A stretch of DNA of 64,000 bases from Opitutaceae bacterium (GTDB lineage Bacteria > Verrucomicrobiota > Verrucomicrobiia > Opitutales > Opitutaceae): positions 1 through 64,000 of the forward strand of contig SXSC01000256.1 in NCBI GenBank assembly GCA_005792355.1, in the 5' to 3' direction. The notes beneath the pieces are model-generated. The model ran no database searches. It was not told where the DNA came from and saw only the letters and a program-made list of their open reading frames with translations. Positions within the stretch are counted from its first letter, which is position 1. Each line of letters opens with the position of its first letter. The position numbers were made by a program, and so were the translations under genes. Positions 1-64,000 of the stretch are shown here, one piece after another.

Positions 1-1
1 C

Positions 2-190
2 GAAAAGGGAAACATCGTCTCCGCCCACTACGCCAAGATCATCGGCGACATCAGCGTGGAGCCAACGGGATCCATGCGATTCTCCTACTATTTCAATCCC
101 GTGCCGAACGATCGCAATCTGGAGTTCGACCCCAAGAAAAATCTGTTTCCGGAGGATGCCCTCAAGGGCACCAATATTGGCGATCCGTAA
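2..190 (+). CDS. 3' end of a hypothetical protein
   Basis: An open frame runs from the window edge to TAA at 188-190, giving 62 residues that end in DPKKNLFPEDALKGTNIGDP. The stretch RFSYYFNPVPNDRNLEFDP looks like a genuine protein sequence (balanced composition, aromatic-rich beta-like stretch), unlike the overlapping frames. I do not recognise a characterised family. The start lies outside the window, so length, signal peptide and function cannot be judged. Confidence 0.6.
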   Translation, partial: EKGNIVSAHYAKIIGDISVEPTGSMRFSYYFNPVPNDRNLEFDPKKNLFPEDALKGTNIGDP

Positions 191-445
191 CGCGCGTGGC
201 AATGATTGACCACGTTCCAACAGCGGATCCAGGCCGAAGCGGTCGCGGATTCACTCCACCCACGCGGCACCGCTCGAAGCTTTGAAACAATTCATGAACT
301 CATCTCTCATCCGACTTTCTCAGTTCGCAATCTTACTGTCCTGGTTCGGCACGGCTGATTTTTGGTTCTTCCGGAAAGTTTCGTCATTTCCTCGGGATCG
401 AAACGGGTGACGGAACCAAACCGGCTGTGGAAGGGGCGGGTTTGG

Positions 446-802
446 CTAGAGGCGTTTGCGCCTGCCAGATATCTGGTAACGCAAGGGAGACGTCTTGATT
501 TTTTTATCCTTCTCCGCAGCGAGTTGCGTAATCAAGACATCTGGTAACGCAGAAGTCTGCTTGCGCCCCCGCTTCCAGTATCCCGGGTGCGCCGCGCGCC
601 ACGCGCGCACCTTCGTCACCCTTACCGACCCGCAATAGCAGTCTCGATTCTCGGGCCGACTCTCCCATTTGCGCTGGCTCGTCGCCTTGCTCTCCTGGCG
701 GCACGCCGGCTGGCCGCAGTACCGCTGATGATGACGGTTGCGCGGATCCGGCAGGAAGAAGTCTTTGCAATTACGACAGCTACGTTGCCCGGCGGGATGC
801 AT
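446..802 (-). CDS. Truncated zinc-ribbon (CxxC) accessory ORF
   Basis: The protein (118 aa from this ATG) opens with RSCRNCKDFFLPDPRNRHHQ and continues with RYCGQPACRQ, so four cysteines in two CxxC/CxxxxC pairs form a likely zinc ribbon. The motif AWRAAHPGYWKR follows. This pattern matches small proteins I recall from Planctomycetes and Verrucomicrobia that tend to sit beside recombinases or transposases. After the ribbon, two degraded copies of an ALQDVLI-type repeat (SALPDVLITQ, SPLRYQIS) lead into an unrelated tail, which suggests loss of the C-terminus. No transposase is left nearby. An ATG 12 codons upstream is possible, but this Met directly precedes the conserved part. Confidence 0.45.
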   Translation of the reverse strand: MHPAGQRSCRNCKDFFLPDPRNRHHQRYCGQPACRQESKATSQRKWESRPENRDCYCGSVRVTKVRAWRAAHPGYWKRGRKQTSALPDVLITQLAAEKDKKIKTSPLRYQISGRRKRL

Positions 803-1422
803 GCCGCGCACCCTTCCCGCTGCCGCCGACCACGACAAACCCGCTGTGGATTATCCAACTCGATTCACGAGGGAAGAAAATCAACCCGGCCGAAGAAGAG
901 CTTTCTTTTCGGGAAGGGAGAAGGAGATCGACCCGAAGAAGATCTCGGTTTTCAAACGGCCCGCTCTTGGTGGGTATCATCTCGCCGCTCGCGCTATACC
1001 CAAATTATGGGGCAAGACGTGTGTGCAATCTGCGCCGAAATGGCGCGTTTCCATACCCACCCTTTTGGAGACAGTGCCGCGCCGAGCGTCCGGTAGAGGT
1101 AGGGGTTTGTCCCGGTATGAGCCCCCGTTTTTGGAACGGCGAATCCCGCGTGCTTTCGGCCCGCCGGCAAAGTCGAGCGGAGCAGACGACGTGGAAAACC
1201 GGCCTGGCCCAACCGCGCAATTAGAGCGCGGAGGAAACTGGAGCCGATTCCACCAATCACCGATGATGGATGGACTCCTCAGTGGCAGCCGCCTTTCAGA
1301 ACAAGATAGAGGGGCGCCATGAGATCGGGAAAAGTGTGACGAGGATCCCAGGCGGAAGAAATGCTTCCGAACTTGACCCCATAAACAAAGGGGCGCGCAC
1401 GCTGGCCGGCCTCGTTTGTGGC
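803..1422. other. Apparently non-coding stretch
   Basis: I see no convincing gene here. Open frames on both strands have arginine-rich, low-information translations typical of shadow frames in GC-rich DNA. It may be decayed DNA linked to the worn zinc-ribbon ORF next to it. The 255 bases at 191-445, on the other side of that ORF, are likewise featureless. Confidence 0.4.
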
Positions 1423-1584
1423 CTATTTGGTCACCTGATCCTGCGCCTTGGCGGCGCCCAGCGTCCGGGTCAGCACGCGAATCTCGCGGCCGGCTTTCCA
1501 GCCCACGTAGAAGACGAGAAACCCATACCACGCGATCGAGGCGAAGATCAGTCCGGCCCAAAAATATCCGAGGAGGGAGTTCAT
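1423..1584 (-). CDS. Small single-TM protein coupled to a sodium symporter
   Basis: This 53-aa ORF starts at an ATG (1584-1582) that overlaps the symporter stop as ATGA and ends at TAG. It begins MNSLLGYFWAGLIFASIAWY, one hydrophobic helix, followed by a basic, probably cytoplasmic tail (GWKAGREIRVLTRTLG). The 4-bp overlap implies translational coupling to the upstream SSS transporter. Size, topology and position resemble small symporter accessory proteins known for some SSS carriers, but I cannot assign it to a named family. Likely role: stabilising or modulating the symporter (inference). Confidence 0.65.
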   Translation of the reverse strand: MNSLLGYFWAGLIFASIAWYGFLVFYVGWKAGREIRVLTRTLGAAKAQDQVTK

Positions 1585-3095
1585 GCGGTGGAAGCAGGCG
1601 GGTGGGCCGGGGCGGCGGAGGCGGGTGGGGCGGTGACGAGCGAGCCGACGATCATGCCGGCGGCGGCGAGGGCGAACGACGAGGCGCCGGCGATTTCGGG
1701 GGCGATGGCGAATTTTTTCCCGAGCAGCAGGAAGGTGATCGGGCCGATCGCGCCGAGGACGAGGGCCGCGGCGGCACCGGTGGCGTTGGCCCGGGGCCAG
1801 TAGAGCCCGGCGACGAGCAGCGTGAAAACGCTCGCGAGGTAGATGTTGCCGGTGACGGCGAGATAATCCCACGCGTTGCCGGGCAGCTCATACCAGAGCC
1901 CGTAGAACAGCAGGAAGACGCCGATCGCGATCACAAGCGCGCGGGTGAGCAGGAGCTGGTTTTTCGGGGTGAGCGGCCGGCGCAGGCAGGGCGTGACGAG
2001 GTCGTTGTAGATCACCGTCGCCCAGGTGAGCATGTAGCCGCTGTCGGTGGACATCTCGGCGGCAAGCATCGCGGCGACGACCAGGCCGATGACGCCGGCC
2101 GGCAGCACGATGCTGAGATAATGTGGCATGGCGGTGAGCGTCGTGAGGTCCTTCGGCAGGCCGCCGTGTTGGGCGAACCACACGCACGCCGCGGCGCCCC
2201 ACAGGCCCGGCAGCAGGAATCGCCCGACAAAGTAGAACGACGTCTGGCGATACATGCGTTTCGCGGTGTCGGCGTCCTTGGCTGCGAGGACGCGGCTGAT
2301 CTGCGTCTGCCAGGTGGTCGCGGCGGCGATCTGAAACACCACCTGCCAGAGCAGATAACCCCAGCCGAAGCTCGAAGGGTGAAACGGGTTGAACGGATGC
2401 GGCGTGGGGGTGGCCCCCGCGAGCGCGGCGTTCGCCTCCCACGTCCGGCTCATGGTGTCGACCAGGTTGCCCCAGCCGATGTGCAGGATGACGAGCGCGG
2501 AAGTCACCACGAGGCCGATCCCCATGACAAGGAACTGGAGGTAGTCGGTGATGAGCACCGACAGCATGCCGCCGAGCGCGGTGTAGAGCAGCACGAGCCC
2601 GAGCAACGCGGTCATCACCCACTCGAGCCAGCCCGGCGGCAGGCCGGTGGCGTAAACGAGAAACTCCCCGCCGAGCCGCAGGAAGATGCCCATGTTCAGC
2701 AGGCCGCCGAGCACGACAAAAAGTCCCGCGAGCCAGCGCACCCGGGTGCTGAAACGTTTTTCGAACAACTCCGGAATCGTCATGACGCCGGCGGTGCGGA
2801 GGGGACCGATGACAAAGCCCGTGCGGCCCACCGACCAAATCACGGCGCACATGATCACGCCGATCATCGCGCCGGCGAAGCCCTTCTCGTACCCGAGCTG
2901 CGCGGTGTACATGATCGTCACGAGGCCGAGTTCCGTCGCGGCGAGCGAGGCGATGCCGAGGTTGACGTCCATCTCGCGGCCGGCGACGGCAAAGTCCTGC
3001 ACGCCGCGCACGTAGCGTCGCATCCACAAACCCGCGGCCATGCAGCCGACGAGGTAGACGGTGATGATGATCCAGTCGACGGGGGTGAGCGTCAT
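1581..3095 (-). CDS. Sodium:solute symporter (SSS family)
   Basis: A 504-aa polytopic inner-membrane protein starting MTLTPVDWIIITVYLVGCMA. It has about 13 hydrophobic segments, as expected for the SSS fold, and typical loops such as the early AGREMDVNLGIAS segment, TALGGMLSVLITDYLQF and AAEMSTDSGYMLTWATVIYNDL. The frame stays open far upstream, but the first ATG in front of the hydrophobic helix is the sensible start because the extra N-terminus is proline/arginine-rich shadow sequence. Substrate unknown; such carriers move sugars, sialic acids, amino acids or carboxylates with Na+. It is coupled by a 4-bp overlap to a downstream 53-aa membrane protein. Confidence 0.88.
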   Translation of the reverse strand: MTLTPVDWIIITVYLVGCMAAGLWMRRYVRGVQDFAVAGREMDVNLGIASLAATELGLVTIMYTAQLGYEKGFAGAMIGVIMCAVIWSVGRTGFVIGPLRTAGVMTIPELFEKRFSTRVRWLAGLFVVLGGLLNMGIFLRLGGEFLVYATGLPPGWLEWVMTALLGLVLLYTALGGMLSVLITDYLQFLVMGIGLVVTSALVILHIGWGNLVDTMSRTWEANAALAGATPTPHPFNPFHPSSFGWGYLLWQVVFQIAAATTWQTQISRVLAAKDADTAKRMYRQTSFYFVGRFLLPGLWGAAACVWFAQHGGLPKDLTTLTAMPHYLSIVLPAGVIGLVVAAMLAAEMSTDSGYMLTWATVIYNDLVTPCLRRPLTPKNQLLLTRALVIAIGVFLLFYGLWYELPGNAWDYLAVTGNIYLASVFTLLVAGLYWPRANATGAAAALVLGAIGPITFLLLGKKFAIAPEIAGASSFALAAAGMIVGSLVTAPPASAAPAHPPASTA

Positions 3096-3313
3096 GGCGA
3101 GGCGGTCGGAGGCGAGGCGGGGTCGGCGCACCTTGACCACTCGCGCGCCGCGGGGGAAGCGGAAAGATGGGGGTGCCGGGTTTGGGGTGCATCTCCGACC
3201 TGACCTTTCTGGAAAAACAACTGAAGCGGATGAACGAGCGCGTGGCGGCGCCGGCGGCCGTGGCGGCGAAAGCGGAAACGCATCAGCGTCGGGCTGGGGA
3301 AAATGTCTCCGAG

Positions 3314-3386
3314 GGTAGGGCCCGACCTCCGGGCGGGCTGGCAGACGTCCGCACGCACGCGGCCCGCCCGGAGGTCGGGCCCTACC
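3314..3386. repeat. Long hairpin repeat (REP-like)
   Basis: Two perfect 25-nt inverted arms (3314-3338 and 3362-3386) flank a 23-nt loop. The arms contain GGGCCCGACCTCCGGGCGG and its complement. A nearly identical core (one mismatch in 22 nt) recurs at 15166-15187 inside the BMC operon, so this is a dispersed family. It lies in the 319-base gap between the symporter and HAD genes, where nothing else was seen. Confidence 0.75.
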
Positions 3387-3414
3387 GGCGCGGGTGAACC
3401 AAAGACCACCCCCA

Positions 3415-4059
3415 TTACCGCGCCAGCGCGGCCTGCACGGCGAACAAGTCGGGATACACGCCCTCCGCTCCGGCGCCGCGGAGTTGGTCCGCATCGTGGG
3501 TGCCGGTCGTGACGCCCCAGCAGGCGAAGCCCCCGTTGTGCGCGGCCTGCACGTCGAACGGCGAATCGCCGATGAGCAGCGTGGTCTCGGAGCCCGCGCC
3601 CAGCTGGGCGAGCACGTGGGTGGCAAACTCGGGTTGCGGCTTCAGCCAAGGTGTGTCCTTGGCCCCGAAAATACCGCGCAAGAACGGGGTGACACCGAGA
3701 TGCGCGCAGACCTTGCGCGAGTGGTCGCCGCGTTTGTTGGTGAAGGCGGCGAGTGTTACGCCGCCGTCGTGCTGAGCGCGCAACAGTGCCATCGCGCCCG
3801 GCAGGAGTTTCACGTCCTCCAGGAGAATCGAGTCGGTGTGGGCGATGTGCCGGCGGACGCCCTCGGCGATGAGTTCCTCGGGGAGGAAGTGGCGCATCGC
3901 GTTTTCCAGCCCGCCACCGACGGCGCGCCGCACCTGCTCGATTGTCGGAGCGGGCCGGCCGAAGTGCGGCAGCACTTGGCAGTAGCTGCGGTGAATGGTG
4001 GTGAAGGCGTCGACGAGCGTGCCGTCCAAGTCGAGGAGGAGCGTGGCGAAGCGGGACAT
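3415..4059 (-). CDS. HAD-superfamily hydrolase (phosphoglycolate-phosphatase-like)
   Basis: A 214-aa cytoplasmic protein. HAD motif I is FATLLLDLDGTLVDAF near residues 4-19 with the nucleophile Asp10. The motif II region is AAFTNKRGD, the motif III lysine is in WLKPQPE, and motif IV is LLIGDSPFDVQAA. The helical cap lies between motifs I and II. Length and layout fit Gph/PGP-type phosphatases that dephosphorylate small phosphate esters such as 2-phosphoglycolate; the substrate is not decided by sequence. An alternative start 11 codons upstream (MARRQINF) exists, but homologues normally start just before the DLDGT strand. It is divergent from the mlaE-like gene, with 54 bp between. Confidence 0.82.
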   Translation of the reverse strand: MSRFATLLLDLDGTLVDAFTTIHRSYCQVLPHFGRPAPTIEQVRRAVGGGLENAMRHFLPEELIAEGVRRHIAHTDSILLEDVKLLPGAMALLRAQHDGGVTLAAFTNKRGDHSRKVCAHLGVTPFLRGIFGAKDTPWLKPQPEFATHVLAQLGAGSETTLLIGDSPFDVQAAHNGGFACWGVTTGTHDADQLRGAGAEGVYPDLFAVQAALAR

Positions 4060-4113
4060 GAAGGTGGTAAAATTGATTTGGCGGCGGGCCATGTCACGGG
4101 TGAAGTGGAGGCG

Positions 4114-5241
4114 ATGCCGGTCCGTCCCGAAACCTTGAAACCCACCGCCCGGGCCGATCTGGCGGACGGGGTGCTCGAGGTGTTGCTCGGCGGCACCTGG
4201 CAGATCACCGAACCGCGACTGTCGTGGACCGCGCTGTTGGCGGGAGGCACCCCGACGCGGGTGCGCCTGCGGACGGAAGGCCTGGGGCGGTGGGACAGCT
4301 CGCTGCTGTTGTTTGTGTTCGAGGCGCAGCATTGGTGCCGGGAGCACGGGGCGTATTGTGACGTCGAGGGGTTGCCGGCGAAGCTGCGGGAGCTGTTGGA
4401 GCAACTGGCGATGTCGCACGAGAGCAGCGTGCCGTTCGACCGTTCGGAGAGTTTTCTCACGAGTGTCGGGCTCGCCACGCAGGATGTGACGGTGAAGACG
4501 CGTGAGATTCTCGATTTTGTGGGCGAGTGTGTGCTCAGCACGGTGCGGCTCGTGCGGAGTCCGCAGAAATTTCGGTGGAGCGACTGTTTGGGCGAAATGC
4601 AGCAATGCGGGGCGATGGCCCTGCCGATTGTCAGCCTGGTCAGTTTCTTGGTGGGGGTGACGCTGGCTTACACCGGTGCGATTGTGCTGCGGCAGTTTGG
4701 CGGCGACATCTGGATTGCCGACATGATCGGGCTGGCGATGGTGCGCGAGATGGGGGCGGTGATGACGGCAGTGGTGCTGGCGGGCCGGACGGGGGCGGCC
4801 TTTGCGGCCACGCTCGGCAACATGAAGGCCAACGAGGAGATCGACGCGCTGGAGACGCTGGGCATTCCGCCGGTGCAATTCCTCGTGCTGCCGCGGCTGC
4901 TCGCGCTGGGTGTGATGATGCCGGTGCTCACCCTCTACGCGAATGCCATGGGTATCCTCGGCGGGATGGTGGTGGCGTTCGGGTTGCTGTCGATTCCGCC
5001 GACGGCGTACTGGGTGGAGATGCTCTCGATCGTCGATCTTTCAGACATCGCGTCTGGCGTGATCAAGGCCGGGGCCTTCGGGCTGATTGTGGGTTTGTCG
5101 GGCTGCCTGCGGGGGCTGCAGGCGGAGCGCAGCGCCGCGGGCGTGGGCCGGGCGGCGACCTCGGCGGTGGTGACAGCGCTGATCATGCTGGTGGTCGCGG
5201 ATGCGTTGTTTGCGGTGGCGTTCAATGCCCTGGGAATTTGA
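4114..5241 (+). CDS. MlaE-type ABC lipid transport permease
   Basis: A 375-aa protein with an N-terminal region of about 115 residues that looks like a STAS-like domain, then an MlaE permease domain with about five to six hydrophobic helices (MALPIVSLVSFLVGVTLAYT, VREMGAVMTAVVLAGRTGAA, LPRLLALGVMMPVLTLYANA). The signature segment MKANEEIDALETLGI, the coupling helix of the family, is present. It is the inner-membrane channel of an Mla/Mce lipid transporter moving phospholipids between the inner and outer membrane. It heads an operon with the ATPase 6 bp downstream, then an MCE protein and a lipoprotein. A GGAG lies only 3 nt before this ATG; a GTG at 4105 is an alternative start. Confidence 0.88.
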   Translation: MPVRPETLKPTARADLADGVLEVLLGGTWQITEPRLSWTALLAGGTPTRVRLRTEGLGRWDSSLLLFVFEAQHWCREHGAYCDVEGLPAKLRELLEQLAMSHESSVPFDRSESFLTSVGLATQDVTVKTREILDFVGECVLSTVRLVRSPQKFRWSDCLGEMQQCGAMALPIVSLVSFLVGVTLAYTGAIVLRQFGGDIWIADMIGLAMVREMGAVMTAVVLAGRTGAAFAATLGNMKANEEIDALETLGIPPVQFLVLPRLLALGVMMPVLTLYANAMGILGGMVVAFGLLSIPPTAYWVEMLSIVDLSDIASGVIKAGAFGLIVGLSGCLRGLQAERSAAGVGRAATSAVVTALIMLVVADALFAVAFNALGI

Positions 5242-5247
5242 GCAACG

Positions 5248-6024
5248 ATGAGCCTGCCGGACAACCTCGCCGACGACAACGGGCCCGCGATCGAGGTGAC
5301 CGGGCTGGAGTGCGGCTACGAGGGAAAGGCGGTGCTCAAGGACGTGACGTTTGCCGTCGCGCGGGGGGAAATCTTCTTCGTCATTGGCGGCTCGGGCTGT
5401 GGCAAGAGCACGCTGTTGCGGCACCTCGTGGGCCTGCACGCGCCGGCCAAAGGTACGGTGAAATTCCTCGGCTGTTCCTTCACGAACGCCGACACGGCGG
5501 GCCGGCGGGCGATGTTGAAGACGTTTGGACTGCTTTATCAGGGCGGGGCGCTGTGGTCGTCACTCACGTTGCGGGAAAACGTGGCGCTGCCGTTGGAGGA
5601 ATACACCACGCTCACGCCGCGCGAGATCCAGGAGATTTCCGCCTTGAAGCTCGCGCAGGTGGGCCTGCGCGGTTTTGAGGATTATTATCCGGCGGAAATC
5701 AGCGGCGGGATGAAGAAGCGCGCCGGGCTGGCGCGGGCGCTCGCGCTCGATCCGGCCATCGTGTTTTTCGACGAACCCTCCGCCGGCCTGGATCCGATCA
5801 CGTCGCGAAAACTGGACGAACTGGTGAAACACATCCGCGACACCTTCGGCACGACGATTGTGGTGGTGTCGCACGAACTCGCGTCGATTTTCGACCTCGC
5901 CGATCGCGTCATCATGCTCGACCGGGCGCAGCAGGGCATCATCGCGGAAGGGCGGCCGCGGGTGCTGCTGGAGGAGAGCGGCGACCCGCGGGTGCGCGAA
6001 TTTCTCAGCCGCGGGGAAAAATGA
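5248..6024 (+). CDS. MlaF-type ABC transporter ATPase
   Basis: A 258-aa ATPase. Walker A is GGSGCGKST (residues 47-55), the Q-loop is LLYQGGALWSSLT, the ABC signature is ISGGMKKRAGLARALA, Walker B is AIVFFDEPSAGLDP and the H-loop histidine is in VVSHEL. The GGALWSSLT Q-loop context and GGMKKR signature are typical of the MlaF/Ttg2A lipid-transport group rather than sugar importers. It supplies ATP-driven power to the upstream permease; the two genes are 6 bp apart and almost certainly co-translated. Confidence 0.93.
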   Translation: MSLPDNLADDNGPAIEVTGLECGYEGKAVLKDVTFAVARGEIFFVIGGSGCGKSTLLRHLVGLHAPAKGTVKFLGCSFTNADTAGRRAMLKTFGLLYQGGALWSSLTLRENVALPLEEYTTLTPREIQEISALKLAQVGLRGFEDYYPAEISGGMKKRAGLARALALDPAIVFFDEPSAGLDPITSRKLDELVKHIRDTFGTTIVVVSHELASIFDLADRVIMLDRAQQGIIAEGRPRVLLEESGDPRVREFLSRGEK

Positions 6025-6107
6025 GGCGGGACCCCGGATGAACCCCCGACGCTCCGCCCCATGAAGACGCTCGCCATCGAACTTGTCATCCCGGATATCT
6101 TCCCGCC

Positions 6108-7109
6108 GTGAAAACCAAGGTCAGTCCAGCCGTCATCGGGGCGTTTGTGATCGGAGGCTTTGCGCTGCTGTTTGTGGCGCTGATGGCCTTTGGCGGAGTC
6201 AGTTTTTTTTCCAAACCGCCCCGGTTCGTGGTGCTGTTCAACGAGTCAATCCAAGGCCTTAACCTGAGTTCACCGGTGAAGCTGCGGGGCGTCTGGGTGG
6301 GCAAGGTGGTGGACCTCAACATCCGCTACGATGAGCGGAGCAACCGCTCGGTGGTCGCGGTGGTGTGCGAGTTCAGCAAGGACGCGATGACCGATGCGAC
6401 CGGCACGGGCATCAATGTGGCCGGCCGCGAGGAATTGCAGGCGATGGTGGACCGGGGTCTGCGCGCGCAACTCGGAGTGCTCGGGCTGGCGACCGGCCTG
6501 CTCTACGTGGAGCTCGACATCGTGAACCCGGAGGAGTTTCCGGCGGACAAGAATGCGGCCGATCCGCGCTACGTGATTGTGCCGGCGCTGCCGTCGGCCA
6601 TCTCGGCGTTTCAGGCGAGCGCGTCGGAAATTCTCTCAAAGATCAGGAAGATCGATTTCGCCGGACTCTCGGAGGAGATAAAATCGCTGGTGGCGCAGAC
6701 GCGCAAGCAAGTCGCGGGGATCGATGTGCGCGGCGTGGTGGACCAATGGAAAAAGACCGGGATGGCGGTGGAGTCGCTGGCGAACCGACCGGAAATCAAG
6801 CAGACCTTTGAGAATCTCAATGCGACGATGGCGGATCTGCGCGCGGCGATTGCCCGCCTTGATGCCCACGTGGATCCGGCGGGGAAGGATCTCGCGGCCA
6901 CGTTGCTCGAAGCCCGCCGGGCGATGCAGGCGTTTGCCGACGCCGCCACGGCGGCGCGCGGCTTTGTGACTTCGAACGTGGGCGTGGGGGCCGACCTTGG
7001 GGTCACGCTGGGGCGCCTGAACGAGGCGGCGGAGGCCGTGGCCCGGCTGGCGGAGTATCTGGAGCGCAATCCGAATGCGCTCCTCACCGGCAAGAAGCGC
7101 CCCGAGTGA
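6108..7109 (+). CDS. MlaD/MCE-domain lipid-binding protein
   Basis: A 333-aa protein with GTG start. An N-terminal membrane anchor (IGAFVIGGFALLFVALMAFG) is followed by one MCE domain (VLFNESIQGLNLSSPVKLRG onward to YVELDIV, about residues 38-145). An alpha-helical tail of about 150 residues probably forms a coiled-coil needle. The length is closer to MlaD with an extended tail than to multi-MCE PqiB. It would sit in the inner membrane facing the periplasm and pass lipids to or from the MlaE-type channel. It ends overlapping a possible GTG start of the next gene (GTGA), though the better start for that gene is 27 bp further on. Confidence 0.88.
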   Translation: MKTKVSPAVIGAFVIGGFALLFVALMAFGGVSFFSKPPRFVVLFNESIQGLNLSSPVKLRGVWVGKVVDLNIRYDERSNRSVVAVVCEFSKDAMTDATGTGINVAGREELQAMVDRGLRAQLGVLGLATGLLYVELDIVNPEEFPADKNAADPRYVIVPALPSAISAFQASASEILSKIRKIDFAGLSEEIKSLVAQTRKQVAGIDVRGVVDQWKKTGMAVESLANRPEIKQTFENLNATMADLRAAIARLDAHVDPAGKDLAATLLEARRAMQAFADAATAARGFVTSNVGVGADLGVTLGRLNEAAEAVARLAEYLERNPNALLTGKKRPE

Positions 7110-7135
7110 TCTTGGCGAAACAGGGAGAACTCTCG

Positions 7136-7747
7136 ATGAAAACACGTGTGGCAAATTTTCTTGGGCCGCTGGTCCTGGGTTGCTGGCTGGCGGCGGCCGC
7201 CGGCTGTTCGTTGCTGCCGGTGGCGAAACCGGATCCCACCCGCTTCTATGTTCTGACCACGCGCGCGACCGCGGCGGCCGCTCCGGCGGGTGCCCCGGCG
7301 GTGCAGTTGCGTCCGGTCGAGGTGGCGGGCTACCTGCGCAGCCGCCCGTTGATTGTGCGTCGCGGCGGCAACGAGCTCGAGTTCCGCGAATACGCCCGGT
7401 GGGGCGAGCCGTTGGAGCAAGGCATCGGGCGGGTGTTGCGCGAAGAGTTGCGGGCGCGGGGCGTGGTCGTGCCGAGTGGCCCGGGGCGGGACAGCCCGGC
7501 CTTTGATTACCACCTCACGGTGCGCGTGCTCGCGTGTGAAGGCACGGTGGCGGGTGCGGTGGATTTTCGGGCGGTCTGGGAATTGACCAGGGCCGGGGAA
7601 AAGCCGGTGGCGGCAGGCGGCGGCGAATTTCGCGCGGAGGCCCTGCGCTGGGATGGGAAGTCGGAAGCTTCGCTCGCCGCTCAGCTGAGTGAGGCGGTGG
7701 CGGGACTCGCGGCGGAAATCGCGGTGGCCGTGGCGAGAAAAGGCTGA
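7136..7747 (+). CDS. ABC-type transport auxiliary lipoprotein (PqiC/DUF330-like)
   Basis: A 203-aa protein starting MKTRVANFLGPLVLGCWLAA and leading to a lipobox AAAGC, so it is a predicted lipoprotein. A GGGAGA Shine-Dalgarno 7 nt upstream supports this ATG over the GTG at 7106. The mature part begins DPTRFYVLT and has the typical block RPVEVAGYLRSRPLIVRR with EPLEQGIGRVLREEL, the pattern of PqiC-type periplasmic lipoproteins that accompany MCE transporters. It likely docks the MCE conduit at the outer membrane. Last gene of the lipid transport operon. Confidence 0.85.
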   Translation: MKTRVANFLGPLVLGCWLAAAAGCSLLPVAKPDPTRFYVLTTRATAAAAPAGAPAVQLRPVEVAGYLRSRPLIVRRGGNELEFREYARWGEPLEQGIGRVLREELRARGVVVPSGPGRDSPAFDYHLTVRVLACEGTVAGAVDFRAVWELTRAGEKPVAAGGGEFRAEALRWDGKSEASLAAQLSEAVAGLAAEIAVAVARKG

Positions 7748-7903
7748 AGGGCGGAGAGTTTTGATCACCTCGCAATTTTCATCGCGTCGGAGCGCGAAGA
7801 TCCCACAGACGCGCCAAAACCGCAGGGAAAAACTCCGCGCGTTTTTCGTCCCCTCCACGTTCCCGCGGGCTGGCTCCCGCTCAGGCGTAACGATTCAGTC
7901 CGA

Positions 7904-7980
7904 GGTGGAGCCCGTTGTCCCCAACGGGCTGATTGGAGAGCGTACGGCTCAAAACCCGATGAGGACATCGGGTTCCACCA
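7904..7980. repeat. Pair of short hairpins in the intergenic region
   Basis: Two perfect 9-bp stems with 4-nt loops lie 35 nt apart: AGCCCGTTG/CAACGGGCT (7909-7917/7922-7930) and AACCCGATG/CATCGGGTT (7953-7961/7966-7974). The outer flanks GGTGGAG and TTCCACC are also roughly complementary. They separate the convergent lipid-transport operon and DUF1080 gene, so they may act as a bidirectional terminator or be a mobile palindromic repeat. Nothing else was seen in the 322-base gap. Confidence 0.55.
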
Positions 7981-8069
7981 TTCAGTGGTTTCGTTTTCAT
8001 AGGAAAAACGCCCCTCGATTGAATGGAGACGGCTCAGGCGAGGCGATGGGCGATTCGATCAGACCAGGT

Positions 8070-8798
8070 TCAGGGCAGTTCGCGGAGGCGGAGGGTGCGA
8101 AAATGGATCGGTGAGCCTTCGGATTCGAGGCAGAGAAAACCGCGCGCTGGGTCGGCGCCGTTGCCCCCGGAGACTTCCTCGCCGTTCACCCAGAGGCGAA
8201 GCTCGCCGTTGATCGCGCGGATGTAGTAGTGGTTCCATTCGCCGGCGCCCTTCGAGAGATTCTTCCGCGGGAAACTCCGGCTGCCATTCGGCGAACGCGG
8301 CTCGAAGTGATTCAGCTTCACCCGCACGGCAAAGACGTCGCCGTTGGTGGTGAACCAGTCGGCGGCCTTCGCGGGATTCCGTCGCTTGAACATTTCCGTG
8401 TAGCCGTGATCGAGGATTTGCACCTCGATGCCGTCGGGCAGACCGGGTTTTCCCGCGGTGGTGAGTTTCGCAATCGAGGCTGGCGTGGCCCATACGAAGA
8501 CGCCCGAGTTGCCGGCGGGTTTTTGGTGCATCCACTCGACGATCATCTCGAAGTTCGCGAATTCCTTCGCCGTGCGCAGCACGCTCACCGGCTGGCCGGT
8601 GCAGTGCAGGCCGTCGTCGCGCCACGACCAGGTGTCGGGCGCGCTGTTCACCGGCTTGAAGTCATCGGGGCCGAGTGCGCGCCAGCCGGGGCCAATGCCA
8701 TCGATGAAGGCGCGGGGCGCCGTCGTGGGTTCGGCTGCCGTCGCGGCCAACGTGGCAAAACCAATCAGGGAAAGCAGGCGGAGGAGGTTCGAGTTCAT
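8070..8798 (-). CDS. Secreted DUF1080 / 3-keto-disaccharide-hydrolase-fold protein
   Basis: A 242-aa protein with a Sec signal (MNSNLLRLLSLIGFATLAAT, AAEP cleavage region) and one concanavalin-like DUF1080 domain. Diagnostic pieces are FEMIVEWMHQKPAGNSGVF, GIEVQILDHGY, GEWNHYYIRAINGELRLWVN and a C-terminal GSPIHFRTLRLREL. This family is hugely expanded in Planctomycetes and Verrucomicrobia and includes 3-keto-glucoside hydrolases. Whether this copy hydrolyses or only binds sugar cannot be told. It lies 158 bp downstream of dapL on the same strand and may be independently expressed. Confidence 0.85.
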   Translation of the reverse strand: MNSNLLRLLSLIGFATLAATAAEPTTAPRAFIDGIGPGWRALGPDDFKPVNSAPDTWSWRDDGLHCTGQPVSVLRTAKEFANFEMIVEWMHQKPAGNSGVFVWATPASIAKLTTAGKPGLPDGIEVQILDHGYTEMFKRRNPAKAADWFTTNGDVFAVRVKLNHFEPRSPNGSRSFPRKNLSKGAGEWNHYYIRAINGELRLWVNGEEVSGGNGADPARGFLCLESEGSPIHFRTLRLRELP

Positions 8799-8956
8799 AC
8801 CGGGCGAAGGTCTTCGCAGTTTGGCGTGGTTGCGGTGTTCTTTTCCAAGGTGGCGGCGGTGGCGAGAAAAGGCGGCAGGGCGGAAGGGCGGAAACCAGCC
8901 AGCGGTCGCTTGCGGGCCGGTGGTCTCAGCCCTTCAGCGTTTGAGTCTTTCAGCCC

Positions 8957-10180
8957 CTACTTCAGCGCCGCCGCGATGCGGGTGAGGGCGGTCTCGACGT
9001 TTTCCCGCGAGTTGAACGCGCTGATCCGCACGTGGCCCTCGCCGCACTTGCCGAATCCGGCGCCCGGCGTGCAGACGACCTGCGCCTGGTTCAACAACCG
9101 GTCGAAAAATTCCCACGAGTCGCGGCCGGTGTTGATCCAGATGTAGGGGGCGTTGTCGCCGCCGATGCAGGAGAAGCCGAGCTTGGTCATCGCCTCGCGG
9201 ATGAGCTTGGCGTTCGCGAGGTAGAAATCGATCAGCGCGCGGGTCTGTTGTTGGCCGGCGGCGGTGTAAATCGCGGCGGCGGCTTTCTGGATCGGGTACG
9301 CCACGCCGTTGAATTTCGTGGTGTGGCGGCGATTCCAGAGCGCATGCAGCGCGTGCGGCTGGCCGGCGGCATCGTAGGCCATGAGCGATTTCGGCACGAC
9401 GGTGTAGGCGCAGCGCGTGCCGGTGAAGCCGGCCGTCTTGGAGAAGCTGCGGAACTCGATCGCGACCTCGCGCGCGCCCGGGATCTCGTAGATGGAGTGG
9501 GGGATTTCCGGATTCCGGATGTACGCCTCGTACGCGCTGTCAAAGAGGATGACGGCCTGGTTTCGCTTCGCGTACTCGACCCACGCGGTGAGCTGCGCCC
9601 GGGTGGCCACGGCCCCGGTCGGGTTGTTGGGGAAGCAAAGGTAAATGAGGTCGGTGGCGACGCCCGGAACCGACGGCACGTAATCGTTCGCCGGCGTGCA
9701 CTCCAGATACGTGATGCCCTGGTAGCGGCCGTCGACGTTGGCGCCGGTGCGGCCCGCCATCACGTTGGTGTCGACATAGACCGGATACACGGGGTCGGGG
9801 ATCGCGAGCCGGACGTCCGACGCGAAGATTTCCTGGACGTTGCCGCAGTCGCACTTCGAGCCGTCGGAGATGAAGATCTCGTCGGCCGCAATCTGACAGC
9901 CGCGGGCGGTGTAGTCGTGCTGGGCGACCGCTTCGCGGAGGAAGGCGTAGCCTTGCTCGGGGCCGTAGCCCTTGAACGAGGCGCGTTGCGCCATCTCGTC
10001 GGTCGCGGCGTGCAACGCCTCGACGCACACGGCCGGCAGCGGTTCCGTCACATCGCCGATGCCGAGGCGGATGACGGGCTGCGTCGGATGGGCGGCGACG
10101 TAGGCGCTGACGCGTTTGGCGATGTCGCTGAAAAGGTACGACGCCTTGAGCTTGGTGAAATTTTCGTTGATGCGGATCAT
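8957..10180 (-). CDS. dapL: LL-diaminopimelate aminotransferase
   Basis: A 407-aa PLP enzyme (family length about 410) that converts tetrahydrodipicolinate directly to LL-diaminopimelate for lysine and peptidoglycan synthesis. The start [20 protein letters not shown] is the classic DapL N-terminus. [40 protein letters not shown] and the PLP-lysine motif [20 protein letters not shown] are intact. Presence of DapL fits Verrucomicrobiota, Chlamydiae and plants. It is divergent from panC across a 76-bp region holding a strong hairpin. Confidence 0.96.
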
Positions 10181-10190
10181 GGGTGAAAAA

Positions 10191-10224
10191 CTTGAACAAA
10201 CGCGGCGGGAAGGGTTTGTTCAAG
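10191..10224. promoter_or_regulatory. Hairpin in the dapL-panC divergent promoter region
   Basis: Perfect 10-nt inverted arms CTTGAACAAA (10191-10200) and TTTGTTCAAG (10215-10224) flank a 14-nt loop. The element starts 11 nt upstream of the dapL start and ends 33 nt before panC. It is unusually AT-rich for this genome. It could be an operator shared by both genes or a leader hairpin on the dapL transcript. No named regulator can be assigned. Confidence 0.45.
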
Positions 10225-10256
10225 CCCGACCTTTCTCTCCCCGCCCGCTTAACCCC

Positions 10257-11099
10257 ATGCAAAAAATCGAATCCGTCTCCGCCCTGCGTTTGGCCGCCGC
10301 CCAGTTGAAACAGGCGGGCCGGACGATGGCCCTCGTGCCGACCAGTGGCGCGCTCCATGCGGGGCATGCCGCGCTGATCGCGACAGCGAAGTCGCGGTCG
10401 GAGGTTGTGGTGGTGTCGGTGTTTGCCAATCCGCTGGCGTTTGGGCCGAGCGAGAATTTCGCCCGGTATCCCCGCACGCCGGCCGCCGACCTCGAGCGCT
10501 GTGCGGAAGCGGGGGTCGACGTCGTGTTCATGCCGGCGGCGGAGGAAATGTTCCCGCGGGGATATTCGACCTATGTGACCGAGGAGGCGGTCAGCCGGCC
10601 GCTCTGTGGCGTCTCGCGACCCTCGCATTTTCGGGGTGTGACGACCGGGGTGGCCAAGCTGCTCAACCTCGTCCGACCCGACGTGATCGTCCTGGGCCAG
10701 CGCGATGCGCAGCAAGTCGCCGTGGTGCGCAAACTGATCGCAGATTATTGTTTTGGCACTGAGGTGGTGGTGGCGCCGATTGTGCGGGAGAGCGATGGCC
10801 TGGCGGTCACGGTGCGAAACGCCGACCTCACGGTCGCCCAGCGTCAGGATGCCGCCACGTTGTATGTCGCACTCCAGCGGGCACACGAAATGGTGGGTCA
10901 AGGGGTGCGCAGCCCCGACCAGGTCATCGCCGAAGTGACGCACCTGCTCGGCGAACGCCGGCGCATCCGGGTGATCTACGTGGCGATTGTCGATCCGGCG
11001 ACGATGGAGCCGTTGCGCGAAGTCGTGCCGGGCCGGACGCTCCTGGCACTCGCCGTCTGGATCGACGAGGTGCGCTTGATCGACAACATTGCGCTGTGA
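10257..11099 (+). CDS. panC: Pantoate--beta-alanine ligase
   Basis: A 280-aa protein that condenses pantoate and beta-alanine with ATP in coenzyme A synthesis. The HIGH-type motif is LVPTSGALHAGHAALI, and SVFANPLAFGPSENFARYPR and CGVSRPSHFRGVTTGVAKLLN match PanC. Two normally strong motifs deviate: the usual GLALSSRN is GLAVTVRNADL, and the usual (E/K)KDxQQ is GQRDAQQ. These surround the ATP site, so the enzyme is divergent. The ATG is in front of MQKIESVSALR; the open frame continues upstream but without homology. Confidence 0.9.
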   Translation: MQKIESVSALRLAAAQLKQAGRTMALVPTSGALHAGHAALIATAKSRSEVVVVSVFANPLAFGPSENFARYPRTPAADLERCAEAGVDVVFMPAAEEMFPRGYSTYVTEEAVSRPLCGVSRPSHFRGVTTGVAKLLNLVRPDVIVLGQRDAQQVAVVRKLIADYCFGTEVVVAPIVRESDGLAVTVRNADLTVAQRQDAATLYVALQRAHEMVGQGVRSPDQVIAEVTHLLGERRRIRVIYVAIVDPATMEPLREVVPGRTLLALAVWIDEVRLIDNIAL

Positions 11100-11170
11100 G
11101 GTTTTTGTCGCGCAGGGCCCGGACGACGGGAGCGGCGCTGGCCAAGCGCCCGGATTGGGTCAAGGAGCGG

Positions 11171-11189
11171 CGGCGGTTGGAAACCGCCG
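11171..11189. terminator. Possible bidirectional hairpin terminator
   Basis: An 8-bp GC-rich stem CGGCGGTT/AACCGCCG with a 3-nt loop lies between the convergent panC and DeoR genes. There is no clear T-tract, so it is only a candidate. Confidence 0.35.
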
Positions 11190-11229
11190 ATCCGTCGGAC
11201 GCGAAAGCCACCGCCAAGGATAAACGCCC

Positions 11230-12003
11230 CTACGCGGCGGGCGCCGGCGCGACGACGACTTCGATTCCCTTGCCGCGCAACTCCGCGATTAGTGCGGCGG
11301 GGGCGTTCGCGTCGGTCACGATCACATCGACGTCGGAAAAGTCACAGAGGAAGAACGTCGAGCGTCGGTCGAATTTCGTATGGTCGAAACAGAAGATGAC
11401 TTTGGCCGCGCCCGCCATCATCGCGCGCTGGATGTCGACGAGCAGAGCGTGGGAATTGTAGATACCGTCGGCGGTGAGGCCGCTGCCACTCAAGATCGCG
11501 ACGTCAGCGTGCATGCGCGAAAACGTTTCGACCGCATGCGGCCCGACCAGCGTGCCCAGGCGCGGATAGATCACTCCGCCGGAGAGATGGACCTCGTGGC
11601 GGTTTGAGCCGGAGAAGAGGTTCGCGACCGGCAGGGAGTTGGTGATGATCTGGGCGACTTTTTCGCCGAGGTGCTTGGCCACATGAAAACAAGTGGTGCC
11701 GCTGTCGATGATGACGTTCTGGCCAGGCTGGATCAGCGCGGCGCAGGCTTCACCCAGACTCTCCTTCTCGGCGACTTGGTGGGTGTCGCGCACGTTGAAG
11801 ACGAACTCGTCGCTCTTGGACGGTTGAAGGGATCGGGCACCGCCATGGGTCCGGCGAACGAGCTTTCGCACCTCCAGGGCCGCAAGATCCCGGCGCACGG
11901 TCGAAATAGAGGCGCTCACATTCTGCGCAAGCTCCTCCAACGAAGCGAATTCAGCCTTTTGGAGATAGGCCTCGAGCTTCGCTTGACGTTCTTCCGGTTG
12001 CAT
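11230..12003 (-). CDS. DeoR-family transcriptional regulator of the BMC locus
   Basis: A 257-aa regulator. The N-terminal winged helix-turn-helix (SLEELAQNVSASISTVRRDL, about residues 21-40) is followed by the DeoR hallmark VRRTHGGA. The C-terminal sugar-phosphate-binding domain contains VIIDSGTTCFHVAKHL and HLSGGVIYPRLGTLVGPHAV. DeoR proteins usually sense a phosphorylated sugar. It is transcribed away from pduL across 104 bp and is the obvious local repressor of the microcompartment operon, likely responding to a deoxysugar phosphate (inference). The Met at MQPEERQAKLEAYLQ was chosen because the 32 upstream codons are atypical. Confidence 0.88.
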   Translation of the reverse strand: MQPEERQAKLEAYLQKAEFASLEELAQNVSASISTVRRDLAALEVRKLVRRTHGGARSLQPSKSDEFVFNVRDTHQVAEKESLGEACAALIQPGQNVIIDSGTTCFHVAKHLGEKVAQIITNSLPVANLFSGSNRHEVHLSGGVIYPRLGTLVGPHAVETFSRMHADVAILSGSGLTADGIYNSHALLVDIQRAMMAGAAKVIFCFDHTKFDRRSTFFLCDFSDVDVIVTDANAPAALIAELRGKGIEVVVAPAPAA

Positions 12004-12016
12004 ACGGCTGGAGTCT

Positions 12017-12061
12017 TTTGGAATAATTTGGAATAATTTGCAACTCAAACTTGACAGTTTG
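12017..12061. promoter_or_regulatory. Candidate DeoR operator and -35 box of the BMC operon
   Basis: Two perfect tandem copies of TTTGGAATAA (12017-12026, 12027-12036), exactly one helical turn apart, are followed by an inverted repeat CAAACT-TGAC-AGTTTG (12046-12061). A consensus -35 hexamer TTGACA (12051-12056) is embedded in that inverted repeat; the -10 (around 12075-12080, GTAAAT) is weak. The AT-rich block is striking in this GC-rich DNA and sits midway between the DeoR gene and pduL. Confidence 0.55.
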
Positions 12062-12107
12062 GAAGCTTTCCGGCGTAAATGGTCATCCTTTCTCGCCAAA
12101 GCCTGTC

Positions 12108-12785
12108 ATGTCGCTGCCACCGCCACTCCCTCATCGAGTTGAGATCGAGCACCTCGTTCGGCGGGCGATTTATCAGCGCACGGGCCGATCGTTGCCGTTC
12201 ACGGCGCGGGCGCCGAATCCGCTTTTGGTCAATATCAGCGCGCGCCATTGCCACCTCACACCGGCCGCGGTCGAGGCGCTCTTTGGCCAGGGTGCGAAGC
12301 TCACCCCGATGAAGTGGCTCTACCAGAAAGACCAGTTCGCGGCGAAGGAGACGGTCACGCTGATCGGGCCGCGCAGCCGCGTCATTTCGAACCTCCGCAT
12401 TCTCGGGCCGTGCCGGGACCTCAACCAGATCGAGCTCGCGCTCACGGATTCGATCGCGCTCGGGTTCGACATTCCGATCCGCGCGTCGGCCAACATCGCG
12501 GGCACCCCGGGCTGCATGCTCATGGGACCGGCCGGCTTTTTCGAAATGAAGGAGGGTGTCATCCGCGCCGCCCCGCACGTGCACATGCACCCGGACGACG
12601 CCGCGTTTTACGGGGTGAAAGCCGGCGAGTATCTGCGCCTCCGCATCGGCGGTCCGTGTGCGACGACCTTCGACCGCATGCTCGTGCGCATTCACGCTGA
12701 TTTCAAACTCGAGGTCCACATCGACACCGACGAGGGCAACGCCTGCGCGCTGCAACCCGACACCACGGTGGAACTCCTGAAGTAG
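12108..12785 (+). CDS. pduL: PduL-type phosphate propanoyltransferase (BMC core enzyme)
   Basis: A 225-aa PF06130 enzyme that swaps CoA for phosphate on an acyl-CoA inside the microcompartment, recycling CoA and giving acyl-phosphate for the kinase. Zinc ligands are visible in SARHCHL (His47, Cys48, His49) and APHVHMHP (His157, 159, 161), with DEGNA near the C-terminus. The first 25 residues (VEIEHLVRRAIYQRTG) form an amphipathic helix before the catalytic domain, as in encapsulation peptides. First gene of the operon. Confidence 0.95.
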   Translation: MSLPPPLPHRVEIEHLVRRAIYQRTGRSLPFTARAPNPLLVNISARHCHLTPAAVEALFGQGAKLTPMKWLYQKDQFAAKETVTLIGPRSRVISNLRILGPCRDLNQIELALTDSIALGFDIPIRASANIAGTPGCMLMGPAGFFEMKEGVIRAAPHVHMHPDDAAFYGVKAGEYLRLRIGGPCATTFDRMLVRIHADFKLEVHIDTDEGNACALQPDTTVELLK

Positions 12786-12834
12786 TTCATCCCTGCTTTT
12801 TCCTCCCGCTCATCTCAGTTCAACGAAACCAACA

Positions 12835-13104
12835 ATGAATGAATCCATCGGCATGGTAGAAACCCGTGGCTATGTAGGCAGCGTCGAAGCCAGCGACGCC
12901 ATGGTCAAAGCCGCGAACGTCACCCTCGTTCGCCAAATCCAAATCGGCGGTGGCTTTGTCACCGTCATCGTCAAGGGCGATGTCGGCAGCGTCAAAGCGG
13001 CCGTCGAAGCCGGCGCCGAGGCCGCCAAGCGCGTCGGCGAACTCGTCTGTTCGCACCTCATCGCCCGTCCCCACGGCGATCTCGTCCGCACCCTCAGCCT
13101 CTAA
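12835..13104 (+). CDS. BMC-H hexameric shell protein 1
   Basis: An 89-aa single BMC domain (PF00936): SIGMVETRGYVGSVEASDAM, KAANVTLV, KGDVGSVKAAVEAGAEAA and the edge motif IARPHGD. The pore loop is IGGG (37-40), giving a small polar pore as in PduA/PduJ-type facet hexamers. It makes shell facets and lets small polar metabolites pass. It is 49 bp after pduL; the spacer is pyrimidine-rich without a Shine-Dalgarno sequence. Confidence 0.96.
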   Translation: MNESIGMVETRGYVGSVEASDAMVKAANVTLVRQIQIGGGFVTVIVKGDVGSVKAAVEAGAEAAKRVGELVCSHLIARPHGDLVRTLSL

Positions 13105-13160
13105 GCCGACCCTCACCGCCACTCCCACTCAGCACTCTCACTTTTTAACTTTTCTCCACC

Positions 13161-13457
13161 ATGGCACAAGAAGCAGTTGGTTTAATCGAAACGAAGGGAT
13201 TCTGCGCGATGCTCGAAGCCGCGGACTCCGCTCTCAAGGCCGCCAATGTCACGATGACGGGCTACGAAGCCGTCGGCAGCGGGTACGTGTGCGGGTTTTT
13301 CCGCGGTGATGTCGCCGCGGTGAAGGCCGCCATCGACGCCGCCGCCGAAGCCGCCGCCAAAGTCGGCGAAGTCGTCGCCGTCCAGGTCATCCCGCGTCCG
13401 CATGAGGAACTCGCCGGTCTCGGCAAGTGGCTCGTGCAGCCGTCGACCTCGGCGTAA
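13161..13457 (+). CDS. BMC-H hexameric shell protein 2
   Basis: A 98-aa single BMC domain: [58 protein letters not shown] and edge motif VIPRPHEEL, plus a short C-terminal tail. The pore loop VGSG (38-41) is closest to the canonical GSG pore. It shares the operon with two other BMC-H genes and is probably a second facet protein. The leader is a pyrimidine-rich tract ending in CTTTTCTCCACC directly before the ATG. Confidence 0.96.
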
Positions 13458-13479
13458 CGTGGCTTCTCCGTGAGCCTGC

Positions 13480-13552
13480 TGGCGGGCGGGTCGCCCGCCA
13501 CGCCGCGGTCAAGTCGACCGGCAGCGGGCGCTGGCATCGGTGCGCCGATGCC
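13480..13552. repeat. Two strong hairpins between BMC-H2 and ackA
   Basis: Hairpin one is TGGCGGGCG/CGCCCGCCA (13480-13488/13492-13500, 3-nt loop). Hairpin two is GGCATCGG/CCGATGCC (13533-13540/13545-13552, 4-nt loop). They are followed by a short tandem AATCGAAAATCGAAAATC just before the GTG of ackA. Located between abundant shell genes and an enzyme gene, they could stabilise the upstream mRNA or attenuate read-through. Confidence 0.6.
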
Positions 13553-13594
13553 TGATCGGAAATCGCCAGTCGAGAATCGAAAATCGAAAATCCC

Positions 13595-14788
13595 GTGAAC
13601 ATCCTCGTCGCCAATCTCGGCTCGACCTCGTTCAAGTTCCGGCTCTTTCGCTTTGGCGGGGCCGGGGACGCGACGTTGCTGGCCAAGGGCGGCTATGAAC
13701 GCGTGACCGATTACGGCCAGGCGATCGACGATTGTCTCGCCGAGCTGAAGGCGGGCGGCCACGCCCGCTCCGCCGCCGATCTCCACGGCGTGGGGTTCAA
13801 GACCGTGCTCGGAAAGAATCTCACCGGCTGCGTCCGCGCGGACGATCGCGTGATCGCGGCCCTCGAGGGTTTCAAGGAGATCGCGCCGGCGCACAATCCG
13901 CCCTACGCGCTCGGCATCCAGCGCTTCCGGGAAAAACTGCCGGGCGTGCCGCTCGTCGCGCTCTTCGAAACGGCGTTTTATCAATGGGTGCCCGAGGCCG
14001 CGACGCGTTATGCCGTGCCGCCGACGTGGCACGAGGCCGGCGTCCGCCGCTATGGTTTCCACGGCGCAAGCCACAAGTTCGCCGCGGAGCGTTCCGCCGA
14101 GCTGCTCGGTCGCGCCGACATCGCGGAGCGCGTGCGCCAGCTCTATCTGGCCGGACCGGTGCCCGTCGCCGCGGGCGCGAAGCCGCTCCGCGTGATTTCC
14201 TGCCACTTTGGCGGCAGCAGTTCCGTCACCGGCATGCGGGATGGCGTCGCCGTTGGCACGAGCATGGGCCTCAGTCCGCAGTCCGGGCTGCCGCAGAACA
14301 ACCGCGTCGGCGACCTCGACTCCGCCGCGGTGCCGTTCGTGATGAAAACCCTCGGCCTTTCGCTGGCCGAGGTCGAGCGGCAGATGACCAAGGAGGGCGG
14401 GCTGCTCGGACTCTCCGGCGTGGGCAACGACATGCGCGACGTGCGCGCCGCCGCGGCCCAGGGCAACGCCCGCGCGCAGCTCGCGCTTGACGTTTTCATC
14501 CACTCGGCGCGCCACTGGATCGGCGCGTTTCTCCTCGAGCTCGGGGGCTGCGATGCCCTCGTGTTCACCGCCGGCATCGGCGAAAACAATCCCGACCTTC
14601 GCGCCGCGATCTGCGCCAACCTCACCGACCTCGGGATCTCCCTCGACGTGACGAAGAACGACACGCTGCGCGGCACCGAGGGCGAAATCTCCGCCGCCGG
14701 CGCGCGCACCCGGGTGTTCGTGATTCCCGCCAACGAGGAACTCGTGGTGGCCCGGGAAACCCTCCGCTGCATTTCGGCGGCGAACTGA
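13595..14788 (+). CDS. ackA: Acetate/propionate-type kinase of the BMC locus
   Basis: A 397-aa acetokinase-family protein (usual length about 400), GTG start. It turns acyl-phosphate (here probably lactyl-phosphate) plus ADP into acid and ATP. Seen motifs are ILVANLGSTSFKFRLF at the N-terminus, YGFHGASHKF, ISCHFGGSSSVTGMRDG, TSMGLSPQSG and FTAGIGENNPDLRAAI. The usual MGTRSGDLDP loop is changed to LPQNNRVGDLD, so this is a divergent BMC-associated kinase. It follows two shell genes and precedes a third. Confidence 0.92.
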   Translation: MNILVANLGSTSFKFRLFRFGGAGDATLLAKGGYERVTDYGQAIDDCLAELKAGGHARSAADLHGVGFKTVLGKNLTGCVRADDRVIAALEGFKEIAPAHNPPYALGIQRFREKLPGVPLVALFETAFYQWVPEAATRYAVPPTWHEAGVRRYGFHGASHKFAAERSAELLGRADIAERVRQLYLAGPVPVAAGAKPLRVISCHFGGSSSVTGMRDGVAVGTSMGLSPQSGLPQNNRVGDLDSAAVPFVMKTLGLSLAEVERQMTKEGGLLGLSGVGNDMRDVRAAAAQGNARAQLALDVFIHSARHWIGAFLLELGGCDALVFTAGIGENNPDLRAAICANLTDLGISLDVTKNDTLRGTEGEISAAGARTRVFVIPANEELVVARETLRCISAAN

Positions 14789-14830
14789 CTTTCTTTCAAC
14801 CGCAACCTCCACTCCCAACTCAAAAATCCT

Positions 14831-15133
14831 ATGGCCTCCAAAGCAATTGGTCTCCTCGAAACCCGCGGTCTCACCGCGCTCGTCACCGGCGTCGATGCGA
14901 TGCTCAAATCCGCGAACGTCACGCTCGCCGGCCCCATGAAACAGGTCGGCAATGCGCTCGTCTCCGCCGTCGTGATCGGCGACGTCGCCGCCGTCAAGGC
15001 CGCGACCGATGCCGGCGCGCAGGCCGCCCGCACCGTCGGTGAAGTCGTCAGCGTGCAGGTCATCCCGCGCCCGCACGACGATGTCGCGTTGGTGCTGCCG
15101 AAGGCCTCCGTCGCCGCACCCGCGAAAAAGTAG
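14831..15133 (+). CDS. BMC-H hexameric shell protein 3 (atypical pore)
   Basis: A 100-aa single BMC domain: [57 protein letters not shown] and edge motif VIPRPHDD, with an Ala/Lys tail. The pore loop reads VGNA (39-42) instead of a GSG/GGG-type loop, so its pore chemistry should differ from the other two hexamers. PVM loci as I know them usually have two BMC-H genes, so this is an extra copy, placed after ackA. Confidence 0.95.
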
Positions 15134-15141
15134 TTTGCCGT

Positions 15142-15220
15142 CGGCGCTCGCTTGAATGCGAGCGGGTAGGGACCGACCTCCGGGCGGTCCGCGGCCCGCT
15201 CGGAGAGCGGGCCCTCCCTC
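15142..15220. repeat. Composite palindromic repeat between BMC-H3 and BMC-P1
   Basis: It contains CGCTCGC/GCGAGCG and GCCCGCT/AGCGGGC stems around a 22-nt core (15166-15187) that matches 3315-3336 with one mismatch (core GACCTCCGGGCGG). It is therefore a copy of the dispersed REP-like family. It sits inside the operon, upstream of a pyrimidine-rich leader. Confidence 0.65.
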
Positions 15221-15260
15221 GGCACTCCACCTTCACTTTTACCTTCACCTTCATTTCTCC

Positions 15261-15572
15261 ATGTTCCTCGCGCGTGTCATCGGCTCCGTGGTCTCGACCA
15301 AGAAGGACGAGGCGATGAAGGGCCGCAAACTCGTCGTCCTGCGTCCGCTGCTCGTCGATGAATCCAATCCCGCGCAGTTCCGCCCCGGCGCCAACACGAT
15401 TGTCGCCGTCGACGCGCTCGGGGCCGGCTTGGACGAAGTGGTGCTGTTCTGTCAGGGCAGCTCCGCCCGCCAGGCCAGCGGCATGAAGGCGCTCCCGGTC
15501 GACGCCGTGATCGTCGGCATCGTCGACGCCGTCGATGTGCTGAACCAAAAAATCTATCCCGCCAAGCAATGA
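15261..15572 (+). CDS. BMC-P pentameric vertex protein 1
   Basis: A 103-aa EutN/CcmL-type (PF03319) protein: MFLARVIGSVVSTKKDEAMK, KLVVLRPL, NTIVAVDALGAGLDEVVLFC, PVDAVIVGIVDAVDV. Such pentamers cap the vertices of the icosahedral shell. It is one of three BMC-P genes here, matching the three-BMC-P rule of PVM loci. The start follows a TTCACCTTCATTTCTCC leader. The C-terminus ends IYPAKQ without extension. Confidence 0.94.
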   Translation: MFLARVIGSVVSTKKDEAMKGRKLVVLRPLLVDESNPAQFRPGANTIVAVDALGAGLDEVVLFCQGSSARQASGMKALPVDAVIVGIVDAVDVLNQKIYPAKQ

Positions 15573-15656
15573 TCAAACCCTGGAGCCGTGACGCCCCCGT
15601 CGCGGTGCTGAGCGCGCCGTGAGCGTCGCGTCCCCAGACTGAATCAAGACCCATCC

Positions 15657-17144
15657 ATGAGCACCGCCCTCCAGCTTGATGAACAGGCTCTGCGCGCGAT
15701 CGTCGAGGACGTGATGCGCAGCCTCGGCCGTTCGCCGGTCATTTCGCCCGCGCCCGCGCCGTCCGTGGCCTCCGCCGCGGCCTCCGCCCCGGCGGCCATC
15801 CGCCGTGGCAGTCCGCGCTTCGGGGTGTTCGACGACGTGAAGGAAGCCTGCGCCGCCGCCCAGGATGCGTTTGAGCAGCTGAAGACCAAGGGCATCGCGG
15901 GCCGCGCCAAGGTGGTGGAAATCGTCAAGGGTCTCTGCACGGAGAAAGCCGCCGAGTGGGGCAAATTTGAGTTCGAGGAAACAAAGATCGGCCGGCTCGA
16001 ACACAAGATCGAGAAGCTGCAAATTGTGAAGCTCGTCCCCGGTGTCGAGTGGATCAAACCCTTCGGCCTCAGTGGCGATCACGGCATCACCCTCGAGGAG
16101 TACACGCCCTTCGGCGTCATCGGCGCGATCCTTCCGGTCACGCACTCCGTCCCCACGCTCAGCGGCAACGTCATCAACATCGTCGCGGCCGGCAACGCCG
16201 TCGTCTTCAACCCACACCCGGGTGGCGCGCGTTCCGCCGCGCTCGCGGTCCGCACCTACAACGAGGCGATTTTCGCCGCGCTCGGCATCGAGAATCTCGT
16301 CTGCACCATTGAGAAGCCGTCGCTCGAATCGTTCGATGCGCTGACGAAAAACGAATTCATCCGCCTGCTCTGCGTCACCGGCGGTCCCGCCGTCGTCGGC
16401 GCCGCGATGAAGTCGGGCAAGCGCGCCATCTGCGCCGGGCCCGGTAATCCGCCCGTGCTCGTCGACGGCACCGGCTGTCTGAAGAAAGCCGCGCGCGACA
16501 TTTTGCAGGGCGGCGCCTTCGACAACAACCTGCTCTGCATCGGCGAAAAACAGGTTTTCGTGCTCGAGCAGTATTTCGACAAATTCCTCGACGGCCTGAA
16601 GATCGCGGGCGCCCACCAACTCAACGCTCCGCAGCTCGCGAAGCTCACCACCGCGGCGTTTGCGTTCTCGAAGGATGCCGGCGGTTGTTCGCACGCCGCC
16701 GTCAACCGCAAGCTCATCGGGGCCGACGCCTCCGTCCTGGCGCAGCATGCCGGCACCAGCGCGCCCGCGAACACGCCGATGCTCTTCGCCGAGACCGACG
16801 TCGATCACGCGTTTGTCATGGAGGAGCAGATGATGCCGATGCTGCCCGTCGTCCGCGTGAAGAGCATCGAGCAGGGCATCGAATTCGCGAAAAAGTCCGA
16901 GCACGGCTACAAGCACTCGGCGATCATTCACTCGCTCAACGTCGATCATATGACGATGATGGCGCGCGCGCTCGACACGACGCTCTTCGTCAAGAACGGC
17001 CCGAGCGTCGCCGGCCTCGGCCTCGGCGGCGAGGGTTACCTCAGCTACTCGATCGCGACGACCACCGGCGAGGGCATCACCACGCCGCAAACCTTCACCC
17101 GCACGCGCCGCTGCGTGATGGTGGACAACCTGCGAATCTACTGA
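15657..17144 (+). CDS. pduP: CoA-acylating aldehyde dehydrogenase (PduP-like)
   Basis: A 495-aa core enzyme that oxidises an aldehyde (lactaldehyde or propionaldehyde) to acyl-CoA with NAD+. Residues 1-24 (LDEQALRAIVEDVMRSLGR) are a textbook encapsulation helix, followed by a Pro/Ala/Ser linker and then the catalytic domain from about 53. The catalytic Cys294 lies in NNLLCIGEKQV; the NAD-binding segment includes PFGVIGAILPVTHSV. It is 84 bp after BMC-P1 and 3 bp before BMC-P2. Confidence 0.95.
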   Translation: MSTALQLDEQALRAIVEDVMRSLGRSPVISPAPAPSVASAAASAPAAIRRGSPRFGVFDDVKEACAAAQDAFEQLKTKGIAGRAKVVEIVKGLCTEKAAEWGKFEFEETKIGRLEHKIEKLQIVKLVPGVEWIKPFGLSGDHGITLEEYTPFGVIGAILPVTHSVPTLSGNVINIVAAGNAVVFNPHPGGARSAALAVRTYNEAIFAALGIENLVCTIEKPSLESFDALTKNEFIRLLCVTGGPAVVGAAMKSGKRAICAGPGNPPVLVDGTGCLKKAARDILQGGAFDNNLLCIGEKQVFVLEQYFDKFLDGLKIAGAHQLNAPQLAKLTTAAFAFSKDAGGCSHAAVNRKLIGADASVLAQHAGTSAPANTPMLFAETDVDHAFVMEEQMMPMLPVVRVKSIEQGIEFAKKSEHGYKHSAIIHSLNVDHMTMMARALDTTLFVKNGPSVAGLGLGGEGYLSYSIATTTGEGITTPQTFTRTRRCVMVDNLRIY

Positions 17145-17147
17145 GCC

Positions 17148-17474
17148 ATGATCCTCGCGCGCGTTGATGGAGTGATCGTCTCGACCGTCTGTCATCCGAG
17201 CATGACCGGCCATCGCACGATCATCTGCCAGCCGCTCGACGACCAGGGCCGGGACGATGGCGCGCCGATCCTCGCCCTCGACCCCTATGCCGCGGGGCAG
17301 CACCAGCGCGTGCTCATCTCGTCCGACGGCTCGCAGACGCGCCTGCACGTGCAGGATCCCAAATCTCCGCTGCGCAACATCATCCTCGGGATCATCGACG
17401 ATGACGACGCCAGGGCGGGCAACGGATCACCGGACCCCCAGACGACAAGACTACAGGACAACCAGACGACGTGA
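17148..17474 (+). CDS. BMC-P pentameric vertex protein 2 with repeat-encoded tail
   Basis: A 108-aa EutN/CcmL-type protein: MILARVDGVIVSTVCHPSMT, LDPYAAGQHQRVLISSDGS, LRNIILGIIDD. It starts 3 bp after pduP. The last ~22 residues (from DDARAGNGSPDPQTT) are hydrophilic and come from a 23-nt tandem DNA repeat (17439 onward), so they look like an accidental extension of the normal C-terminus. Confidence 0.92.
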   Translation: MILARVDGVIVSTVCHPSMTGHRTIICQPLDDQGRDDGAPILALDPYAAGQHQRVLISSDGSQTRLHVQDPKSPLRNIILGIIDDDDARAGNGSPDPQTTRLQDNQTT

Positions 17475-17576
17475 CTACACACTGCCAGTCCCGCGGACAA
17501 ATCCGCCTTTTAACCGTGACTGCCGCTGACGTGATGCAGGGTCCAGTGGTCCGTAGTCCCGTAGTCCCGTAGTCCC
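17439..17576. repeat. Tandem repeats at the BMC-P2/BMC-P3 junction
   Basis: Unit one is a 23-nt repeat starting CCAGACGACNNGACTACA at 17439 and 17462, the first copy coding and the second running past the stop. Unit two is three perfect tandem 8-mers GTAGTCCC (17553-17560, 17561-17568, 17569-17576) ending 9 nt before the BMC-P3 start. The complement GGGACTAC resembles the GACTACA of unit one. Confidence 0.7.
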
Positions 17577-17585
17577 TTTACCCTC

Positions 17586-17885
17586 ATGCGACTCGGACAC
17601 GTCATCGGCAAGGTTACGCTTTCCCAGCAGGATCCCGCGTACCAGGGCGGCCGTTTCCTGCTCGTGCAGCCGTTCGCGAAGGAGCAGTTCAAGGGCGCGG
17701 GGATGACGCCCCTGGCCAAGGGCAACAGTCTCGTGGTGTACGACAATTTGGGCGCCGACCTCGGTCACGTGATCGGATTCACCGAGGGAGCCGAGGCGAC
17801 CGCGCCCTTTGATCGCCCGACGCCGGTCGATGCCTTTAACGCCGCCATCATCGACGAATTTTTCTACAAGCCATGCCAAAAGTAA
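17586..17885 (+). CDS. BMC-P pentameric vertex protein 3
   Basis: A 99-aa EutN/CcmL-type protein: MRLGHVIGKVTLSQQDPAYQ, RFLLVQPFAKEQFKGAG, SLVVYDNLGADLGHVIGFTE. It overlaps the start of the downstream aldolase by 13 bp in another frame, implying coupled translation. The third of three vertex proteins in this locus; PVM compartments typically carry three. Confidence 0.93.
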   Translation: MRLGHVIGKVTLSQQDPAYQGGRFLLVQPFAKEQFKGAGMTPLAKGNSLVVYDNLGADLGHVIGFTEGAEATAPFDRPTPVDAFNAAIIDEFFYKPCQK

Positions 17886-18979
17886 TCACCGCCCGCGAAG
17901 CCGAGGAGATGTTGCGCAAAGGCGAAACGCCTCCCGCCGGATCGATCCTCACGCCGTCCGCCCGCGACGTTTTCGGCGGCGGCAGCCTGAAATCCTCGTT
18001 CCGCGGATCTGGCGCGCCAGCCGCCCCCACGGGCGCCGCGAAGAAATCCGCCGCTCCGTCCATTCCCGACTACGAATTCAAGTGGACCCCGGGCTCCGAC
18101 CCGAAGACGCCGGCGGAAATCGAGAAATTTTTCAACTCGCCCGTGATCCATTTGTTGAAGGAGCGCATCTGCGAGATGGGTCGGCGCCTCTGGCAGAAGG
18201 ACTACACCGACGGCAACGGTGGCAACATCACCATCCGGGTCGGTGACAACCTCGCGCTTTGCACGCCCACACTCATCTGCAAGGGCTTCATGAAGCCCGA
18301 GGACATGTGCCTCGTCGATCTCGACGCCAACCAACTCGCCGGCACGCGCGTGCGGACGAGCGAAGCGAAGACGCATTTCGGCATCATGAAGCGCCAGCCG
18401 GCGGCGAAGTCGTGCGTCCATGCGCATCCGCCCCACGCGACCGCCTTCGCCATCGCCAACGTCAACATCCCGTCGTGTCTCATCCCCGAGGCTGAGGTGT
18501 TTCTCGGCAAGATTGGCGTCGCGAAATACCAGACGCCCGGCACGCCCGCCAATGCCGACGAAGTCGGCGAGGTCGGCAAGATTCACCAGGCTGTGCTCAT
18601 GCAGAACCACGGTGTGATTTGCTGGGGCAAGGACGTCGAGGACGCCTACTGGAAGATGGAGAACATCGACTCGTATTGCCGCACCGTGTGGATCGCGGCC
18701 GGTCTCGGTGGCGGGCTGCATCGTTTCACGGGCGGCCAGGCGAAGGAGCTCATTGATCTCCGCCAAAAGCTCGGCATGCCCGATCCGCGCGCCGGCCTGA
18801 AGGAATGCGAACTGTGCGACAGCGCCGATTTCCGCCCCGGGGCGGTGTGTCAGGCGCCGGCCGCCCCCGCGAAGAGCGACTGCGGCTGCCAGGGGACGGA
18901 AGGGGAAAAACCCGATCCCGCGATCGAAGCCATCGTCCAGGCCGTCACCGCGCAAATTTTGAAGCAGCTCAAAGCCTGA
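17873..18979 (+). CDS. Class II aldolase (fuculose/rhamnulose-1-phosphate type), BMC-targeted
   Basis: A 368-aa protein in which the aldolase domain (PF00596) spans about 90-320. It cleaves a deoxyketose-1-phosphate to DHAP and L-lactaldehyde. Zinc histidines lie in CVHAHPPHATAF (183-188) and MQNHGV (246); the catalytic acid is likely Glu164 in RTSEAKTH. The N-terminal extension carries ITAREAEEMLRKG and ILTPSARD, a motif also seen in other BMC proteins. The C-terminus (PAIEAIVQAVTAQILKQLKA, 349-368) is another amphipathic helix after a Cys-rich linker. Both ends thus look like encapsulation signals, more than the family norm. Confidence 0.93.
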   Translation: MPKVITAREAEEMLRKGETPPAGSILTPSARDVFGGGSLKSSFRGSGAPAAPTGAAKKSAAPSIPDYEFKWTPGSDPKTPAEIEKFFNSPVIHLLKERICEMGRRLWQKDYTDGNGGNITIRVGDNLALCTPTLICKGFMKPEDMCLVDLDANQLAGTRVRTSEAKTHFGIMKRQPAAKSCVHAHPPHATAFAIANVNIPSCLIPEAEVFLGKIGVAKYQTPGTPANADEVGEVGKIHQAVLMQNHGVICWGKDVEDAYWKMENIDSYCRTVWIAAGLGGGLHRFTGGQAKELIDLRQKLGMPDPRAGLKECELCDSADFRPGAVCQAPAAPAKSDCGCQGTEGEKPDPAIEAIVQAVTAQILKQLKA

Positions 18980-18990
18980 CCGCTGGTTGT

Positions 18991-19047
18991 AGGAGCGGCT
19001 TTACGCCGCGACGGAATCGCACCGAATCGCGGCATAAAGCCGCTCCT
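18991..19047. repeat. REP-like hairpin between aldolase and dehydrogenase genes
   Basis: A 21-nt inverted repeat (18991-19011 and 19027-19047) with one mismatch and a 15-nt loop; the arm starts AGGAGCGGCTTTACGCCGCG. This resembles REP palindromes known from gammaproteobacteria. It lies within the operon, before the CT-rich leader of the next gene. Confidence 0.7.
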
Positions 19048-19091
19048 GCAGTTTTCCGATCCCTTTCCCTTTCCCTCTCCCTTTCCCACTC

Positions 19092-20018
19092 ATGAAAGTC
19101 TCCATCATCGGCGGCGGTGGCCGCGTCGGTTCCAATGCGGCGTTTGCCCTGCAATGCGCCGGTCTTGTATCCGAGATCCAGATTCTCGACGCGAATGCCG
19201 ACATGGCCGAGGGCGAGGCGCTCGACCTGCTGCACGGTTCCTCCGCGATCGCCGACCAGCGGATCTACGCCGGTGACTACGGTCGCGCGAAGGACAGCGA
19301 TCTCTTCGTCATCACCGCGGGCCTGCGTCGCAAACCCGACGAGTCGCGGCTGGATTTGATCAACCGCAACGTCGCGCTGTTTTCCGGCATACTCGACAGC
19401 ATGAAGGCGGCGGGGTTGCGCAAGGACGCGCTCGTGTTTGTCGTCTCGAATCCCGTCGATATCCTCACGCAGCTCGCGGCGGCGAGACTAAATCTCCCCT
19501 GGTCGCAGGTGCTTGGCCTTGGCACGATGCTCGACACGGCGCGTTTCCGTTCGCTCCTCGCGCAGGAACTCAAGCTCGCGCCCACCCAGGTGAAGGCGCT
19601 CATCCTCGGCGAGCACGGCGACTCGATGTTCCCGGTGTGGTCGTCCGCGACCTATGCGGGGCTGCCGCTGGCGAAAGTCGCCGGCTGCACGCCGACGTTT
19701 CAGTCGCAGGTTTTTGAGCGCACGAAAGGCAGCGGGGCCGAGGTGATCCGGCGCAAGGGTGGCGCGGGTTGGGCGGTTGGTCTCACGATTGCCGAGGTCG
19801 TCCATGCGATTGCGCACGACAAGCGCCAGGTGCTGCCGGTCTCGACGGTGCAGCAGGGCGCGTACGGACTGAAGGGCGTCGCGATCAGCGTGCCGACGGT
19901 GGTGGGCCGGGCGGGTGCGCTCGCGCACGTCGAGGTCGAGCTTTGGCCGAAAGAGCAGCAGGCGCTGCAAGCGTCAGCGCGGGCGCTGCAGGACACGTTT
20001 GCGAAAGTGAAGGGCTGA
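19092..20018 (+). CDS. Lactate/malate dehydrogenase-family oxidoreductase of the BMC locus
   Basis: A 308-aa NAD-dependent LDH/MDH-fold protein. The dinucleotide motif is IIGGGGRVGSNAA (6-17), the catalytic His175 is in ILGEHGDSMF and Asp148/Arg151 in MLDTARF. The substrate-specificity loop reads AGLRRKPDESR; Arg80 is at the position that is Gln in lactate and Arg in malate dehydrogenases. In characterised PVM loci this gene is thought to regenerate NAD+, possibly by reducing lactaldehyde to propanediol. The Arg argues against simple L-lactate specificity. The start follows a CCCTTTCCC-type tandem repeat. Confidence 0.9.
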   Translation: MKVSIIGGGGRVGSNAAFALQCAGLVSEIQILDANADMAEGEALDLLHGSSAIADQRIYAGDYGRAKDSDLFVITAGLRRKPDESRLDLINRNVALFSGILDSMKAAGLRKDALVFVVSNPVDILTQLAAARLNLPWSQVLGLGTMLDTARFRSLLAQELKLAPTQVKALILGEHGDSMFPVWSSATYAGLPLAKVAGCTPTFQSQVFERTKGSGAEVIRRKGGAGWAVGLTIAEVVHAIAHDKRQVLPVSTVQQGAYGLKGVAISVPTVVGRAGALAHVEVELWPKEQQALQASARALQDTFAKVKG

Positions 20019-20083
20019 GCGCGGGGCGAATTTTGGCCCGCCGCCAGCGCGCAGCCAGTGTACGAAGGGTTTATGGGTAAATG

Positions 20084-20672
20084 GTAAAGCATGACCCCTT
20101 CTATTATTTTCCACCCACCTGGCTGCGCACGTCGAGATAGCCACGATTGTTTTCGCCCACCATCTGGCGATCCAGCAAGAGTGACACCGTGCCGAGCCGC
20201 TGTTTCAGCCGGGCCTGCACCTTGGAAAGATCGCCAACGGTGCCTGGAGCACCTGGGTGTTGGTTGCTGGCAGAAGGAATGGATCTGAGTTCGGAGACTG
20301 GCGGTGCGCCCGGTTCTTCCGCCCGGGCGGCGGGCGTGGTGTGCATGCCGTCAGTGACGGGTTGTGGCGATCGTCCGCGCAGAGCGGACGGGCCGGCGTT
20401 TGCCACCGCACCGCCGGATTTCCGAAGCGCAAAATCGGCCAGCGCGCGGTCCATGACAGCCGCCTTCGGATCGGCGCGGACAGCCACGATGTAGTGGTTG
20501 ATGGCCGCACGAATCTCGGCCTCTGGAAGCATTTCGCGTTGTGCGACGGTGGCCACGACGCGACTGAAGAGTTCGTTGTCGGAGATCTGCGGTTTTTCGA
20601 GTTCGGTTTGCTGCTTGAAGGCTGAAACGACGAACATGACATAGCGCGCAGCCAAAAGGGGTCATGCTGTAC
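20084..20672. mobile_element. ~590-bp unit bounded by 17-nt inverted repeats
   Basis: GTAAAGCATGACCCCTT (20084-20100) is mirrored by AAGGGGTCATGCTGTAC (20656-20672), 16 of 17 bases complementary. The unit contains a single minus-strand ORF and no transposase. It may be a non-autonomous or palindrome-associated element, or two separate copies of a REP-type palindrome in opposite orientation. Confidence 0.5.
20104..20637 (-). CDS. Hypothetical protein with DUF1318-like C-terminus
   Basis: A 177-aa ORF filling the space between two inverted repeats. The C-terminus QARLKQRLGTVSLLLDRQMV followed by GENNRGYLDVR resembles the (V/I)GENNxGYL signature of YdbL/DUF1318 proteins, which normally have a signal peptide. 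Here the N-terminal half (ISDNELFSRVVATVAQREML onward) is different and there is no signal peptide. A proline/serine-rich linker joins the halves. The start could instead be 6 codons upstream, inside the inverted repeat. Possibly a chimera carried by the element; function unknown. Confidence 0.5.
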   Translation of the reverse strand: MFVVSAFKQQTELEKPQISDNELFSRVVATVAQREMLPEAEIRAAINHYIVAVRADPKAAVMDRALADFALRKSGGAVANAGPSALRGRSPQPVTDGMHTTPAARAEEPGAPPVSELRSIPSASNQHPGAPGTVGDLSKVQARLKQRLGTVSLLLDRQMVGENNRGYLDVRSQVGGK

Positions 20673-21318
20673 CCTTTAACTTATTCGGTTCGTGCACCGC
20701 TGGTGGGAGCGGAAGGCAGACCTTCGAGGGTTCAGACCACTCGGACAGGAGGTCAAGCGATTGATGTTTGTGTTCGCGACAGCGAGTACCGCCGAAAGGT
20801 AATCAGCATTCGGAAATCCGGCATCAGTCATCCGTGGTCGTTCAACCGCGATTCGTCATCCCCGTGCGACGGGTCGGCAGGCCCACCGGAGGCAGGCTCG
20901 AGGTGCCGAGCGGCGGCCAAACCAAGGATCAACCGTCAGCGGCTGAGGTGAAACCGGTCATGCCGGCTGACGAAGCCGGTGGGTTTTGCGGGCGAAGGCG
21001 GAGGCCCGGCTTCGCCCGCAGGGCTGCGGCTCGACATTTTTCTCCCCGGAAAGGGAGAAAATGGTGGAGGTGGCGGGAGTTGAAATCGATTTGGGCGTAT
21101 CCGAAAAGTCACTATTTTCCAGTCTGTAGAGGGGAAATCACGCTCAAGATACCGGGAGCGTTTGGAACCAAATGGCACGAAAGGGCACGAAAAGGCATGG
21201 AAAATCGATACATGATCGATACATGCCGTGGGTGTCGTCAGAGAACCTCATATGCCGGCCATCACTTGCTTATTCTTGCCTTGGCTCGAGAGCGATGTCG
21301 CGCGGCAGCGAGGCAGCA
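20673..21318. other. Non-coding stretch
   Basis: No credible gene was seen. Plus-strand frames are poor. It includes palindromic GC-rich patches around 20985-21020 and appears to be part of a decayed accessory zone that continues to 22143. Confidence 0.45.
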
Positions 21319-21468
21319 TCGCTGACGCCAGCGACGGGAGAATCGGATCTCGCTCCGAAGAAATGGTTCGGGAAATCCACCGCGCTCCCAAAGGGCTACC
21401 CAATCGTCTGGGTCAATTTCGTGCGGCGGCCGGATCGGCGCTTCCAGCAGATTCAGCCCGACGCTGCT
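21319..21468 (-). pseudogene. Fragment of a DUF4143-type AAA ATPase
   Basis: The minus-strand frame contains [19 protein letters not shown] followed by a tract ending RRWRQR. This matches the strongly conserved (D)LWxRGGFPxSFL...SxxWR motif of AAA+ ATPases with a C-terminal DUF4143 domain. Nothing resembling the P-loop half is present, and the frame dissolves at both ends. It abuts an oppositely oriented PSD1 fragment. Confidence 0.6.
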
Positions 21469-21475
21469 GGCCAGG

Positions 21476-21652
21476 AATCCCGCGAACCGGCTGCTTGCGC
21501 GCGGCCCACGTTTCCGCATGGACGAAGAAATGCTGCGCGACAGCGCGCTCGCCGTGTCCGATCTGCTGGTGGAAAAGATCGGTGGACCGTTCGCGAAGCC
21601 CTATCAGCCGCCGGGCCTTTGGGAGGAAGTGGCGATGCCCGAAGCGGCGTGA
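21476..21652 (+). pseudogene. C-terminal fragment of a PSD1/DUF1553 cytochrome-like protein
   Basis: The frame reads [20 protein letters not shown], then [20 protein letters not shown], then [14 protein letters not shown], ending at TGA. This is the highly conserved DUF1553 block of planctomycetal/verrucomicrobial PSD1 proteins, which are normally 700-1000 aa. Only about 58 residues survive and the rest of the gene is absent. Bases 21653-21940 after it carry no recognisable gene. Confidence 0.75.
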
Positions 21653-21940
21653 CGATTGACGCCGTCAACCAGCTCAACCAACGGCTTTCCGAACGCGGCG
21701 TGCGCTTCACGCAGATCTTCCTGCGCCCGTGGGCCAACCACGTGAACCTGCCCACGAACATCAAGCCGGTCTGCGACGAATGCGATCGCCGGGCATCGCG
21801 TACGGCGAAAACCTGTCGATGGGGCCGCTTTGGTCCAGTTATCCAGACCGATTCATCTGCGTCGAAATAATCGTCCGGCGTTCATTTGACACGCCCCGCC
21901 GCCGCCGACAGCCGTTGGCGTCAGCGCCAATCCTCCAGCC

Positions 21941-22141
21941 ATGTCCCGTCCTATCACCCGCCGGCGCTTCTGCCAAACCCAAGTCGCCGCCCCGGCGGCG
22001 CTCCCCGCCGGGGAGCCTTTTGTGAGCGCGGGCGAGCCGCATCGTGCGACCCGCCGGCAGAATCTCCTTTTGGTCATGGCGGACGAATGGCGCCGCGACA
22101 CGCTCGGGGACATGTTCAGGTCGACGAAATTCATTTGGTGA
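21941..22141 (+). pseudogene. N-terminal stub of a Tat-exported sulfatase
   Basis: A 66-codon ORF starts MSRPITRRRFCQTQ (a Tat-like twin-arginine signal) and continues RRQNLLLVMADEWRRDTLGD, the N-terminal metal-binding segment of type I sulfatases. It then breaks off (MFRSTKFIW, stop). The catalytic cysteine region and the other ~400 residues are missing. The next gene starts 2 bp later. Confidence 0.75.
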
Positions 22142-22143
22142 AT

Positions 22144-25134
22144 ATGACTTCCAACGCGGTCATCGTCTGGTTCGCGCTGGCCGCGGTGGCCGTTGGCGCG
22201 GAGTTCGACACGGAAAAAACCGCGGGTGCACCGATGGCGGCGGAGAAGGCGGCCGCGAGCATCGCGCTGCCGGCCGGTTTCCATGCCACGCTGTTTGCCG
22301 GCGAGCCGGATATCCGCCAACCAATCGCGATGGCGACGGATGCGCGCGGGCGGTTGTGGGTGGCGGAGAACTACACGTATTCGGAACGCGCCGTCAGCTG
22401 GCACGCGGTGTTCCGCGATCGCATTCTGGTTTTCGAGGATACGGACCACGACGGCCGCTTCGACCAGCGGACGGTTTTCTGCGAAAATCTGGAGCGACTC
22501 ACGAGCATCGAAGTCGGGCTCGGCGGGGTCTGGGCGCTTTGTCTGCCCAATCTGGTCTTCATTCCCGATCCCAATGGCGACGACCTCCCCGACGGCCCGC
22601 CGCAGATGATGCTCGATGGGTTCGAGTACCTGAAGTCACGTCACAATGTCGCGAACGGCCTGCGCTGGGGACCCGATGGCTGGCTGTACGGGCGCCAGGG
22701 AATTCTCGGCGCGTCGCGGATCGGCGCGCCCGGCACCCCGGAAGCGCAGCGCACACCCGTTAATGTGGGCATCTGGCGGTTTCATCCGGAGCGGCGAGCC
22801 TTCGAAGTCGTGGTCGCGGGGACGACAAATCCCTGGGGCATGGACTGGAACGCGCACGGCGAAGGGTTTTTCATCAACACGGTCATCGGTCATCTCTGGC
22901 AGGTGATCCCGGGGGCCCATTACCGCCGCATGTTCGGCCCTGATCCCAATCCGCACACCTACGAGCTGATTGACCAGCATGCCGATCACGTGCACTGGGC
23001 TACGGGGGAAGTGTGGACGGACGTGCGGAAGGGTGTGACCTCCGCCACGAGTGCGACCGGCGGCGGGCACGCGCACACCGGTCTGCTGATTTACCAGGGC
23101 GGCCAGTGGCCGGCGGAGTGGGAGGGCAGGTTGCTCACGATTAATTTTCACGGACGACGCTTGAATGTCGAACGGCTCGAGCGCAAAGGGAGCGCGATCA
23201 TCGGGCGTCGCGAACCGGACGCCTTTCAGTTCGCCGACACGTGGTTTCGCGGCATCGATCTTCTCGCGGCACCGGACGGCGGGGTATTTGTGAGCGATTG
23301 GAGCGATGCGGGCGAATGCCACGACAACGATGGCATCCAGCGATCGAGCGGCCGGATTTTCAAGCTGACCTTTGGCGAAACCGCCGAGCGGCGGGCATAC
23401 GACTTGAGCAGGATGGACGCGGCCGCGCTCGTGGACTCCCAGCGCAGCCGCAACGATTGGATTGCGCGACAGGGCCGTCGCGTTCTGGCCGAGCGCGCTG
23501 CGGCCGGCGCCAACCTCGCGAGCGAGCATGCCGCACTCCACCTCCTGCTGCGCAGCGCCGAGAACCCAATCCACCGCCTGCGCGCCCTGTGGAGCCTGCA
23601 CGTATCGACCGGACTTGCGCGCGAGCAACTGGCAGCGCTGCTGTCCGACCGCGATGAATACATTCGCACCTGGTCCATTCGCCTCCTGACCGACGATCGC
23701 TCAGCGCCAAACCCGGAGGGTGTGATCGCCAAATTGAGCACGATGGCCGAACGCGATGCTTCGGCGAGCGTGCGGCTGGCGCTCGCGGCAGCGCTGCAAC
23801 GGCTGCCCGCCGCCGCGGCGGCGCGGATTGCGCGGCCCTTGCTGATGCGGGAGGACGATGCCGCGGACCACAACCTGCCGTTGATGCTCTGGTACGGCAT
23901 CGAGCCGCTCGCGACTGCTCCCGAAGTGGACTTTGTGCAGCTCGCCGGCGGCGTGCGCCTCCCTCAAATCGCGAAGTTTGCCGCCCGAAGAGTGGCCGAG
24001 GACCTGGATTCCTCGCCGGCGCGGCTCGATACATTGTTGACGTCGTTCGCGGCGGCGGCCCCCGGAATGCGATTGCCTCTGCTCGACGGCGTCGCTGAGG
24101 GCCTCGCCGGCCGCCGCAAGGCACCGAAGCCGACCGCCTGGGACACCTTGCGCGCGCGGTTCGCCGGCGGCGCCGACGAGGCACTGGCGCGGCGGATACG
24201 CGACCTGAGCGCACTCTTCGGCGACGGTCGCGCACTCGATGAAATCCGCGCCGTCATCCTCGATGAGCGCGCGGATATTCCGCAACGGCGGGCGGCGCTG
24301 CAGGTGCTGATCGATACGCGGGCCGAAGGCTGGCGGGCGTTGTGCGAAAACCTTATGCGCATGCGAGATCTCGCGGCGGCGGCGGCCCTTGGGCTGGCGG
24401 GGAGCGGCGATCCCGCCGTGGGCGAGGCGATTCTGGCGGCGTGGGGCAGCTATTATCCGGCCGATCGGCCGGTGGTGGCGGGAACGTTGGTGTCGCGGCC
24501 AGCGTGGGCGTCCAAATTGCTCGACGCGGTGGCGGCGGGCCGCGTTGACCGGAGCGATATCAGCGCGGCTCACGCGCGACAGATTCGTTCCTTCAACGAC
24601 GCAGCGCTCACGCGAAAACTCGCGGAGACGTGGGGACAATTGCCCGGCGAGACCGGCGCGGAAGGAGCCTCCGCAATTGCGACGTGGCAGCGAAAACTCA
24701 CGCCCGCCGTGGTGGCCCGCGCGGATGTGGCGAACGGCCGCACCCTGTTCCAGCGGCGCTGCGCCGCCTGCCACAAACTGAATGGTGAGGGAGCGGCCGT
24801 CGGTCCGGATCTCACCGGTGCCGCGCGCGACAATCTGGCTTATCTGCTGGAGAACATCATCACGCCAAGCGCGGTCGTGCCGGATGAATATCGGCTCACG
24901 ACTCTCACGATGAAAGACGGCCGCGTCCTGGGTGGCATCGTGCGTGAGCGCGCCGCCAACGGCCTGCTGCTGCAGTCTCTCACCGGGGCAACGACGGTCC
25001 CGGTGGCCGATATCTCCAAGCAGGAAACCAGCCCCGTGTCGCTCATGCCAGCCGGCTTGCTCGACGACTTGTCGACGTCGCAGGCGCGCGATCTGATCGG
25101 TTATCTGATGGCGCGGAATGGCACGAGCCACTGA
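22144..25134 (+). CDS. PVC-type CxxCH heme-binding / membrane-bound dehydrogenase-like protein
   Basis: A 996-aa secreted protein (signal NAVIVWFALAAVAVGAEFD). The N-terminal beta-propeller (about 45-400) reads PAGFHATLFAGEPDIRQPIA, MATDARGRLWVAENYTY and VANGLRWGPDGWLYGRQG, as in PQQ/sorbosone-dehydrogenase-like proteins. A helical HEAT-like middle (about 430-850) is followed by a C-terminal cytochrome-c domain with one heme site RRCAACHKLNGEG (near residue 873) and VGPDLTGAARDNLAYLLENI. This architecture is a hallmark of the PVC superphylum. Probable role: periplasmic sugar or alcohol oxidation coupled to electron transfer; the substrate is unknown. It appears intact despite decayed neighbours. 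Confidence 0.92.
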   Translation: MTSNAVIVWFALAAVAVGAEFDTEKTAGAPMAAEKAAASIALPAGFHATLFAGEPDIRQPIAMATDARGRLWVAENYTYSERAVSWHAVFRDRILVFEDTDHDGRFDQRTVFCENLERLTSIEVGLGGVWALCLPNLVFIPDPNGDDLPDGPPQMMLDGFEYLKSRHNVANGLRWGPDGWLYGRQGILGASRIGAPGTPEAQRTPVNVGIWRFHPERRAFEVVVAGTTNPWGMDWNAHGEGFFINTVIGHLWQVIPGAHYRRMFGPDPNPHTYELIDQHADHVHWATGEVWTDVRKGVTSATSATGGGHAHTGLLIYQGGQWPAEWEGRLLTINFHGRRLNVERLERKGSAIIGRREPDAFQFADTWFRGIDLLAAPDGGVFVSDWSDAGECHDNDGIQRSSGRIFKLTFGETAERRAYDLSRMDAAALVDSQRSRNDWIARQGRRVLAERAAAGANLASEHAALHLLLRSAENPIHRLRALWSLHVSTGLAREQLAALLSDRDEYIRTWSIRLLTDDRSAPNPEGVIAKLSTMAERDASASVRLALAAALQRLPAAAAARIARPLLMREDDAADHNLPLMLWYGIEPLATAPEVDFVQLAGGVRLPQIAKFAARRVAEDLDSSPARLDTLLTSFAAAAPGMRLPLLDGVAEGLAGRRKAPKPTAWDTLRARFAGGADEALARRIRDLSALFGDGRALDEIRAVILDERADIPQRRAALQVLIDTRAEGWRALCENLMRMRDLAAAAALGLAGSGDPAVGEAILAAWGSYYPADRPVVAGTLVSRPAWASKLLDAVAAGRVDRSDISAAHARQIRSFNDAALTRKLAETWGQLPGETGAEGASAIATWQRKLTPAVVARADVANGRTLFQRRCAACHKLNGEGAAVGPDLTGAARDNLAYLLENIITPSAVVPDEYRLTTLTMKDGRVLGGIVRERAANGLLLQSLTGATTVPVADISKQETSPVSLMPAGLLDDLSTSQARDLIGYLMARNGTSH

Positions 25135-25149
25135 CGCCCGCCGCCGTGG

Positions 25150-25423
25150 CGTGACGGCAGCCAGCAGTTCCGCGGCAACTGCATGATCTCGGCCGGGGCG
25201 CGCCCGAGTTCCAGGAGCGCGGCGATCGTGTTCATGGCGGGATCGACGTGCGTGAAGAACTTCCGGTAGCCGGCCGCGATCCACGCGATAGGCGTCGAGC
25301 AGGTGCGCCGGGCCGTCGATGCTCACCCCGACGAGAAAACGGTGCTTCGCGAGAAACTCGCCCCATGCATCGTCGAGCAGCGTGCCGTTGGTCTGGAATG
25401 CGTTCTCGATCGTCCGGCCTTTT
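25150..25423 (-). pseudogene. Remnant of an anaerobic sulfatase-maturating radical SAM enzyme
   Basis: One minus frame reads TIENAFQTNGTLLDDAWGEF then LVGVSIDGPAHLLDAYR, the conserved middle of anSME proteins. It switches frame to AAGYRKFFTHVDPAMNTIAA then LLELGRAPAEIMQ, resembling the extreme C-terminus. The CxxxCxxC radical-SAM motif, most of the core and the SPASM cysteines are gone. So there is an internal deletion with frame change plus 5' truncation. Confidence 0.7.
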
Positions 25424-25435
25424 GCAGTGGCGGGA

Positions 25436-28400
25436 TTATGGCGCCGTCACCGAACCGGAGCCGGAGAAGCGCTGCCAGGTGCGGGCGAAGGTCTCGTCCG
25501 GCAGCCAGTTGGCGGTCGGCTTCTCGCCGTTGAACCCGCGGTACGGCGCAATAGGTGGCGACTGCAGGCCGCCGGCGGCGCGGTCATAGTGGCCGCCCAG
25601 CCACCCGCCGGACACGGGCACGGGCGCCAGGGGCTGGCCGGGGGCGAGGCCCTGCGGGGCGCGCACGCGGAGGCACGCCTCGGCGAAGGCGATCACCATC
25701 TCGTACATCTTTGGGCGGTCGGCCGGCCAGTGGGCGGCGTCACCCGCGACCAGCAGGGAGACGGGTGCGTTTCGCTCGCTTCGTAGCGTCGCGACGGTCC
25801 GGTCCTGGTCGACGAAGAGCTTGTCCTTCTGGCCATGCATCACGAGTCCGGGACAGCGCTCGATGCCGGGGAACACCAGGTGCCAGCTCGCGCCGGATTG
25901 ATAGGAGACCCAGCCCAGGGCCCGGTCCGGCTGCAGCGCTGCCTGGAGAACGGAAAAGCCCGTGCCGTTCGAGTGGCCGAACGTGAGCATCGGCACCGTG
26001 GCGATCTCAGGATGTTGGACCTTTTCCCCGACGTTGGCCAGCAGCTCGTCGAGCGCCGCGGACGGGTAGATTCCGCGCTGGATGGGATCGCCCAGCACGC
26101 CCACGAGCGCGATCCCGTGCCGTTCTGCGAACTGGCGGAAGAACGGGTGCTCCATCATCGGTCCGCCGACGCCGTGCTCGGAGATCAGGAAGATCGCGGA
26201 GACACGGGTCGCGTTGGCGGGAAGATAAACCCGGACCACCACCTCCTCGGCCGGTAGTTCGCCATGCCTGGCGACGAAGGCGCGATACACCTCGTCGGTC
26301 AATGGCTGCTGCAGGAGTGCGGGCGCCTTGGACTGCACGGTCGTGAGGCTGTGCGAGAGCGAGATCTGCGTCGAGTAACGCACGAGCCCGGCGTCATTCT
26401 GGTTCCGCGTCATCGTCACCTCCATCGGCCCGGGTCCCGCCGGCAGGTCCAGGTGCTGCTCGCCGTAACCTGGCCGCGAGACCATCACCTTGCCCGTGGG
26501 TTTCTTTTCGGAGGTGAGCACGAACTGCCCCTGCTCATCCGTGAAGGCCCGGGCGGTGGTACCCTGCAGGACGACCTTGACGCTCGGAAGCATGTTGCGG
26601 CTGGGATCCCGGACCGTACCGCGGATGACAAACGTTTCGGCTGTGGCGAGCAGCGGGATGCGTTGGCCGAAGACCGCGCGGACCGGACCCACCAAGCCTG
26701 AAGGCGGCAGGGAGGTGCTCGTGTTGACGAAGGGGAAGACCGTGAACGAGTAGGTCCCGGGCTCAGGATTCGGGGCGCCACGACGGACCCAATCCGGCAC
26801 CGGATATTCGTCGTCCGACCCGCCGGTGTTGGCGGGCGCGATCCGCGAAGTCGTGTCGCCGGACAGCATCCGGTCGGCGAGGCGGGCCGCGTCGTCCGCG
26901 GTGAAATTGCGCGCGAACGCGTCGCCGACGAGCCGGTTGCGCCAGAGGTTGGTCACTTTGACCGTCACGGTGTTTGCGCCGGGCCGGAGCAGGGCGGTGA
27001 TGTCGCGGCGGAAGGGCGGCTTCCACAGGATGCCGGCGGCCTGGCCGTTGACAGCCAGTTCCGCGATGACTTGCACGTCACCCAAATCGAGCGCAATCAA
27101 ACGTCCGGTTGCGAGCGCATCGGCCGGGATGTCCAACGTACGCGAATACGTCGCGGTGCCGGAAAAGTGCTTCACGCCGGGCGTCGGGTGTTCGGAAAGC
27201 GACGAAAGTCGCGGCAGCGTGACCCGCACCGGCGCTCCCATCCCCGCGGGGAAGGTGATTTCCCAGTCCGCCGAGTAGTTGCGTGTCGCCGGCAGCGAGT
27301 TTACGGTGGCGGAGCGGACTACGCCGGATGCGTCGGCCGCTTCATACCGGCCCGGCGCGAACACGTCGGCCTGCAAGGCGCCCGCGGTCCATTGCAGGTC
27401 CGCGACCGCATCGTCCGTCACCAGCTGGCCGTCGCGGGCGAGCTGGTGTAGCCCCGGTGGCGTGGGGGCGGCTGCATGGTCGCGGAAGACCACGAAGCAG
27501 GATTCGGCCGGCTCGAGGTTCAGGCGCACCGCAGTGCGGCCGTCCGCTAGCCGGCGCCAGAGGGGGAGTAGACGGATCTCGCCCGATTCCGGCAGCCACA
27601 GCTCGGGGACTCGGCCGTCGACGCGCAGGACGCATTCCACGGCGGCCGGTTCGTTGCGCTGGTTGGAAAGGAAGTAGAACTCGCCGTCGGCTACGCGGCG
27701 GTGGATGTAGTCGACCCGCGGGGCCGGCGACCCAGCGGACGGCGCGACCGGGCGGTATTCGAAGTCCGGTGACAGCCCGATCTGGCGGAAGACCTCCGCG
27801 AGCTCCACGCCATGGAAAACCCGCCCGCGGCCGACAGTGTGGACGATGGGGGTGCGGCCATCGTTGTCGGTCCAGATGCGCGCGGCGAGCGCCGCAATGC
27901 CGGCGTCCTGTTCCCGCGTGTCCCGCAGACTCGGGGAGCGCTTCGGGCGCGGGCCCACGACGGTGGCGCCGGCCTCGACCAGGCGGGCGAGGTGTTCGAG
28001 CACGGGCGCCTCCATGCGGTCGTCGCTGGACAGCACGAGCACGGCGTAGGTCTGGCCATTCGGCAGCACGAGAAGACCGCGGTCGTTGACCCGGAGGTCG
28101 AGGATCACGCGGCTGTGGCCGACGTGGAAATCACGGCCGGCCGGCAGCGCGAAACCGAAGTCGGGGGCGACGTCGGCCTCGATGTCCCAGTCGACACCCT
28201 TCGGCCCGCGGGCGGTGACGCGCGGGGCGGGCCGGATCGTGGCGGGGGCGTTGTTGCCGTAGTCGACGTAGAGGTCGGTGACCAGGCGGCCGTGCTGGAG
28301 CATGAACTGGCTCCTGGCCTGGTAGGCGAGCCAGGCGCGCGCCGGCGAGAACCACGTGTTGTTGCGATTCATCTGGATGCCGTGCGGCCCGAGCGTCATG

Positions 28401-29929
28401 CCCGGACGGATATGGTCGGCCCAAGGCTGGTGGGCGCCGGCCTGGAGATAGAAGCGGTTGATCCCGCGGCAGAGGAAGTAGTCGCCCTGAGCCTTCAGCG
28501 TGTAGGGATGCCACTTCCAGGCGGCCAAGTCGTTGCCGGCGGTGAACGCCTCCGCGCCGACCACGTGGCGGCCGGAGATATCGGCGGCCGAGGCGGCGAG
28601 CTTGCCGGACCAATGGTGCCACTTGACGACGCCGGCCCAGAATTCGCCCATCGGGATGTCGGCGTGGAGGTTGTTGGCGAACTCGTCGAAGAAGGTCCCG
28701 TAGTAGCCGTAGCCTTCGAGGGCGAGCTTCAGGTGGCGCTGGCGGCACTTCTCGGCGAAGACCTCGTAGTAGTTCTCCGCGACGAGGTCGGCGAGCGTGC
28801 GGCGGTAGTCCCAGAGAAAGCGTTCCGTGTCCCGCAGGTCGCCGACGACCCGTCCGGTTAGGCAGGGCAGGAAGCGGGTCAGGTCGTACGCGCGCAGCCG
28901 CCGGAATTCCTCGGGCATGCGCGGCGTCCACGTCTGCGTGAGCGCCTCGTAGCTGTCGATCATGACAGTGTTGACGCGTCCGCCGGACGAACGCGTGGCC
29001 GCAGCGAGGATGAGGTCGACGAAATGCCGCCAGTGGAACTCGGTCGCCTCGCGACTGAGCTTGTCGGATTCGAGGCCGCGCGCGCCGGTGGTCGGCGATT
29101 CCCGGTTGGTGTGGCCGGTCAGGGTATAGCCGAAGCGCAGGATTGTCCACTCGCCCGGCGGCGCGTTCCAGTCGAGCGTGCCGTTGGGACGCATGTGTTC
29201 GGTCAGGAGCACGATCTTTGTGGAATCGATGACGGCGCCCGCCGGGGCGGGGCCGGCCTGTTCACGCTGGTTGCGCGCCGTGCGGAAGCCCGCCTTTTCC
29301 TGCCACTGATCGAGTCTCCAGCCGGGCTCGGCGGGAGTAGGGAACGCCAGCACCGTCACGTCGCGGTAGTAGTCGTGGCCCTCTTGATACCGGCCGGGCG
29401 GGCCGACCTCCTCGAGTGGGCGGACTCGGGTGGAGGGGCGCGGCAGGGGGACCGACACGCGGCGGCCGCCAGCGACGGCCTGCTCGCTCCAGGTCAAGTG
29501 TTTCATTGCCTGATCCTCGGTGATCCACGGGCCGCCAGACGACGACCAGCCGGGGCAATTGTGGAATCCGAACTCCAGTCCGAGCCGCGCGCACTCGGCG
29601 CTCGCGAAAGCGATGAGGTCGAGGTGCTGCTTGCTGAGATACCGCACCGGCCCCTCGGGGATCCGGTCCGATTCCTCGAACAGTATTACGCCCCCAAACC
29701 CGGCGTCGCGGAAGGCCTTCAGGTCCTTGACGATTCCGTCGCGCGAAATGTTGCCGTTCATCCAGTGCCACCAGAGCTGGGGCTTGGCGGCGTCGGGCGG
29801 GCGGGGAAAACCGCGCGCCAGCTCATCGACCGTGGCGGCTTGCAGGCCGGCCAGGCACAGCGCCAGCGCGACGAGCACGGCCGGCCAGTGGTCGCGGCGA
29901 AGGAATGAGGCAGGGGAGAGGCACGACAT
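25436..29929 (-). CDS. GH106-type alpha-L-rhamnosidase fused to an alpha/beta-hydrolase esterase
   Basis: A 1497-aa secreted protein; this Met gives a Sec signal (DHWPAVLVALALCLAGLQAA). Residues ~35-1095 are GH106-like: PQLWWHWMNGNISRDGIVKD, FHNCPGWSSSGGPWI, TVMIDSYEALTQTWTPRM, VVGAEAFTAGND and a C-terminal galactose-binding-like module with VKVTNLWRNRLVG. Residues ~1100-1180 form a carboxypeptidase-regulatory-like Ig domain (IRGTVRDPSRNMLPSVKVVL). Residues ~1180-1497 are an alpha/beta hydrolase with nucleophile motif FGHSNGTG (Ser ~1320), Asp in GQKDKLF and His in GDAAHWP. It would remove rhamnose and possibly an ester from the same polymer. The fusion is not a standard GH106 layout; it is followed downstream by the maturase remnant. 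Confidence 0.88.
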   Translation of the reverse strand: MSCLSPASFLRRDHWPAVLVALALCLAGLQAATVDELARGFPRPPDAAKPQLWWHWMNGNISRDGIVKDLKAFRDAGFGGVILFEESDRIPEGPVRYLSKQHLDLIAFASAECARLGLEFGFHNCPGWSSSGGPWITEDQAMKHLTWSEQAVAGGRRVSVPLPRPSTRVRPLEEVGPPGRYQEGHDYYRDVTVLAFPTPAEPGWRLDQWQEKAGFRTARNQREQAGPAPAGAVIDSTKIVLLTEHMRPNGTLDWNAPPGEWTILRFGYTLTGHTNRESPTTGARGLESDKLSREATEFHWRHFVDLILAAATRSSGGRVNTVMIDSYEALTQTWTPRMPEEFRRLRAYDLTRFLPCLTGRVVGDLRDTERFLWDYRRTLADLVAENYYEVFAEKCRQRHLKLALEGYGYYGTFFDEFANNLHADIPMGEFWAGVVKWHHWSGKLAASAADISGRHVVGAEAFTAGNDLAAWKWHPYTLKAQGDYFLCRGINRFYLQAGAHQPWADHIRPGMTLGPHGIQMNRNNTWFSPARAWLAYQARSQFMLQHGRLVTDLYVDYGNNAPATIRPAPRVTARGPKGVDWDIEADVAPDFGFALPAGRDFHVGHSRVILDLRVNDRGLLVLPNGQTYAVLVLSSDDRMEAPVLEHLARLVEAGATVVGPRPKRSPSLRDTREQDAGIAALAARIWTDNDGRTPIVHTVGRGRVFHGVELAEVFRQIGLSPDFEYRPVAPSAGSPAPRVDYIHRRVADGEFYFLSNQRNEPAAVECVLRVDGRVPELWLPESGEIRLLPLWRRLADGRTAVRLNLEPAESCFVVFRDHAAAPTPPGLHQLARDGQLVTDDAVADLQWTAGALQADVFAPGRYEAADASGVVRSATVNSLPATRNYSADWEITFPAGMGAPVRVTLPRLSSLSEHPTPGVKHFSGTATYSRTLDIPADALATGRLIALDLGDVQVIAELAVNGQAAGILWKPPFRRDITALLRPGANTVTVKVTNLWRNRLVGDAFARNFTADDAARLADRMLSGDTTSRIAPANTGGSDDEYPVPDWVRRGAPNPEPGTYSFTVFPFVNTSTSLPPSGLVGPVRAVFGQRIPLLATAETFVIRGTVRDPSRNMLPSVKVVLQGTTARAFTDEQGQFVLTSEKKPTGKVMVSRPGYGEQHLDLPAGPGPMEVTMTRNQNDAGLVRYSTQISLSHSLTTVQSKAPALLQQPLTDEVYRAFVARHGELPAEEVVVRVYLPANATRVSAIFLISEHGVGGPMMEHPFFRQFAERHGIALVGVLGDPIQRGIYPSAALDELLANVGEKVQHPEIATVPMLTFGHSNGTGFSVLQAALQPDRALGWVSYQSGASWHLVFPGIERCPGLVMHGQKDKLFVDQDRTVATLRSERNAPVSLLVAGDAAHWPADRPKMYEMVIAFAEACLRVRAPQGLAPGQPLAPVPVSGGWLGGHYDRAAGGLQSPPIAPYRGFNGEKPTANWLPDETFARTWQRFSGSGSVTAP

Positions 29930-30095
29930 CGGAGTTCGTGAGGGGACCGGTCCGTGAAATGAGGAGAGATTCGCTACGGAGCTGTGCGGATGTTTTTGGG
30001 AATGGGGCCGAGCCAGGTGCTGGCAGCGGGCCGGGAGCGTGGAATGACGCGGTGATTCACGAACGGGATGAAGGCTTGTCAACGGTCGGACTTTC

Positions 30096-30296
30096 TCAAG
30101 TCCCAGGCGCCGGATCAGCTCGGCGGGCGTTCAGGGAGTAGATCTTCGTGAGTTCCTCGGCGGACAGCCCGGCGCGGTCGAGGCAGTCGGTGATGACCAC
30201 GGGCTCGACCCACGGGTGGTCGCTGGCGTAGAGCATGCGGTCGGCGCCGGCGAAGTCGCGGCAGAAGCGAATGGCCAGCGGCAGCGGCGTGAGCGG
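30096..30296 (-). pseudogene. C-terminal remnant of an amidohydrolase
   Basis: The frame ends with LPLAIRFCRDFAGADRMLYA, SDHPWVEPVVITDCLDRA and ELTKIYSLNARR, the conserved C-terminus of ACMSD/PF04909 amidohydrolases, whose Asp in YASDHPW is a metal ligand. The other ~250 residues are missing; the upstream sequence is arginine-rich noise. It lies 49 bp downstream of ubiX on the same strand, so it probably once belonged to that operon. Confidence 0.65.
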
Positions 30297-30345
30297 GACT
30301 TTTCGCGGAGGCGAAAACGGATGACATGAAAAGTGGCGGCGGACC

Positions 30346-30939
30346 CTACGCGGACGGGGCGGTGTCGCCGGCACCGCCCCGCATCGGATAATCGCCCCAG
30401 CGGCGGGCCGGGCTGGGCAGGTCGAGCAGGTCGAGCGCGCGGAAGACCACGGTGTCGACGACGTCGTCGATGCTCTGGGGCTGGGAATAAAAGGACGGCG
30501 TGGCCGGGCACACGATACCGCCGGCGCACGTCACCAGGCGCATGTTGTCGATATGCACGAGGCTGAGCGGCGTTTCGCGCAGGACGCAGACGAGCCGGCG
30601 GCGCTCCTTCAGCATCACTTCCGCGCCGCGGGTGATGAGGTTGTCGGTCACGCCGTGCGCGATGCGCGCCAGCGTGCCGGTCGAGCACGGAATGAGGACC
30701 ATCCGGTCGAAGAGCGACGAACCCGACGCGAACGGCGCGCAGAAATCACGCTCGTCGTAGATGCGGAAGGGCGCGGCGGCTTCCGCGCCGAGCTCGTGGC
30801 GCCAGATCTCCCGCGCGTTGCGGGAGAAGACGACGGCGACCTCGAGAGCGGGAACGCTCTCGAGGTGCGTGAAGAGCCGGCGGGCGTAGATGCTCCCGCT
30901 GGCCCCCGTGACGGCGACGACGAGCCGGGCCTTTTTCAT
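30346..30939 (-). CDS. ubiX: UbiX-type flavin prenyltransferase
   Basis: A 197-aa flavoprotein that prenylates FMN to the cofactor needed by UbiD decarboxylases. The start MKKARLVVAVTGASGSIYAR is the family's FMN loop, and MVLIPCSTGTLARIAHGVTD and RRRLVCVLRETPLSLVHIDN are conserved. The start overlaps the ubiD stop as ATGA. A complete, coupled UbiD-UbiX pair implies a functional decarboxylation system. Confidence 0.93.
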   Translation of the reverse strand: MKKARLVVAVTGASGSIYARRLFTHLESVPALEVAVVFSRNAREIWRHELGAEAAAPFRIYDERDFCAPFASGSSLFDRMVLIPCSTGTLARIAHGVTDNLITRGAEVMLKERRRLVCVLRETPLSLVHIDNMRLVTCAGGIVCPATPSFYSQPQSIDDVVDTVVFRALDLLDLPSPARRWGDYPMRGGAGDTAPSA

Positions 30940-32306
30940 AAACGCGGAGGCGGCAGGAAAGCGTCCGGCCGCATGCGGGCGACGACGGCCGGGTCCATGT
31001 GGAAGCGAGGCGGGAAATTCTCGCCCTTGCGGGTGCAGTCGAAGCCGAGCTTGGCGCCGGTGGGGCCGGGATAGCCCGACGGATCGAGCGAGCTGCCGGG
31101 CATCTGATTGACGACGACGAGGTCGCGGTCCCCCTGAAAGCACGTCGCCCAGGCGGAGAGGACGGCGGCGTCGTCCTCGACGTTGATGTCCTCGTCGACG
31201 ACAAGCACGTGCTTGAGGAAATGGTCGTTGACGAAGGCCGCGAGCATGAGTCGCCGGATGTCGGACGGGCGGTGCGGGCCGACCGAGACAATGAGGTGGA
31301 AGCGGCCGCGGCCGGAGAAGGGCATGTGCACCCGACGGACCATCGGGAACGTGCTGCGGAGGTAGCGCTCCTGGGTGGCCTCCTTGGGGATTTTCCCCAT
31401 CAGCAGGTGCTCGCGCGCGCCGGCCACGACGTCCTGGTAGATGGGGTCCCGCCGGTGGGTGATGGCACTGACGTGCACGGTGGGCTGCAGCTCCGCCGGC
31501 AGCGCATAGCCGGTGAACTCGCCGTAGGGTCCCTCCGGCACGCGTTCCTTCGGCGCGATCTCGCCTTCGATCACGATCTCCGCCCACGCGGGCACCTCCA
31601 GGTCGACGGTCCGGCACTTCACCAGCTCGACCGGCTCGCCCAGCAGGGCGCCGCAACAGTCGTACTCGTCGATGTCGAACGGCACCTTGGCGAGTGACCC
31701 GAGCGCCATGGCCGGGTGGTAACCGATGATGATTGCCGCCGGGCAATTGCGGCCGCGCCGCTCGGCGTTCCGGATCACGATGTCCGTGTGCTGAAAAGGG
31801 GCGGCGTTCATCGTCAACGTGCTGCGGCCAGTGACCATGAGCCGGATGTAGCTCAGATTTCGCACGCCGGTCTCGCAGTCCTTCACCACCATGATGCCGC
31901 CGCTGACATATGGCGCCGGACAGTCGGCGAACGGGGTGAGAATCGGCAGCCGCGAAAGGTCGACGTCGGCACCCGTGAGCACGCATTCCTGGACCGGACC
32001 GGAGTCCACCATCACGGGGGGCACGAGCTTCTCCAGCCGGCGGACATAGGTCGCGTTGAGCTCGTCGCCGGGGACGCCGAGGGCGAAACCCAACCGCTCC
32101 TTAGAGGCGTGCACATTGGCCACGACCGTGCCGGGCCAATCGCGCACGGCGCTGAAGCTGAACACCGGGTGCCGGCCGGCGGCCTCGGTGTTACGCACTA
32201 GGGCAATCGCCTCCTGGTCCGGCGAGACCGGCTGTGAGACGTCGACAATGTCGCCGGGGCGCTCGGCGCGGAGGCGGGCCAGGAAGGTGCGGAGGTCGGG
32301 CTTCAT
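30936..32306 (-). CDS. ubiD: UbiD-family prenylated-FMN (de)carboxylase
   Basis: A 456-aa protein (family ~450-500). Characteristic pieces are LPILTPFADCPAPYVSGGIM, MNAAPFQHTDIVIRNAE, GEIAPKERVPEGPYGEFTGY (the E-(x)n-E catalytic region) and HVLVVDEDINVEDDAAVLSA. It catalyses reversible non-oxidative decarboxylation of aromatic or alpha,beta-unsaturated acids. The local context (GPH transporter in the same operon, polysaccharide genes around) suggests a plant- or alga-derived phenolic or unsaturated sugar acid, but the substrate is open. Coupled by 4-bp overlaps to both neighbours. Confidence 0.92.
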   Translation of the reverse strand: MKPDLRTFLARLRAERPGDIVDVSQPVSPDQEAIALVRNTEAAGRHPVFSFSAVRDWPGTVVANVHASKERLGFALGVPGDELNATYVRRLEKLVPPVMVDSGPVQECVLTGADVDLSRLPILTPFADCPAPYVSGGIMVVKDCETGVRNLSYIRLMVTGRSTLTMNAAPFQHTDIVIRNAERRGRNCPAAIIIGYHPAMALGSLAKVPFDIDEYDCCGALLGEPVELVKCRTVDLEVPAWAEIVIEGEIAPKERVPEGPYGEFTGYALPAELQPTVHVSAITHRRDPIYQDVVAGAREHLLMGKIPKEATQERYLRSTFPMVRRVHMPFSGRGRFHLIVSVGPHRPSDIRRLMLAAFVNDHFLKHVLVVDEDINVEDDAAVLSAWATCFQGDRDLVVVNQMPGSSLDPSGYPGPTGAKLGFDCTRKGENFPPRFHMDPAVVARMRPDAFLPPPRL

Positions 32307-33727
32307 GGGGAGGAAGGTTGCGCCAACCTCGCGCGGGCCTCAAGTACTCGCTGTTCGGTTACGGCATAGCGGCGGATGAAGACGGCGGCCAGCACGGCGA
32401 GGACCACGGTCCCGAGGCTGAACGCGATGCGCATCGCGAGGTAGGTCGAGGGCGACTGGTTGACGGCCAGCTCCGTGTGCCAGCCGCACAGGACGAGGAG
32501 TGCGCCGGCGCCGAACGCGGCGCCTGACATCGAGAGCTTGAGGAGCCAGCCGGCGGTGGCGTTGAACATGCCCTCGCGGCGGCTGCCGTTCGCGGCCTCG
32601 TCGAGGTCGCAGATATCCGCAGTCATCGATGGAACCATCACCATCACGGCTACGAGTCCCGGGGCCAGCAGCAGGGAGGGCAGGACGAGCCACCAGCCCG
32701 CGCCCGGCACATAGCAGAACCATTTGGCGATGCCCGCGGCCACGATGGAGGCGGTGCAGAGCAGGAAGGCGCGCTGCTTGCCGAACCGCCCGGAGAGCCG
32801 GGTGATGAGCGGGATGCAGAGAAGACCCCCGACCTGGAAGGCCGTGCCGCTTGCTCCCTTCAGGAGGGCGGCGTACTTGATGTGGCCGCCGTTGACGTAG
32901 AAAACGTTGAGATAGAACCCGACCGTGTCCACGAGCAGCACGCTCGCGTAGATGCATACTTGGGCGAATACGATCCGGCGGAAGTCGGACTGGCGCAGCG
33001 TCTCCCGCCACGTGCCCCACAGGCGGATGCGCCGGCGGGGCACCGCGGCGAAGTCGTGCGGTTCGCGCACGCGGAGCACGGTCCAAAGGCCCAGCCCTGC
33101 GACGATGAACCCGATGGCCACGCCGCACACGCGGCTGCCGACGATGGCCCCGGCGAACACGCCGAGCTCGACGATGCGGAGGAGCCACTGGTTCACGATG
33201 CCCGACGTCTTGTGGAGTGCCGACTTAACCGCCATCAGTCGCGTGCGCTCGTGGTAGCCCGAGGTCAGCTCGAGCCCCAGCGCGCCATAGGGCACGACGA
33301 ACAGCGAGTAGGCCGTCGCCATCAGGAAAGACGCGCCGACCAGCCACCAGAAATAGAAAGTCGGGGACTGGCCCAGCGGGAAGAACCACACCCCCGCGGC
33401 GCACAACCCGGTGAGGATCGCGCCGACCGCGATGAACGGGCGGCGACGGCCCCAGCGGGAGCGGAGGTTGTCGCTTGCCGAGCCCACCCACGGGTCGACG
33501 ACCACATCCAAGAGCCGCGGCAGCGCCAGCGCGGCGCCGATGAGAGCCGGGTTCACGCCCAGGATCAGGTTGAAGATCGGGTTGGCGAGCTGGACGATGG
33601 AATTGTATGCGAGATTCTCCGCGAAGGCGGACGCGCCGTAAGCCACGCGGGTCTCGGTCGAGAGCACCCCGGCGGCTGCGACCCGGGCCGGCGCGGCGGG
33701 GGCGGCGACCGCGGACGGATGGCTCAT
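32303..33727 (-). CDS. GPH/MFS-type sugar:cation symporter
   Basis: A 474-aa, ~12-TM protein. The loop LLDVVVDPWVGSASDNLRSRWGRRRPFI matches the glycoside-pentoside-hexuronide family motif (D-P-x(n)-GRRRPF), and VPYGALGLELTSGYHERTRL is equally typical. It imports glycosides or uronides with H+ or Na+. First gene of the operon GPH-ubiD-ubiX. The Met in front of SHPSAVAAPAAPARV was chosen; the frame runs on upstream without meaning. Confidence 0.88.
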   Translation of the reverse strand: MSHPSAVAAPAAPARVAAAGVLSTETRVAYGASAFAENLAYNSIVQLANPIFNLILGVNPALIGAALALPRLLDVVVDPWVGSASDNLRSRWGRRRPFIAVGAILTGLCAAGVWFFPLGQSPTFYFWWLVGASFLMATAYSLFVVPYGALGLELTSGYHERTRLMAVKSALHKTSGIVNQWLLRIVELGVFAGAIVGSRVCGVAIGFIVAGLGLWTVLRVREPHDFAAVPRRRIRLWGTWRETLRQSDFRRIVFAQVCIYASVLLVDTVGFYLNVFYVNGGHIKYAALLKGASGTAFQVGGLLCIPLITRLSGRFGKQRAFLLCTASIVAAGIAKWFCYVPGAGWWLVLPSLLLAPGLVAVMVMVPSMTADICDLDEAANGSRREGMFNATAGWLLKLSMSGAAFGAGALLVLCGWHTELAVNQSPSTYLAMRIAFSLGTVVLAVLAAVFIRRYAVTEQRVLEARARLAQPSSP

Positions 33728-33876
33728 GAAGGACGCCGGGCGGCCGGCGGTAGAGGGGAACGCATGCGGGAAGGGGGGCGAAAAGGGGCGACGAACCGCA
33801 AGCGTAGGTCGGCACTTTCGGAAAGGAAGAAACGAATGTCGCGTCGCGCCGCGAATCCCGCCGGCCGCCACCACCG

Positions 33877-33892
33877 GTCCACATTCTTGGAC
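33877..33892. promoter_or_regulatory. Candidate operator GTCCA-N6-TGGAC
   Basis: A perfect 5-bp inverted repeat with 6-nt AT-rich spacer (CATTCT) lies in the 294-bp divergent region between the GPH-ubiD-ubiX operon and the sulfatase operon. Spacing GTC-N10-GAC equals that of the sites at 49434-49455 and 53663-53682. Nothing else is obvious in this intergenic stretch. Confidence 0.35.
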
Positions 33893-34021
33893 AAATCGTG
33901 GAAGCGCCGAGCGAATTGAACAGTCGGGGATGGTCAGACGGAGAGGCACATGCAATCAGCAAGGCAGCATGGCCGCGTTCATTCCAGCGTTCCTCTGAGC
34001 CGTTCCCCATCCGGTTGCCAT

Positions 34022-35422
34022 ATGCTCCCCTTCCAGTTGAATTTGTCCTGTCGGCCGGTGCTCGCGGTCCTCGGGCTGCTGGCCGCGGTCCTGGCCCCAA
34101 TCTTCGCGGGTGCCGCGGAGCCGAAACAGCCCAACATCGTCATCCTTCTCGCGGACGACCTCGGCTGGAACGATGTCAGCTGGAACAACCCGGCCATCAA
34201 GACACCGAACCTCGACCGGCTGTGCCGCGCCGGCGTCCGGCTCGCCCGCCAGTACGTGCATTCGATGTGCACCCCGACGCGCGCCGCGCTGGTGTCCGGC
34301 CGGTTCGCGACGCGGTTCGGGATCGACGTGGCGCAGAACGAGCGGGCGCTGCCCTACGACACCACCACGCTCATGCGGGTGCTCGACGAGCGTGGGTACG
34401 ACACGGCGCTGATCGGCAAGTGGCATCTCGGCTCGGCCTCGCAATGGGGGCCACAGAAATACAATTTTGACTACAGCTATGGGGCGCTTTCCGGCGGTTG
34501 CGGGCCCTACAGCCACCTGTACAAGGCGGGGCCCTACACCCGGACCTGGCACCGGAACGGCACCCTGATCGAGGAGACGGGGCACGTGACGGACCTGATC
34601 GCCCGCGAGGCGGTGCAGTGGCTCGGGCAGCGCGGCGACCAGCCGTTTTTCCTCTACGTGCCTTTCACCGCGCCACACGTGCCGGTGCAGGAGCCCGCGC
34701 GCTGGCTGGGCGAGTACCCCGAACTCACGAACCCGGCGAAGCGCGAGTTTTACGCCGCTGTCACGCACATGGACTGGGCCGTGGGCGAGATCATGCAGGC
34801 CCTCGAGCGGACCGGCCGCCGCGCGGACACGATCGTGATTTTCCTGAGCGATAACGGCGCGACGCCCGACCAGCCGAACGAGAGCTGGCTGAACGTGAAC
34901 GATCCCCGCGACCATTTCACGCCGGGGCCGGCCGGTGGCAGCAACGCTCCACTGCGCGGACGCAAGACGACCGTCTACGAAGGCGGATTGAGGGTCCCGG
35001 CATTCGTCAACTGGCCCGGCCTCCTGAAGCCCGGCACGTTCGGGGGCGTGGTGCATGTGGTCGACTGGATGCCCACGCTCTGCGGCCTGGTCGGTTTCCA
35101 GCCGGCCACCGATCCCAAGTGGGACGGACGCGACCTCTGGCCGGCCCTGACCGGCCGCATGCCCGCGACGTCCCGGCAGCTTTATTGGGTGAGCGCCCGC
35201 GCCACCGTCGCCGCCGTGCGCGATGGCGATTGGAAACTGGTCGTCACCAAGGAGGGCGACCGCGCGGAGCTATTCAACCTGGCTGCGGATCCCAACGAAA
35301 AACGTGATCTCGCCGCGGCGGAACCGAAGCGGGTGGCCGCCCTGCGGCGGCTCTGGGCCGAGCTGGCCGCGCGTGATGGTGATGCCAAGGTCACGGAGAC
35401 CGGCCCCAAGGTTTCGGACTAA
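34022..35422 (+). CDS. Secreted type I sulfatase (CTPTR)
   Basis: A 466-aa formylglycine sulfatase. Signal peptide ~1-32; metal ligands Asp45/Asp46 in ILLADDLGWNDVSW; active-site Cys83 in SMCTPTRAALVSGR; GKWHLGSASQWGPQKYNFDY; IFLSDNGATPDQP supplies late metal ligands. The layout resembles arylsulfatase B-like S1 members. It desulfates a polysaccharide in the periplasm or outside. It heads the long plus-strand operon running to at least the enolase gene. The motif CxPTR is less usual than CxPSR but fits maturase consensus CxPxR. Confidence 0.92.
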   Translation: MLPFQLNLSCRPVLAVLGLLAAVLAPIFAGAAEPKQPNIVILLADDLGWNDVSWNNPAIKTPNLDRLCRAGVRLARQYVHSMCTPTRAALVSGRFATRFGIDVAQNERALPYDTTTLMRVLDERGYDTALIGKWHLGSASQWGPQKYNFDYSYGALSGGCGPYSHLYKAGPYTRTWHRNGTLIEETGHVTDLIAREAVQWLGQRGDQPFFLYVPFTAPHVPVQEPARWLGEYPELTNPAKREFYAAVTHMDWAVGEIMQALERTGRRADTIVIFLSDNGATPDQPNESWLNVNDPRDHFTPGPAGGSNAPLRGRKTTVYEGGLRVPAFVNWPGLLKPGTFGGVVHVVDWMPTLCGLVGFQPATDPKWDGRDLWPALTGRMPATSRQLYWVSARATVAAVRDGDWKLVVTKEGDRAELFNLAADPNEKRDLAAAEPKRVAALRRLWAELAARDGDAKVTETGPKVSD

Positions 35423-35432
35423 ACCCCTTCTG

Positions 35433-36851
35433 ATGATCCCCATGCGCTCCGCTTTCCTCGCTGTTCTCGCGCTGCTCGCGCCGCCGATCATGTTCGGCGC
35501 CGTCCAGGTGGTCCCGGGCGACGGCGCGTCGCTCCAGCGCGCGATCGACGCCCATCCCGGCCAGCAGGTCTTCGTTCCGGCCGGCGACTACGTGATCGAC
35601 CAGCCGCTCCGGCTCAAGGCCGACCAGTCGGGCCTCTGGGGTCCGGGACGCATCATTCAATCCAACCCGGAGGCGGACATCGTAAACGTGGAGAACGTCA
35701 GCGGCGTCGTGCTGCGCGACCTCACCTTCACGCGGTCGGAAGGGAAGATGGAGACGCATCGTCCGGGCCTCCGACTCGTGCGCTGCGCCGACGTCACGAT
35801 CGACAACGTGCAGATCCTCGATAACCGCGGCGACCTCGCGGCGATCTTCGCCGCCTACTGCCGCAACCTGCACATCAAGTACTCGTACATCGAGAACTAC
35901 TCCCGCATCGCGATCGACGACCGGACCACGATCCCGTTCTTGGGCTACGCCTTCAATTGCATCAACGGCACGGGCATGCTGATCCGGCATTCGGCCGGCA
36001 CGCGGATCGAATACAACCGGGTCGTCGAGCTCCGCATGCTCCCGACTCCGGAGCTAAAGGCGAAGTACAACCTCGGGAAATTCAGCAAGAAGAACCCCGT
36101 GCGCGGCGCCAGCGTCTCCGAGGAGATGTGGGCGGCCGAGTATTTCAACGGCTGGCACCAGGGCGCGGCGATTCAGATCACCAAGGGCGAGACGAGCGAC
36201 TTCGTGCAGCTCCTCGGCAACTACGTCGAGAACGCCGCCCAGGGCATCGACATCCACGGCGACCACGTGATCATGAGCCATAACACGATCAACAACGCGT
36301 TCATCGGGATGAAGGCCATGCACGGCTCCCGGAACGTGATCATCGCCGGCAATCAGTTTTCCCGGAATGATCTCTGGAGCATCCAGCTCCAGCCCGGTAC
36401 CGCCTCGCACGTGGCCATCCCGGAGAGCGCGGCAAGCAAGGCCGACCCGGCCGATCCCGAGGCGCTGACCTGGCCGATCACCCGCGCGGGCGCGAACATC
36501 GACGGGCATTCGATCGTCGCCAACAACATCATCTCCGACTTCGGCTACGGCACCGCGCATTGGATGTGGGACTCGGCGAACACGGCGCCCATCCAGTTCA
36601 ACGCGGGTCCGCTCGGAGGTCCGAACGGCAAACCGCCGCCCGAGACTGATGTGATCGTCACCGGTAACGTGCTGCACGATACGGGGCGTGACGGCGTCAT
36701 CGTCGACGGCCAGGTGCGTAAGGAGCCCCCGCGCTACCGGTACGCCGTCCGGATTGGCACGGGCGAGCTTGGGCCCCGCGGCCTCCGTTTCTCGAACAAT
36801 ATCCTTCACCCCGGGACGGACGGCGTCTCGAACGTCGAACTCACGCCATGA
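35433..36851 (+). CDS. Secreted right-handed beta-helix protein, paralog 1
   Basis: A 472-aa protein with signal peptide (MRSAFLAVLALLAPPIMFGA) and a pectate-lyase-like parallel beta-helix (PF13229 type). Family-specific blocks are SGLWGPGRIIQSNPEADI, ENYSRIAIDDRTT, TPELKAKYNLGKFSKKNP, EYFNGWHQGAAI, NAFIGMKAMHGSRNVIIAGN and PGTASH. Probably a polysaccharide lyase or isomerase-like carbohydrate enzyme; no catalytic family can be named from sequence. Its stop overlaps the next paralog's start (ATGA). It is 10 bp after the sulfatase. Confidence 0.85.
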   Translation: MIPMRSAFLAVLALLAPPIMFGAVQVVPGDGASLQRAIDAHPGQQVFVPAGDYVIDQPLRLKADQSGLWGPGRIIQSNPEADIVNVENVSGVVLRDLTFTRSEGKMETHRPGLRLVRCADVTIDNVQILDNRGDLAAIFAAYCRNLHIKYSYIENYSRIAIDDRTTIPFLGYAFNCINGTGMLIRHSAGTRIEYNRVVELRMLPTPELKAKYNLGKFSKKNPVRGASVSEEMWAAEYFNGWHQGAAIQITKGETSDFVQLLGNYVENAAQGIDIHGDHVIMSHNTINNAFIGMKAMHGSRNVIIAGNQFSRNDLWSIQLQPGTASHVAIPESAASKADPADPEALTWPITRAGANIDGHSIVANNIISDFGYGTAHWMWDSANTAPIQFNAGPLGGPNGKPPPETDVIVTGNVLHDTGRDGVIVDGQVRKEPPRYRYAVRIGTGELGPRGLRFSNNILHPGTDGVSNVELTP

Positions 36852-38293
36852 CCCTCGTGCGCTTCGTGCTCCTTCTGGTCTGCGCCGGCTTCGCGGCCCG
36901 CGCGGCCGACCCTGCCGCCGACCCGCTCGCGCTGACCCCCGCCGTTACGAAGTACGCTTCGATTCAAGAGGCGCTGGACCGGAACCCGGGCCGCCAGGTG
37001 TACCTTCCCACCGGCGATCACGAGATCAGCGAGGTCCTGAAGATCACGACTCCCAACTCCGGACTCTGGGGCCCGGGTCGCATCATCCAGACGAACCCCG
37101 AGGCCGCCATCATCGATGCGCGCGGCGCGAAGGGGATCCAGCTCCGGGGGTTCACGCTCACGCGCGCCGAGGGCCGGCAGGAGTCGCGCCAGTCGGCCCT
37201 GGTCGTCGAGCGATGCGAGAACGCCGTGATCGACAGCGTGCAGGTCCTCGATAACTGGGCCAACGCGAGCGCGGTCTCCGTTACGGAGTGCGACCGCGTG
37301 CAGGTCAGAAACTGTCTCGTGCGGAACTACTCCCGCATCGCGATCGACGATCGCACGAAGACTTCCTTCCTCGGCTACGCGTTCCGCTGCATCGACGGCA
37401 CCGGCATCACTGTCCGCCACTCCCAGGGCGGACTGATCGCGCACAACCGCGTCGTCGAGCTGCGCATGCGCCCGACGCCGGAGCTCAAGGCCGAGCACGA
37501 CCTCGGGAAATTCGTGAAGAAGAACGCCACCAAGGGCTGGCGCGTGTCGCAGGAGATGTGGGACTCCGAGTACTTCAACGGCTGGCACCAAGGCTCGGCC
37601 ATCGTGGTGACAAGCGGGGAGCGCAGCGACCACACTCGCGTCATCGGCAACTACATCGAGAATGCCGCCCAGGGGATCGATATCCACTCCGACCATACGA
37701 TCCTCGCGAATAACATCATCAACAACGCCTTCATCGGGATGAAGGCCATCCACGGGTCGCGCAACACACTTATCCTGGGGAATCAGTTTTCTCGCAGCGA
37801 CCTCTGGGCCATCGGGCTGATGCCCGGCACGGCCTCGCATGAGGCGGGAGTCGAGGTCGAGCTCTCGGGCGGGCGCAAATCGAGCGCGGTGGCGAACGTC
37901 GATGGCTATTCAGTCGTCGCCAACAACATCATTTCCGACTTCGGTTATGGCGACGCCCACTGGAACTGGAGCATCGACACCTCCGGGCTGGCCCCGCTGC
38001 GCTTGGGTTCGCCCGGCTTCGCCGCGAACGGCAAGCCGCCGGTCCGCGACGTCCTCGTCCTCGGCAACATCATCCAGGACACCGGTCGTGACGGCGTCAT
38101 CGTCGACGGCCAGGCCAAGATCGAGCCCCCGCGCTATCGGTACGCCGTGAAGATCGCGCCCGGCGCGGACGCCCCGCTGGGCGTCAGGTTCGGCGCCAAT
38201 ATTTTCCATCCCGGCACCGAAGGTGTCGCCGACGCCCCGTTGACTTCTCCTGATCCCCCACTCGGCGTACGGCCCACTTCACCCGTCCCATGA
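36848..38293 (+). CDS. Secreted right-handed beta-helix protein, paralog 2
   Basis: A 481-aa tandem paralog of the preceding gene, overlapping it by 4 bp: same signal peptide design (MTLVRFVLLLVCAGFAARAA) and the same blocks SGLWGPGRIIQTNPEAAI, RNYSRIAIDDRTKTSFLGYA, TPELKAEHDLGKFVKKN, SEYFNGWHQGSAI, NAFIGMKAIHGSRNTLILGN and MPGTASH. Its own stop overlaps the symporter start (ATGA). Co-translation suggests the two act together, perhaps as a heteromer or on successive linkages. Confidence 0.85.
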   Translation: MTLVRFVLLLVCAGFAARAADPAADPLALTPAVTKYASIQEALDRNPGRQVYLPTGDHEISEVLKITTPNSGLWGPGRIIQTNPEAAIIDARGAKGIQLRGFTLTRAEGRQESRQSALVVERCENAVIDSVQVLDNWANASAVSVTECDRVQVRNCLVRNYSRIAIDDRTKTSFLGYAFRCIDGTGITVRHSQGGLIAHNRVVELRMRPTPELKAEHDLGKFVKKNATKGWRVSQEMWDSEYFNGWHQGSAIVVTSGERSDHTRVIGNYIENAAQGIDIHSDHTILANNIINNAFIGMKAIHGSRNTLILGNQFSRSDLWAIGLMPGTASHEAGVEVELSGGRKSSAVANVDGYSVVANNIISDFGYGDAHWNWSIDTSGLAPLRLGSPGFAANGKPPVRDVLVLGNIIQDTGRDGVIVDGQAKIEPPRYRYAVKIAPGADAPLGVRFGANIFHPGTEGVADAPLTSPDPPLGVRPTSPVP

Positions 38294-39807
38294 TTCCCGG
38301 TAACCTCACCGTCGCCGACATCCTCATCGTCGTCGCGTATTTTGTCGGCACCGTCTGGCTCGGTGCCCGCTTCAGCGGGCGGCAGAAGAGTTCCTCGAAC
38401 TACTTCCTCGGCAATCGCAACCTGCCCGGTTGGGCGGTGGGCTTGTCGATGTTTGCCACCATCACTTCGAGCTGGGCTTTCCTTGCCCTGCCGGCGAAGG
38501 CGTTCGCGAGCGACCTCCAATACCTGATGGCGGTCTCGGCGATCCCGATCGCGGCCTGGATCTCGGTCCGGTGGATCGTGCCGCTTTTCCGCGAGCGCAT
38601 CCGGCTCAGCGCGTATGAATACCTCGAGCACCGGTTCGGTCTCGGCGCGCGGATCTACGGCAACCTGGCTTTCCTCATCGTCCACTTCGGCAAGATGGCG
38701 GCGATTTTGTACCTCCTCTGCCTCGCCATCGCGGGGATCACTGGCTGGAACATCTTTTTGCTCATCGCCGTGGTGGGCATCTCCACCGTGGCCTACACGA
38801 TCGTCGGCGGCATCGAAGGCGTCGTCTGGACCGACGTGGCGCAGGGTTTCCTGCTCCTGTTCGCCGGCGTGGTCGCGCTCGGGTTCATCATTTTCGGCGG
38901 CGTCGCCGACGCCGGGACCGTCCTCGGCACCGCTTGGGACGCGGGCAAGTTCAAGCTGATCAACACGAACTTTTCTTGGACCAGCTCGAACACGCTCGTG
39001 CTCGTGTTCTTCGGGCTCAATTTCTACCTGCAGAAATACGTAGCCGACCAGACGGTGGTGCAGCGCTACCTGCTCGCCTCGACAACGGCGCAGGCGGGAC
39101 GCGCCCTCTGGCTGTCGTCGTTCCTGCTCATGGGCGTCTGGCTCCTGTTCATGTCCGTGGGGGCGGTGCTCTGGGCCTATTACCAGGCGGGCAATGGAAC
39201 GGTGCCGCCGGAGGTGCTGGCCAAGCCGGATCGCGTCTTCCCGTACTACATCGGCCACGGCATGCCAGCGGGCATGCCTGGCCTGATCCTCGCCGGCCTG
39301 CTGGCGGCCACCATGTCGACTCTGGCATCGGACCTCAACAGCTTGAGCGCGGTGGCATACGACGACTATTATCGACGCCTTCGGCCCAAGGCGAGCGATG
39401 AGGAGCACCTGAAATTCTCGCGGCGCGTCGTGCTAGTTGCAGGTCTCTTGGGGGTGGCGGTGGCGATGGCGATGACCCGCGTCCATTCGATGGCAGACGC
39501 GGCGTTCGATTTCGTCTCCCTCGTCGGTGGTGGCGTGCTCGGCATGTACCTGCTCGGCATCCTCGTGCCGCGCTGCTCGAGCCGGGCGCTGTACGTCGGG
39601 TTGGTCGTGGGCGTGGCCTTCGTGCTATGGGCCACGTTCTGCGGGCGGGGCGAGACTGCGCTGCCGGCGTTGCCGCGCTTCCCGCTGCACACCCTCTGGG
39701 TCGGCCTGCTCGGCAACGTCGTGGTCTTCGCCTGTGGCTTGGCGACCAGCTTCATCTGGCCGGCGCTGGTGAAGGCGGCTCCAGCCCGCGAGGCCGTCCC
39801 GGCGTGA
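38290..39807 (+). CDS. Sodium:solute symporter (SSS family)
   Basis: A 505-aa carrier with ~13-14 TM helices. SSS signature elements: SSSNYFLGNRNLPGWAVGLS, SAYEYLEHRFG, GGIEGVVWTDVAQGFLLLFA, YVADQTVVQRYL, AATMSTLASDLNSLSAVAYD. Placed between secreted beta-helix proteins and cytoplasmic sugar-acid enzymes, it likely imports their product (an oligomer, sugar or sugar acid). Coupled by ATGA to the preceding gene; unlike the SSS gene at 1.6-3.1 kb it has no small partner ORF. Confidence 0.92.
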   Translation: MIPGNLTVADILIVVAYFVGTVWLGARFSGRQKSSSNYFLGNRNLPGWAVGLSMFATITSSWAFLALPAKAFASDLQYLMAVSAIPIAAWISVRWIVPLFRERIRLSAYEYLEHRFGLGARIYGNLAFLIVHFGKMAAILYLLCLAIAGITGWNIFLLIAVVGISTVAYTIVGGIEGVVWTDVAQGFLLLFAGVVALGFIIFGGVADAGTVLGTAWDAGKFKLINTNFSWTSSNTLVLVFFGLNFYLQKYVADQTVVQRYLLASTTAQAGRALWLSSFLLMGVWLLFMSVGAVLWAYYQAGNGTVPPEVLAKPDRVFPYYIGHGMPAGMPGLILAGLLAATMSTLASDLNSLSAVAYDDYYRRLRPKASDEEHLKFSRRVVLVAGLLGVAVAMAMTRVHSMADAAFDFVSLVGGGVLGMYLLGILVPRCSSRALYVGLVVGVAFVLWATFCGRGETALPALPRFPLHTLWVGLLGNVVVFACGLATSFIWPALVKAAPAREAVPA

Positions 39808-39827
39808 TCTGCCAGTCTCTCTCCTCG

Positions 39828-40892
39828 ATGAATCGACGCGCTTTCCTCCGCACGAGCAGCCTCGCCGCCCTCGCCACGGCCGCCGGCCCCCGACTCGCCG
39901 CGGCTCCCGCCGCGCCGCTCCGCGTGGTGCAGGTCGGGACTACGCATTCGCACGCGCCCGCCAAATGGACTACGATCAACCGCCTGACCGCTGACTTCGC
40001 GGTGGCCGGCATCTGGGAGCCCGATCCCGCGGAGCGCGCGAAGTCCAGGACCCGGCCCGAGTACGCGGGGGCGCGCTGGCTCGAGGAGCGCGAGCTTTTC
40101 TCGGATCGCACGATCCAGGCCGCCGTCGTCGAGACGGAGCTGCCCGACCTCCACGCCACCGGCCGCCGCTGCCTCGAGGCCGACTGGCACGTGCACCTCG
40201 ACAAGCCGCCGGGACGCGATCTCGCGGGCCTGACCGAGCTTCAGCGACTCGCCGTGCAGGGCAAACGCGTGTTTCAGCACGGCTACATGTACCGGTATCA
40301 CCCGGCCATTCGCTTTGCCGTCGAGCAGGCCCGCGCCGGGCTGCTCGGCAAGATCCTCGCGATCCACGGCGACATCGGCAGCGAAATGGCTGCCGATCGT
40401 CGTCCCTGGCTCGCCGAGGCCTACGGCAGCTCGATGATGCTCCTCGGCTGCCACCTTGTCGACGTGGCGGTGGCGATCCTGGGCGAGCCGCAGGCCGTGA
40501 AGGGCCATCGCCGCCGCTCGTTTCCCAAGCGCGACAACTACTACGACAACTCGACGGCGGTGCTCGAGTACCCGGAGGCGCTCGCGATCATCCGCAGCCT
40601 CAACTTCGAGGTGGGTGGCGGCCCCCGGCGGCAGTTCGCGGTGTTCGGCGAGACCGGCTCGATCGAGGTCCGGCCGCTCGAGCCGGGACAGGTGCGGCTG
40701 ACGCTCAAGCAGGCGGCCGGCGGGTTCGCCGCTGGCGCGCAGGAGGCCAAGCTGCCGGCCGTGGCGGGCCGTTACGACGAGCAGCTGCAGGATTTCGCCG
40801 CGATGGTCCGGGGTAGTCCTTCTTCCATTTCGTATTACACACCGGCGCACGACCTCGCCGTCCATCGCGCGGTCCTCGCCGCGACCGGCTGA
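39828..40892 (+). CDS. Gfo/Idh/MocA-family oxidoreductase 1
   Basis: A 354-aa protein with a twin-arginine signal (MNRRAFLRTSSLAALATAAG), so predicted Tat export. The Rossmann half begins PLRVVQVGTTHSHAPAKWT, without a clean GxGxxG. The usual EKP motif is HLDKPPGRDL (Asp for Glu, Lys kept). The C-terminal half includes FQHGYMYRYHPAIRFAVEQA and GSSMMLLGCHLVDVAVAILG. Likely an NAD(P)-dependent sugar oxidoreductase or hydrolase acting on periplasmic sugars. A GTG at 39804 overlapping the symporter stop is an alternative start. Confidence 0.85.
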   Translation: MNRRAFLRTSSLAALATAAGPRLAAAPAAPLRVVQVGTTHSHAPAKWTTINRLTADFAVAGIWEPDPAERAKSRTRPEYAGARWLEERELFSDRTIQAAVVETELPDLHATGRRCLEADWHVHLDKPPGRDLAGLTELQRLAVQGKRVFQHGYMYRYHPAIRFAVEQARAGLLGKILAIHGDIGSEMAADRRPWLAEAYGSSMMLLGCHLVDVAVAILGEPQAVKGHRRRSFPKRDNYYDNSTAVLEYPEALAIIRSLNFEVGGGPRRQFAVFGETGSIEVRPLEPGQVRLTLKQAAGGFAAGAQEAKLPAVAGRYDEQLQDFAAMVRGSPSSISYYTPAHDLAVHRAVLAATG

Positions 40893-40914
40893 ACTCAACT
40901 CTTTCCCTGATCCC

Positions 40915-42384
40915 ATGAAACTTCCCCGCATGCATCGCCGTTCATTCCTCAAGCGCGCGGGCGTCGCCTTCGGAGGCACGCTGGCCGCGGTCCTTGCGCC
41001 CTCCGTCTGGTCCGCCGTGCCGGGCGCCAATGGCGACATCCGCGTCGCTATCATCGGCCTCGGCAACAAGGGCAAGCAGCACATCGAGGTCTTCAGCCAG
41101 TTGCCGGGCGTCCGCCTCGTCGCCATCTGCGACGTCGATCCGAAACGCCTCGCGGAGCAGGTGGAGAAGCTGAAGGGCCGGAACCTCCAGCCGATCGCCG
41201 TGACCGACGCGCGCCGCATCCTCGAACGCGACGACATCGACGCGGTGGTGGTCTCCGCTCCCAATCACTGGCACGCGTTGTTTGGCATCTGGGCCTGCCA
41301 GGCCGGGAAGGACGTCTATGTCGAGAAGCCGATTTCCCACACGATCGCCGAGGGCGAGGCATTGCTGAAGGCGGCGAAGAAGCACCAGCGGATCATGCAG
41401 TCGGGCACGCAGTACCGGTCGGACGTTGGCCTCCGCGCGGCAGCCGCCTGGCTCGGCGAGGGCCCCATCGGCCGTCCGAAATGGGGGCACGTGGTGTGGT
41501 TCGAGCGCCGCGACACCATCGGGCGCGTGGCGCCCTACACGCCGCGGGGACTCGACTACGATCTGTACTGCGGACCGTCGGCGCTGGCGCCGCTGACCCG
41601 CACGAACCTCCACTACGACTGGCACTGGGTCTGGTCGACGGGCAACGGAGACCTCGCGAACAGCGGCATCCACGCGTTCGATGTCTGCCGGTGGTTCGCC
41701 GGCGAGCCGGGTTTTCCGCGGCGCACCCGCACGATCGGCGGACGCTTCGCCTGGGACGACGCCGGGCAGACGCCGAACACGTCGCTAACGCTCCTCGAGT
41801 TCCCGCGGGTCCCGATGATGATTGAGATCCGCAACCTGCCGCAGCAGGCGGGTCTCCGGGCCATGGATACGCACTTGGGCATCCGCGAGGGCATTGCGCT
41901 GCATTTCGAGGGCGGCCGGTTTGTCGGCCTGCGCGGCGGCGGCGTGATCTACGACAACGACGGCAAGCGCGTCCGTGATTTCGCGGGCGACGGCGGCGCC
42001 GGGCACGCGGCCAATTTCATCAAGGCCGTCCGCAGCCGGCGGGCCGAGGAACTCCAGGCCCCGCTCGCCGAGGGCCATGCGTCCAGCTCCGCCTGCGAAC
42101 TGGGCAACATCTCCTGGCGGCTCGGCCGCGCCGCCACCGTGGCCGAATGCCGCGAAGCAGTCGGAGCGCACCCGGGTGCGGCCGAGGCGCTCGCGGCCCT
42201 GGAGAAGAACGTGGTCGCCAACGACGTGTCGCTGGAGCGGCAGCCGTTCGCGCTCGGACCCTCGATCGAATACCGCGACAGCCGCATCCAGTCCGTGACC
42301 GGCGGGAAACGGGACGCGCTGGACCGGGCCCGCGCCTTGGCGCGCGGTGCGCCGCGCAAGCCTTATGAGATCCCGTATCTCTGA
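40915..42384 (+). CDS. Gfo/Idh/MocA-family oxidoreductase 2 (Tat-exported)
   Basis: A 489-aa protein starting MKLPRMHRRSFLKRAG, a strong Tat signal. The cofactor motif is VAIIGLGNKGKQHIEVF, the EKP motif VYVEKPISHTIAEGE, and the substrate region LHYDWHWVWSTGNGDLANSG with IHAFDVCRWF. This is the long, exported Gfo/Idh subgroup common in Planctomycetes, Verrucomicrobia and Bacteroidetes, some members of which are NAD-dependent glycosidases (GH109-like). It follows the first Gfo/Idh gene by 22 bp. Confidence 0.9.
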   Translation: MKLPRMHRRSFLKRAGVAFGGTLAAVLAPSVWSAVPGANGDIRVAIIGLGNKGKQHIEVFSQLPGVRLVAICDVDPKRLAEQVEKLKGRNLQPIAVTDARRILERDDIDAVVVSAPNHWHALFGIWACQAGKDVYVEKPISHTIAEGEALLKAAKKHQRIMQSGTQYRSDVGLRAAAAWLGEGPIGRPKWGHVVWFERRDTIGRVAPYTPRGLDYDLYCGPSALAPLTRTNLHYDWHWVWSTGNGDLANSGIHAFDVCRWFAGEPGFPRRTRTIGGRFAWDDAGQTPNTSLTLLEFPRVPMMIEIRNLPQQAGLRAMDTHLGIREGIALHFEGGRFVGLRGGGVIYDNDGKRVRDFAGDGGAGHAANFIKAVRSRRAEELQAPLAEGHASSSACELGNISWRLGRAATVAECREAVGAHPGAAEALAALEKNVVANDVSLERQPFALGPSIEYRDSRIQSVTGGKRDALDRARALARGAPRKPYEIPYL

Positions 42385-42405
42385 GCCCGTGGACACGACG
42401 TGGTG

Positions 42406-43215
42406 ATGGTTTCATCACAGTGCAGTGAAGCGCGGACGGCCGTGGGCCATCGCCTAAGGCTGCTTCCCACGGGCCGGCTCAAGGTGCCGGCGCCACTGGT
42501 GTATTGGATGCGCCGATTCGCGGACTGGGTCGATCTCGAGTTCCAGTTGGGGCTGATCCAGGGGGACGGCAAGACTGTCGTCGTCAACACCGGGTTTCCG
42601 CGCGACACCGACCAGCTGGCGGCCGGCTGGCGGGAGCGGCTCGGTCCGTCCGCCGTACTGGAGCGCCGCCCGGAATGGGAACCGGCGACGGCCCTGCCGG
42701 CCGCCGGGGTCGATCCGGCGACGGTCGATTTCGTGGTCATCACGCCACTCCAGATCTACGCCACCGGCAACCTGCGGCTTTTCCCGAAGGCTCGGATCTG
42801 CGTGTCGCGCCGCGGCTGGATCGAGGACGTGATGGCGCCGTCGACGCCACGGCACATGCCCCGCGCGCGCTGCATCTCCGACGACGATTTCCACTGGCTG
42901 CTCGGCGAGGGACGGGACCGGCTGCTCCTGCTCGATGACGTGCATGAACTGCTGCCCGGCCTCGTGTGCCGCTGGGCGGGAGTGCACCATCGATCGTCGC
43001 TGCTCGTGGAGGTGTCGACCGCGCGGGGGCTGGCGATCCTGTCGGATTGCGCGTTCCACTTCGCCAATGTCGAGGAGGATATCTCGCTCGGCATCGCCGA
43101 GAGCGTCCTGGAGGGCCGCGCCGTCTACGCCGACATTCGGCAAAGGGCCCGACACTTTCTTCCGCTCTGCGAGCCTCTGCTGCGGCAGCGTTACCCGGAC
43201 GGTGTCGTCGCATGA
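42406..43215 (+). CDS. MBL-fold protein lacking the HxHxDH metal motif
   Basis: A 269-aa metallo-beta-lactamase-fold protein resembling N-acyl-homoserine lactonase-like members: VVVNTGFPRDTDQLAAGWRE, VDFVVITPLQIYATGNLRLF, LLLLDDVHELLPGLVCRWAG, HHRSSLLVEVSTARGLAILS, SDCAFHFANVEE. Where active enzymes have THxHxDHxG, this one has TPLQIYATG, so His, His, Asp and His are all replaced; the later His and Asp survive. It may be a metal-free lactonase, a one-metal enzyme or a non-catalytic partner. Between oxidoreductases and an aldolase, a sugar-lactone role is plausible (inference). A GTG start 6 nt upstream is possible. Confidence 0.8.
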   Translation: MVSSQCSEARTAVGHRLRLLPTGRLKVPAPLVYWMRRFADWVDLEFQLGLIQGDGKTVVVNTGFPRDTDQLAAGWRERLGPSAVLERRPEWEPATALPAAGVDPATVDFVVITPLQIYATGNLRLFPKARICVSRRGWIEDVMAPSTPRHMPRARCISDDDFHWLLGEGRDRLLLLDDVHELLPGLVCRWAGVHHRSSLLVEVSTARGLAILSDCAFHFANVEEDISLGIAESVLEGRAVYADIRQRARHFLPLCEPLLRQRYPDGVVA

Positions 43216-44126
43216 ACCTGCCGTCCGGCATCATCCCGATTCTTCCGACGCCGTTCACCGCGGACGACCGGATCGACGTCGCCGCCTTGCGCGGCCTGGT
43301 CGACTTCGCGGTGGAGGCCGGCGCGGCCGGCGTGGGCACGCCGGCGTTCGGCAGCGAATTCTACAAGCTCGATGCCGCGGAGCGGACCGAGGTTATCGAA
43401 ACCGTCCTGTCCCAGGCGGCGAACCGGCTTCCCGTGATCGTGCAGTGCAACCACACCTCGCCGCGGGTGGCCGCCCGGCTGGCGGCGGACGCGGCGAAAC
43501 GGGGCGCGTCGGCGATCAACACCGCGCTGCCGCGTGCCTTCGCGGTCTCGACGCGGCAACTGGAGGATTTTGCCCGGGAGGTGTGCGACGCGGTCGCCCT
43601 GCCGGTCATTGTGCAGGACTGGAATCCGTCGGGTGAATCGGTGGACGCGGCCTTCGCCGTCCGGCTGCATCGGCGCTGCGGGAACTTCCGGGCCTTGAAG
43701 CTCGAGGAGCCAGGCATCGGGCCGGTGATCCGCGCGATCGGGGAGGAGACCGCGGGGCACGTCGGCGTCTACTCCGGCTGGGGTGGCCTGCATCTTCTGG
43801 AACTCCAACCGGCCGGCGCTCGCGGAGCGATGCCGGGACTGGCGGTGGCCGATGTGCTGGCGCGGGTCTGGAACCTCGGCGCGGCCAGGCGCGATCCGGA
43901 GGCTTTCGCGTTGTTTGCCTCCGTTTCTCCTTACCTGCAATTCAGCCTGCAGACCTTCGAGCAGTTCCACCACGCCGAGAAACGGCTCCTGGTCGTGCGC
44001 GGTCTCCTGAAATCGGCCGCAGTCCGTTCCGTGACCATCGAGCTTGGCGAGGATGCCGGGCGCTATCTGGACTGGCTTCTCGTGCACCTTCAGCCGATGT
44101 TCAACGTCCCGCGCGCCGCCATCTGA
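43212..44126 (+). CDS. DapA/NanA-superfamily aldolase or dehydratase
   Basis: A 304-aa (beta/alpha)8 class I aldolase family member. The N-terminus GIIPILPTPFTADDRIDVAA is typical; the Schiff-base Lys is in FRALKLEEPG; the phosphate/carboxylate loop region is GTPAFGSEFYKL. The YNxP motif of true dihydrodipicolinate synthase is VQDWNP, as in many sugar-acid members. With dapL present for lysine synthesis, this is more likely a 2-keto-3-deoxy-sugar-acid aldolase acting with the downstream rhamnonate-dehydratase-like enzyme (inference). Coupled by ATGA to the MBL-fold gene. Confidence 0.85.
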   Translation: MNLPSGIIPILPTPFTADDRIDVAALRGLVDFAVEAGAAGVGTPAFGSEFYKLDAAERTEVIETVLSQAANRLPVIVQCNHTSPRVAARLAADAAKRGASAINTALPRAFAVSTRQLEDFAREVCDAVALPVIVQDWNPSGESVDAAFAVRLHRRCGNFRALKLEEPGIGPVIRAIGEETAGHVGVYSGWGGLHLLELQPAGARGAMPGLAVADVLARVWNLGAARRDPEAFALFASVSPYLQFSLQTFEQFHHAEKRLLVVRGLLKSAAVRSVTIELGEDAGRYLDWLLVHLQPMFNVPRAAI

Positions 44127-44162
44127 CCACGGCTCATCTTTCCCAGAATAGTAACCCCCACC

Positions 44163-45686
44163 ATGATCAATAAAACTCTCCTTAGCCTGCTCCTCCCGGT
44201 TTTCGCCTGCGGCCTGCTGGCCGGGGCTCCGGACCGCAGCTCAACCAAAGGCGTCCGGACGCTCCGCTCCTTCGGCGCGGTCGGAGACGGACGGACCGAC
44301 GACCGTGCCGCGATCGCGGACGCGTTGAATCGCGCGCAGGGCGAGCCGGTCGACGGCGAAGGGCTTACCTACTCGGTACGCGGCAACATCGAGGTGAAGA
44401 CGAACGTGGACTTCCGCCACGCCACGTTGATCCAGACGATGGGGCCGCCCGACACGCGCCGGTTCCTCCAGGAAAGCGGGCAGCTGACGGTGGCGCCGGC
44501 GGACGCACTGCTAAAGGAAAACGTCAAGGGCCTGCCCGTCATGCGTGCCGACGGCCTCGGCACCTATTCCGGCACCAAGCCGCCGACCGCGGAGGAATTC
44601 AGCCAGCTGATGTCAGGGATCGCCCTGCGCACGCTCGACATCCGCGGCAGCGAAGGAAAGCCGGTTGCGGTGCGCCTGTCGAAGATCCGGATCGACCGCG
44701 GCCGGCACCCGAACTCGGGCGGACGCACCGATGGCGCCGGCATCCAGCTCAGCTACGCGAGCCCCGTGCAGGTGCGCGACACCGTTATCACCGGAGACGG
44801 CAAGGGCACCGGCCTGATGTTGTCGAACTGCGCGAAGGTCCGGATCGAGCGCATCCACATCCACGACATGACCTGGGCGCCGTACGACGGAGACGAGATC
44901 TTCTCGAAGATCTCGGCGAAGGAGGTCCGGGATGACTTTGGCTGGAATGTTTTCCCGATCTACGAAGTCCGCACCGCGATGAAGCGTTTCGTGCGGGTGC
45001 GCGTGCAGGAACAGCTGGTCGGCATCTTCGTCGGCCAGTGCAACGACGTGGAGATCGTCGATTCGCGAATCGAGCGGCTGCAGACGAAGATCGGCGACCG
45101 GCTGTATCCGCTGCAGTCGGACGCGATCACGATCGGCAACACCAAGGGCGTCGTCGTCCGCAACACCGACATGGCCAAGGCCTGGGAGGGCATCGATTTC
45201 ACCGGGAAGTCCGGCCAGGATTTCCTCTTCGAGAACTGCACTGTCACGGACACGATCGGCTGGGCCTTCAAGCTCGCGCACGACAAGAAGAACGGGAAAA
45301 TCATCGACTGCACCGCCATCCGCGGTGGCATTGCCGGCTTCCTCGTGGGCGCGCAGTCCGAGAACGTCGAGCTGATCCGCTGCCGGGCGATCGAGACCGC
45401 GGGCAACCGCTACTGGGATGCCTCCGACGGTCGGCGCCTGATGGCGATGTCCGGATTCCGCATTCAGGGGATCGAAGGCCTCGCGACACCGCGGAAGATC
45501 AAACTCGAGGATTGCCTGGCGATCAACCAGCTCCATGCCGGCGCGATCGACTACGGCATCCTGTGCGAAGCGGTCGGCCCCGAGCGCGAAATCACTTTGG
45601 GCAAGTTCACGACCTCCGGGGCGAAGATCCAGGACATAAAAGTCGGGCCCCGCGAGGATCAGGTCGCCAAGGCTGCGTCCCGCTGA
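44163..45686 (+). CDS. Secreted pectate-lyase-superfamily (GH28-like) beta-helix protein
   Basis: A 507-aa protein with a signal peptide (MINKTLLSLLLPVFACGLLA). The module TLRSFGAVGDGRTDDRAAIA (residues ~33-52) is the canonical N-terminal motif of pectate-lyase-3/polygalacturonase-type beta-helices. The rest is helix rungs (VQVRDTVITGDGKGTGLMLS, VVRNTDMAKAWEGIDFTGKS). It shares none of the family-specific blocks of the three other beta-helix proteins, so it is a separate family. Likely a glycosidase or lyase on the same polymer. Confidence 0.82.
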   Translation: MINKTLLSLLLPVFACGLLAGAPDRSSTKGVRTLRSFGAVGDGRTDDRAAIADALNRAQGEPVDGEGLTYSVRGNIEVKTNVDFRHATLIQTMGPPDTRRFLQESGQLTVAPADALLKENVKGLPVMRADGLGTYSGTKPPTAEEFSQLMSGIALRTLDIRGSEGKPVAVRLSKIRIDRGRHPNSGGRTDGAGIQLSYASPVQVRDTVITGDGKGTGLMLSNCAKVRIERIHIHDMTWAPYDGDEIFSKISAKEVRDDFGWNVFPIYEVRTAMKRFVRVRVQEQLVGIFVGQCNDVEIVDSRIERLQTKIGDRLYPLQSDAITIGNTKGVVVRNTDMAKAWEGIDFTGKSGQDFLFENCTVTDTIGWAFKLAHDKKNGKIIDCTAIRGGIAGFLVGAQSENVELIRCRAIETAGNRYWDASDGRRLMAMSGFRIQGIEGLATPRKIKLEDCLAINQLHAGAIDYGILCEAVGPEREITLGKFTTSGAKIQDIKVGPREDQVAKAASR

Positions 45687-45733
45687 ACGGCCATGGGCGC
45701 GCGGTGTACTGAAGCGACGCATCGGCGCCGGCC

Positions 45734-46786
45734 ATGAGGATCACAAGAATCGAGGGTTTCTACCGCGACAACGAGAACGCGAGGAAGGCCTGGCAGCGGA
45801 AGTTCTGGCAGTTCGGAGTCGAGGTCCACACCGACGCGGGCCTTACCGGGCTCGGAGTGGGCGGGGCCGGCATGGCGGGCCTCGAGGTGGTGCGCCACGC
45901 GCTGGCCCCGGCGCTGGTCGGACGGGATTCGTGCGAGGTGGAGGCGCGCTGGGACGAGATGTATCGCGCGACGCTGCCCTTCGGACGCCGCGGGGTCGCG
46001 CTGATGGCGATGAGCGCGATCGATCTCGCGCTGTGGGACCTGGTCGGAAAGGTGCGCGGCCAGCCGGTCTGGCGCTGTCTGAACGACCGCGCGCCGGCCC
46101 GTATCCGGAGTTATGCGACCACGCCGCACGTGGAGGCCTGCCGGGACCTCGGTTTCCAGGCGTTCAAGCTGCCCGTGAGCGAGGGGCCGGCGGACGGCGA
46201 GGCGGGACTGGAGCGGCTGGAGCGAAAGGTGGCCGCGGCCCGTGCGTCAGCCGGGGCGGATGTCCCGTTGATGATCGATTGCTGGATGGGATGGGACCTC
46301 GGCCATGCCAGCCGGGCGATCGAGCGGCTGGCGCCGTATCGTCTCGCATGGATCGAGGAACCCCTGCCGCCCGACGACCTGGCGGAATACCGCGAACTCG
46401 GTGCACGGGCGCGCGCCGCCGGCACGCGACTCGCGGCCGGTGAACACGAGTACGGCTGGGCCGGCTTCCGTGACTTGCTCGAATCCGACGCCGTGGCGGT
46501 CTTGCAGCCGGACGTCACGTGGTGCGGCGGACTCACGCCGGCGCTCAAGGTCTGGCGTGCCGCCGAGGCCGGAGGCAAGGTCATGGCGCCACACCGCGGG
46601 GGTGAGGTTTGGGGCCTGCACCTTAACTTCGCCTTCGGCGGACAATGGGCCGAATGCGTCTGCCTGGACGGCCACTCGGAGGACGACCCGCTGGTCGAGG
46701 GTGCGCCGGTCTGCTGCGACGGTTTCTTCGCGCCGCCCGAGGCGCCGGGCTTCGGCGTCCGCTGGCGCAAGGGCGTCTGGGGCTGA
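45734..46786 (+). CDS. Mandelate racemase/enolase-type sugar acid dehydratase (rhamnonate-dehydratase-like)
   Basis: A 350-aa enolase-superfamily protein. Metal ligands appear as Asp in PLMIDCWMGWDL, Glu in WIEEPLPPDDLAEY and Glu in LAAGEHEYGW; the general-base pair is Asp in VLQPDVTWCGGLTPALKV and His in MAPHRGGEVWG. The stretches GEHEYGWAGF, QPDVTWCGGLT and the start (RKFWQFGVEVHTDAGLTGLG) resemble L-rhamnonate dehydratase more than mandelate racemase. It would make 2-keto-3-deoxy-L-rhamnonate or a similar acid for the upstream aldolase. Close relatives act on other sugar acids, so the substrate is not certain. Confidence 0.85.
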   Translation: MRITRIEGFYRDNENARKAWQRKFWQFGVEVHTDAGLTGLGVGGAGMAGLEVVRHALAPALVGRDSCEVEARWDEMYRATLPFGRRGVALMAMSAIDLALWDLVGKVRGQPVWRCLNDRAPARIRSYATTPHVEACRDLGFQAFKLPVSEGPADGEAGLERLERKVAAARASAGADVPLMIDCWMGWDLGHASRAIERLAPYRLAWIEEPLPPDDLAEYRELGARARAAGTRLAAGEHEYGWAGFRDLLESDAVAVLQPDVTWCGGLTPALKVWRAAEAGGKVMAPHRGGEVWGLHLNFAFGGQWAECVCLDGHSEDDPLVEGAPVCCDGFFAPPEAPGFGVRWRKGVWG

Positions 46787-46887
46787 ACGGGCGTCCTTCT
46801 GGATTCGGCGAGGACACCGCGTGTCGTAGACGCTCGCACCGCGGCGGACCTTTTCGATCAACGGAGAGGCCGAGTGCACGGAAGGGA

Positions 46888-49359
46888 TCACGGGGCCGGC
46901 ATCCGGCGAACGAGCCACATCTCGCCGACCTGGCCGAAGCCGACCAGCTGGCCAGCGTCGGGATTGACCGTCCACTTCAGCCGCAGCCGGCCGTCGCGGG
47001 TGGCCGCTGGTGGGACCGGGAAGGTCTGCGGTTGCAGCGTCGGGGCCGATTCCTGACGGCCGAGCGCCAGGCCGGCGTGGACCACGAGTCCCTCGTCCGT
47101 CTCCAGCCGGATTTCCGACGGCAGAAAAGTTGGCACGTAGACGACCCGGACGTCGTAGGTCGCGGCGGGATCGAGGCCGTTGAACTCGAGCTCGACGGAC
47201 GACCCGTAGAAGGCGGAGAGATGGTCCCACCAGGCCGCGCGCCAGCCCTCGAACAATCGGCCGGTGCGGACGCTGAAGGTCGGCAGCGGGTGGGATCGAA
47301 ACTCGGGGTCACCGAGCGAGTCGCCGGCCGGCGCAGCCTCGTGGCCGAGGTCGCGGTAGTATCCGCCCGGGCCAGGATCGGTCCAGTGCACGATGCCGCG
47401 AAGGGCGGCGAGCCGCTCCTCCTCCGTGGCCAGCGTGCGGATCTCGGCGAAACGGGCCTGCAGCCAGCCGCGGTTGTTCAGCGGGAAGTCGATCGCATCG
47501 AGATTGGCCCCGCGCGGCAGGGCGGTCGCGCCATAGAGCGGGACGCTCAGCTGCATCTTGGCGCTCTGGAAGAGCGCTTCGGCGAGCTGGAAGATCCGGG
47601 TACGGAGTGCGTCGCGCGCGGCGTCGGCGGGCGGCGCGAAGAGTGCAGTCTCCGCCGCAGCCATCGCTGGAACCGCTCCGGTGACGGCAGCGGCGTCGAG
47701 AAGGGCGAGGGCGTGCCGCTCCTGCTCGGTCTCGGCGAGCAGGCGGCGGCGGACATGGGCGTCGTAACTGGCGCGGTAGAGCGCCTGCTGGAAACGCCAG
47801 TTGCGGCGCAGGGCCATCGGCGCTGCTGCCTCCATACGCTGGAACGCGGCGAGCGTGGCCTCGACGCCCTCGTTGACCGCGAGCGCGCCCTGCCAGTTGC
47901 GCTCGAGGGCGGCCAGCCCGGCGCCGAACTCCGGGGCGAGCGCCGGGGAAATGAAGTAGCGGCTGTAGTCGGCGAGGATTTCGGCGACCGGCGTCGCCGG
48001 GTCCCAGGCCAGCGCACTCCAGACCGCCTTGTTGACGTCGTCGTTGCAGCCTTCCGAGTAGGCGATGAAGCCGTCCGAAAGGGGCAGCTGGCGGCGGGCG
48101 ACGTTCGCCATGTTCTCGGGGCGCGGGTTGATCGCCTCGCGGCCGAGCGTGGACGCGAGCGCGCGGTCCCAGTCGGGCACCGGCAGCTGGCTGAGGAAGT
48201 TGTGGGTGATGTCCGGATACAGCCGCAGCGGGTAACGGCGCGGCACGGCCGCGCGCAGGTCGGGCAGCGACCGGCGCGTCCACGGGCCGTACACGACGCC
48301 CGTCATCCATGCGGGCTCCTGCCGGACGATCTGCAGCCATTCGTCGAGCCAGCGCGAGCTGAAGCCTTGCGGGCTGATCCACAGTCCGGCGGCCGGATGG
48401 TGCCGTCGCAGCAGCGCCGCCTGCTCCTCGAGGAGGCCCATCAGCACGCCGGGGGGAGTCCGCCCGGGATCGCCGCCGGGCACGAAGACCGCGTCGATCC
48501 GCGGCAGGGCACGGAACACTTCCTCCCACTCGGCGCGCGCCGTGGCGCGCGTCGCGGGATCGGTGTAGTCGGGGTCGATCGCCGGATACCAGATCCAGCA
48601 TTCGAGGCCGTAGTCGGCCGCGAGCTGCGACATCGCGCGCATCATGGCCAACGGAGGGAGCGGGAAGTGCGGGCTCGTCGCTGCGTCGTCGGAGCGCGGC
48701 GGGACCAGCTCGATCGCGTTCAGGCCGAACACGACGAGGTCGCGGATGTACTGCTCCCAGTCGGCGACGTCCCAACCGTCGTAGGAATTGGTCTTCGGCC
48801 GGTAGCCGAGCTGGTGGCCGCGCCACCGGGCGGCCGGCGTCGTGGCGACGGCGAAGTCCCGGGGCAGGACGGCCCGGCCGGGTGCGAGCGTCATCTTGCG
48901 CAGTACGTGGCCCGCACCGAAGAGAACGCCGCGCGCGTCGCGCCCGACGATGAGGAGCGCCGGGCGACCCCCGAGTTCGGTCGAGCGGATGGCGAAGGAC
49001 TCCGGCCGGTCGGGCGGCTCCGGCAGGGCGCGCCGCCAGGAGTCCGGCAGGCCCAAGGCGTCGCGCGAAGCGGCGGAAACGATCACGACAAGGGGCTTGG
49101 TTCCATCCCGCCATTCGCGGGAAACGGCGCTGCGCACGCCGGTGCGGCGGGAGGTTTCGTCGACCAGCAGCGCGAGCGCCTTTTCCTCGGGCCTGCTCCA
49201 GCCGGCCGGCGCGAAGATGTCGGCCCCTGCCCAAGAAATCTCCGACGGCAGGGCAGCGACGGCGGCATGGGAAAACAGGGCGATGGCGCCGAGTGCGACC
49301 GAGGCGAGCCGGAGGAATGTTCTCACGGGATCAGAGCGGAACCAGGCCGGACAGGTCAT
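46888..49359 (-). CDS. Secreted glycoside hydrolase, GH67/GH20-N-like
   Basis: An 823-aa protein with Sec signal (TFLRLASVALGAIALFSHAA). The N-terminal alpha/beta domain (about 55-155; AIRSTELGGRPALLIVGRDA, RGVLFGAGHVLRKM) is the GH67N/GH20b type that precedes catalytic barrels. A TIM-barrel-like part starts ARWRGHQLGYRPKTNSYDGW and contains FGLNAIELVPPRSDD, YGLECWIWYPAIDPDY and VFVPGGDPG. A helical region follows, then a C-terminal beta-sandwich (VELEFNGLDPAATYDVRVVY). The exact GH family is not assignable by eye; alpha-glucuronidase-like or hexosaminidase-like chemistry is possible. Convergent with the enolase gene. Confidence 0.75.
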   Translation of the reverse strand: MTCPAWFRSDPVRTFLRLASVALGAIALFSHAAVAALPSEISWAGADIFAPAGWSRPEEKALALLVDETSRRTGVRSAVSREWRDGTKPLVVIVSAASRDALGLPDSWRRALPEPPDRPESFAIRSTELGGRPALLIVGRDARGVLFGAGHVLRKMTLAPGRAVLPRDFAVATTPAARWRGHQLGYRPKTNSYDGWDVADWEQYIRDLVVFGLNAIELVPPRSDDAATSPHFPLPPLAMMRAMSQLAADYGLECWIWYPAIDPDYTDPATRATARAEWEEVFRALPRIDAVFVPGGDPGRTPPGVLMGLLEEQAALLRRHHPAAGLWISPQGFSSRWLDEWLQIVRQEPAWMTGVVYGPWTRRSLPDLRAAVPRRYPLRLYPDITHNFLSQLPVPDWDRALASTLGREAINPRPENMANVARRQLPLSDGFIAYSEGCNDDVNKAVWSALAWDPATPVAEILADYSRYFISPALAPEFGAGLAALERNWQGALAVNEGVEATLAAFQRMEAAAPMALRRNWRFQQALYRASYDAHVRRRLLAETEQERHALALLDAAAVTGAVPAMAAAETALFAPPADAARDALRTRIFQLAEALFQSAKMQLSVPLYGATALPRGANLDAIDFPLNNRGWLQARFAEIRTLATEEERLAALRGIVHWTDPGPGGYYRDLGHEAAPAGDSLGDPEFRSHPLPTFSVRTGRLFEGWRAAWWDHLSAFYGSSVELEFNGLDPAATYDVRVVYVPTFLPSEIRLETDEGLVVHAGLALGRQESAPTLQPQTFPVPPAATRDGRLRLKWTVNPDAGQLVGFGQVGEMWLVRRMPAP

Positions 49360-49433
49360 GGGGGCCGAGGGATTTTTACGCGCGCTGAGGCGAGCACAAC
49401 CTCCATCCGGCGGGTCTTGGGCGGACGATGGAG

Positions 49434-49455
49434 GCAGTCTGAGAATTTAGACTGC
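49434..49455. promoter_or_regulatory. Candidate operator GCAGTCT-N8-AGACTGC
   Basis: A perfect 7-bp inverted repeat with an AT-rich 8-nt spacer lies 75-96 bp upstream of the GH67-like gene start. It includes TTTAGACTGC, shared with two other intergenic sites (52117-52136, 53663-53682). Likely a repressor or activator site for the polysaccharide genes. Confidence 0.4.
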
Positions 49456-49542
49456 GAGTCCGGTCCGAGGCCGGAGTGAAGGAGGGACGCGTCGTGGAGA
49501 GGCTCTGCCCAAGGCAGGGCTATTTCAATCAGGACGTCGGTA

Positions 49543-50349
49543 TCAGCTCCGCCCGCGCTGCGCGGCGCCGCCGGGCGGCAGCCTTTGGCCGGCGGTGAGG
49601 CCGCCGTCGACGAGGAGATCGGCGCCGGTGATGAAGGCGGCATGCTCGGAGGCAAGAAAGACAACCGCGGGCGCGACGTCAGCTCCGGTGCCAGCGCGGC
49701 CGAGTGGCGTGCGCTCGTGCGGCGGGATGCGGCTGAAAACGGCGCGGAGGCGGGCATCCTTGACGATGTCGGTCGCGATCGCGCCCGGCGAGACGCTGTT
49801 CACGCGGACGCCGTGCCGCCCCAGCTCGAGCGCGAGCCCGCGGGTGAGGAGATTGATGCCCGCCTTCGAGGCGGAGTATCCCACCTTGTGGTCGCCGGAG
49901 AGCGTCGCGGAAATCGAGGAGATGTTGACGATGCTGCCCGCCCCTTGCGCGACCATCCGCCGGCCGGCGGCGCGGCAGAAGAGGAAGTAGCCTTTCAGGT
50001 TCACCGTCATCATGCGGTCCCATTCGGCCTCGGAAAGATCGAGCGCGGGCTTGAGCGTGGCGACGGCGGCATTGTTGACGAGGAGATCGAGCCGCCCCCA
50101 GGCCTTGACGACAGCGGCGACCGCTCGGTCGACATCGCGGGCGCGGGACGCGTCACCGGGCAGGGCCAGCGCACGGCCCCCGGTCCGGCGGATGGCGTCC
50201 GCGGTCTTCCGCACTCCGGTACGATCCAGGTCGAAGCACGCCACCGCGGCTCCGGAAGCGGCGAGCGCGAGTGCGGTGGCCCGGCCGATGCCGCGGCGGC
50301 TGCCGGCGCCGGTGACGAGGGCAGTGCGCCCCGTGAGGTCGATGTGCAT
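49543..50349 (-). CDS. Short-chain dehydrogenase/reductase
   Basis: A 268-aa classical SDR. The cofactor motif is TALVTGAGSRRGIGRATALA (one extra residue in the glycine loop), NNAAVATLKP, catalytic Ser in NISSISATLSG and the YxxxK motif in VGYSASKAGINLL. The C-terminal tail VDGGLTAGQ is normal. An acidic FDLDR after strand 2 favours NAD+. Located with the dehydratase and aldolase, it may oxidise L-rhamnose/fucose or 2-keto-3-deoxy-rhamnonate (inference). Bases 50350-50524 after its start hold no clear gene. Confidence 0.9.
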   Translation of the reverse strand: MHIDLTGRTALVTGAGSRRGIGRATALALAASGAAVACFDLDRTGVRKTADAIRRTGGRALALPGDASRARDVDRAVAAVVKAWGRLDLLVNNAAVATLKPALDLSEAEWDRMMTVNLKGYFLFCRAAGRRMVAQGAGSIVNISSISATLSGDHKVGYSASKAGINLLTRGLALELGRHGVRVNSVSPGAIATDIVKDARLRAVFSRIPPHERTPLGRAGTGADVAPAVVFLASEHAAFITGADLLVDGGLTAGQRLPPGGAAQRGRS

Positions 50350-50524
50350 GAAGGAATACGCGGGACGTGAGTCGAGGGACGACGCGGTGGGGCGGGAGTT
50401 CAGTTCACTTCCGCCGTCGGCCGGACGTTCCAGGTCGGCTCGCCCTCGAGCGGAACGCGGTCTTTGGAGGCGAAGAAGGGAACGCGGCCGGCCAGGAAGC
50501 TGGAAAGTGTCGCATAACTCCGGC

Positions 50525-52009
50525 CTAGCGCGAGAGGGCGGGATCGCCCAGCGTCTTGGGAATGGTCACCATGTCCGCGTTCCAGAAATTGGCGGACTTC
50601 GAGTAGGGACCGTTTACTTCGGCGTACAGGCCGCGCATGGTCGCCAGGAAACGGCTGGCGACCTCGGGGTAGACGTCCTTGAGGTTCCATTGCTCGTTCT
50701 GGTCGATGTCCAGGTCGTAAAGCTCCACCCGCTCGAACGAGGTGTTGCAGTGAAATTTCCAGCGGCCATCGCGCAGGGCCAGGCCCGGGGCCTCCATCTT
50801 GACGTCATTGCGGAGCGTGACGCCGCCCTCAAATTCCCAGTACAGCGGCCGCGGCCGTTGCGCGGTGCCGCCGCGGAGCACGGGCCTGAGGTCGATGCCA
50901 TCGAAGGGACGGGTCGGATCGGGTTTCGAGTCGGTCGCGGTGGTGAAGGTCGTCATGAGGTCCGCGGTCCACGCGACTTCGCGGCTGTCGCGACCGGGCT
51001 CAGTGACTCCCGGCCAGCGGACGATGCCGGGCACGCGGATGCCGCCGTCATAGATGAAATGCTTGCCGCCGCGCAGGCCCCCGTTGGAGCCGCGGGCGCG
51101 GTCGCTCCACGGGATCAGGTGCGGTTCGGCGCCATTGTCGCTCGAGAAGACGACGATGGTGTGGTCCGTGAGCCCGTGCTCGTCGAGGTAGCGCAGCAGG
51201 CGGCCGTATTGTTCGTCCATCTGCGTGATGGTGCCGTAAAAGTACTGCTCGGATTCGGAGCGGTCGGCGTACATCTCGCGGTACTTGGGCGCGCAGAAGA
51301 CCTCCTGGTGCGGCGCGAACGACCAGAGGCTGACGAAGAACGGCCGGGACGGGTCCTTCTCGATGAAGTCGATCACTTCGTCGACGTAGACCTCGGCCGA
51401 CCAGCGACCCTCCGTCGTGATCGGCTTGCCGTTTCGCCGCCAGTTCGCGCTGAAGTAACTGCCGTGACGGGCGCCGGAGAGGAGAAGGGAGTGATCATAG
51501 CCGTAGTCCTCGGGTCGGGGCTCGTTCTTCCGGTCGGGGAAACTGATGTGCCACTTGCCCACATGGGCCGTCCGGTATCCGGCCTCGCGCATCATGCGCG
51601 GCATCATCGGCTCGTCGGTCGGCACATGGTGGAAGGCGATGGTGCGATCGGGGCTATCGTTGATGAGCTTCTTCATCCCGAACCGGTTTTGGATGCGCCC
51701 GGTCAGGAGGCCGGCGCGCGACGGCGAGCAGATGGGGGCGGTGACGTAGAACTGGGTTAGTCGCATGCCGGTCGCGGCCAGGCGGTCGATGGCGGGCGTG
51801 CGGAGGAAGGCATGCCCCTGCACCCCGAGGTCGCCCCAGCCCATGTCGTCTGCGTAGAGGATAATGACGTTGAGTGGGCGGCCGTCGGCGCCGCGGATCG
51901 GATGCGGGCCCTGCGTCTGGGCGAGCCCGGCTCCGGCGAAGGCCAGCGTGGCCCCTCCGAGCAAGAGGGCGGCGATGGTGCGGGTCAAGGAAGCGGAACG
52001 AGGGCTCAT
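50525..52009 (-). CDS. Secreted type I sulfatase (CSPSR)
   Basis: A 494-aa sulfatase. Signal peptide ~1-30; metal Asp54/55 in IILYADDMGWGDLGVQGHAF; active-site Cys94 in APICSPSRAGLLTGRIQNRF; VGKWHISFPDRKNEPRPEDY; VVFSSDNGAEPHLIPW. Complete to the C-terminus. The start Met directly precedes the signal peptide; the longer frame upstream is noise. It stands alone on the minus strand with a candidate operator 112 bp upstream. Confidence 0.92.
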   Translation of the reverse strand: MSPRSASLTRTIAALLLGGATLAFAGAGLAQTQGPHPIRGADGRPLNVIILYADDMGWGDLGVQGHAFLRTPAIDRLAATGMRLTQFYVTAPICSPSRAGLLTGRIQNRFGMKKLINDSPDRTIAFHHVPTDEPMMPRMMREAGYRTAHVGKWHISFPDRKNEPRPEDYGYDHSLLLSGARHGSYFSANWRRNGKPITTEGRWSAEVYVDEVIDFIEKDPSRPFFVSLWSFAPHQEVFCAPKYREMYADRSESEQYFYGTITQMDEQYGRLLRYLDEHGLTDHTIVVFSSDNGAEPHLIPWSDRARGSNGGLRGGKHFIYDGGIRVPGIVRWPGVTEPGRDSREVAWTADLMTTFTTATDSKPDPTRPFDGIDLRPVLRGGTAQRPRPLYWEFEGGVTLRNDVKMEAPGLALRDGRWKFHCNTSFERVELYDLDIDQNEQWNLKDVYPEVASRFLATMRGLYAEVNGPYSKSANFWNADMVTIPKTLGDPALSR

Positions 52010-52116
52010 CCTGGGGTGGGGGCCGGAGTTGGAATCGACGCGGCGAACGTGGAGAATTTTACGGCAAGGCGACGTCGCAACGGGAGCAATCACCGAACCG
52101 CTCCGCGACCGGAGAA

Positions 52117-52136
52117 GGTAGTCTAATTTGGACCGC
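52117..52136. promoter_or_regulatory. Candidate operator containing GTCTAATTTGGAC
   Basis: An imperfect 13-bp palindrome (52121-52133) ends in TTTGGACCGC, a TTTRGACYGC match also found at 49446-49455 and 53673-53682. It lies between the sulfatase start and the stop of the LamG/DUF1961 gene, in otherwise GC-rich sequence. Confidence 0.35.
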
Positions 52137-52143
52137 GCGTCGC

Positions 52144-53589
52144 CTATTTGGCGTTTGGCCGCAGCGCCGAGACGCGCAGGTTGCGGTATCGGCAGGCGGA
52201 CCATTGCATCTGGCGGAATCCGATCCTGCCGGCGCCCCAGACCGGGCCCGCGCGCGCGCCGTCATCGGTGAAGTCGATGATGATCTCGCCGTCCACCGCC
52301 ATGCGCAGCCGCGCTCCCTCCTTGAGCAGAGCGGCGCGATGCGACCGCCCGGTGCCTCCCGCGGGCAGCGCGACAGGACCGTTGGCGAGGAGGAAGAAGC
52401 CGCTGTTTTTCCGCAGGTTCGCGACCGCCCGCGGCTCGGCCGGGGCATTGGCGAAATACGAGATGTGGTAGCTGTCGATGTCGCCGTGGGTGTAGTCGAT
52501 GAACGTGCCGTCGCGCGCTTTCAGGATCGGATCAAAGATGTCCCGGCCGCCGTGGCCACGGGCGCCGAAAAAAAGAATGTTGAGCCCGTGCTCGCTCAGC
52601 ACCTCGAACTCGAACTCGACGAGCATCCGGTCGGGGAAATCGCCGCGCGGCCAGAAAACCAGGTGTCCGTTGGGCCCGTCGGGCCGCTGCGATTTCAATT
52701 CCATCCAGCCATCGCGGAAGCGAATCTCTCCGGGGCCTTCGAGGACCCAGTCCGCGACATCGGCGGGCTCCGCCAAGCGGCGGACATAGATCTCGGATCC
52801 GCGGACCGACTCCGGATCCAACTTCCCGTAGCCGGCGACGCCCAGCAGGCGGTCGAGCTGGCCCCACTGCGCGTCACCCACCAGCGATCGCAGGTCGGCC
52901 TCTGGGATTGGCGCGGTTGCGACCCGCACGTCCGCGAGTGCGAAACGCCCGCCGGGACGGAGCATGAGCCGGTCGGCCGACGGATTGCTCCAGAGCGCGA
53001 TCCGTGTGCCGCGGATATGGTAGGGAGTGCCGTTGAGGTAGGCGTTGCACTCTCCGGCGCGGGCATCCCAGTTGATCGCCACGTGATGCCACGCCGGGCC
53101 CGGCCACTCGGGCAGGAGCACGCGGATCAGGCGATCGAACTGGATGCCCTTGCGCGTCCCCGCGGCTCCCTGGGTGACGGTGTCTTTCCGCTGTCCCCAG
53201 CCGACGTACAGATTGATCGAGGCCTGCTCGGTAACGAAGCTCACGCTGAGCACTCCGGGCAGCTCGAGCAAGACCTGCTCAGACTCCGCGGTCGCCGCGC
53301 CGCTCTGGTAGGCGCGATCGGTGCGGAACCAGAACGCCAGCGATCCCCGGTTGCCAATGGGCGACGTGAGGCGCGCGGCCAGCGTCACGGGATCCCCGGC
53401 ATCAAAGCCCGGGATGCCGGCGCGTGGACCGGCCACGGGGCGCAACGGCAGGTCCGGCGCGGTGGCGAGGGTCGCGCCCGCGACAACGAGATCCTTCGGC
53501 GGCGTGATCGCGGCCGGCAGCGTGGCGGCGATCAGAAAGATGCCGACGAGGCGAAACCACCAGCGATCGGGCGCGGCGCGGTTGGTCAT
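52144..53589 (-). CDS. Secreted LamG-like plus DUF1961 protein
   Basis: A 481-aa protein with signal peptide (WWFRLVGIFLIAATLPAAIT). The N-terminal half (about 50-230) is a LamG/concanavalin-like module: NRGSLAFWFRTDRAY, WHHVAINWDARAGECNAYLN. The C-terminal half (about 270-480) is DUF1961-like: YTHGDIDSYHISYFANAPAE, VANLRKNSGFFLLANGP, IGFRQMQWSACRYRNLRV. This pair is common in PVC and Bacteroidetes polysaccharide loci; it binds or cleaves polysaccharide, activity not assignable. Divergent from the next sulfatase. Confidence 0.78.
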   Translation of the reverse strand: MTNRAAPDRWWFRLVGIFLIAATLPAAITPPKDLVVAGATLATAPDLPLRPVAGPRAGIPGFDAGDPVTLAARLTSPIGNRGSLAFWFRTDRAYQSGAATAESEQVLLELPGVLSVSFVTEQASINLYVGWGQRKDTVTQGAAGTRKGIQFDRLIRVLLPEWPGPAWHHVAINWDARAGECNAYLNGTPYHIRGTRIALWSNPSADRLMLRPGGRFALADVRVATAPIPEADLRSLVGDAQWGQLDRLLGVAGYGKLDPESVRGSEIYVRRLAEPADVADWVLEGPGEIRFRDGWMELKSQRPDGPNGHLVFWPRGDFPDRMLVEFEFEVLSEHGLNILFFGARGHGGRDIFDPILKARDGTFIDYTHGDIDSYHISYFANAPAEPRAVANLRKNSGFFLLANGPVALPAGGTGRSHRAALLKEGARLRMAVDGEIIIDFTDDGARAGPVWGAGRIGFRQMQWSACRYRNLRVSALRPNAK

Positions 53590-53662
53590 GACGAAAAGAT
53601 GAGGCAGAGGACGACGGCGGGCGCGAGCCCTCTGCGCACGGCCGCCGCCAACGGCGCGCCCA

Positions 53663-53682
53663 AGTCCTTATTTTTAGACCGC
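53663..53682. promoter_or_regulatory. Candidate operator AGTC-N9-AGACCGC
   Basis: AT-rich AGTCCTTATTTTTAGACCGC sits in the 226-bp divergent region between the DUF1961 gene and the next sulfatase. It matches the site at 49436-49455 in 13 of 20 positions, including TTTAGACYGC and the same GTC-N10-GAC spacing. Confidence 0.4.
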
Positions 53683-53815
53683 CGGGAAGCGCGGGTGCTT
53701 GCCGCCATTGCATGGGACTCCCGGCACGGCAGGGTGGCACCGAGCTCTCTTCCCGCGGAGCCCCCACTTCGTTCAACCGCCTCGTTTTCTGCACGCGGAT
53801 CGACCCCCACGCCCC

Positions 53816-55309
53816 ATGTGCCGAAGCCCGCTCTTTTTCCTGGTCCCAGTCCTCGCGTTTTCAGTTGTTACCGCCGCGCCGGACGCAAAACGGCCCAACG
53901 TCCTCTTCATCGCGCTCGACGACCAGAACGACTGGATCGGCGCGCTGGGCGGCCACCCGCTGGTGCGGACGCCGAACATCGACCGGCTCGCGCGCCGCGG
54001 CACGGTCTTCCTCAACGCGCACTGCCAGGCGCCGCTGTGCAATCCGTCGCGCACGAGCGTGATGCTCGGTGTCCGCCCGACCACGAGCGGCGTGTACGGG
54101 CTTGCCCCGTGGTTTCGTACGGTGCCGGCCGTCCGGGAGCGGGTCACGCTGCCCCAGCATTTCCGGGCGAACGGCTATGCCACGTTCGTGACGGGAAAGA
54201 TCTACCACGACGAGTGGGGCCCCGAGTCGCTGCGGTCGGAGTTCGAAGTGCTGGGTCCGGCCGGCGGCGCGCGCGAGCTGGGAGTGAAGCCCGCGCGGAA
54301 ACTGATCCCTCCGACACCGATGGGAAACCATCCCTTGATGGACTGGGGCGCCTTTCCGCATCGTGACGACGAGCGGGGCGACTACCCGGTGGCGACCTGG
54401 GCGGCGGAACGGTTGCGGACGATGCCGGCCGACCGGCCGTTCTTCCTCGCGGCCGGCATTTTCCTCCCGCACGTTCCATGTTACGCGCCGCCGGTGTGGT
54501 TCGCGCCTTATCCCGACGACGATTCCGTGCTGCCTCCCTATCTGGCCGGCGACCGGGACGACACGCCGCGGTTCTCCTGGGCCTTGCACTGGGAGCTGCC
54601 GGAACCGCGGCTCAAATGGCTGCGCGAGAACCGCCAGTGGCGCAACCTCGTGCGCTCGTACCTGGCGAGTGTCAGCTACGCCGATGCGCAGATCGGACGG
54701 ATCCTCGATGCGCTCGAAGCCAGTGATCACGCGGACAACACGATCGTCGTGCTCTGGGGCGACAACGGGTGGCACTTGGGCGAGAAGGACATCACCGGCA
54801 AGAACACCCTCTGGGAGCGATCCACCCGCGTGCCGCTGATTTTCGCCGGCCCCGGCGTGGTCCCGGGCGGACGTTGCACGCAGCCGGCCGAGCTCCTGGA
54901 CATCTATCCCACGCTGGCTGAGCTGTGCAGGCTTTCGGCGCGGCTCGATCTGGAAGGACTGAGTCTCGGTGCCCAGCTGCGCACGGCCGGCACCCGCCGG
55001 GAGCGACCCGCGCTCACGACCCACAATCCCGGCAACCATGCCGTCCGTTCGGAGCGTTATCGCTACATCCGCTATGCCGACGGCTCCGAGGAGCTCTACG
55101 ATCTTCAATCCGATCCCAACGAATGGGAGAACCTCGCGGGACGACGTGAGCAAGCGACGGTCGTGGCCGAGCACCGCAAATGGCTGCCGAAGACCGAGGC
55201 GGAGTTCGCGCCCGGCAGCGCGCTGCGCATCCTCAGCTACGATCCCGTCAGCGGCGATTTCGTCTGGGAGGGAAAGCGATTCCGGAGGGATTCGCCGATT
55301 CCCGAATAG
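53816..55309 (+). CDS. Secreted type I sulfatase, iduronate-2-sulfatase-like (CNPSR)
   Basis: A 497-aa sulfatase. Signal peptide ~1-21; metal site FIALDDQNDWIGALGGHPLV (Asp35/36), active-site Cys75 in CQAPLCNPSRTSVMLG, then VTGKIYHDEW, AAGIFLPHVPCYAPPVWFAP and VLWGDNGWHLGEKD. The DDQNDW and CNPSR motifs and the C-terminal TTHNPGNHAVRSERYRYIRY are typical of the iduronate-2-sulfatase/S1 subgroup. It therefore probably acts on 2-O-sulfated uronic acid or a related residue (inference). Confidence 0.92.
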   Translation: MCRSPLFFLVPVLAFSVVTAAPDAKRPNVLFIALDDQNDWIGALGGHPLVRTPNIDRLARRGTVFLNAHCQAPLCNPSRTSVMLGVRPTTSGVYGLAPWFRTVPAVRERVTLPQHFRANGYATFVTGKIYHDEWGPESLRSEFEVLGPAGGARELGVKPARKLIPPTPMGNHPLMDWGAFPHRDDERGDYPVATWAAERLRTMPADRPFFLAAGIFLPHVPCYAPPVWFAPYPDDDSVLPPYLAGDRDDTPRFSWALHWELPEPRLKWLRENRQWRNLVRSYLASVSYADAQIGRILDALEASDHADNTIVVLWGDNGWHLGEKDITGKNTLWERSTRVPLIFAGPGVVPGGRCTQPAELLDIYPTLAELCRLSARLDLEGLSLGAQLRTAGTRRERPALTTHNPGNHAVRSERYRYIRYADGSEELYDLQSDPNEWENLAGRREQATVVAEHRKWLPKTEAEFAPGSALRILSYDPVSGDFVWEGKRFRRDSPIPE

Positions 55310-55328
55310 CCACTACCGACTGCGTGTA

Positions 55329-55351
55329 GGGCCGGCTCTCCGAGCCGGCCC
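55329..55351. terminator. Hairpin between convergent sulfatase genes
   Basis: A perfect 10-bp stem GGGCCGGCTC/GAGCCGGCCC with a 3-nt loop lies 20 nt after one sulfatase stop and 98 nt from the other. It is followed by GGGTTTGAT rather than a long T-tract. Its GTAGGGCC lead-in recalls the REP-like repeats at 3314 and 15166, so it may be repeat and terminator at once. Confidence 0.5.
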
Positions 55352-55448
55352 GGGTTTGATCAACGACTGCCCCGTCCTTCACGTCCGTTCGGAGAGAGGA
55401 TCCTATCAACCGAAATATCCGACCCTGCCACAACGCCCGCGCGAAGCT

Positions 55449-57062
55449 TCAGCGCGTCGATGCCGCCGCGGCTGGGTCGCGGGCGAGCGCGCGCACCGAG
55501 GCGCCGCGCCGCACTTCGTCGAGCAACCGCTGCAACTCCGCGACGCGGGCGGGCTCTGAGGCGAACAGGTTCCGGGTCTCGAGCGGGTCGTTGTCCATGT
55601 GGTAGAGCTGCCCGGTGGGTTCCCCCGCCGCGGGATTGACTGTCTTCGGCGACGAGAAGCCGCCCGATCCGCGTGATTCGACGAATTTCCAGGGGCCGCG
55701 GCGTACGGCGAAAACTCCATGGAGCGAGTGGTGGACCAGGAAAGGACGTGCGAAAGACTGCGACGACGGGTTCTTGAGCAGGGGCAGCAGCGAGAAGCTG
55801 TCGGGCGCCGCCTCCGCTGGCAGCGTCTGGCCCAGGACATCCGCCACCGTGGCGAAGACGTCGGTGAGTTCGACCGGCGTCGTGCAGACGGAACCCGGCT
55901 TTACGGCGGCGGGCCAGCGGATGATGAACGGCACGCGATGCCCGCCCTCGTAGATGTCCGCTTTCGTGCCGCGGAGGTTGCCGTTGCTGCGGTGTCCGAG
56001 GCGGTCCAGGCTCAGGCCGCGTTCGTGGGGCTTGTAGCCGGCAACGTCGTCCGCCTCGACGGGATTCCAGATGTGCCACAGCCCGCCGTTGTCCGAGGTG
56101 AGGACCACGATCGCGTTGTCGAGCTGGCCGTGGCGCCGAAGGGCGTCGGTGACGGCACCGACGAAGTCGTCGGTTTCGATCATGAAGTCGCCATAGACGC
56201 CGGCGGGGCTGCGTCCCACGTAGTGCTTGCTGGGCGCCAGCGGCACGTGCGGCGAGTTGAGCGGAAGATAGAGGAAGAGCGGCTTCGAGTCCGGTCGGCG
56301 GAAATGGCGGTCGATGTGCTCGACCGTGCGCTTCGTCAGTGTGGCCAGCACCTCCGTGCGATCGAACCCCGCGTCGCCGATGCCCGGCGAGAGGTTCTGC
56401 ATCTCGCGGCGGTCGTCCGCGACGAAACTGGGGAGCTCGATCAGGCACCGGTCGTTCTCGATCCAACTGTACGGTGCCATGTCGAGCGAACCGGCGATGC
56501 CGAAATACGTGTCGAAGCCGATCGTCGTCGGGCCAGCCGTAAGGCGTCGATGGGTGTCGACCTCCTCGCCGCTGCGAAATCCCTTGCGGGGTTGGAGCAT
56601 CAGGTCGCCGGTCAGCGGAGATCCATCGGGTCGGAGCCACTGCATGCCGAGGTGCCATTTGCCGAAGCAGGCGGTGGCGTAGCCCTGCGCGCGCAGGAAT
56701 GCGGCGAGGTTGGGGCGGTCCAGTTCGATCAGCGGTGGGGCGAAGCCATCGAGCACGCCCTCCTTCATCCGGGTGCGCCAGGCATACCGGCCGGTGAGCA
56801 GCCCGTAGCGGGTCGGGCTGCAGACCGCCGACGGGGTGTGCGCCTGCGTGAAACGCATGCCCTCGCCGGCAAGCGCGTCCATGTGCGGCGTGCGGATCAC
56901 CGAACCGGGCTGATAGCAGCCGGGGTCGCCCCAGCCCATGTCGTCGGCCAGGATGACGACGATGTGCGGCCGCGAGCCGGCGGTGGCAGCGCCGACGGGA
57001 AGCGCAGCGAGGCTGCAACCGAGGAGGACGGCGAGACGGGAAAGCAGGCCGATGGAGCGCAT
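55449..57062 (-). CDS. Secreted type I sulfatase, arylsulfatase A-like (CSPTR)
   Basis: A 537-aa sulfatase. Signal peptide ~1-28; metal Asp40/41 in VVILADDMGWGDPGCYQPGS, active-site Cys81 in PSAVCSPTRYGLLTGRYAWR, CFGKWHLGMQWLRPDG, LYLPLNSPHVPLAPSKHY, VLTSDNGGLWHIWNP. This CSPTRYGLLTGRYAWR/K block marks the arylsulfatase A-like S1 group of PVC bacteria. Third gene of a probable IclR-GH106-sulfatase operon, 22 bp after the rhamnosidase stop. Confidence 0.93.
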   Translation of the reverse strand: MRSIGLLSRLAVLLGCSLAALPVGAATAGSRPHIVVILADDMGWGDPGCYQPGSVIRTPHMDALAGEGMRFTQAHTPSAVCSPTRYGLLTGRYAWRTRMKEGVLDGFAPPLIELDRPNLAAFLRAQGYATACFGKWHLGMQWLRPDGSPLTGDLMLQPRKGFRSGEEVDTHRRLTAGPTTIGFDTYFGIAGSLDMAPYSWIENDRCLIELPSFVADDRREMQNLSPGIGDAGFDRTEVLATLTKRTVEHIDRHFRRPDSKPLFLYLPLNSPHVPLAPSKHYVGRSPAGVYGDFMIETDDFVGAVTDALRRHGQLDNAIVVLTSDNGGLWHIWNPVEADDVAGYKPHERGLSLDRLGHRSNGNLRGTKADIYEGGHRVPFIIRWPAAVKPGSVCTTPVELTDVFATVADVLGQTLPAEAAPDSFSLLPLLKNPSSQSFARPFLVHHSLHGVFAVRRGPWKFVESRGSGGFSSPKTVNPAAGEPTGQLYHMDNDPLETRNLFASEPARVAELQRLLDEVRRGASVRALARDPAAAASTR

Positions 57063-57084
57063 GGGAAAACAATCGTCGCGACGA

Positions 57085-60000
57085 TCAGCGCCGCGAGAAG
57101 GAGAGGGGATAATCCTGCTCAACGAAGACGCGGACGGGGCCGAGCAGGCCGGATGGCTGGAGCGACTCGAGGTCGCGGTTCCATTTGCCGAGCGTTAAAA
57201 GCTTCGTCTGAAATTGCTTCGGCCGCGGGCCCTCCGGGAAGCAGTCGGGGAATTTCAGATCGCCGATGATTCGGTTGCGCCAGAGGTTCGAGGTCCGGAT
57301 GGACAGCGGGTTGGCACCGGGCTGGAGCAGCGACGTCACGTCGAGCCGGTACGGCGGCAGCCAGGCGGTGCCGGCGGGGCGGCCATTCACGCTCACCTCG
57401 GCGATCACCTCGACCCGGCCCAGTTCCAGGACCACGCGGCGGCCCTTGGCCAGCCAGTCCGGTGGAACGGTCAGCGTATGTTCGTAGGTGGCCGTGCCGG
57501 AAAAATGCCGGACGGCCTGGTTCGAGTGCTCGGACCACGAGATGAGGCGCGGCAGGGAAACGGAACTCGGCGTATCCATTCCCGCGGGGAAGTGGAGTTG
57601 CCACGGGCCGTCGAGCGTCCGGGGCGGGGGCAGGTCGCGGACGTCGAGCACGAGCGCGCCACCCTCCGTCGGCTGCAGGCGGTAGGAGCCGTTCGCGGCG
57701 ATCCGGGCCACCGCTGCGTCCCCGTCGCGTTCGACGCGGGTGACTGTATCCGGGCGGCCATCACGGAGAACGCTCGCGATGCCGACGGCGGGCTCGCCGC
57801 GCGGAAACACCACGAAGATCGATCCGCGCGGGCCGAGCGAAAGGTCGACGCGGGTCCTGCCCTCGACGGGAGCGAAGCGGGCGCTGCGGGAAATGAGGCC
57901 GGTCGCCGCATCCCACAACTCCGGCGCGCGGCCGGTCTGGCGGAAGACCGGTGACAGGGTGAGGGGCTCGCTCGACTGATTGGACAGGAAATAGATCTCG
58001 CGGTCAGGGGTCGTGCGGTGGACCCAGCGCACGCGTTTCGGTTCGATGCCAGCGACGTCGGGTCCGAGCCGGAGGTGCCGGAGTGTGCCCACGACATCGT
58101 TGCCTCCATATATATTAGGATGTCGGCCGGACCACACGTCGGCCGCCAGTTCGCGGACGCGCGCATCGCTCGCAGGATAGCCCGCAAGGCTGGGCGAACG
58201 TTCCGGGGCGGGGCCGAGGATCGCGCCACCGGCGGCGGCGAGCTCGCGAAGCTTTGCCAGCAATTCCGGGCGCATGGTCCGCCGGTCGGGCAGGACGAGG
58301 AGCGAATAGGACGTGCCGTCGGGCAGAATGAAGCGGCCTCGCTCGACGCGCAGACGGGTCTGGATCACCTCCGCGTTGATGTAGTCGAACGCATGGCCGT
58401 CGGGCACGGCGGGCTGGGTCGGCCCAGTCATGGCCGGCGTGTCCTCCCCGATGAACACCGCCACATCGGCCGCGTTCTGTCCGGTCTGGAGCAGGAGGTG
58501 GCAGCGCTGCAGGTACTCCGTCCAGGCGCGGCCGGATGCGAACCAGGTGTTGTGACGGTTGAACTCTGTGCCAAACCACGCGTTGGTGCCGGGGCGTGAT
58601 TCGTCGGGCTGGTGCATCGACACCTGGATGATCAGGTGGTTGACGCCCTCGGCAAAGGCCCAATCGCCGCGCGCCTTCAGCGCATAGGGATGGTAGTCGA
58701 AAAAGTCGGCGGACGTGAACGCCTCGCCGTAGGTGACCGGCAGGCCGTACGTGTGCGACGCCGAGGCCGCGCCGCGGCACTCGATGTCGCCGAGGTCCTT
58801 GCCGGCCCAGAACTCGCCGCTGAGCATGTCGGCCTGCCCGCCATATTGCAGGAATTCGCCGGGGAATCCCCAGTGTCCGTAGTTCTGAAGCCACAGCTTC
58901 ATCCCCGCTTCACGGGCGATCGCCCGCAGGCCCCCGGCGTAATCGTACGAGACGCGGTCGGCGACCAGGCGGCGAAGATCCCAGAGGAACCGGTCGGACT
59001 GGTCCGCGGAGCCGACCACCCGGCCGGACAGGACCGGCAGCCAGGGGCGCGGATCGTAGCCGAAGGTGCGGACGAAACGGGCGGTGTTGTCGTCGGTCCA
59101 GTTCTGCGAACCGACTTCGTAGCTGTCGACGGCCAGATACTTGAAGGCGACCCGATCCTCCGCGAGAAGGCGGTCGCGCACCCGCCCAACGTAGGCGTCG
59201 AAATGCTGGCGAAGCGCCGTGCGGTTCATCTTGTCGACCTCGAGGCCGGTGGCGTGGGGCGCGGCCGGGTGATTGGTGATGCCGGTCGGGCTCATGCCGA
59301 TCCGCAGCAGCACCCAATCGCCGACCGGGGCGGTCCAAGTGAGGCGTCCGTCCGGGCCGATCGACGAAGTGAGATCGATCACGCGGGTCGGATCGGTCAC
59401 CAAGGCTTCCTCGATGCGGTCGGCGCGGGCCGGCCACTGGTAATCGTTCCATAGCGGCTTGGGCGTCGGATGGAGCTTGGCGAGCTGCTTCTCCATCATC
59501 CGCTCGACGCGCGGCGCGGCGGAAAGCTCCAGCTCGGCGATGCCGGCCTTCGGCTCGGTGGGCGCGGGGGTGTCGAGGAACTCGGCGTTGGGGTCGCGCG
59601 TGCTGATGTCGGTCAGCACGAGCCGCCAGCCCGCGGCCGTGACCGGGGGAAAAGAAATCGCGACCGGGGCATGCGGCACCGGCCCGACATTGGGCCGGTT
59701 GTTGCTCCGATCGACTCGGAACCGCCGCACCGTCTCGTAGGAGCCGTCCGGCTTGGCCGCCTGGAGCTCGGCGTTGAGGGTAAAATCCGCCTGGCTCGGG
59801 TGCAGCGTCAGACTGCGGGCGATGAACGGGCGGTCCGCGGTGAGCGTCAGGGTCCACTCCGATCGGTCGGGCGGGAATCGCAGCACGGTCGCGCGGTTGC
59901 CGTCGAGCAGCCACCGGAGGTCATCCAGTGCGCCGGGCGCGTCGACGCGGGGAGCGAGCTGTTGCAATTGGACGCCATCCTCAGCGGACACCGGCACGGC

Positions 60001-60507
60001 CAGCGTCGCGACGTCCTGGAAATCGGCGCGCGGCGCGGGCAGGTTTCCCTGGAAAGTCCGGCCGCCGGCGACCCGGGTTTCGCTCCAGGTCAGGAAACGC
60101 ATCGTCTGCGCCGGCGAGACCCAGGGGCCTCCGGTCTGACTCCAGCCGGGACAGTTGAAAAATCCGACCTCCAGTCCGAGGCGGCGTGCCTCGCGGATCG
60201 AGAAGGTGGTGAGTTCAAGCCACTCGTCGCCCAGGACGGGTACCTTGCCCACGGGTAGCTCCGGCAGGTGGATGTTGCCGATGATCACCGTGCCGATCCC
60301 GAAACGTTGCAGCGCCTCGAGGTCGCGCGTGATGCCGTCGCGCGACGTATGGTGATTCATCCAGTACCAGAAACACCACGGCCGCGTCTCGGGCGGCGGC
60401 GTGCGGAAGCGGGCCGGGAGGTCGTCGCCGGTCGCGGCGAGCGCGCCGACAGTGAACGCCGTCCCGACTAGCAGGGAGGCGACGACTCGACCGGGGAACG
60501 CAGGCAC
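57085..60507 (-). CDS. GH106-type alpha-L-rhamnosidase
   Basis: A 1140-aa secreted enzyme (signal VVASLLVGTAFTVGALAA) of full GH106 length without C-terminal additions. Shared GH106 blocks: PWCFWYWMNHHTSRDGITRD, FFNCPGWSQTGGPWVSP, LAVDSYEVGSQNWTDD, VTYGEAFTSADFFDYHPYAL, FSGTATYEHTLTVP and RTSNLWRNRIIGD. It differs from the fused copy at 25.4-29.9 kb by an inserted galactose-binding-like region (about 200-330). It releases alpha-L-rhamnose from a polysaccharide. It follows the IclR gene by 15 bp. Confidence 0.9.
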   Translation of the reverse strand: MPAFPGRVVASLLVGTAFTVGALAATGDDLPARFRTPPPETRPWCFWYWMNHHTSRDGITRDLEALQRFGIGTVIIGNIHLPELPVGKVPVLGDEWLELTTFSIREARRLGLEVGFFNCPGWSQTGGPWVSPAQTMRFLTWSETRVAGGRTFQGNLPAPRADFQDVATLAVPVSAEDGVQLQQLAPRVDAPGALDDLRWLLDGNRATVLRFPPDRSEWTLTLTADRPFIARSLTLHPSQADFTLNAELQAAKPDGSYETVRRFRVDRSNNRPNVGPVPHAPVAISFPPVTAAGWRLVLTDISTRDPNAEFLDTPAPTEPKAGIAELELSAAPRVERMMEKQLAKLHPTPKPLWNDYQWPARADRIEEALVTDPTRVIDLTSSIGPDGRLTWTAPVGDWVLLRIGMSPTGITNHPAAPHATGLEVDKMNRTALRQHFDAYVGRVRDRLLAEDRVAFKYLAVDSYEVGSQNWTDDNTARFVRTFGYDPRPWLPVLSGRVVGSADQSDRFLWDLRRLVADRVSYDYAGGLRAIAREAGMKLWLQNYGHWGFPGEFLQYGGQADMLSGEFWAGKDLGDIECRGAASASHTYGLPVTYGEAFTSADFFDYHPYALKARGDWAFAEGVNHLIIQVSMHQPDESRPGTNAWFGTEFNRHNTWFASGRAWTEYLQRCHLLLQTGQNAADVAVFIGEDTPAMTGPTQPAVPDGHAFDYINAEVIQTRLRVERGRFILPDGTSYSLLVLPDRRTMRPELLAKLRELAAAGGAILGPAPERSPSLAGYPASDARVRELAADVWSGRHPNIYGGNDVVGTLRHLRLGPDVAGIEPKRVRWVHRTTPDREIYFLSNQSSEPLTLSPVFRQTGRAPELWDAATGLISRSARFAPVEGRTRVDLSLGPRGSIFVVFPRGEPAVGIASVLRDGRPDTVTRVERDGDAAVARIAANGSYRLQPTEGGALVLDVRDLPPPRTLDGPWQLHFPAGMDTPSSVSLPRLISWSEHSNQAVRHFSGTATYEHTLTVPPDWLAKGRRVVLELGRVEVIAEVSVNGRPAGTAWLPPYRLDVTSLLQPGANPLSIRTSNLWRNRIIGDLKFPDCFPEGPRPKQFQTKLLTLGKWNRDLESLQPSGLLGPVRVFVEQDYPLSFSRR

Positions 60508-60522
60508 GGAGCGCGTTGGCCG

Positions 60523-61458
60523 TCAGCTCGCGATGAGGTCGCGTTCCGGCTGGGTGAGGGAGGGCTCCTCCGGCTGCCACGGCGACTTCGCGCGGGCGCG
60601 GGCACCGGAGCGTGCCGGCGCCACGCTCTTGGCCGGCAACGGCGTGGTGGTGGCCGGGGAACGGCCCGACGGGAAGAGATCCGTCGGCAACTTGCCGTCC
60701 ATTACCTCGGCCATCTCGACCGCCGCCGCGCGCAGCGCGCCGATCTGGGCCTCGACTTCCAGCAGGTAGACAAAGTTGGCCACGATGCCGACGGCGAACC
60801 GGACCTCAGGCAAGTCGGGCACCGGCACGGGGACTGCCACCCTGAGCACCGGACGGACTTCCGCGCGGTATTCCAGTGCGTGCCCGAGGCGGCGGATCTT
60901 TCTCAGTTCCGCGAGGAAGGCCTCTTCCGTCGGGGCGAGGCGCACGCCGGGATTGGGCTGCAGGTAGGGGAGCCAGTAGCGATAGCATTCTAGCGCGACT
61001 GACTCGGGCGCGTGGGAAAGGAAGAGTTGGGCGAACCCATGGAATGGCATCAGCGGGAGCTCATCGTCCGTGGCGGGAAAGGCCTGGTGCGGCACCGGCA
61101 GGTTGTGGGAGTCGAGCACCTTCATGGTCGACTTGCCGACGAGCGCGAACAGTGCGCATGAGTGTCCGAGCGCGGCGGCGGTGCGCTCGACGATTGGGTG
61201 AATCTGCGCCGTCAGCGAGGGTGGCAGGGAATAGATCGCGCCGGCCTGGCCGGCGAGGCTCGCGGCCGTCGGCGTGAGCCGGTATTTCCTCCCGTCGTGC
61301 TCGAGTTCGCCGATTTCCTTGAGCGACGCCAGCAAGTGGGAAAGCCCGGTGCGCGAAATGGGCGCGAGGATGTGCGCGAGGTCGGTGAAGCGGGTTTCGC
61401 CCTGGGACATCAAGTGATGCACGACCTGGAAACTGCGTCGAATGGCGGCAACGCTCAT
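60523..61458 (-). CDS. IclR-like transcriptional regulator
   Basis: A 311-aa protein: N-terminal winged helix-turn-helix (SFQVVHHLMSQGETRFTDLA, PISRTGLSHLLASLKEIGEL) and a C-terminal ligand-binding domain like IclR (about 75-260), then a 45-residue Pro/Ser-rich tail. The start has a good Shine-Dalgarno GGAG 7 nt upstream. It is first in the operon with the rhamnosidase and sulfatase, so probably autoregulated and responding to the released sugar or its catabolite. The tail is longer than usual for IclR. Confidence 0.78.
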   Translation of the reverse strand: MSVAAIRRSFQVVHHLMSQGETRFTDLAHILAPISRTGLSHLLASLKEIGELEHDGRKYRLTPTAASLAGQAGAIYSLPPSLTAQIHPIVERTAAALGHSCALFALVGKSTMKVLDSHNLPVPHQAFPATDDELPLMPFHGFAQLFLSHAPESVALECYRYWLPYLQPNPGVRLAPTEEAFLAELRKIRRLGHALEYRAEVRPVLRVAVPVPVPDLPEVRFAVGIVANFVYLLEVEAQIGALRAAAVEMAEVMDGKLPTDLFPSGRSPATTTPLPAKSVAPARSGARARAKSPWQPEEPSLTQPERDLIAS

Positions 61459-61692
61459 GGGGATTCTCCGATTGGGGTTAGGGTATCCGACGAACTGTCG
61501 TATTACATTACCAAGTACAGAGGCGCGGCGTAATGGCGTGGCAGTTTCTGTAATCCGCGTTTTCAACCGAGGTGCCGGCGGCTGGCGCAAGGTGCGGTGC
61601 GCGGGTGGGGTTGGAACGCGGGGCGGAAACTGCCTTCGACGCGCCGAGGGGCTTGGCGGGGACGACGATCATCAACGGGATCGGATAAAAAG

Positions 61693-61706
61693 TGATATCG
61701 ATATCA
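61693..61706. promoter_or_regulatory. Perfect 14-bp palindrome TGATATCGATATCA
   Basis: A perfect palindrome with a central CG, typical in form of LacI-family operators, in the intergenic region upstream of both the IclR operon and the decayed ORF on the plus strand. Such an AT-rich 14-mer stands out in this GC-rich window. The rest of 61459-62070 shows no gene. Confidence 0.4.
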
Positions 61707-62070
61707 GGTCAATGGGAAAAATTCGCGCGCGATGGCGGCCGGCGACGGCGCATCCGAGCACCGACGGGCGTCGCGAGTCCGCGCTTGCCACTTTCACTCC
61801 GCCTGCCCGATAGTGACGGTGCCCCTCTGTGAATTGCCCCCATTCGTCGCGCGGTCCGAGACGTATCGTCGTGGTCGCGGCGTGTTCCTTCCCTCTAGTC
61901 CGCAGTCCCTGACCGGAATATCATGAAACTGATGACGATATCGACACTGGAAGTCTTGGTACGCGCGCACCTGCTCGGTGCGGCCTTTCCCGGCCTCGCG
62001 TCGATTGCCGACGCGGCTTCGGCGACGGCGGCCCTGGAAGGGCGCCCCTGGTGGTTGCAGTGCGAGCGCC

Positions 62071-62487
62071 CCGGCGGTGTACCTGCGGAAGCCGCTCATG
62101 GCGGGAGGCCCGGTCCGGCGGGCGCGGCTCTACGCGACCGCCCGCGGGCTGTTTGCGCTGCTGTTCGAGGCGCGCGACCAGCTTCTCCCGCATATTCGCG
62201 AATATTCCCCGATCACCCACCTGTCGCGCGACGATCCCCCGGTCTTCCTCGAGTTTCCGAACGAAAAGGGCGCCCCCGTCGTCGGCATCGCACAGCAGGA
62301 TCCGACCCATTCGGCCGTGCAGGGACTAAAGCTCACCGAGGCGCTGTCCGCCGCCGGGGTCGAGGCGGTGCTGACCTATCCCGCAGCACCGGACGCCAAG
62401 TACGGGACCATGGCCGATTTCCTGACCGCGAAGCTGAAGCGCCGCGAGGGATCGCTCACGAGCGCAGCCGGCGCTGGTCGAAACTGA
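62071..62487 (+). pseudogene. Chimeric remnant: GH78-like N-terminal piece joined to esterase C-terminus
   Basis: One continuous frame reads AVYLRKPLMAGGPVRRARLY then ATARGLFAL, matching the start of the Bac_rhamnosid_N domain of GH78 enzymes. It then passes directly into YSPITHLSRDDPPVFLEFPN, LKLTEALSAAGVEAVL and KYGTMADFLTAKLK, the C-terminal part of a secreted alpha/beta-hydrolase acetylesterase. Neither active site is present. It looks like an in-frame deletion joining two former neighbours. Confidence 0.55.
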
Positions 62488-62612
62488 TTATTCCAGGCGC
62501 GTTCTCGCTCTTGCCGATGAGCTGCGACCGTGTTAGACTCGGACCCACTCCGAAACACGACCGGCCGAGGGACGCGCGAATTGGCGCGCCGCCCGAGCTG
62601 CCGTTCCCCAGC

Positions 62613-63980
62613 ATGAACGAAATCTTCCACTTGCGCCCTCTGGCCGCCCTTATGGCCGCCATGCTCGCGGCAGTCGTTTCCGCAGCGGCCGCGGAAACCG
62701 TTGCCGGCACTGGCGACTGGATACAGGCGGAGGTCGATCGGAATCCCGGGCGGATGATCTTCCTTCCGGCCGGCGACCACGCCGTGTCCGCGCCCATTCG
62801 CCTGCGGACCGATTGGTCGGGGCTCTGGGGTCCGGGGCGGATCATCGGGACGAATCCGGAGGCCGCCCTCATCGAGATCGACGGCGTGGCAGGCGTGCAG
62901 GTGCGCGACCTCACCCTGACGCGGTCCGAAGGCCGCCGTGAGACCCGCCGGGCAACGATCGCCGTGACCCGCAGCCGCGAGGTCGTCCTGAGCAACCTGC
63001 GCGTGCGCGAGCATTGGACCAGCCGTTCCACGATCGAGGCGCAGGAGTGCGTTGGCATCCAGGTGCGCGACTGTCTGATCGAGAACTACTGCCGGATCGA
63101 CATCGACGACCGGCGCCGCACCGACCGTCACAAGGACTACGAGAATTACGGCTACGCCTTCACCTGCATCGCGGGCAACGGCCTGATGATCTCGAACAGC
63201 ACCGGCGGCGTCGTCACCGGCAACCGCATCATCGAGCGCCGGCTGCTCCCGACGCCGGAGTTGCAGGCCCGCTACCGCCTCGGGAAGTTCGTGGGCAAGG
63301 ATCCGGAGAAGGGCCGCATCGTGTCGCAGAAGACCTGGGACGAGGAGTACGTCAACAACTGGAACCAGAGTCGCGCGATGGGAGTGACGTCGCCGGAGTT
63401 CACCTCCGGCGCGCAGATCATCGGCAACTATTTCGAGAACGCGGGGCAGGGCACCGACCTTCACGCCGACCACGTCATCCTCGCGCAGAACATCGTGAAC
63501 AATTCGCACATCGGGATGAAGGCGATGCACGGTTCGCGTAATGTGCTCATCCTGGGAAACCAGTTTGTAAAGAGCGACCTCTGGAGCGTCGGGCTCATGC
63601 CCGGCACCAGTTCGCACGCTGCGAGGCCGGGCACGGACCGCCGCGCTGCGGCCAACGTGGACGGCTACTCGATCGTTGCGCACAATGTCGTGGCGGATTT
63701 CGGTCGCGGCAACGCCGGCTGGATCTGGCAGGGAACCCCGGAGCGGGCTCCCTTCCGCTTCGACAGGGCGCCGCTGCCCCACAACCCGCCGCTGCGGAAC
63801 GTCGTCGTCAGCGGCAACGTCATCGAGGACACCGAGCGCGATCGCGGGTCCGCCGGCTTTCCAGCCCGGTACCGGCGTCCCGTGCGCGTGGCCGCGGGGG
63901 CGGGCGCACCGGAGGACCTGCTTTTCGCCGACAACGTGTTCGAGCCGGGCGCCGAATCCGCCGCGCCCGCGGATCGTTGA
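62613..63980 (+). CDS. Secreted right-handed beta-helix protein, paralog 3
   Basis: A 455-aa protein with signal peptide (LAALMAAMLAAVVSAAAAET). Same family blocks as the tandem pair at 35.4-38.3 kb: SGLWGPGRIIGTNPEAAL, ENYCRIDIDDRRR, TPELQARYRLGKFVGKDP, NSHIGMKAMHGSRNVLILGN and MPGTSSH. Differences lie where the pair has GWHQG (here NWNQS) and in an insert RRRTDRHKDYENYG. TTAGACT lies about 80 bp upstream. Distance from the pair (24 kb) suggests specialisation rather than recent duplication. Confidence 0.85.
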   Translation: MNEIFHLRPLAALMAAMLAAVVSAAAAETVAGTGDWIQAEVDRNPGRMIFLPAGDHAVSAPIRLRTDWSGLWGPGRIIGTNPEAALIEIDGVAGVQVRDLTLTRSEGRRETRRATIAVTRSREVVLSNLRVREHWTSRSTIEAQECVGIQVRDCLIENYCRIDIDDRRRTDRHKDYENYGYAFTCIAGNGLMISNSTGGVVTGNRIIERRLLPTPELQARYRLGKFVGKDPEKGRIVSQKTWDEEYVNNWNQSRAMGVTSPEFTSGAQIIGNYFENAGQGTDLHADHVILAQNIVNNSHIGMKAMHGSRNVLILGNQFVKSDLWSVGLMPGTSSHAARPGTDRRAAANVDGYSIVAHNVVADFGRGNAGWIWQGTPERAPFRFDRAPLPHNPPLRNVVVSGNVIEDTERDRGSAGFPARYRRPVRVAAGAGAPEDLLFADNVFEPGAESAAPADR

Positions 63981-64000
63981 GCCGCCGTCATTTTCCCCAA

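Follow-up and report, generated by a model that had tools for sequence, protein, structure and literature searches.

The window, by which we mean the whole 64,000-nucleotide stretch of DNA analyzed here, carries at positions 42406..43215 of the forward strand an uninterrupted open reading frame for a 269-amino-acid protein with a predicted metallo-β-lactamase (MBL) fold. A GTG codon at 42442 may be the true start, which would give a protein of 257 amino acids, matching most of the clade A homologs described below. The MBL fold is usually recognized by its metal site. A preliminary description of this DNA had pointed out that TPLQIYATG stands where THxHxDHxG is expected, and residues 113–121 (42742..42768) do read this way, within the longer stretch ITPLQIYATGN at residues 112–122. 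As a result, P114, Q116, Y118, and A119 occupy four ligand positions. HxH is absent from the whole protein, whose histidines lie at residues 15, 150, 163, 180, 194, 195, 218, and 250. The later His and Asp had been described as kept, which holds for the ligand H194 in HHRSS (residues 194–198; 42985..42999) and for D214, at the bridging-Asp position in DCAFH (residues 214–218; 43045..43059), but not for the last ligand His. The P[AS]HDP of intact relatives corresponds here to PLCEP (residues 253–257; 43162..43176), in which Cys255 replaces the ligand His. All of these elements are on the forward strand.

Judged by sequence domain models alone, kinship of the protein with the MBL superfamily appears weak. 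In a Pfam scan at E ≤ 1 it matched PF00753 (Lactamase_B) alone, at 15.6 bits and E 0.015, below the gathering cut-off of 22.7; the family member at locus L004 scored 16.7 bits against the same cut-off, and the member at L017 (the same gene as L002) had no Pfam match at E ≤ 0.1. The NCBIfam AttM/AiiA lactonase models matched at E 0.004 and 0.034, far under their cut-offs. The kinship is clear from tblastn matches to intact-motif relatives and from a profile search of PDB sequences, in which the Pseudomonas poae N-acyl-homoserine lactone (AHL) lactonase 8x78 came first at E 3e-13. It is strong by predicted fold. An AlphaFold2 model built from our family alignment (A3) has a pLDDT of 84.6 and a pTM of 0.85, with low confidence at residues 148–157. 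AHL lactonases rank first when this model is compared with known structures by Foldseek and VIA-align, led again by 8x78 (Z 28.8, rmsd 2.3, 243 residues aligned); further down are 4-pyridoxolactonase (Z 26.0), methyl parathion hydrolases (Z about 22), and LACTB2 or SMB-1 (Z about 15). The protein is thus predicted to have the MBL fold of the lactonase subgroup.

Several neighboring genes appear suited to sugar-acid catabolism. On the forward strand, a sodium:solute symporter (SSS) gene (38290..39807) is followed by a gene for a Gfo/Idh-type oxidoreductase (40915..42384), directly upstream of the MBL-fold gene, whose best NCBIfam match is a glycoside 3-dehydrogenase family, below cut-off. Downstream is a gene for a DapA-family (PF00701) aldolase or lyase (43212..44126), 57–60% identical to the DapA genes of L004 and L021, two further loci of the MBL-fold family. 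The two genes had been described as translationally coupled, and the stop codon of the MBL-fold gene indeed shares a 4-base ATGA overlap with the ATG start of its DapA-family neighbor (GCATGAAC). A gene for a β-helix protein and then one for an enolase-superfamily sugar-acid dehydratase (45734..46786) follow; the best NCBIfam match of the latter is L-rhamnonate dehydratase, at 249 bits versus a cut-off of 393. A short-chain dehydrogenase/reductase (SDR) gene lies 6 kb on, on the other strand (49543..50349). Its product has Lra1 (L-rhamnose 1-dehydrogenase) as its sixth-best NCBIfam match, at 210 bits versus a cut-off of 400, and is the SDR of this genome that best matches the SDR of locus L018 (40% identity).

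Three further features of these neighbors can be recorded. DapA enzymes usually carry YNxP, whereas the DapA partner, which keeps its lysine (K163), has a QDWNP motif that is also present in L004 and L021; to judge from these residues, its chemistry may also be altered. Upstream of the symporter gene, a tandem pair of β-helix genes (35433–36851 and 36848–38293) overlaps by 4 bases, and their products are 56% identical to each other. An 823-amino-acid protein encoded at 46888–49359 has no Pfam match at E ≤ 0.001.

Distribution and Conservation of the Motif-less Family

A first search of 57 genomes, comprising the source genome and its relatives, returned one full-length homolog with 40% identity (genome G032), which is likewise motif-less (VTPLTAYATGG), plus a fragment in G018. 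A two-row profile then matched 10 of 384 genomes in a class-wide sample. Seven of these matches are motif-less and three (G083, G094, and G099) keep THxHxDH. Two further loci were added: L004, from a Verrucomicrobiaceae metagenome-assembled genome (MAG), and L005, which is truncated by the contig end and comes from a MAG labeled Planktomarina, a label that may be a binning error. Further samples (matches in 4 of 387, 2 of 223, 2 of 145, 2 of 147, 1 of 62, and 2 of 184 genomes) returned the same members along with G956 and a weak match in G661. All of these genome tallies are lower bounds, as only part of the first-look candidates was scored. Neither a plasmid search by tblastn (E ≤ 1e-6), nor a viral-contig scan, nor a single-sequence scan of genome contigs with the window protein found a relative.

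G956 is apparently the same contig as L004, as each is 30035 bases long, and the pair enters the count once. The G661 match (L025, E 2.6e-16) and the degenerate G018 fragment (L003) are excluded, giving a set of nine loci that form two clades. Clade A comprises seven (the window, L004, L005, G293, G306, G310, and G330), with 53–60% identity to the window protein, and clade B two (G032 and G118), with 38–39% identity. The motif-less members come from several families of the class. The family appears to be rare and so far unrecognized: the open-access papers searched included none on rhamnonolactonase, or on rhamnono- together with metallo-β-lactamase, and a broader survey, covering the available portions of such texts, held no description of a motif-less family. 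In PMC8857213, which deals with how Verrucomicrobiota use rhamnose and fucose, the word “lactonase” occurs zero times in the main text.

The preliminary description had proposed aligning homologs to learn whether the loss of the motif is conserved, and the alignment A3 shows that it is common to all nine family members. This alignment holds the nine family rows and four intact rows, two of them halves of one protein, from three genomes. In every family row the first ligand His is Pro, the second is Gln or Thr, the Asp is Tyr, and the third His is Ala. The last ligand His is replaced in all eight rows that reach its column, by Tyr in seven and by Cys in the window protein; the L005 row ends earlier. 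In total, five of the seven usual metal ligands are replaced alike across the family, while the positions of H194 and D214 are kept in 9/9 rows. In VDTG, Asn takes the place of the second-shell Asp in 9/9 family rows, whereas 4/4 intact rows have the Asp. Among the residues that are invariant in the family but missing from the intact rows are N61, Y118, T120, R153, H195, R196, S197, and E232. Position 218 is His in eight members and Cys in one.

A phylogenetic tree separates the nine family rows from the four intact rows at 100/99 support, and therefore one loss of the motif suffices to explain the distribution. The outgroup of this tree consists of the four intact rows, two of which are flagged as long-branched, and the root is not fixed. 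Values of dN/dS range from 0.05 to 0.23 in the five computable pairs of six, and are only rough because dS (0.9–3.3) is near or beyond saturation and the sixth pair could not be computed. The coordinated loss of ligands is therefore shown to be conserved across the family, with signs of purifying selection.

It had been held earlier that intact motifs in the homologs would mark the gene as a product of simple decay; instead, all nine loci are motif-less and dN/dS is low. Decay of an ordinary MBL gene, which the motif change itself and the degenerate fragment in G018 might have suggested, has virtually no probability given the same substitutions in 9/9 loci, the low dN/dS, and open frames without stops. 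Because its homologs elsewhere in the Verrucomicrobia have undergone the same loss and belong to operons for the breakdown of a sugar, probably rhamnose, we regard the gene as a member of a maintained family rather than a decaying gene. The motif observation marks a conserved family and is of greater interest than one decayed gene would be. As a separate observation, the G018 fragment (G018:C32:18703-18918) derives from a clade-B-like copy, and this genome shares its genus with the window.

Operon Context and the Probable Sugar

Genes at the fetched loci were called by a composition-based script, and only part of the neighbors was scanned against family libraries. Within this scope, an enolase-superfamily dehydratase gene lies near the MBL-fold gene in all nine loci, an Lra1-like SDR gene in eight (directly upstream on the same strand in six), and a DapA, RraA, or FAH gene in five. 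The gene order in L004 and G306 is SDR, MBL-fold gene, dehydratase, DapA, RhaT; in G330, RraA follows the dehydratase of the same initial trio, and G310 has the trio. G293 has a regulator, the MBL-fold gene, RraA, SDR, dehydratase, RhaT, a second SDR, and an FAH hydrolase, whereas L005 has GH78, dehydratase, and the MBL-fold gene before the contig ends. Both clade B operons (G032 and G118) run SDR, MBL-fold gene, second SDR, dehydratase, and an acetoacetate-decarboxylase-family gene, and G118 also has GH78. The acetoacetate-decarboxylase-family gene kept in both (L016:6771-7571 and L017:11814-12593; 82% identity) is an observation in its own right.

Of the Lra1-like SDRs at loci other than the window, three were scanned (L018, L004, and L016), and each has Lra1 as its best NCBIfam match; the remaining SDRs were placed by their identity to these (63–86% in clade A, 68% in clade B). 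L-rhamnonate dehydratase is the best NCBIfam match for the clade A dehydratases scanned (L018, L004, and the window), and gluconate/galactonate dehydratase for the one scanned from clade B (L016). The FAH protein of G293 best matches 2,4-didehydro-3-deoxy-L-rhamnonate hydrolase. RhaT is present in three loci and GH78 in two. Pfam cut-offs were passed by RhaT (PF06379, in L004), GH78 (PF17389, in L005 and L016), and GH106 (PF17132, in the window).

The association with the dehydratase is also seen from the other side. Ten of 369 genomes match the L004 dehydratase at E ≤ 1e-90. The four with a dehydratase 70–84% identical to it (G293, G306, G310, and G330) all carry the MBL-fold gene in the same operon, adjoining the dehydratase gene in three and separated from it by two genes in G293. 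In the six with a 44–48% identical dehydratase, the fetched flanks hold no copy of this MBL-fold gene and the neighbors differ; in G216 the contig ends near the dehydratase gene. Two other genomes, G000 and G118, carry the MBL-fold gene with more distant dehydratases that give no match at E ≤ 1e-90. Replacement of the MBL-fold gene by an amidohydrolase in orthologous operons was not evident, as only one of those six loci (L074) has an Amidohydro_2 gene nearby, with one gene between.

A counterpart with an intact motif exists in G083, whose genes run symporter, sugar-acid dehydratase, MBL, DapA, SDR. This MBL protein (L084:2492-3250) passes PF00753 and resembles the window protein in its operon slot, with a sugar-acid dehydratase on one side and DapA, then an SDR, on the other. 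Unlike the window protein, to which it is 24% identical, it keeps THLHCDH, GGH, AGD, and PSHD. The G083 dehydratase is nearest to arabinonate dehydratase, so the substrate may differ while the slot is equivalent; Lra1 was not among the 25 best matches for its SDR. In G099, the closest intact relative by sequence, there is no such operon on the 7.6-kb contig.

The family therefore sits in nonphosphorylative sugar-acid operons, in which an SDR, a dehydratase, and a keto-deoxy-acid gene are co-located. The conserved neighbors and the intact-motif MBL in the equivalent G083 slot lend support to the earlier placement of the gene in a sugar-acid operon with a lactone-opening slot. From its gene content, the operon sugar is probably L-rhamnose; it is probable only, because all NCBIfam rhamnose matches fall below their curated cut-offs. 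The low rank of Lra1 for the window SDR and the position of that gene on the other strand also count against this reading, as do the best match of the clade B dehydratase and the matches of the dehydratase and SDR of G083. Two genes for GH106 α-L-rhamnosidases, both on the reverse strand of the window (25436..29878 and 57085..60507), provide substrate context. Three sulfatase (PF00884) genes lie around the rhamnose-related genes (34022–35422, 50525–51988, and 53816–55309), suggesting a sulfated rhamnose-containing polysaccharide.

The window also holds, at 13595–20018, a bacterial-microcompartment locus with genes for acetate kinase, a BMC shell protein, two EutN proteins, aldehyde dehydrogenase, a class II aldolase, and lactate/malate dehydrogenase. 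Its content fits the L-fucose and L-rhamnose type of locus known from Planctomycetes and Verrucomicrobia, for which passages of PMC4207490 and PMC8857213 describe the class II aldolase as the signature enzyme. Because this kind of locus is tied to a phosphorylative rhamnose and fucose route, rhamnose need not pass through the MBL-fold operon. Indeed, the known microcompartment route consists of isomerase, kinase, and aldolase, which argues that a second means of using rhamnose is available to the organism. Such a microcompartment could conceivably also handle the pyruvate and L-lactaldehyde that the nonphosphorylated L-rhamnose route yields, according to the available part of PMC3870299.

Candidate Roles of the Family

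Based on fold, ancestry, and operon slot, lactone opening is the best-supported role. We give roughly even credence to the proposal that the family carries out this step in the nonphosphorylative breakdown of a 6-deoxysugar, probably L-rhamnose, using a remodeled pocket that lacks the di-metal site. The SDR would oxidize the sugar to an aldonolactone, the MBL-fold protein would open it to the aldonate, and the enolase-superfamily dehydratase would convert the aldonate to a 2-keto-3-deoxy acid, to be broken down by DapA, RraA, or an SDR/FAH pair. The protein would descend from metal-dependent MBL-fold lactonases, the di-metal site having been lost, most simply once, before the two clades split. 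Its pocket would combine the retained H194 and D214 with the invariants N61, Y118, H195, R196, and E232; water might, for instance, be activated by a His-Asp or Glu base while Arg or Tyr polarizes the carbonyl. The pocket geometry is based on alignment columns and general knowledge of the fold, and we infer the substrate, the catalysis, a metal-free site, and what the named residues do.

The loss of five of the seven ligands counts against catalysis, and we know of no metal-free MBL-fold hydrolase. It is possible, though somewhat doubtful, that this family is a natural example: a lactonase lineage that gave up its di-metal center and rebuilt an acid-base site without leaving its type of slot in the pathway, while another genome keeps an intact-motif counterpart in the equivalent place.

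These genomes also encode lactonases of other families (E ≤ 1e-10), with PF04909 in 8/9 (none in G306) and PF08450 in 7/8 (none in G118), and thus a different gene may take care of the lactone step. G306 and G118 each have the other of the two families, and none of the eight genomes searched for both families lacks both. In addition, pentonolactones are described in part of PMC9795676 as opening spontaneously, albeit slowly. Together these points leave room for a noncatalytic or different function. By binding the lactone, or the SDR, dehydratase, or DapA enzyme, the protein could serve as a scaffold, a chaperone, or a sensor of the lactone, with lactone opening occurring spontaneously or elsewhere. 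The loss of five of seven ligands and the gene overlap with DapA in the window fit such a partner, as do the other lactonases of these genomes, and MBL-fold pseudoenzymes are known, such as INTS9, in which HxHxDH is NYHC (PMC7980224, in the portion available). However, polar invariants at or beside the old ligand positions (Y118, H194, H195, R196, and D214) and E232 count against such a partner, and the next downstream gene varies (DapA, dehydratase, RraA, or SDR) while the invariant residues do not. We therefore consider a noncatalytic role unlikely.

The retained acid-base residues could instead serve another metal-free step in the pathway, such as isomerization of a 1,5- to a 1,4-lactone, mutarotation of the sugar or keto-deoxy acid, or some other acid-base step. 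Among the neighbors scanned, only L016 has a mutarotase-like gene (below cut-off), and the problem of lactone form exists, since L-fucono-1,5-lactone may turn into the 1,4-lactone, as stated in part of PMC13406643. Nevertheless, the closest relatives by structure hydrolyze lactones and an intact MBL occupies the equivalent slot in G083, which makes a different step decidedly unlikely. Poorer still are the prospects of a metal-dependent lactonase with a new mononuclear site formed by H194 and D214 with H195, H218 (Cys in one member), or E232. Both H194 and D214 are invariant, and His or Cys at position 218 would be a ligand-type residue, but the second-shell Asp is Asn in 9/9 rows, Pro, Tyr, and Ala occupy the old site, and an adjacent His pair such as H194-H195 seldom binds one metal through both residues.

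Comparison with Known Systems

The proposed lactonase reading places the family closest to the AHL lactonases (AiiA, AiiB, GcL, and the P. poae enzyme 8x78), which resemble the window protein in predicted fold along almost its entire length (Z 25.9–28.8, 232–246 residues) and share with it one His and the bridging-Asp position. The window protein differs from them in sequence (13–20% identity), in lacking HxHxDH and the last His, and in its setting in sugar catabolism operons. Another MBL-fold lactonase, 4-pyridoxolactonase (3aj3 and 4keq; Z 26.0), is a metal enzyme of a catabolic pathway, but is only 16–17% identical to the window protein.

The same kind of step, lactone opening between a dehydrogenase and a dehydratase, is carried out by the cog3618 L-fucono-1,5-lactonase and by SMP30 aldonolactonases. 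These enzymes have folds other than MBL, and the window protein matches neither profile (PF04909 and PF08450) at E ≤ 1. The assignment of L-fucono-1,5-lactonase to the cog3618 amidohydrolases (Hobbs 2013) is as cited in the available portion of PMC13406643. INTS9 and CPSF100 resemble the family as MBL-fold proteins that lack the HxHxDH ligands or are called catalytically impaired, again in the portion of PMC7980224 available. However, these are eukaryotic RNA-processing subunits with a β-CASP domain and an active partner, from a distant branch of the superfamily.

Against this background, the family supplies a candidate for the lactonase of these Verrucomicrobial operons. A bacterial family that has lost the usual metal site and yet is kept in catabolic operons provides a direct test of metal-free catalysis on the MBL fold, for which the intact MBL in the equivalent G083 slot is a natural comparison.
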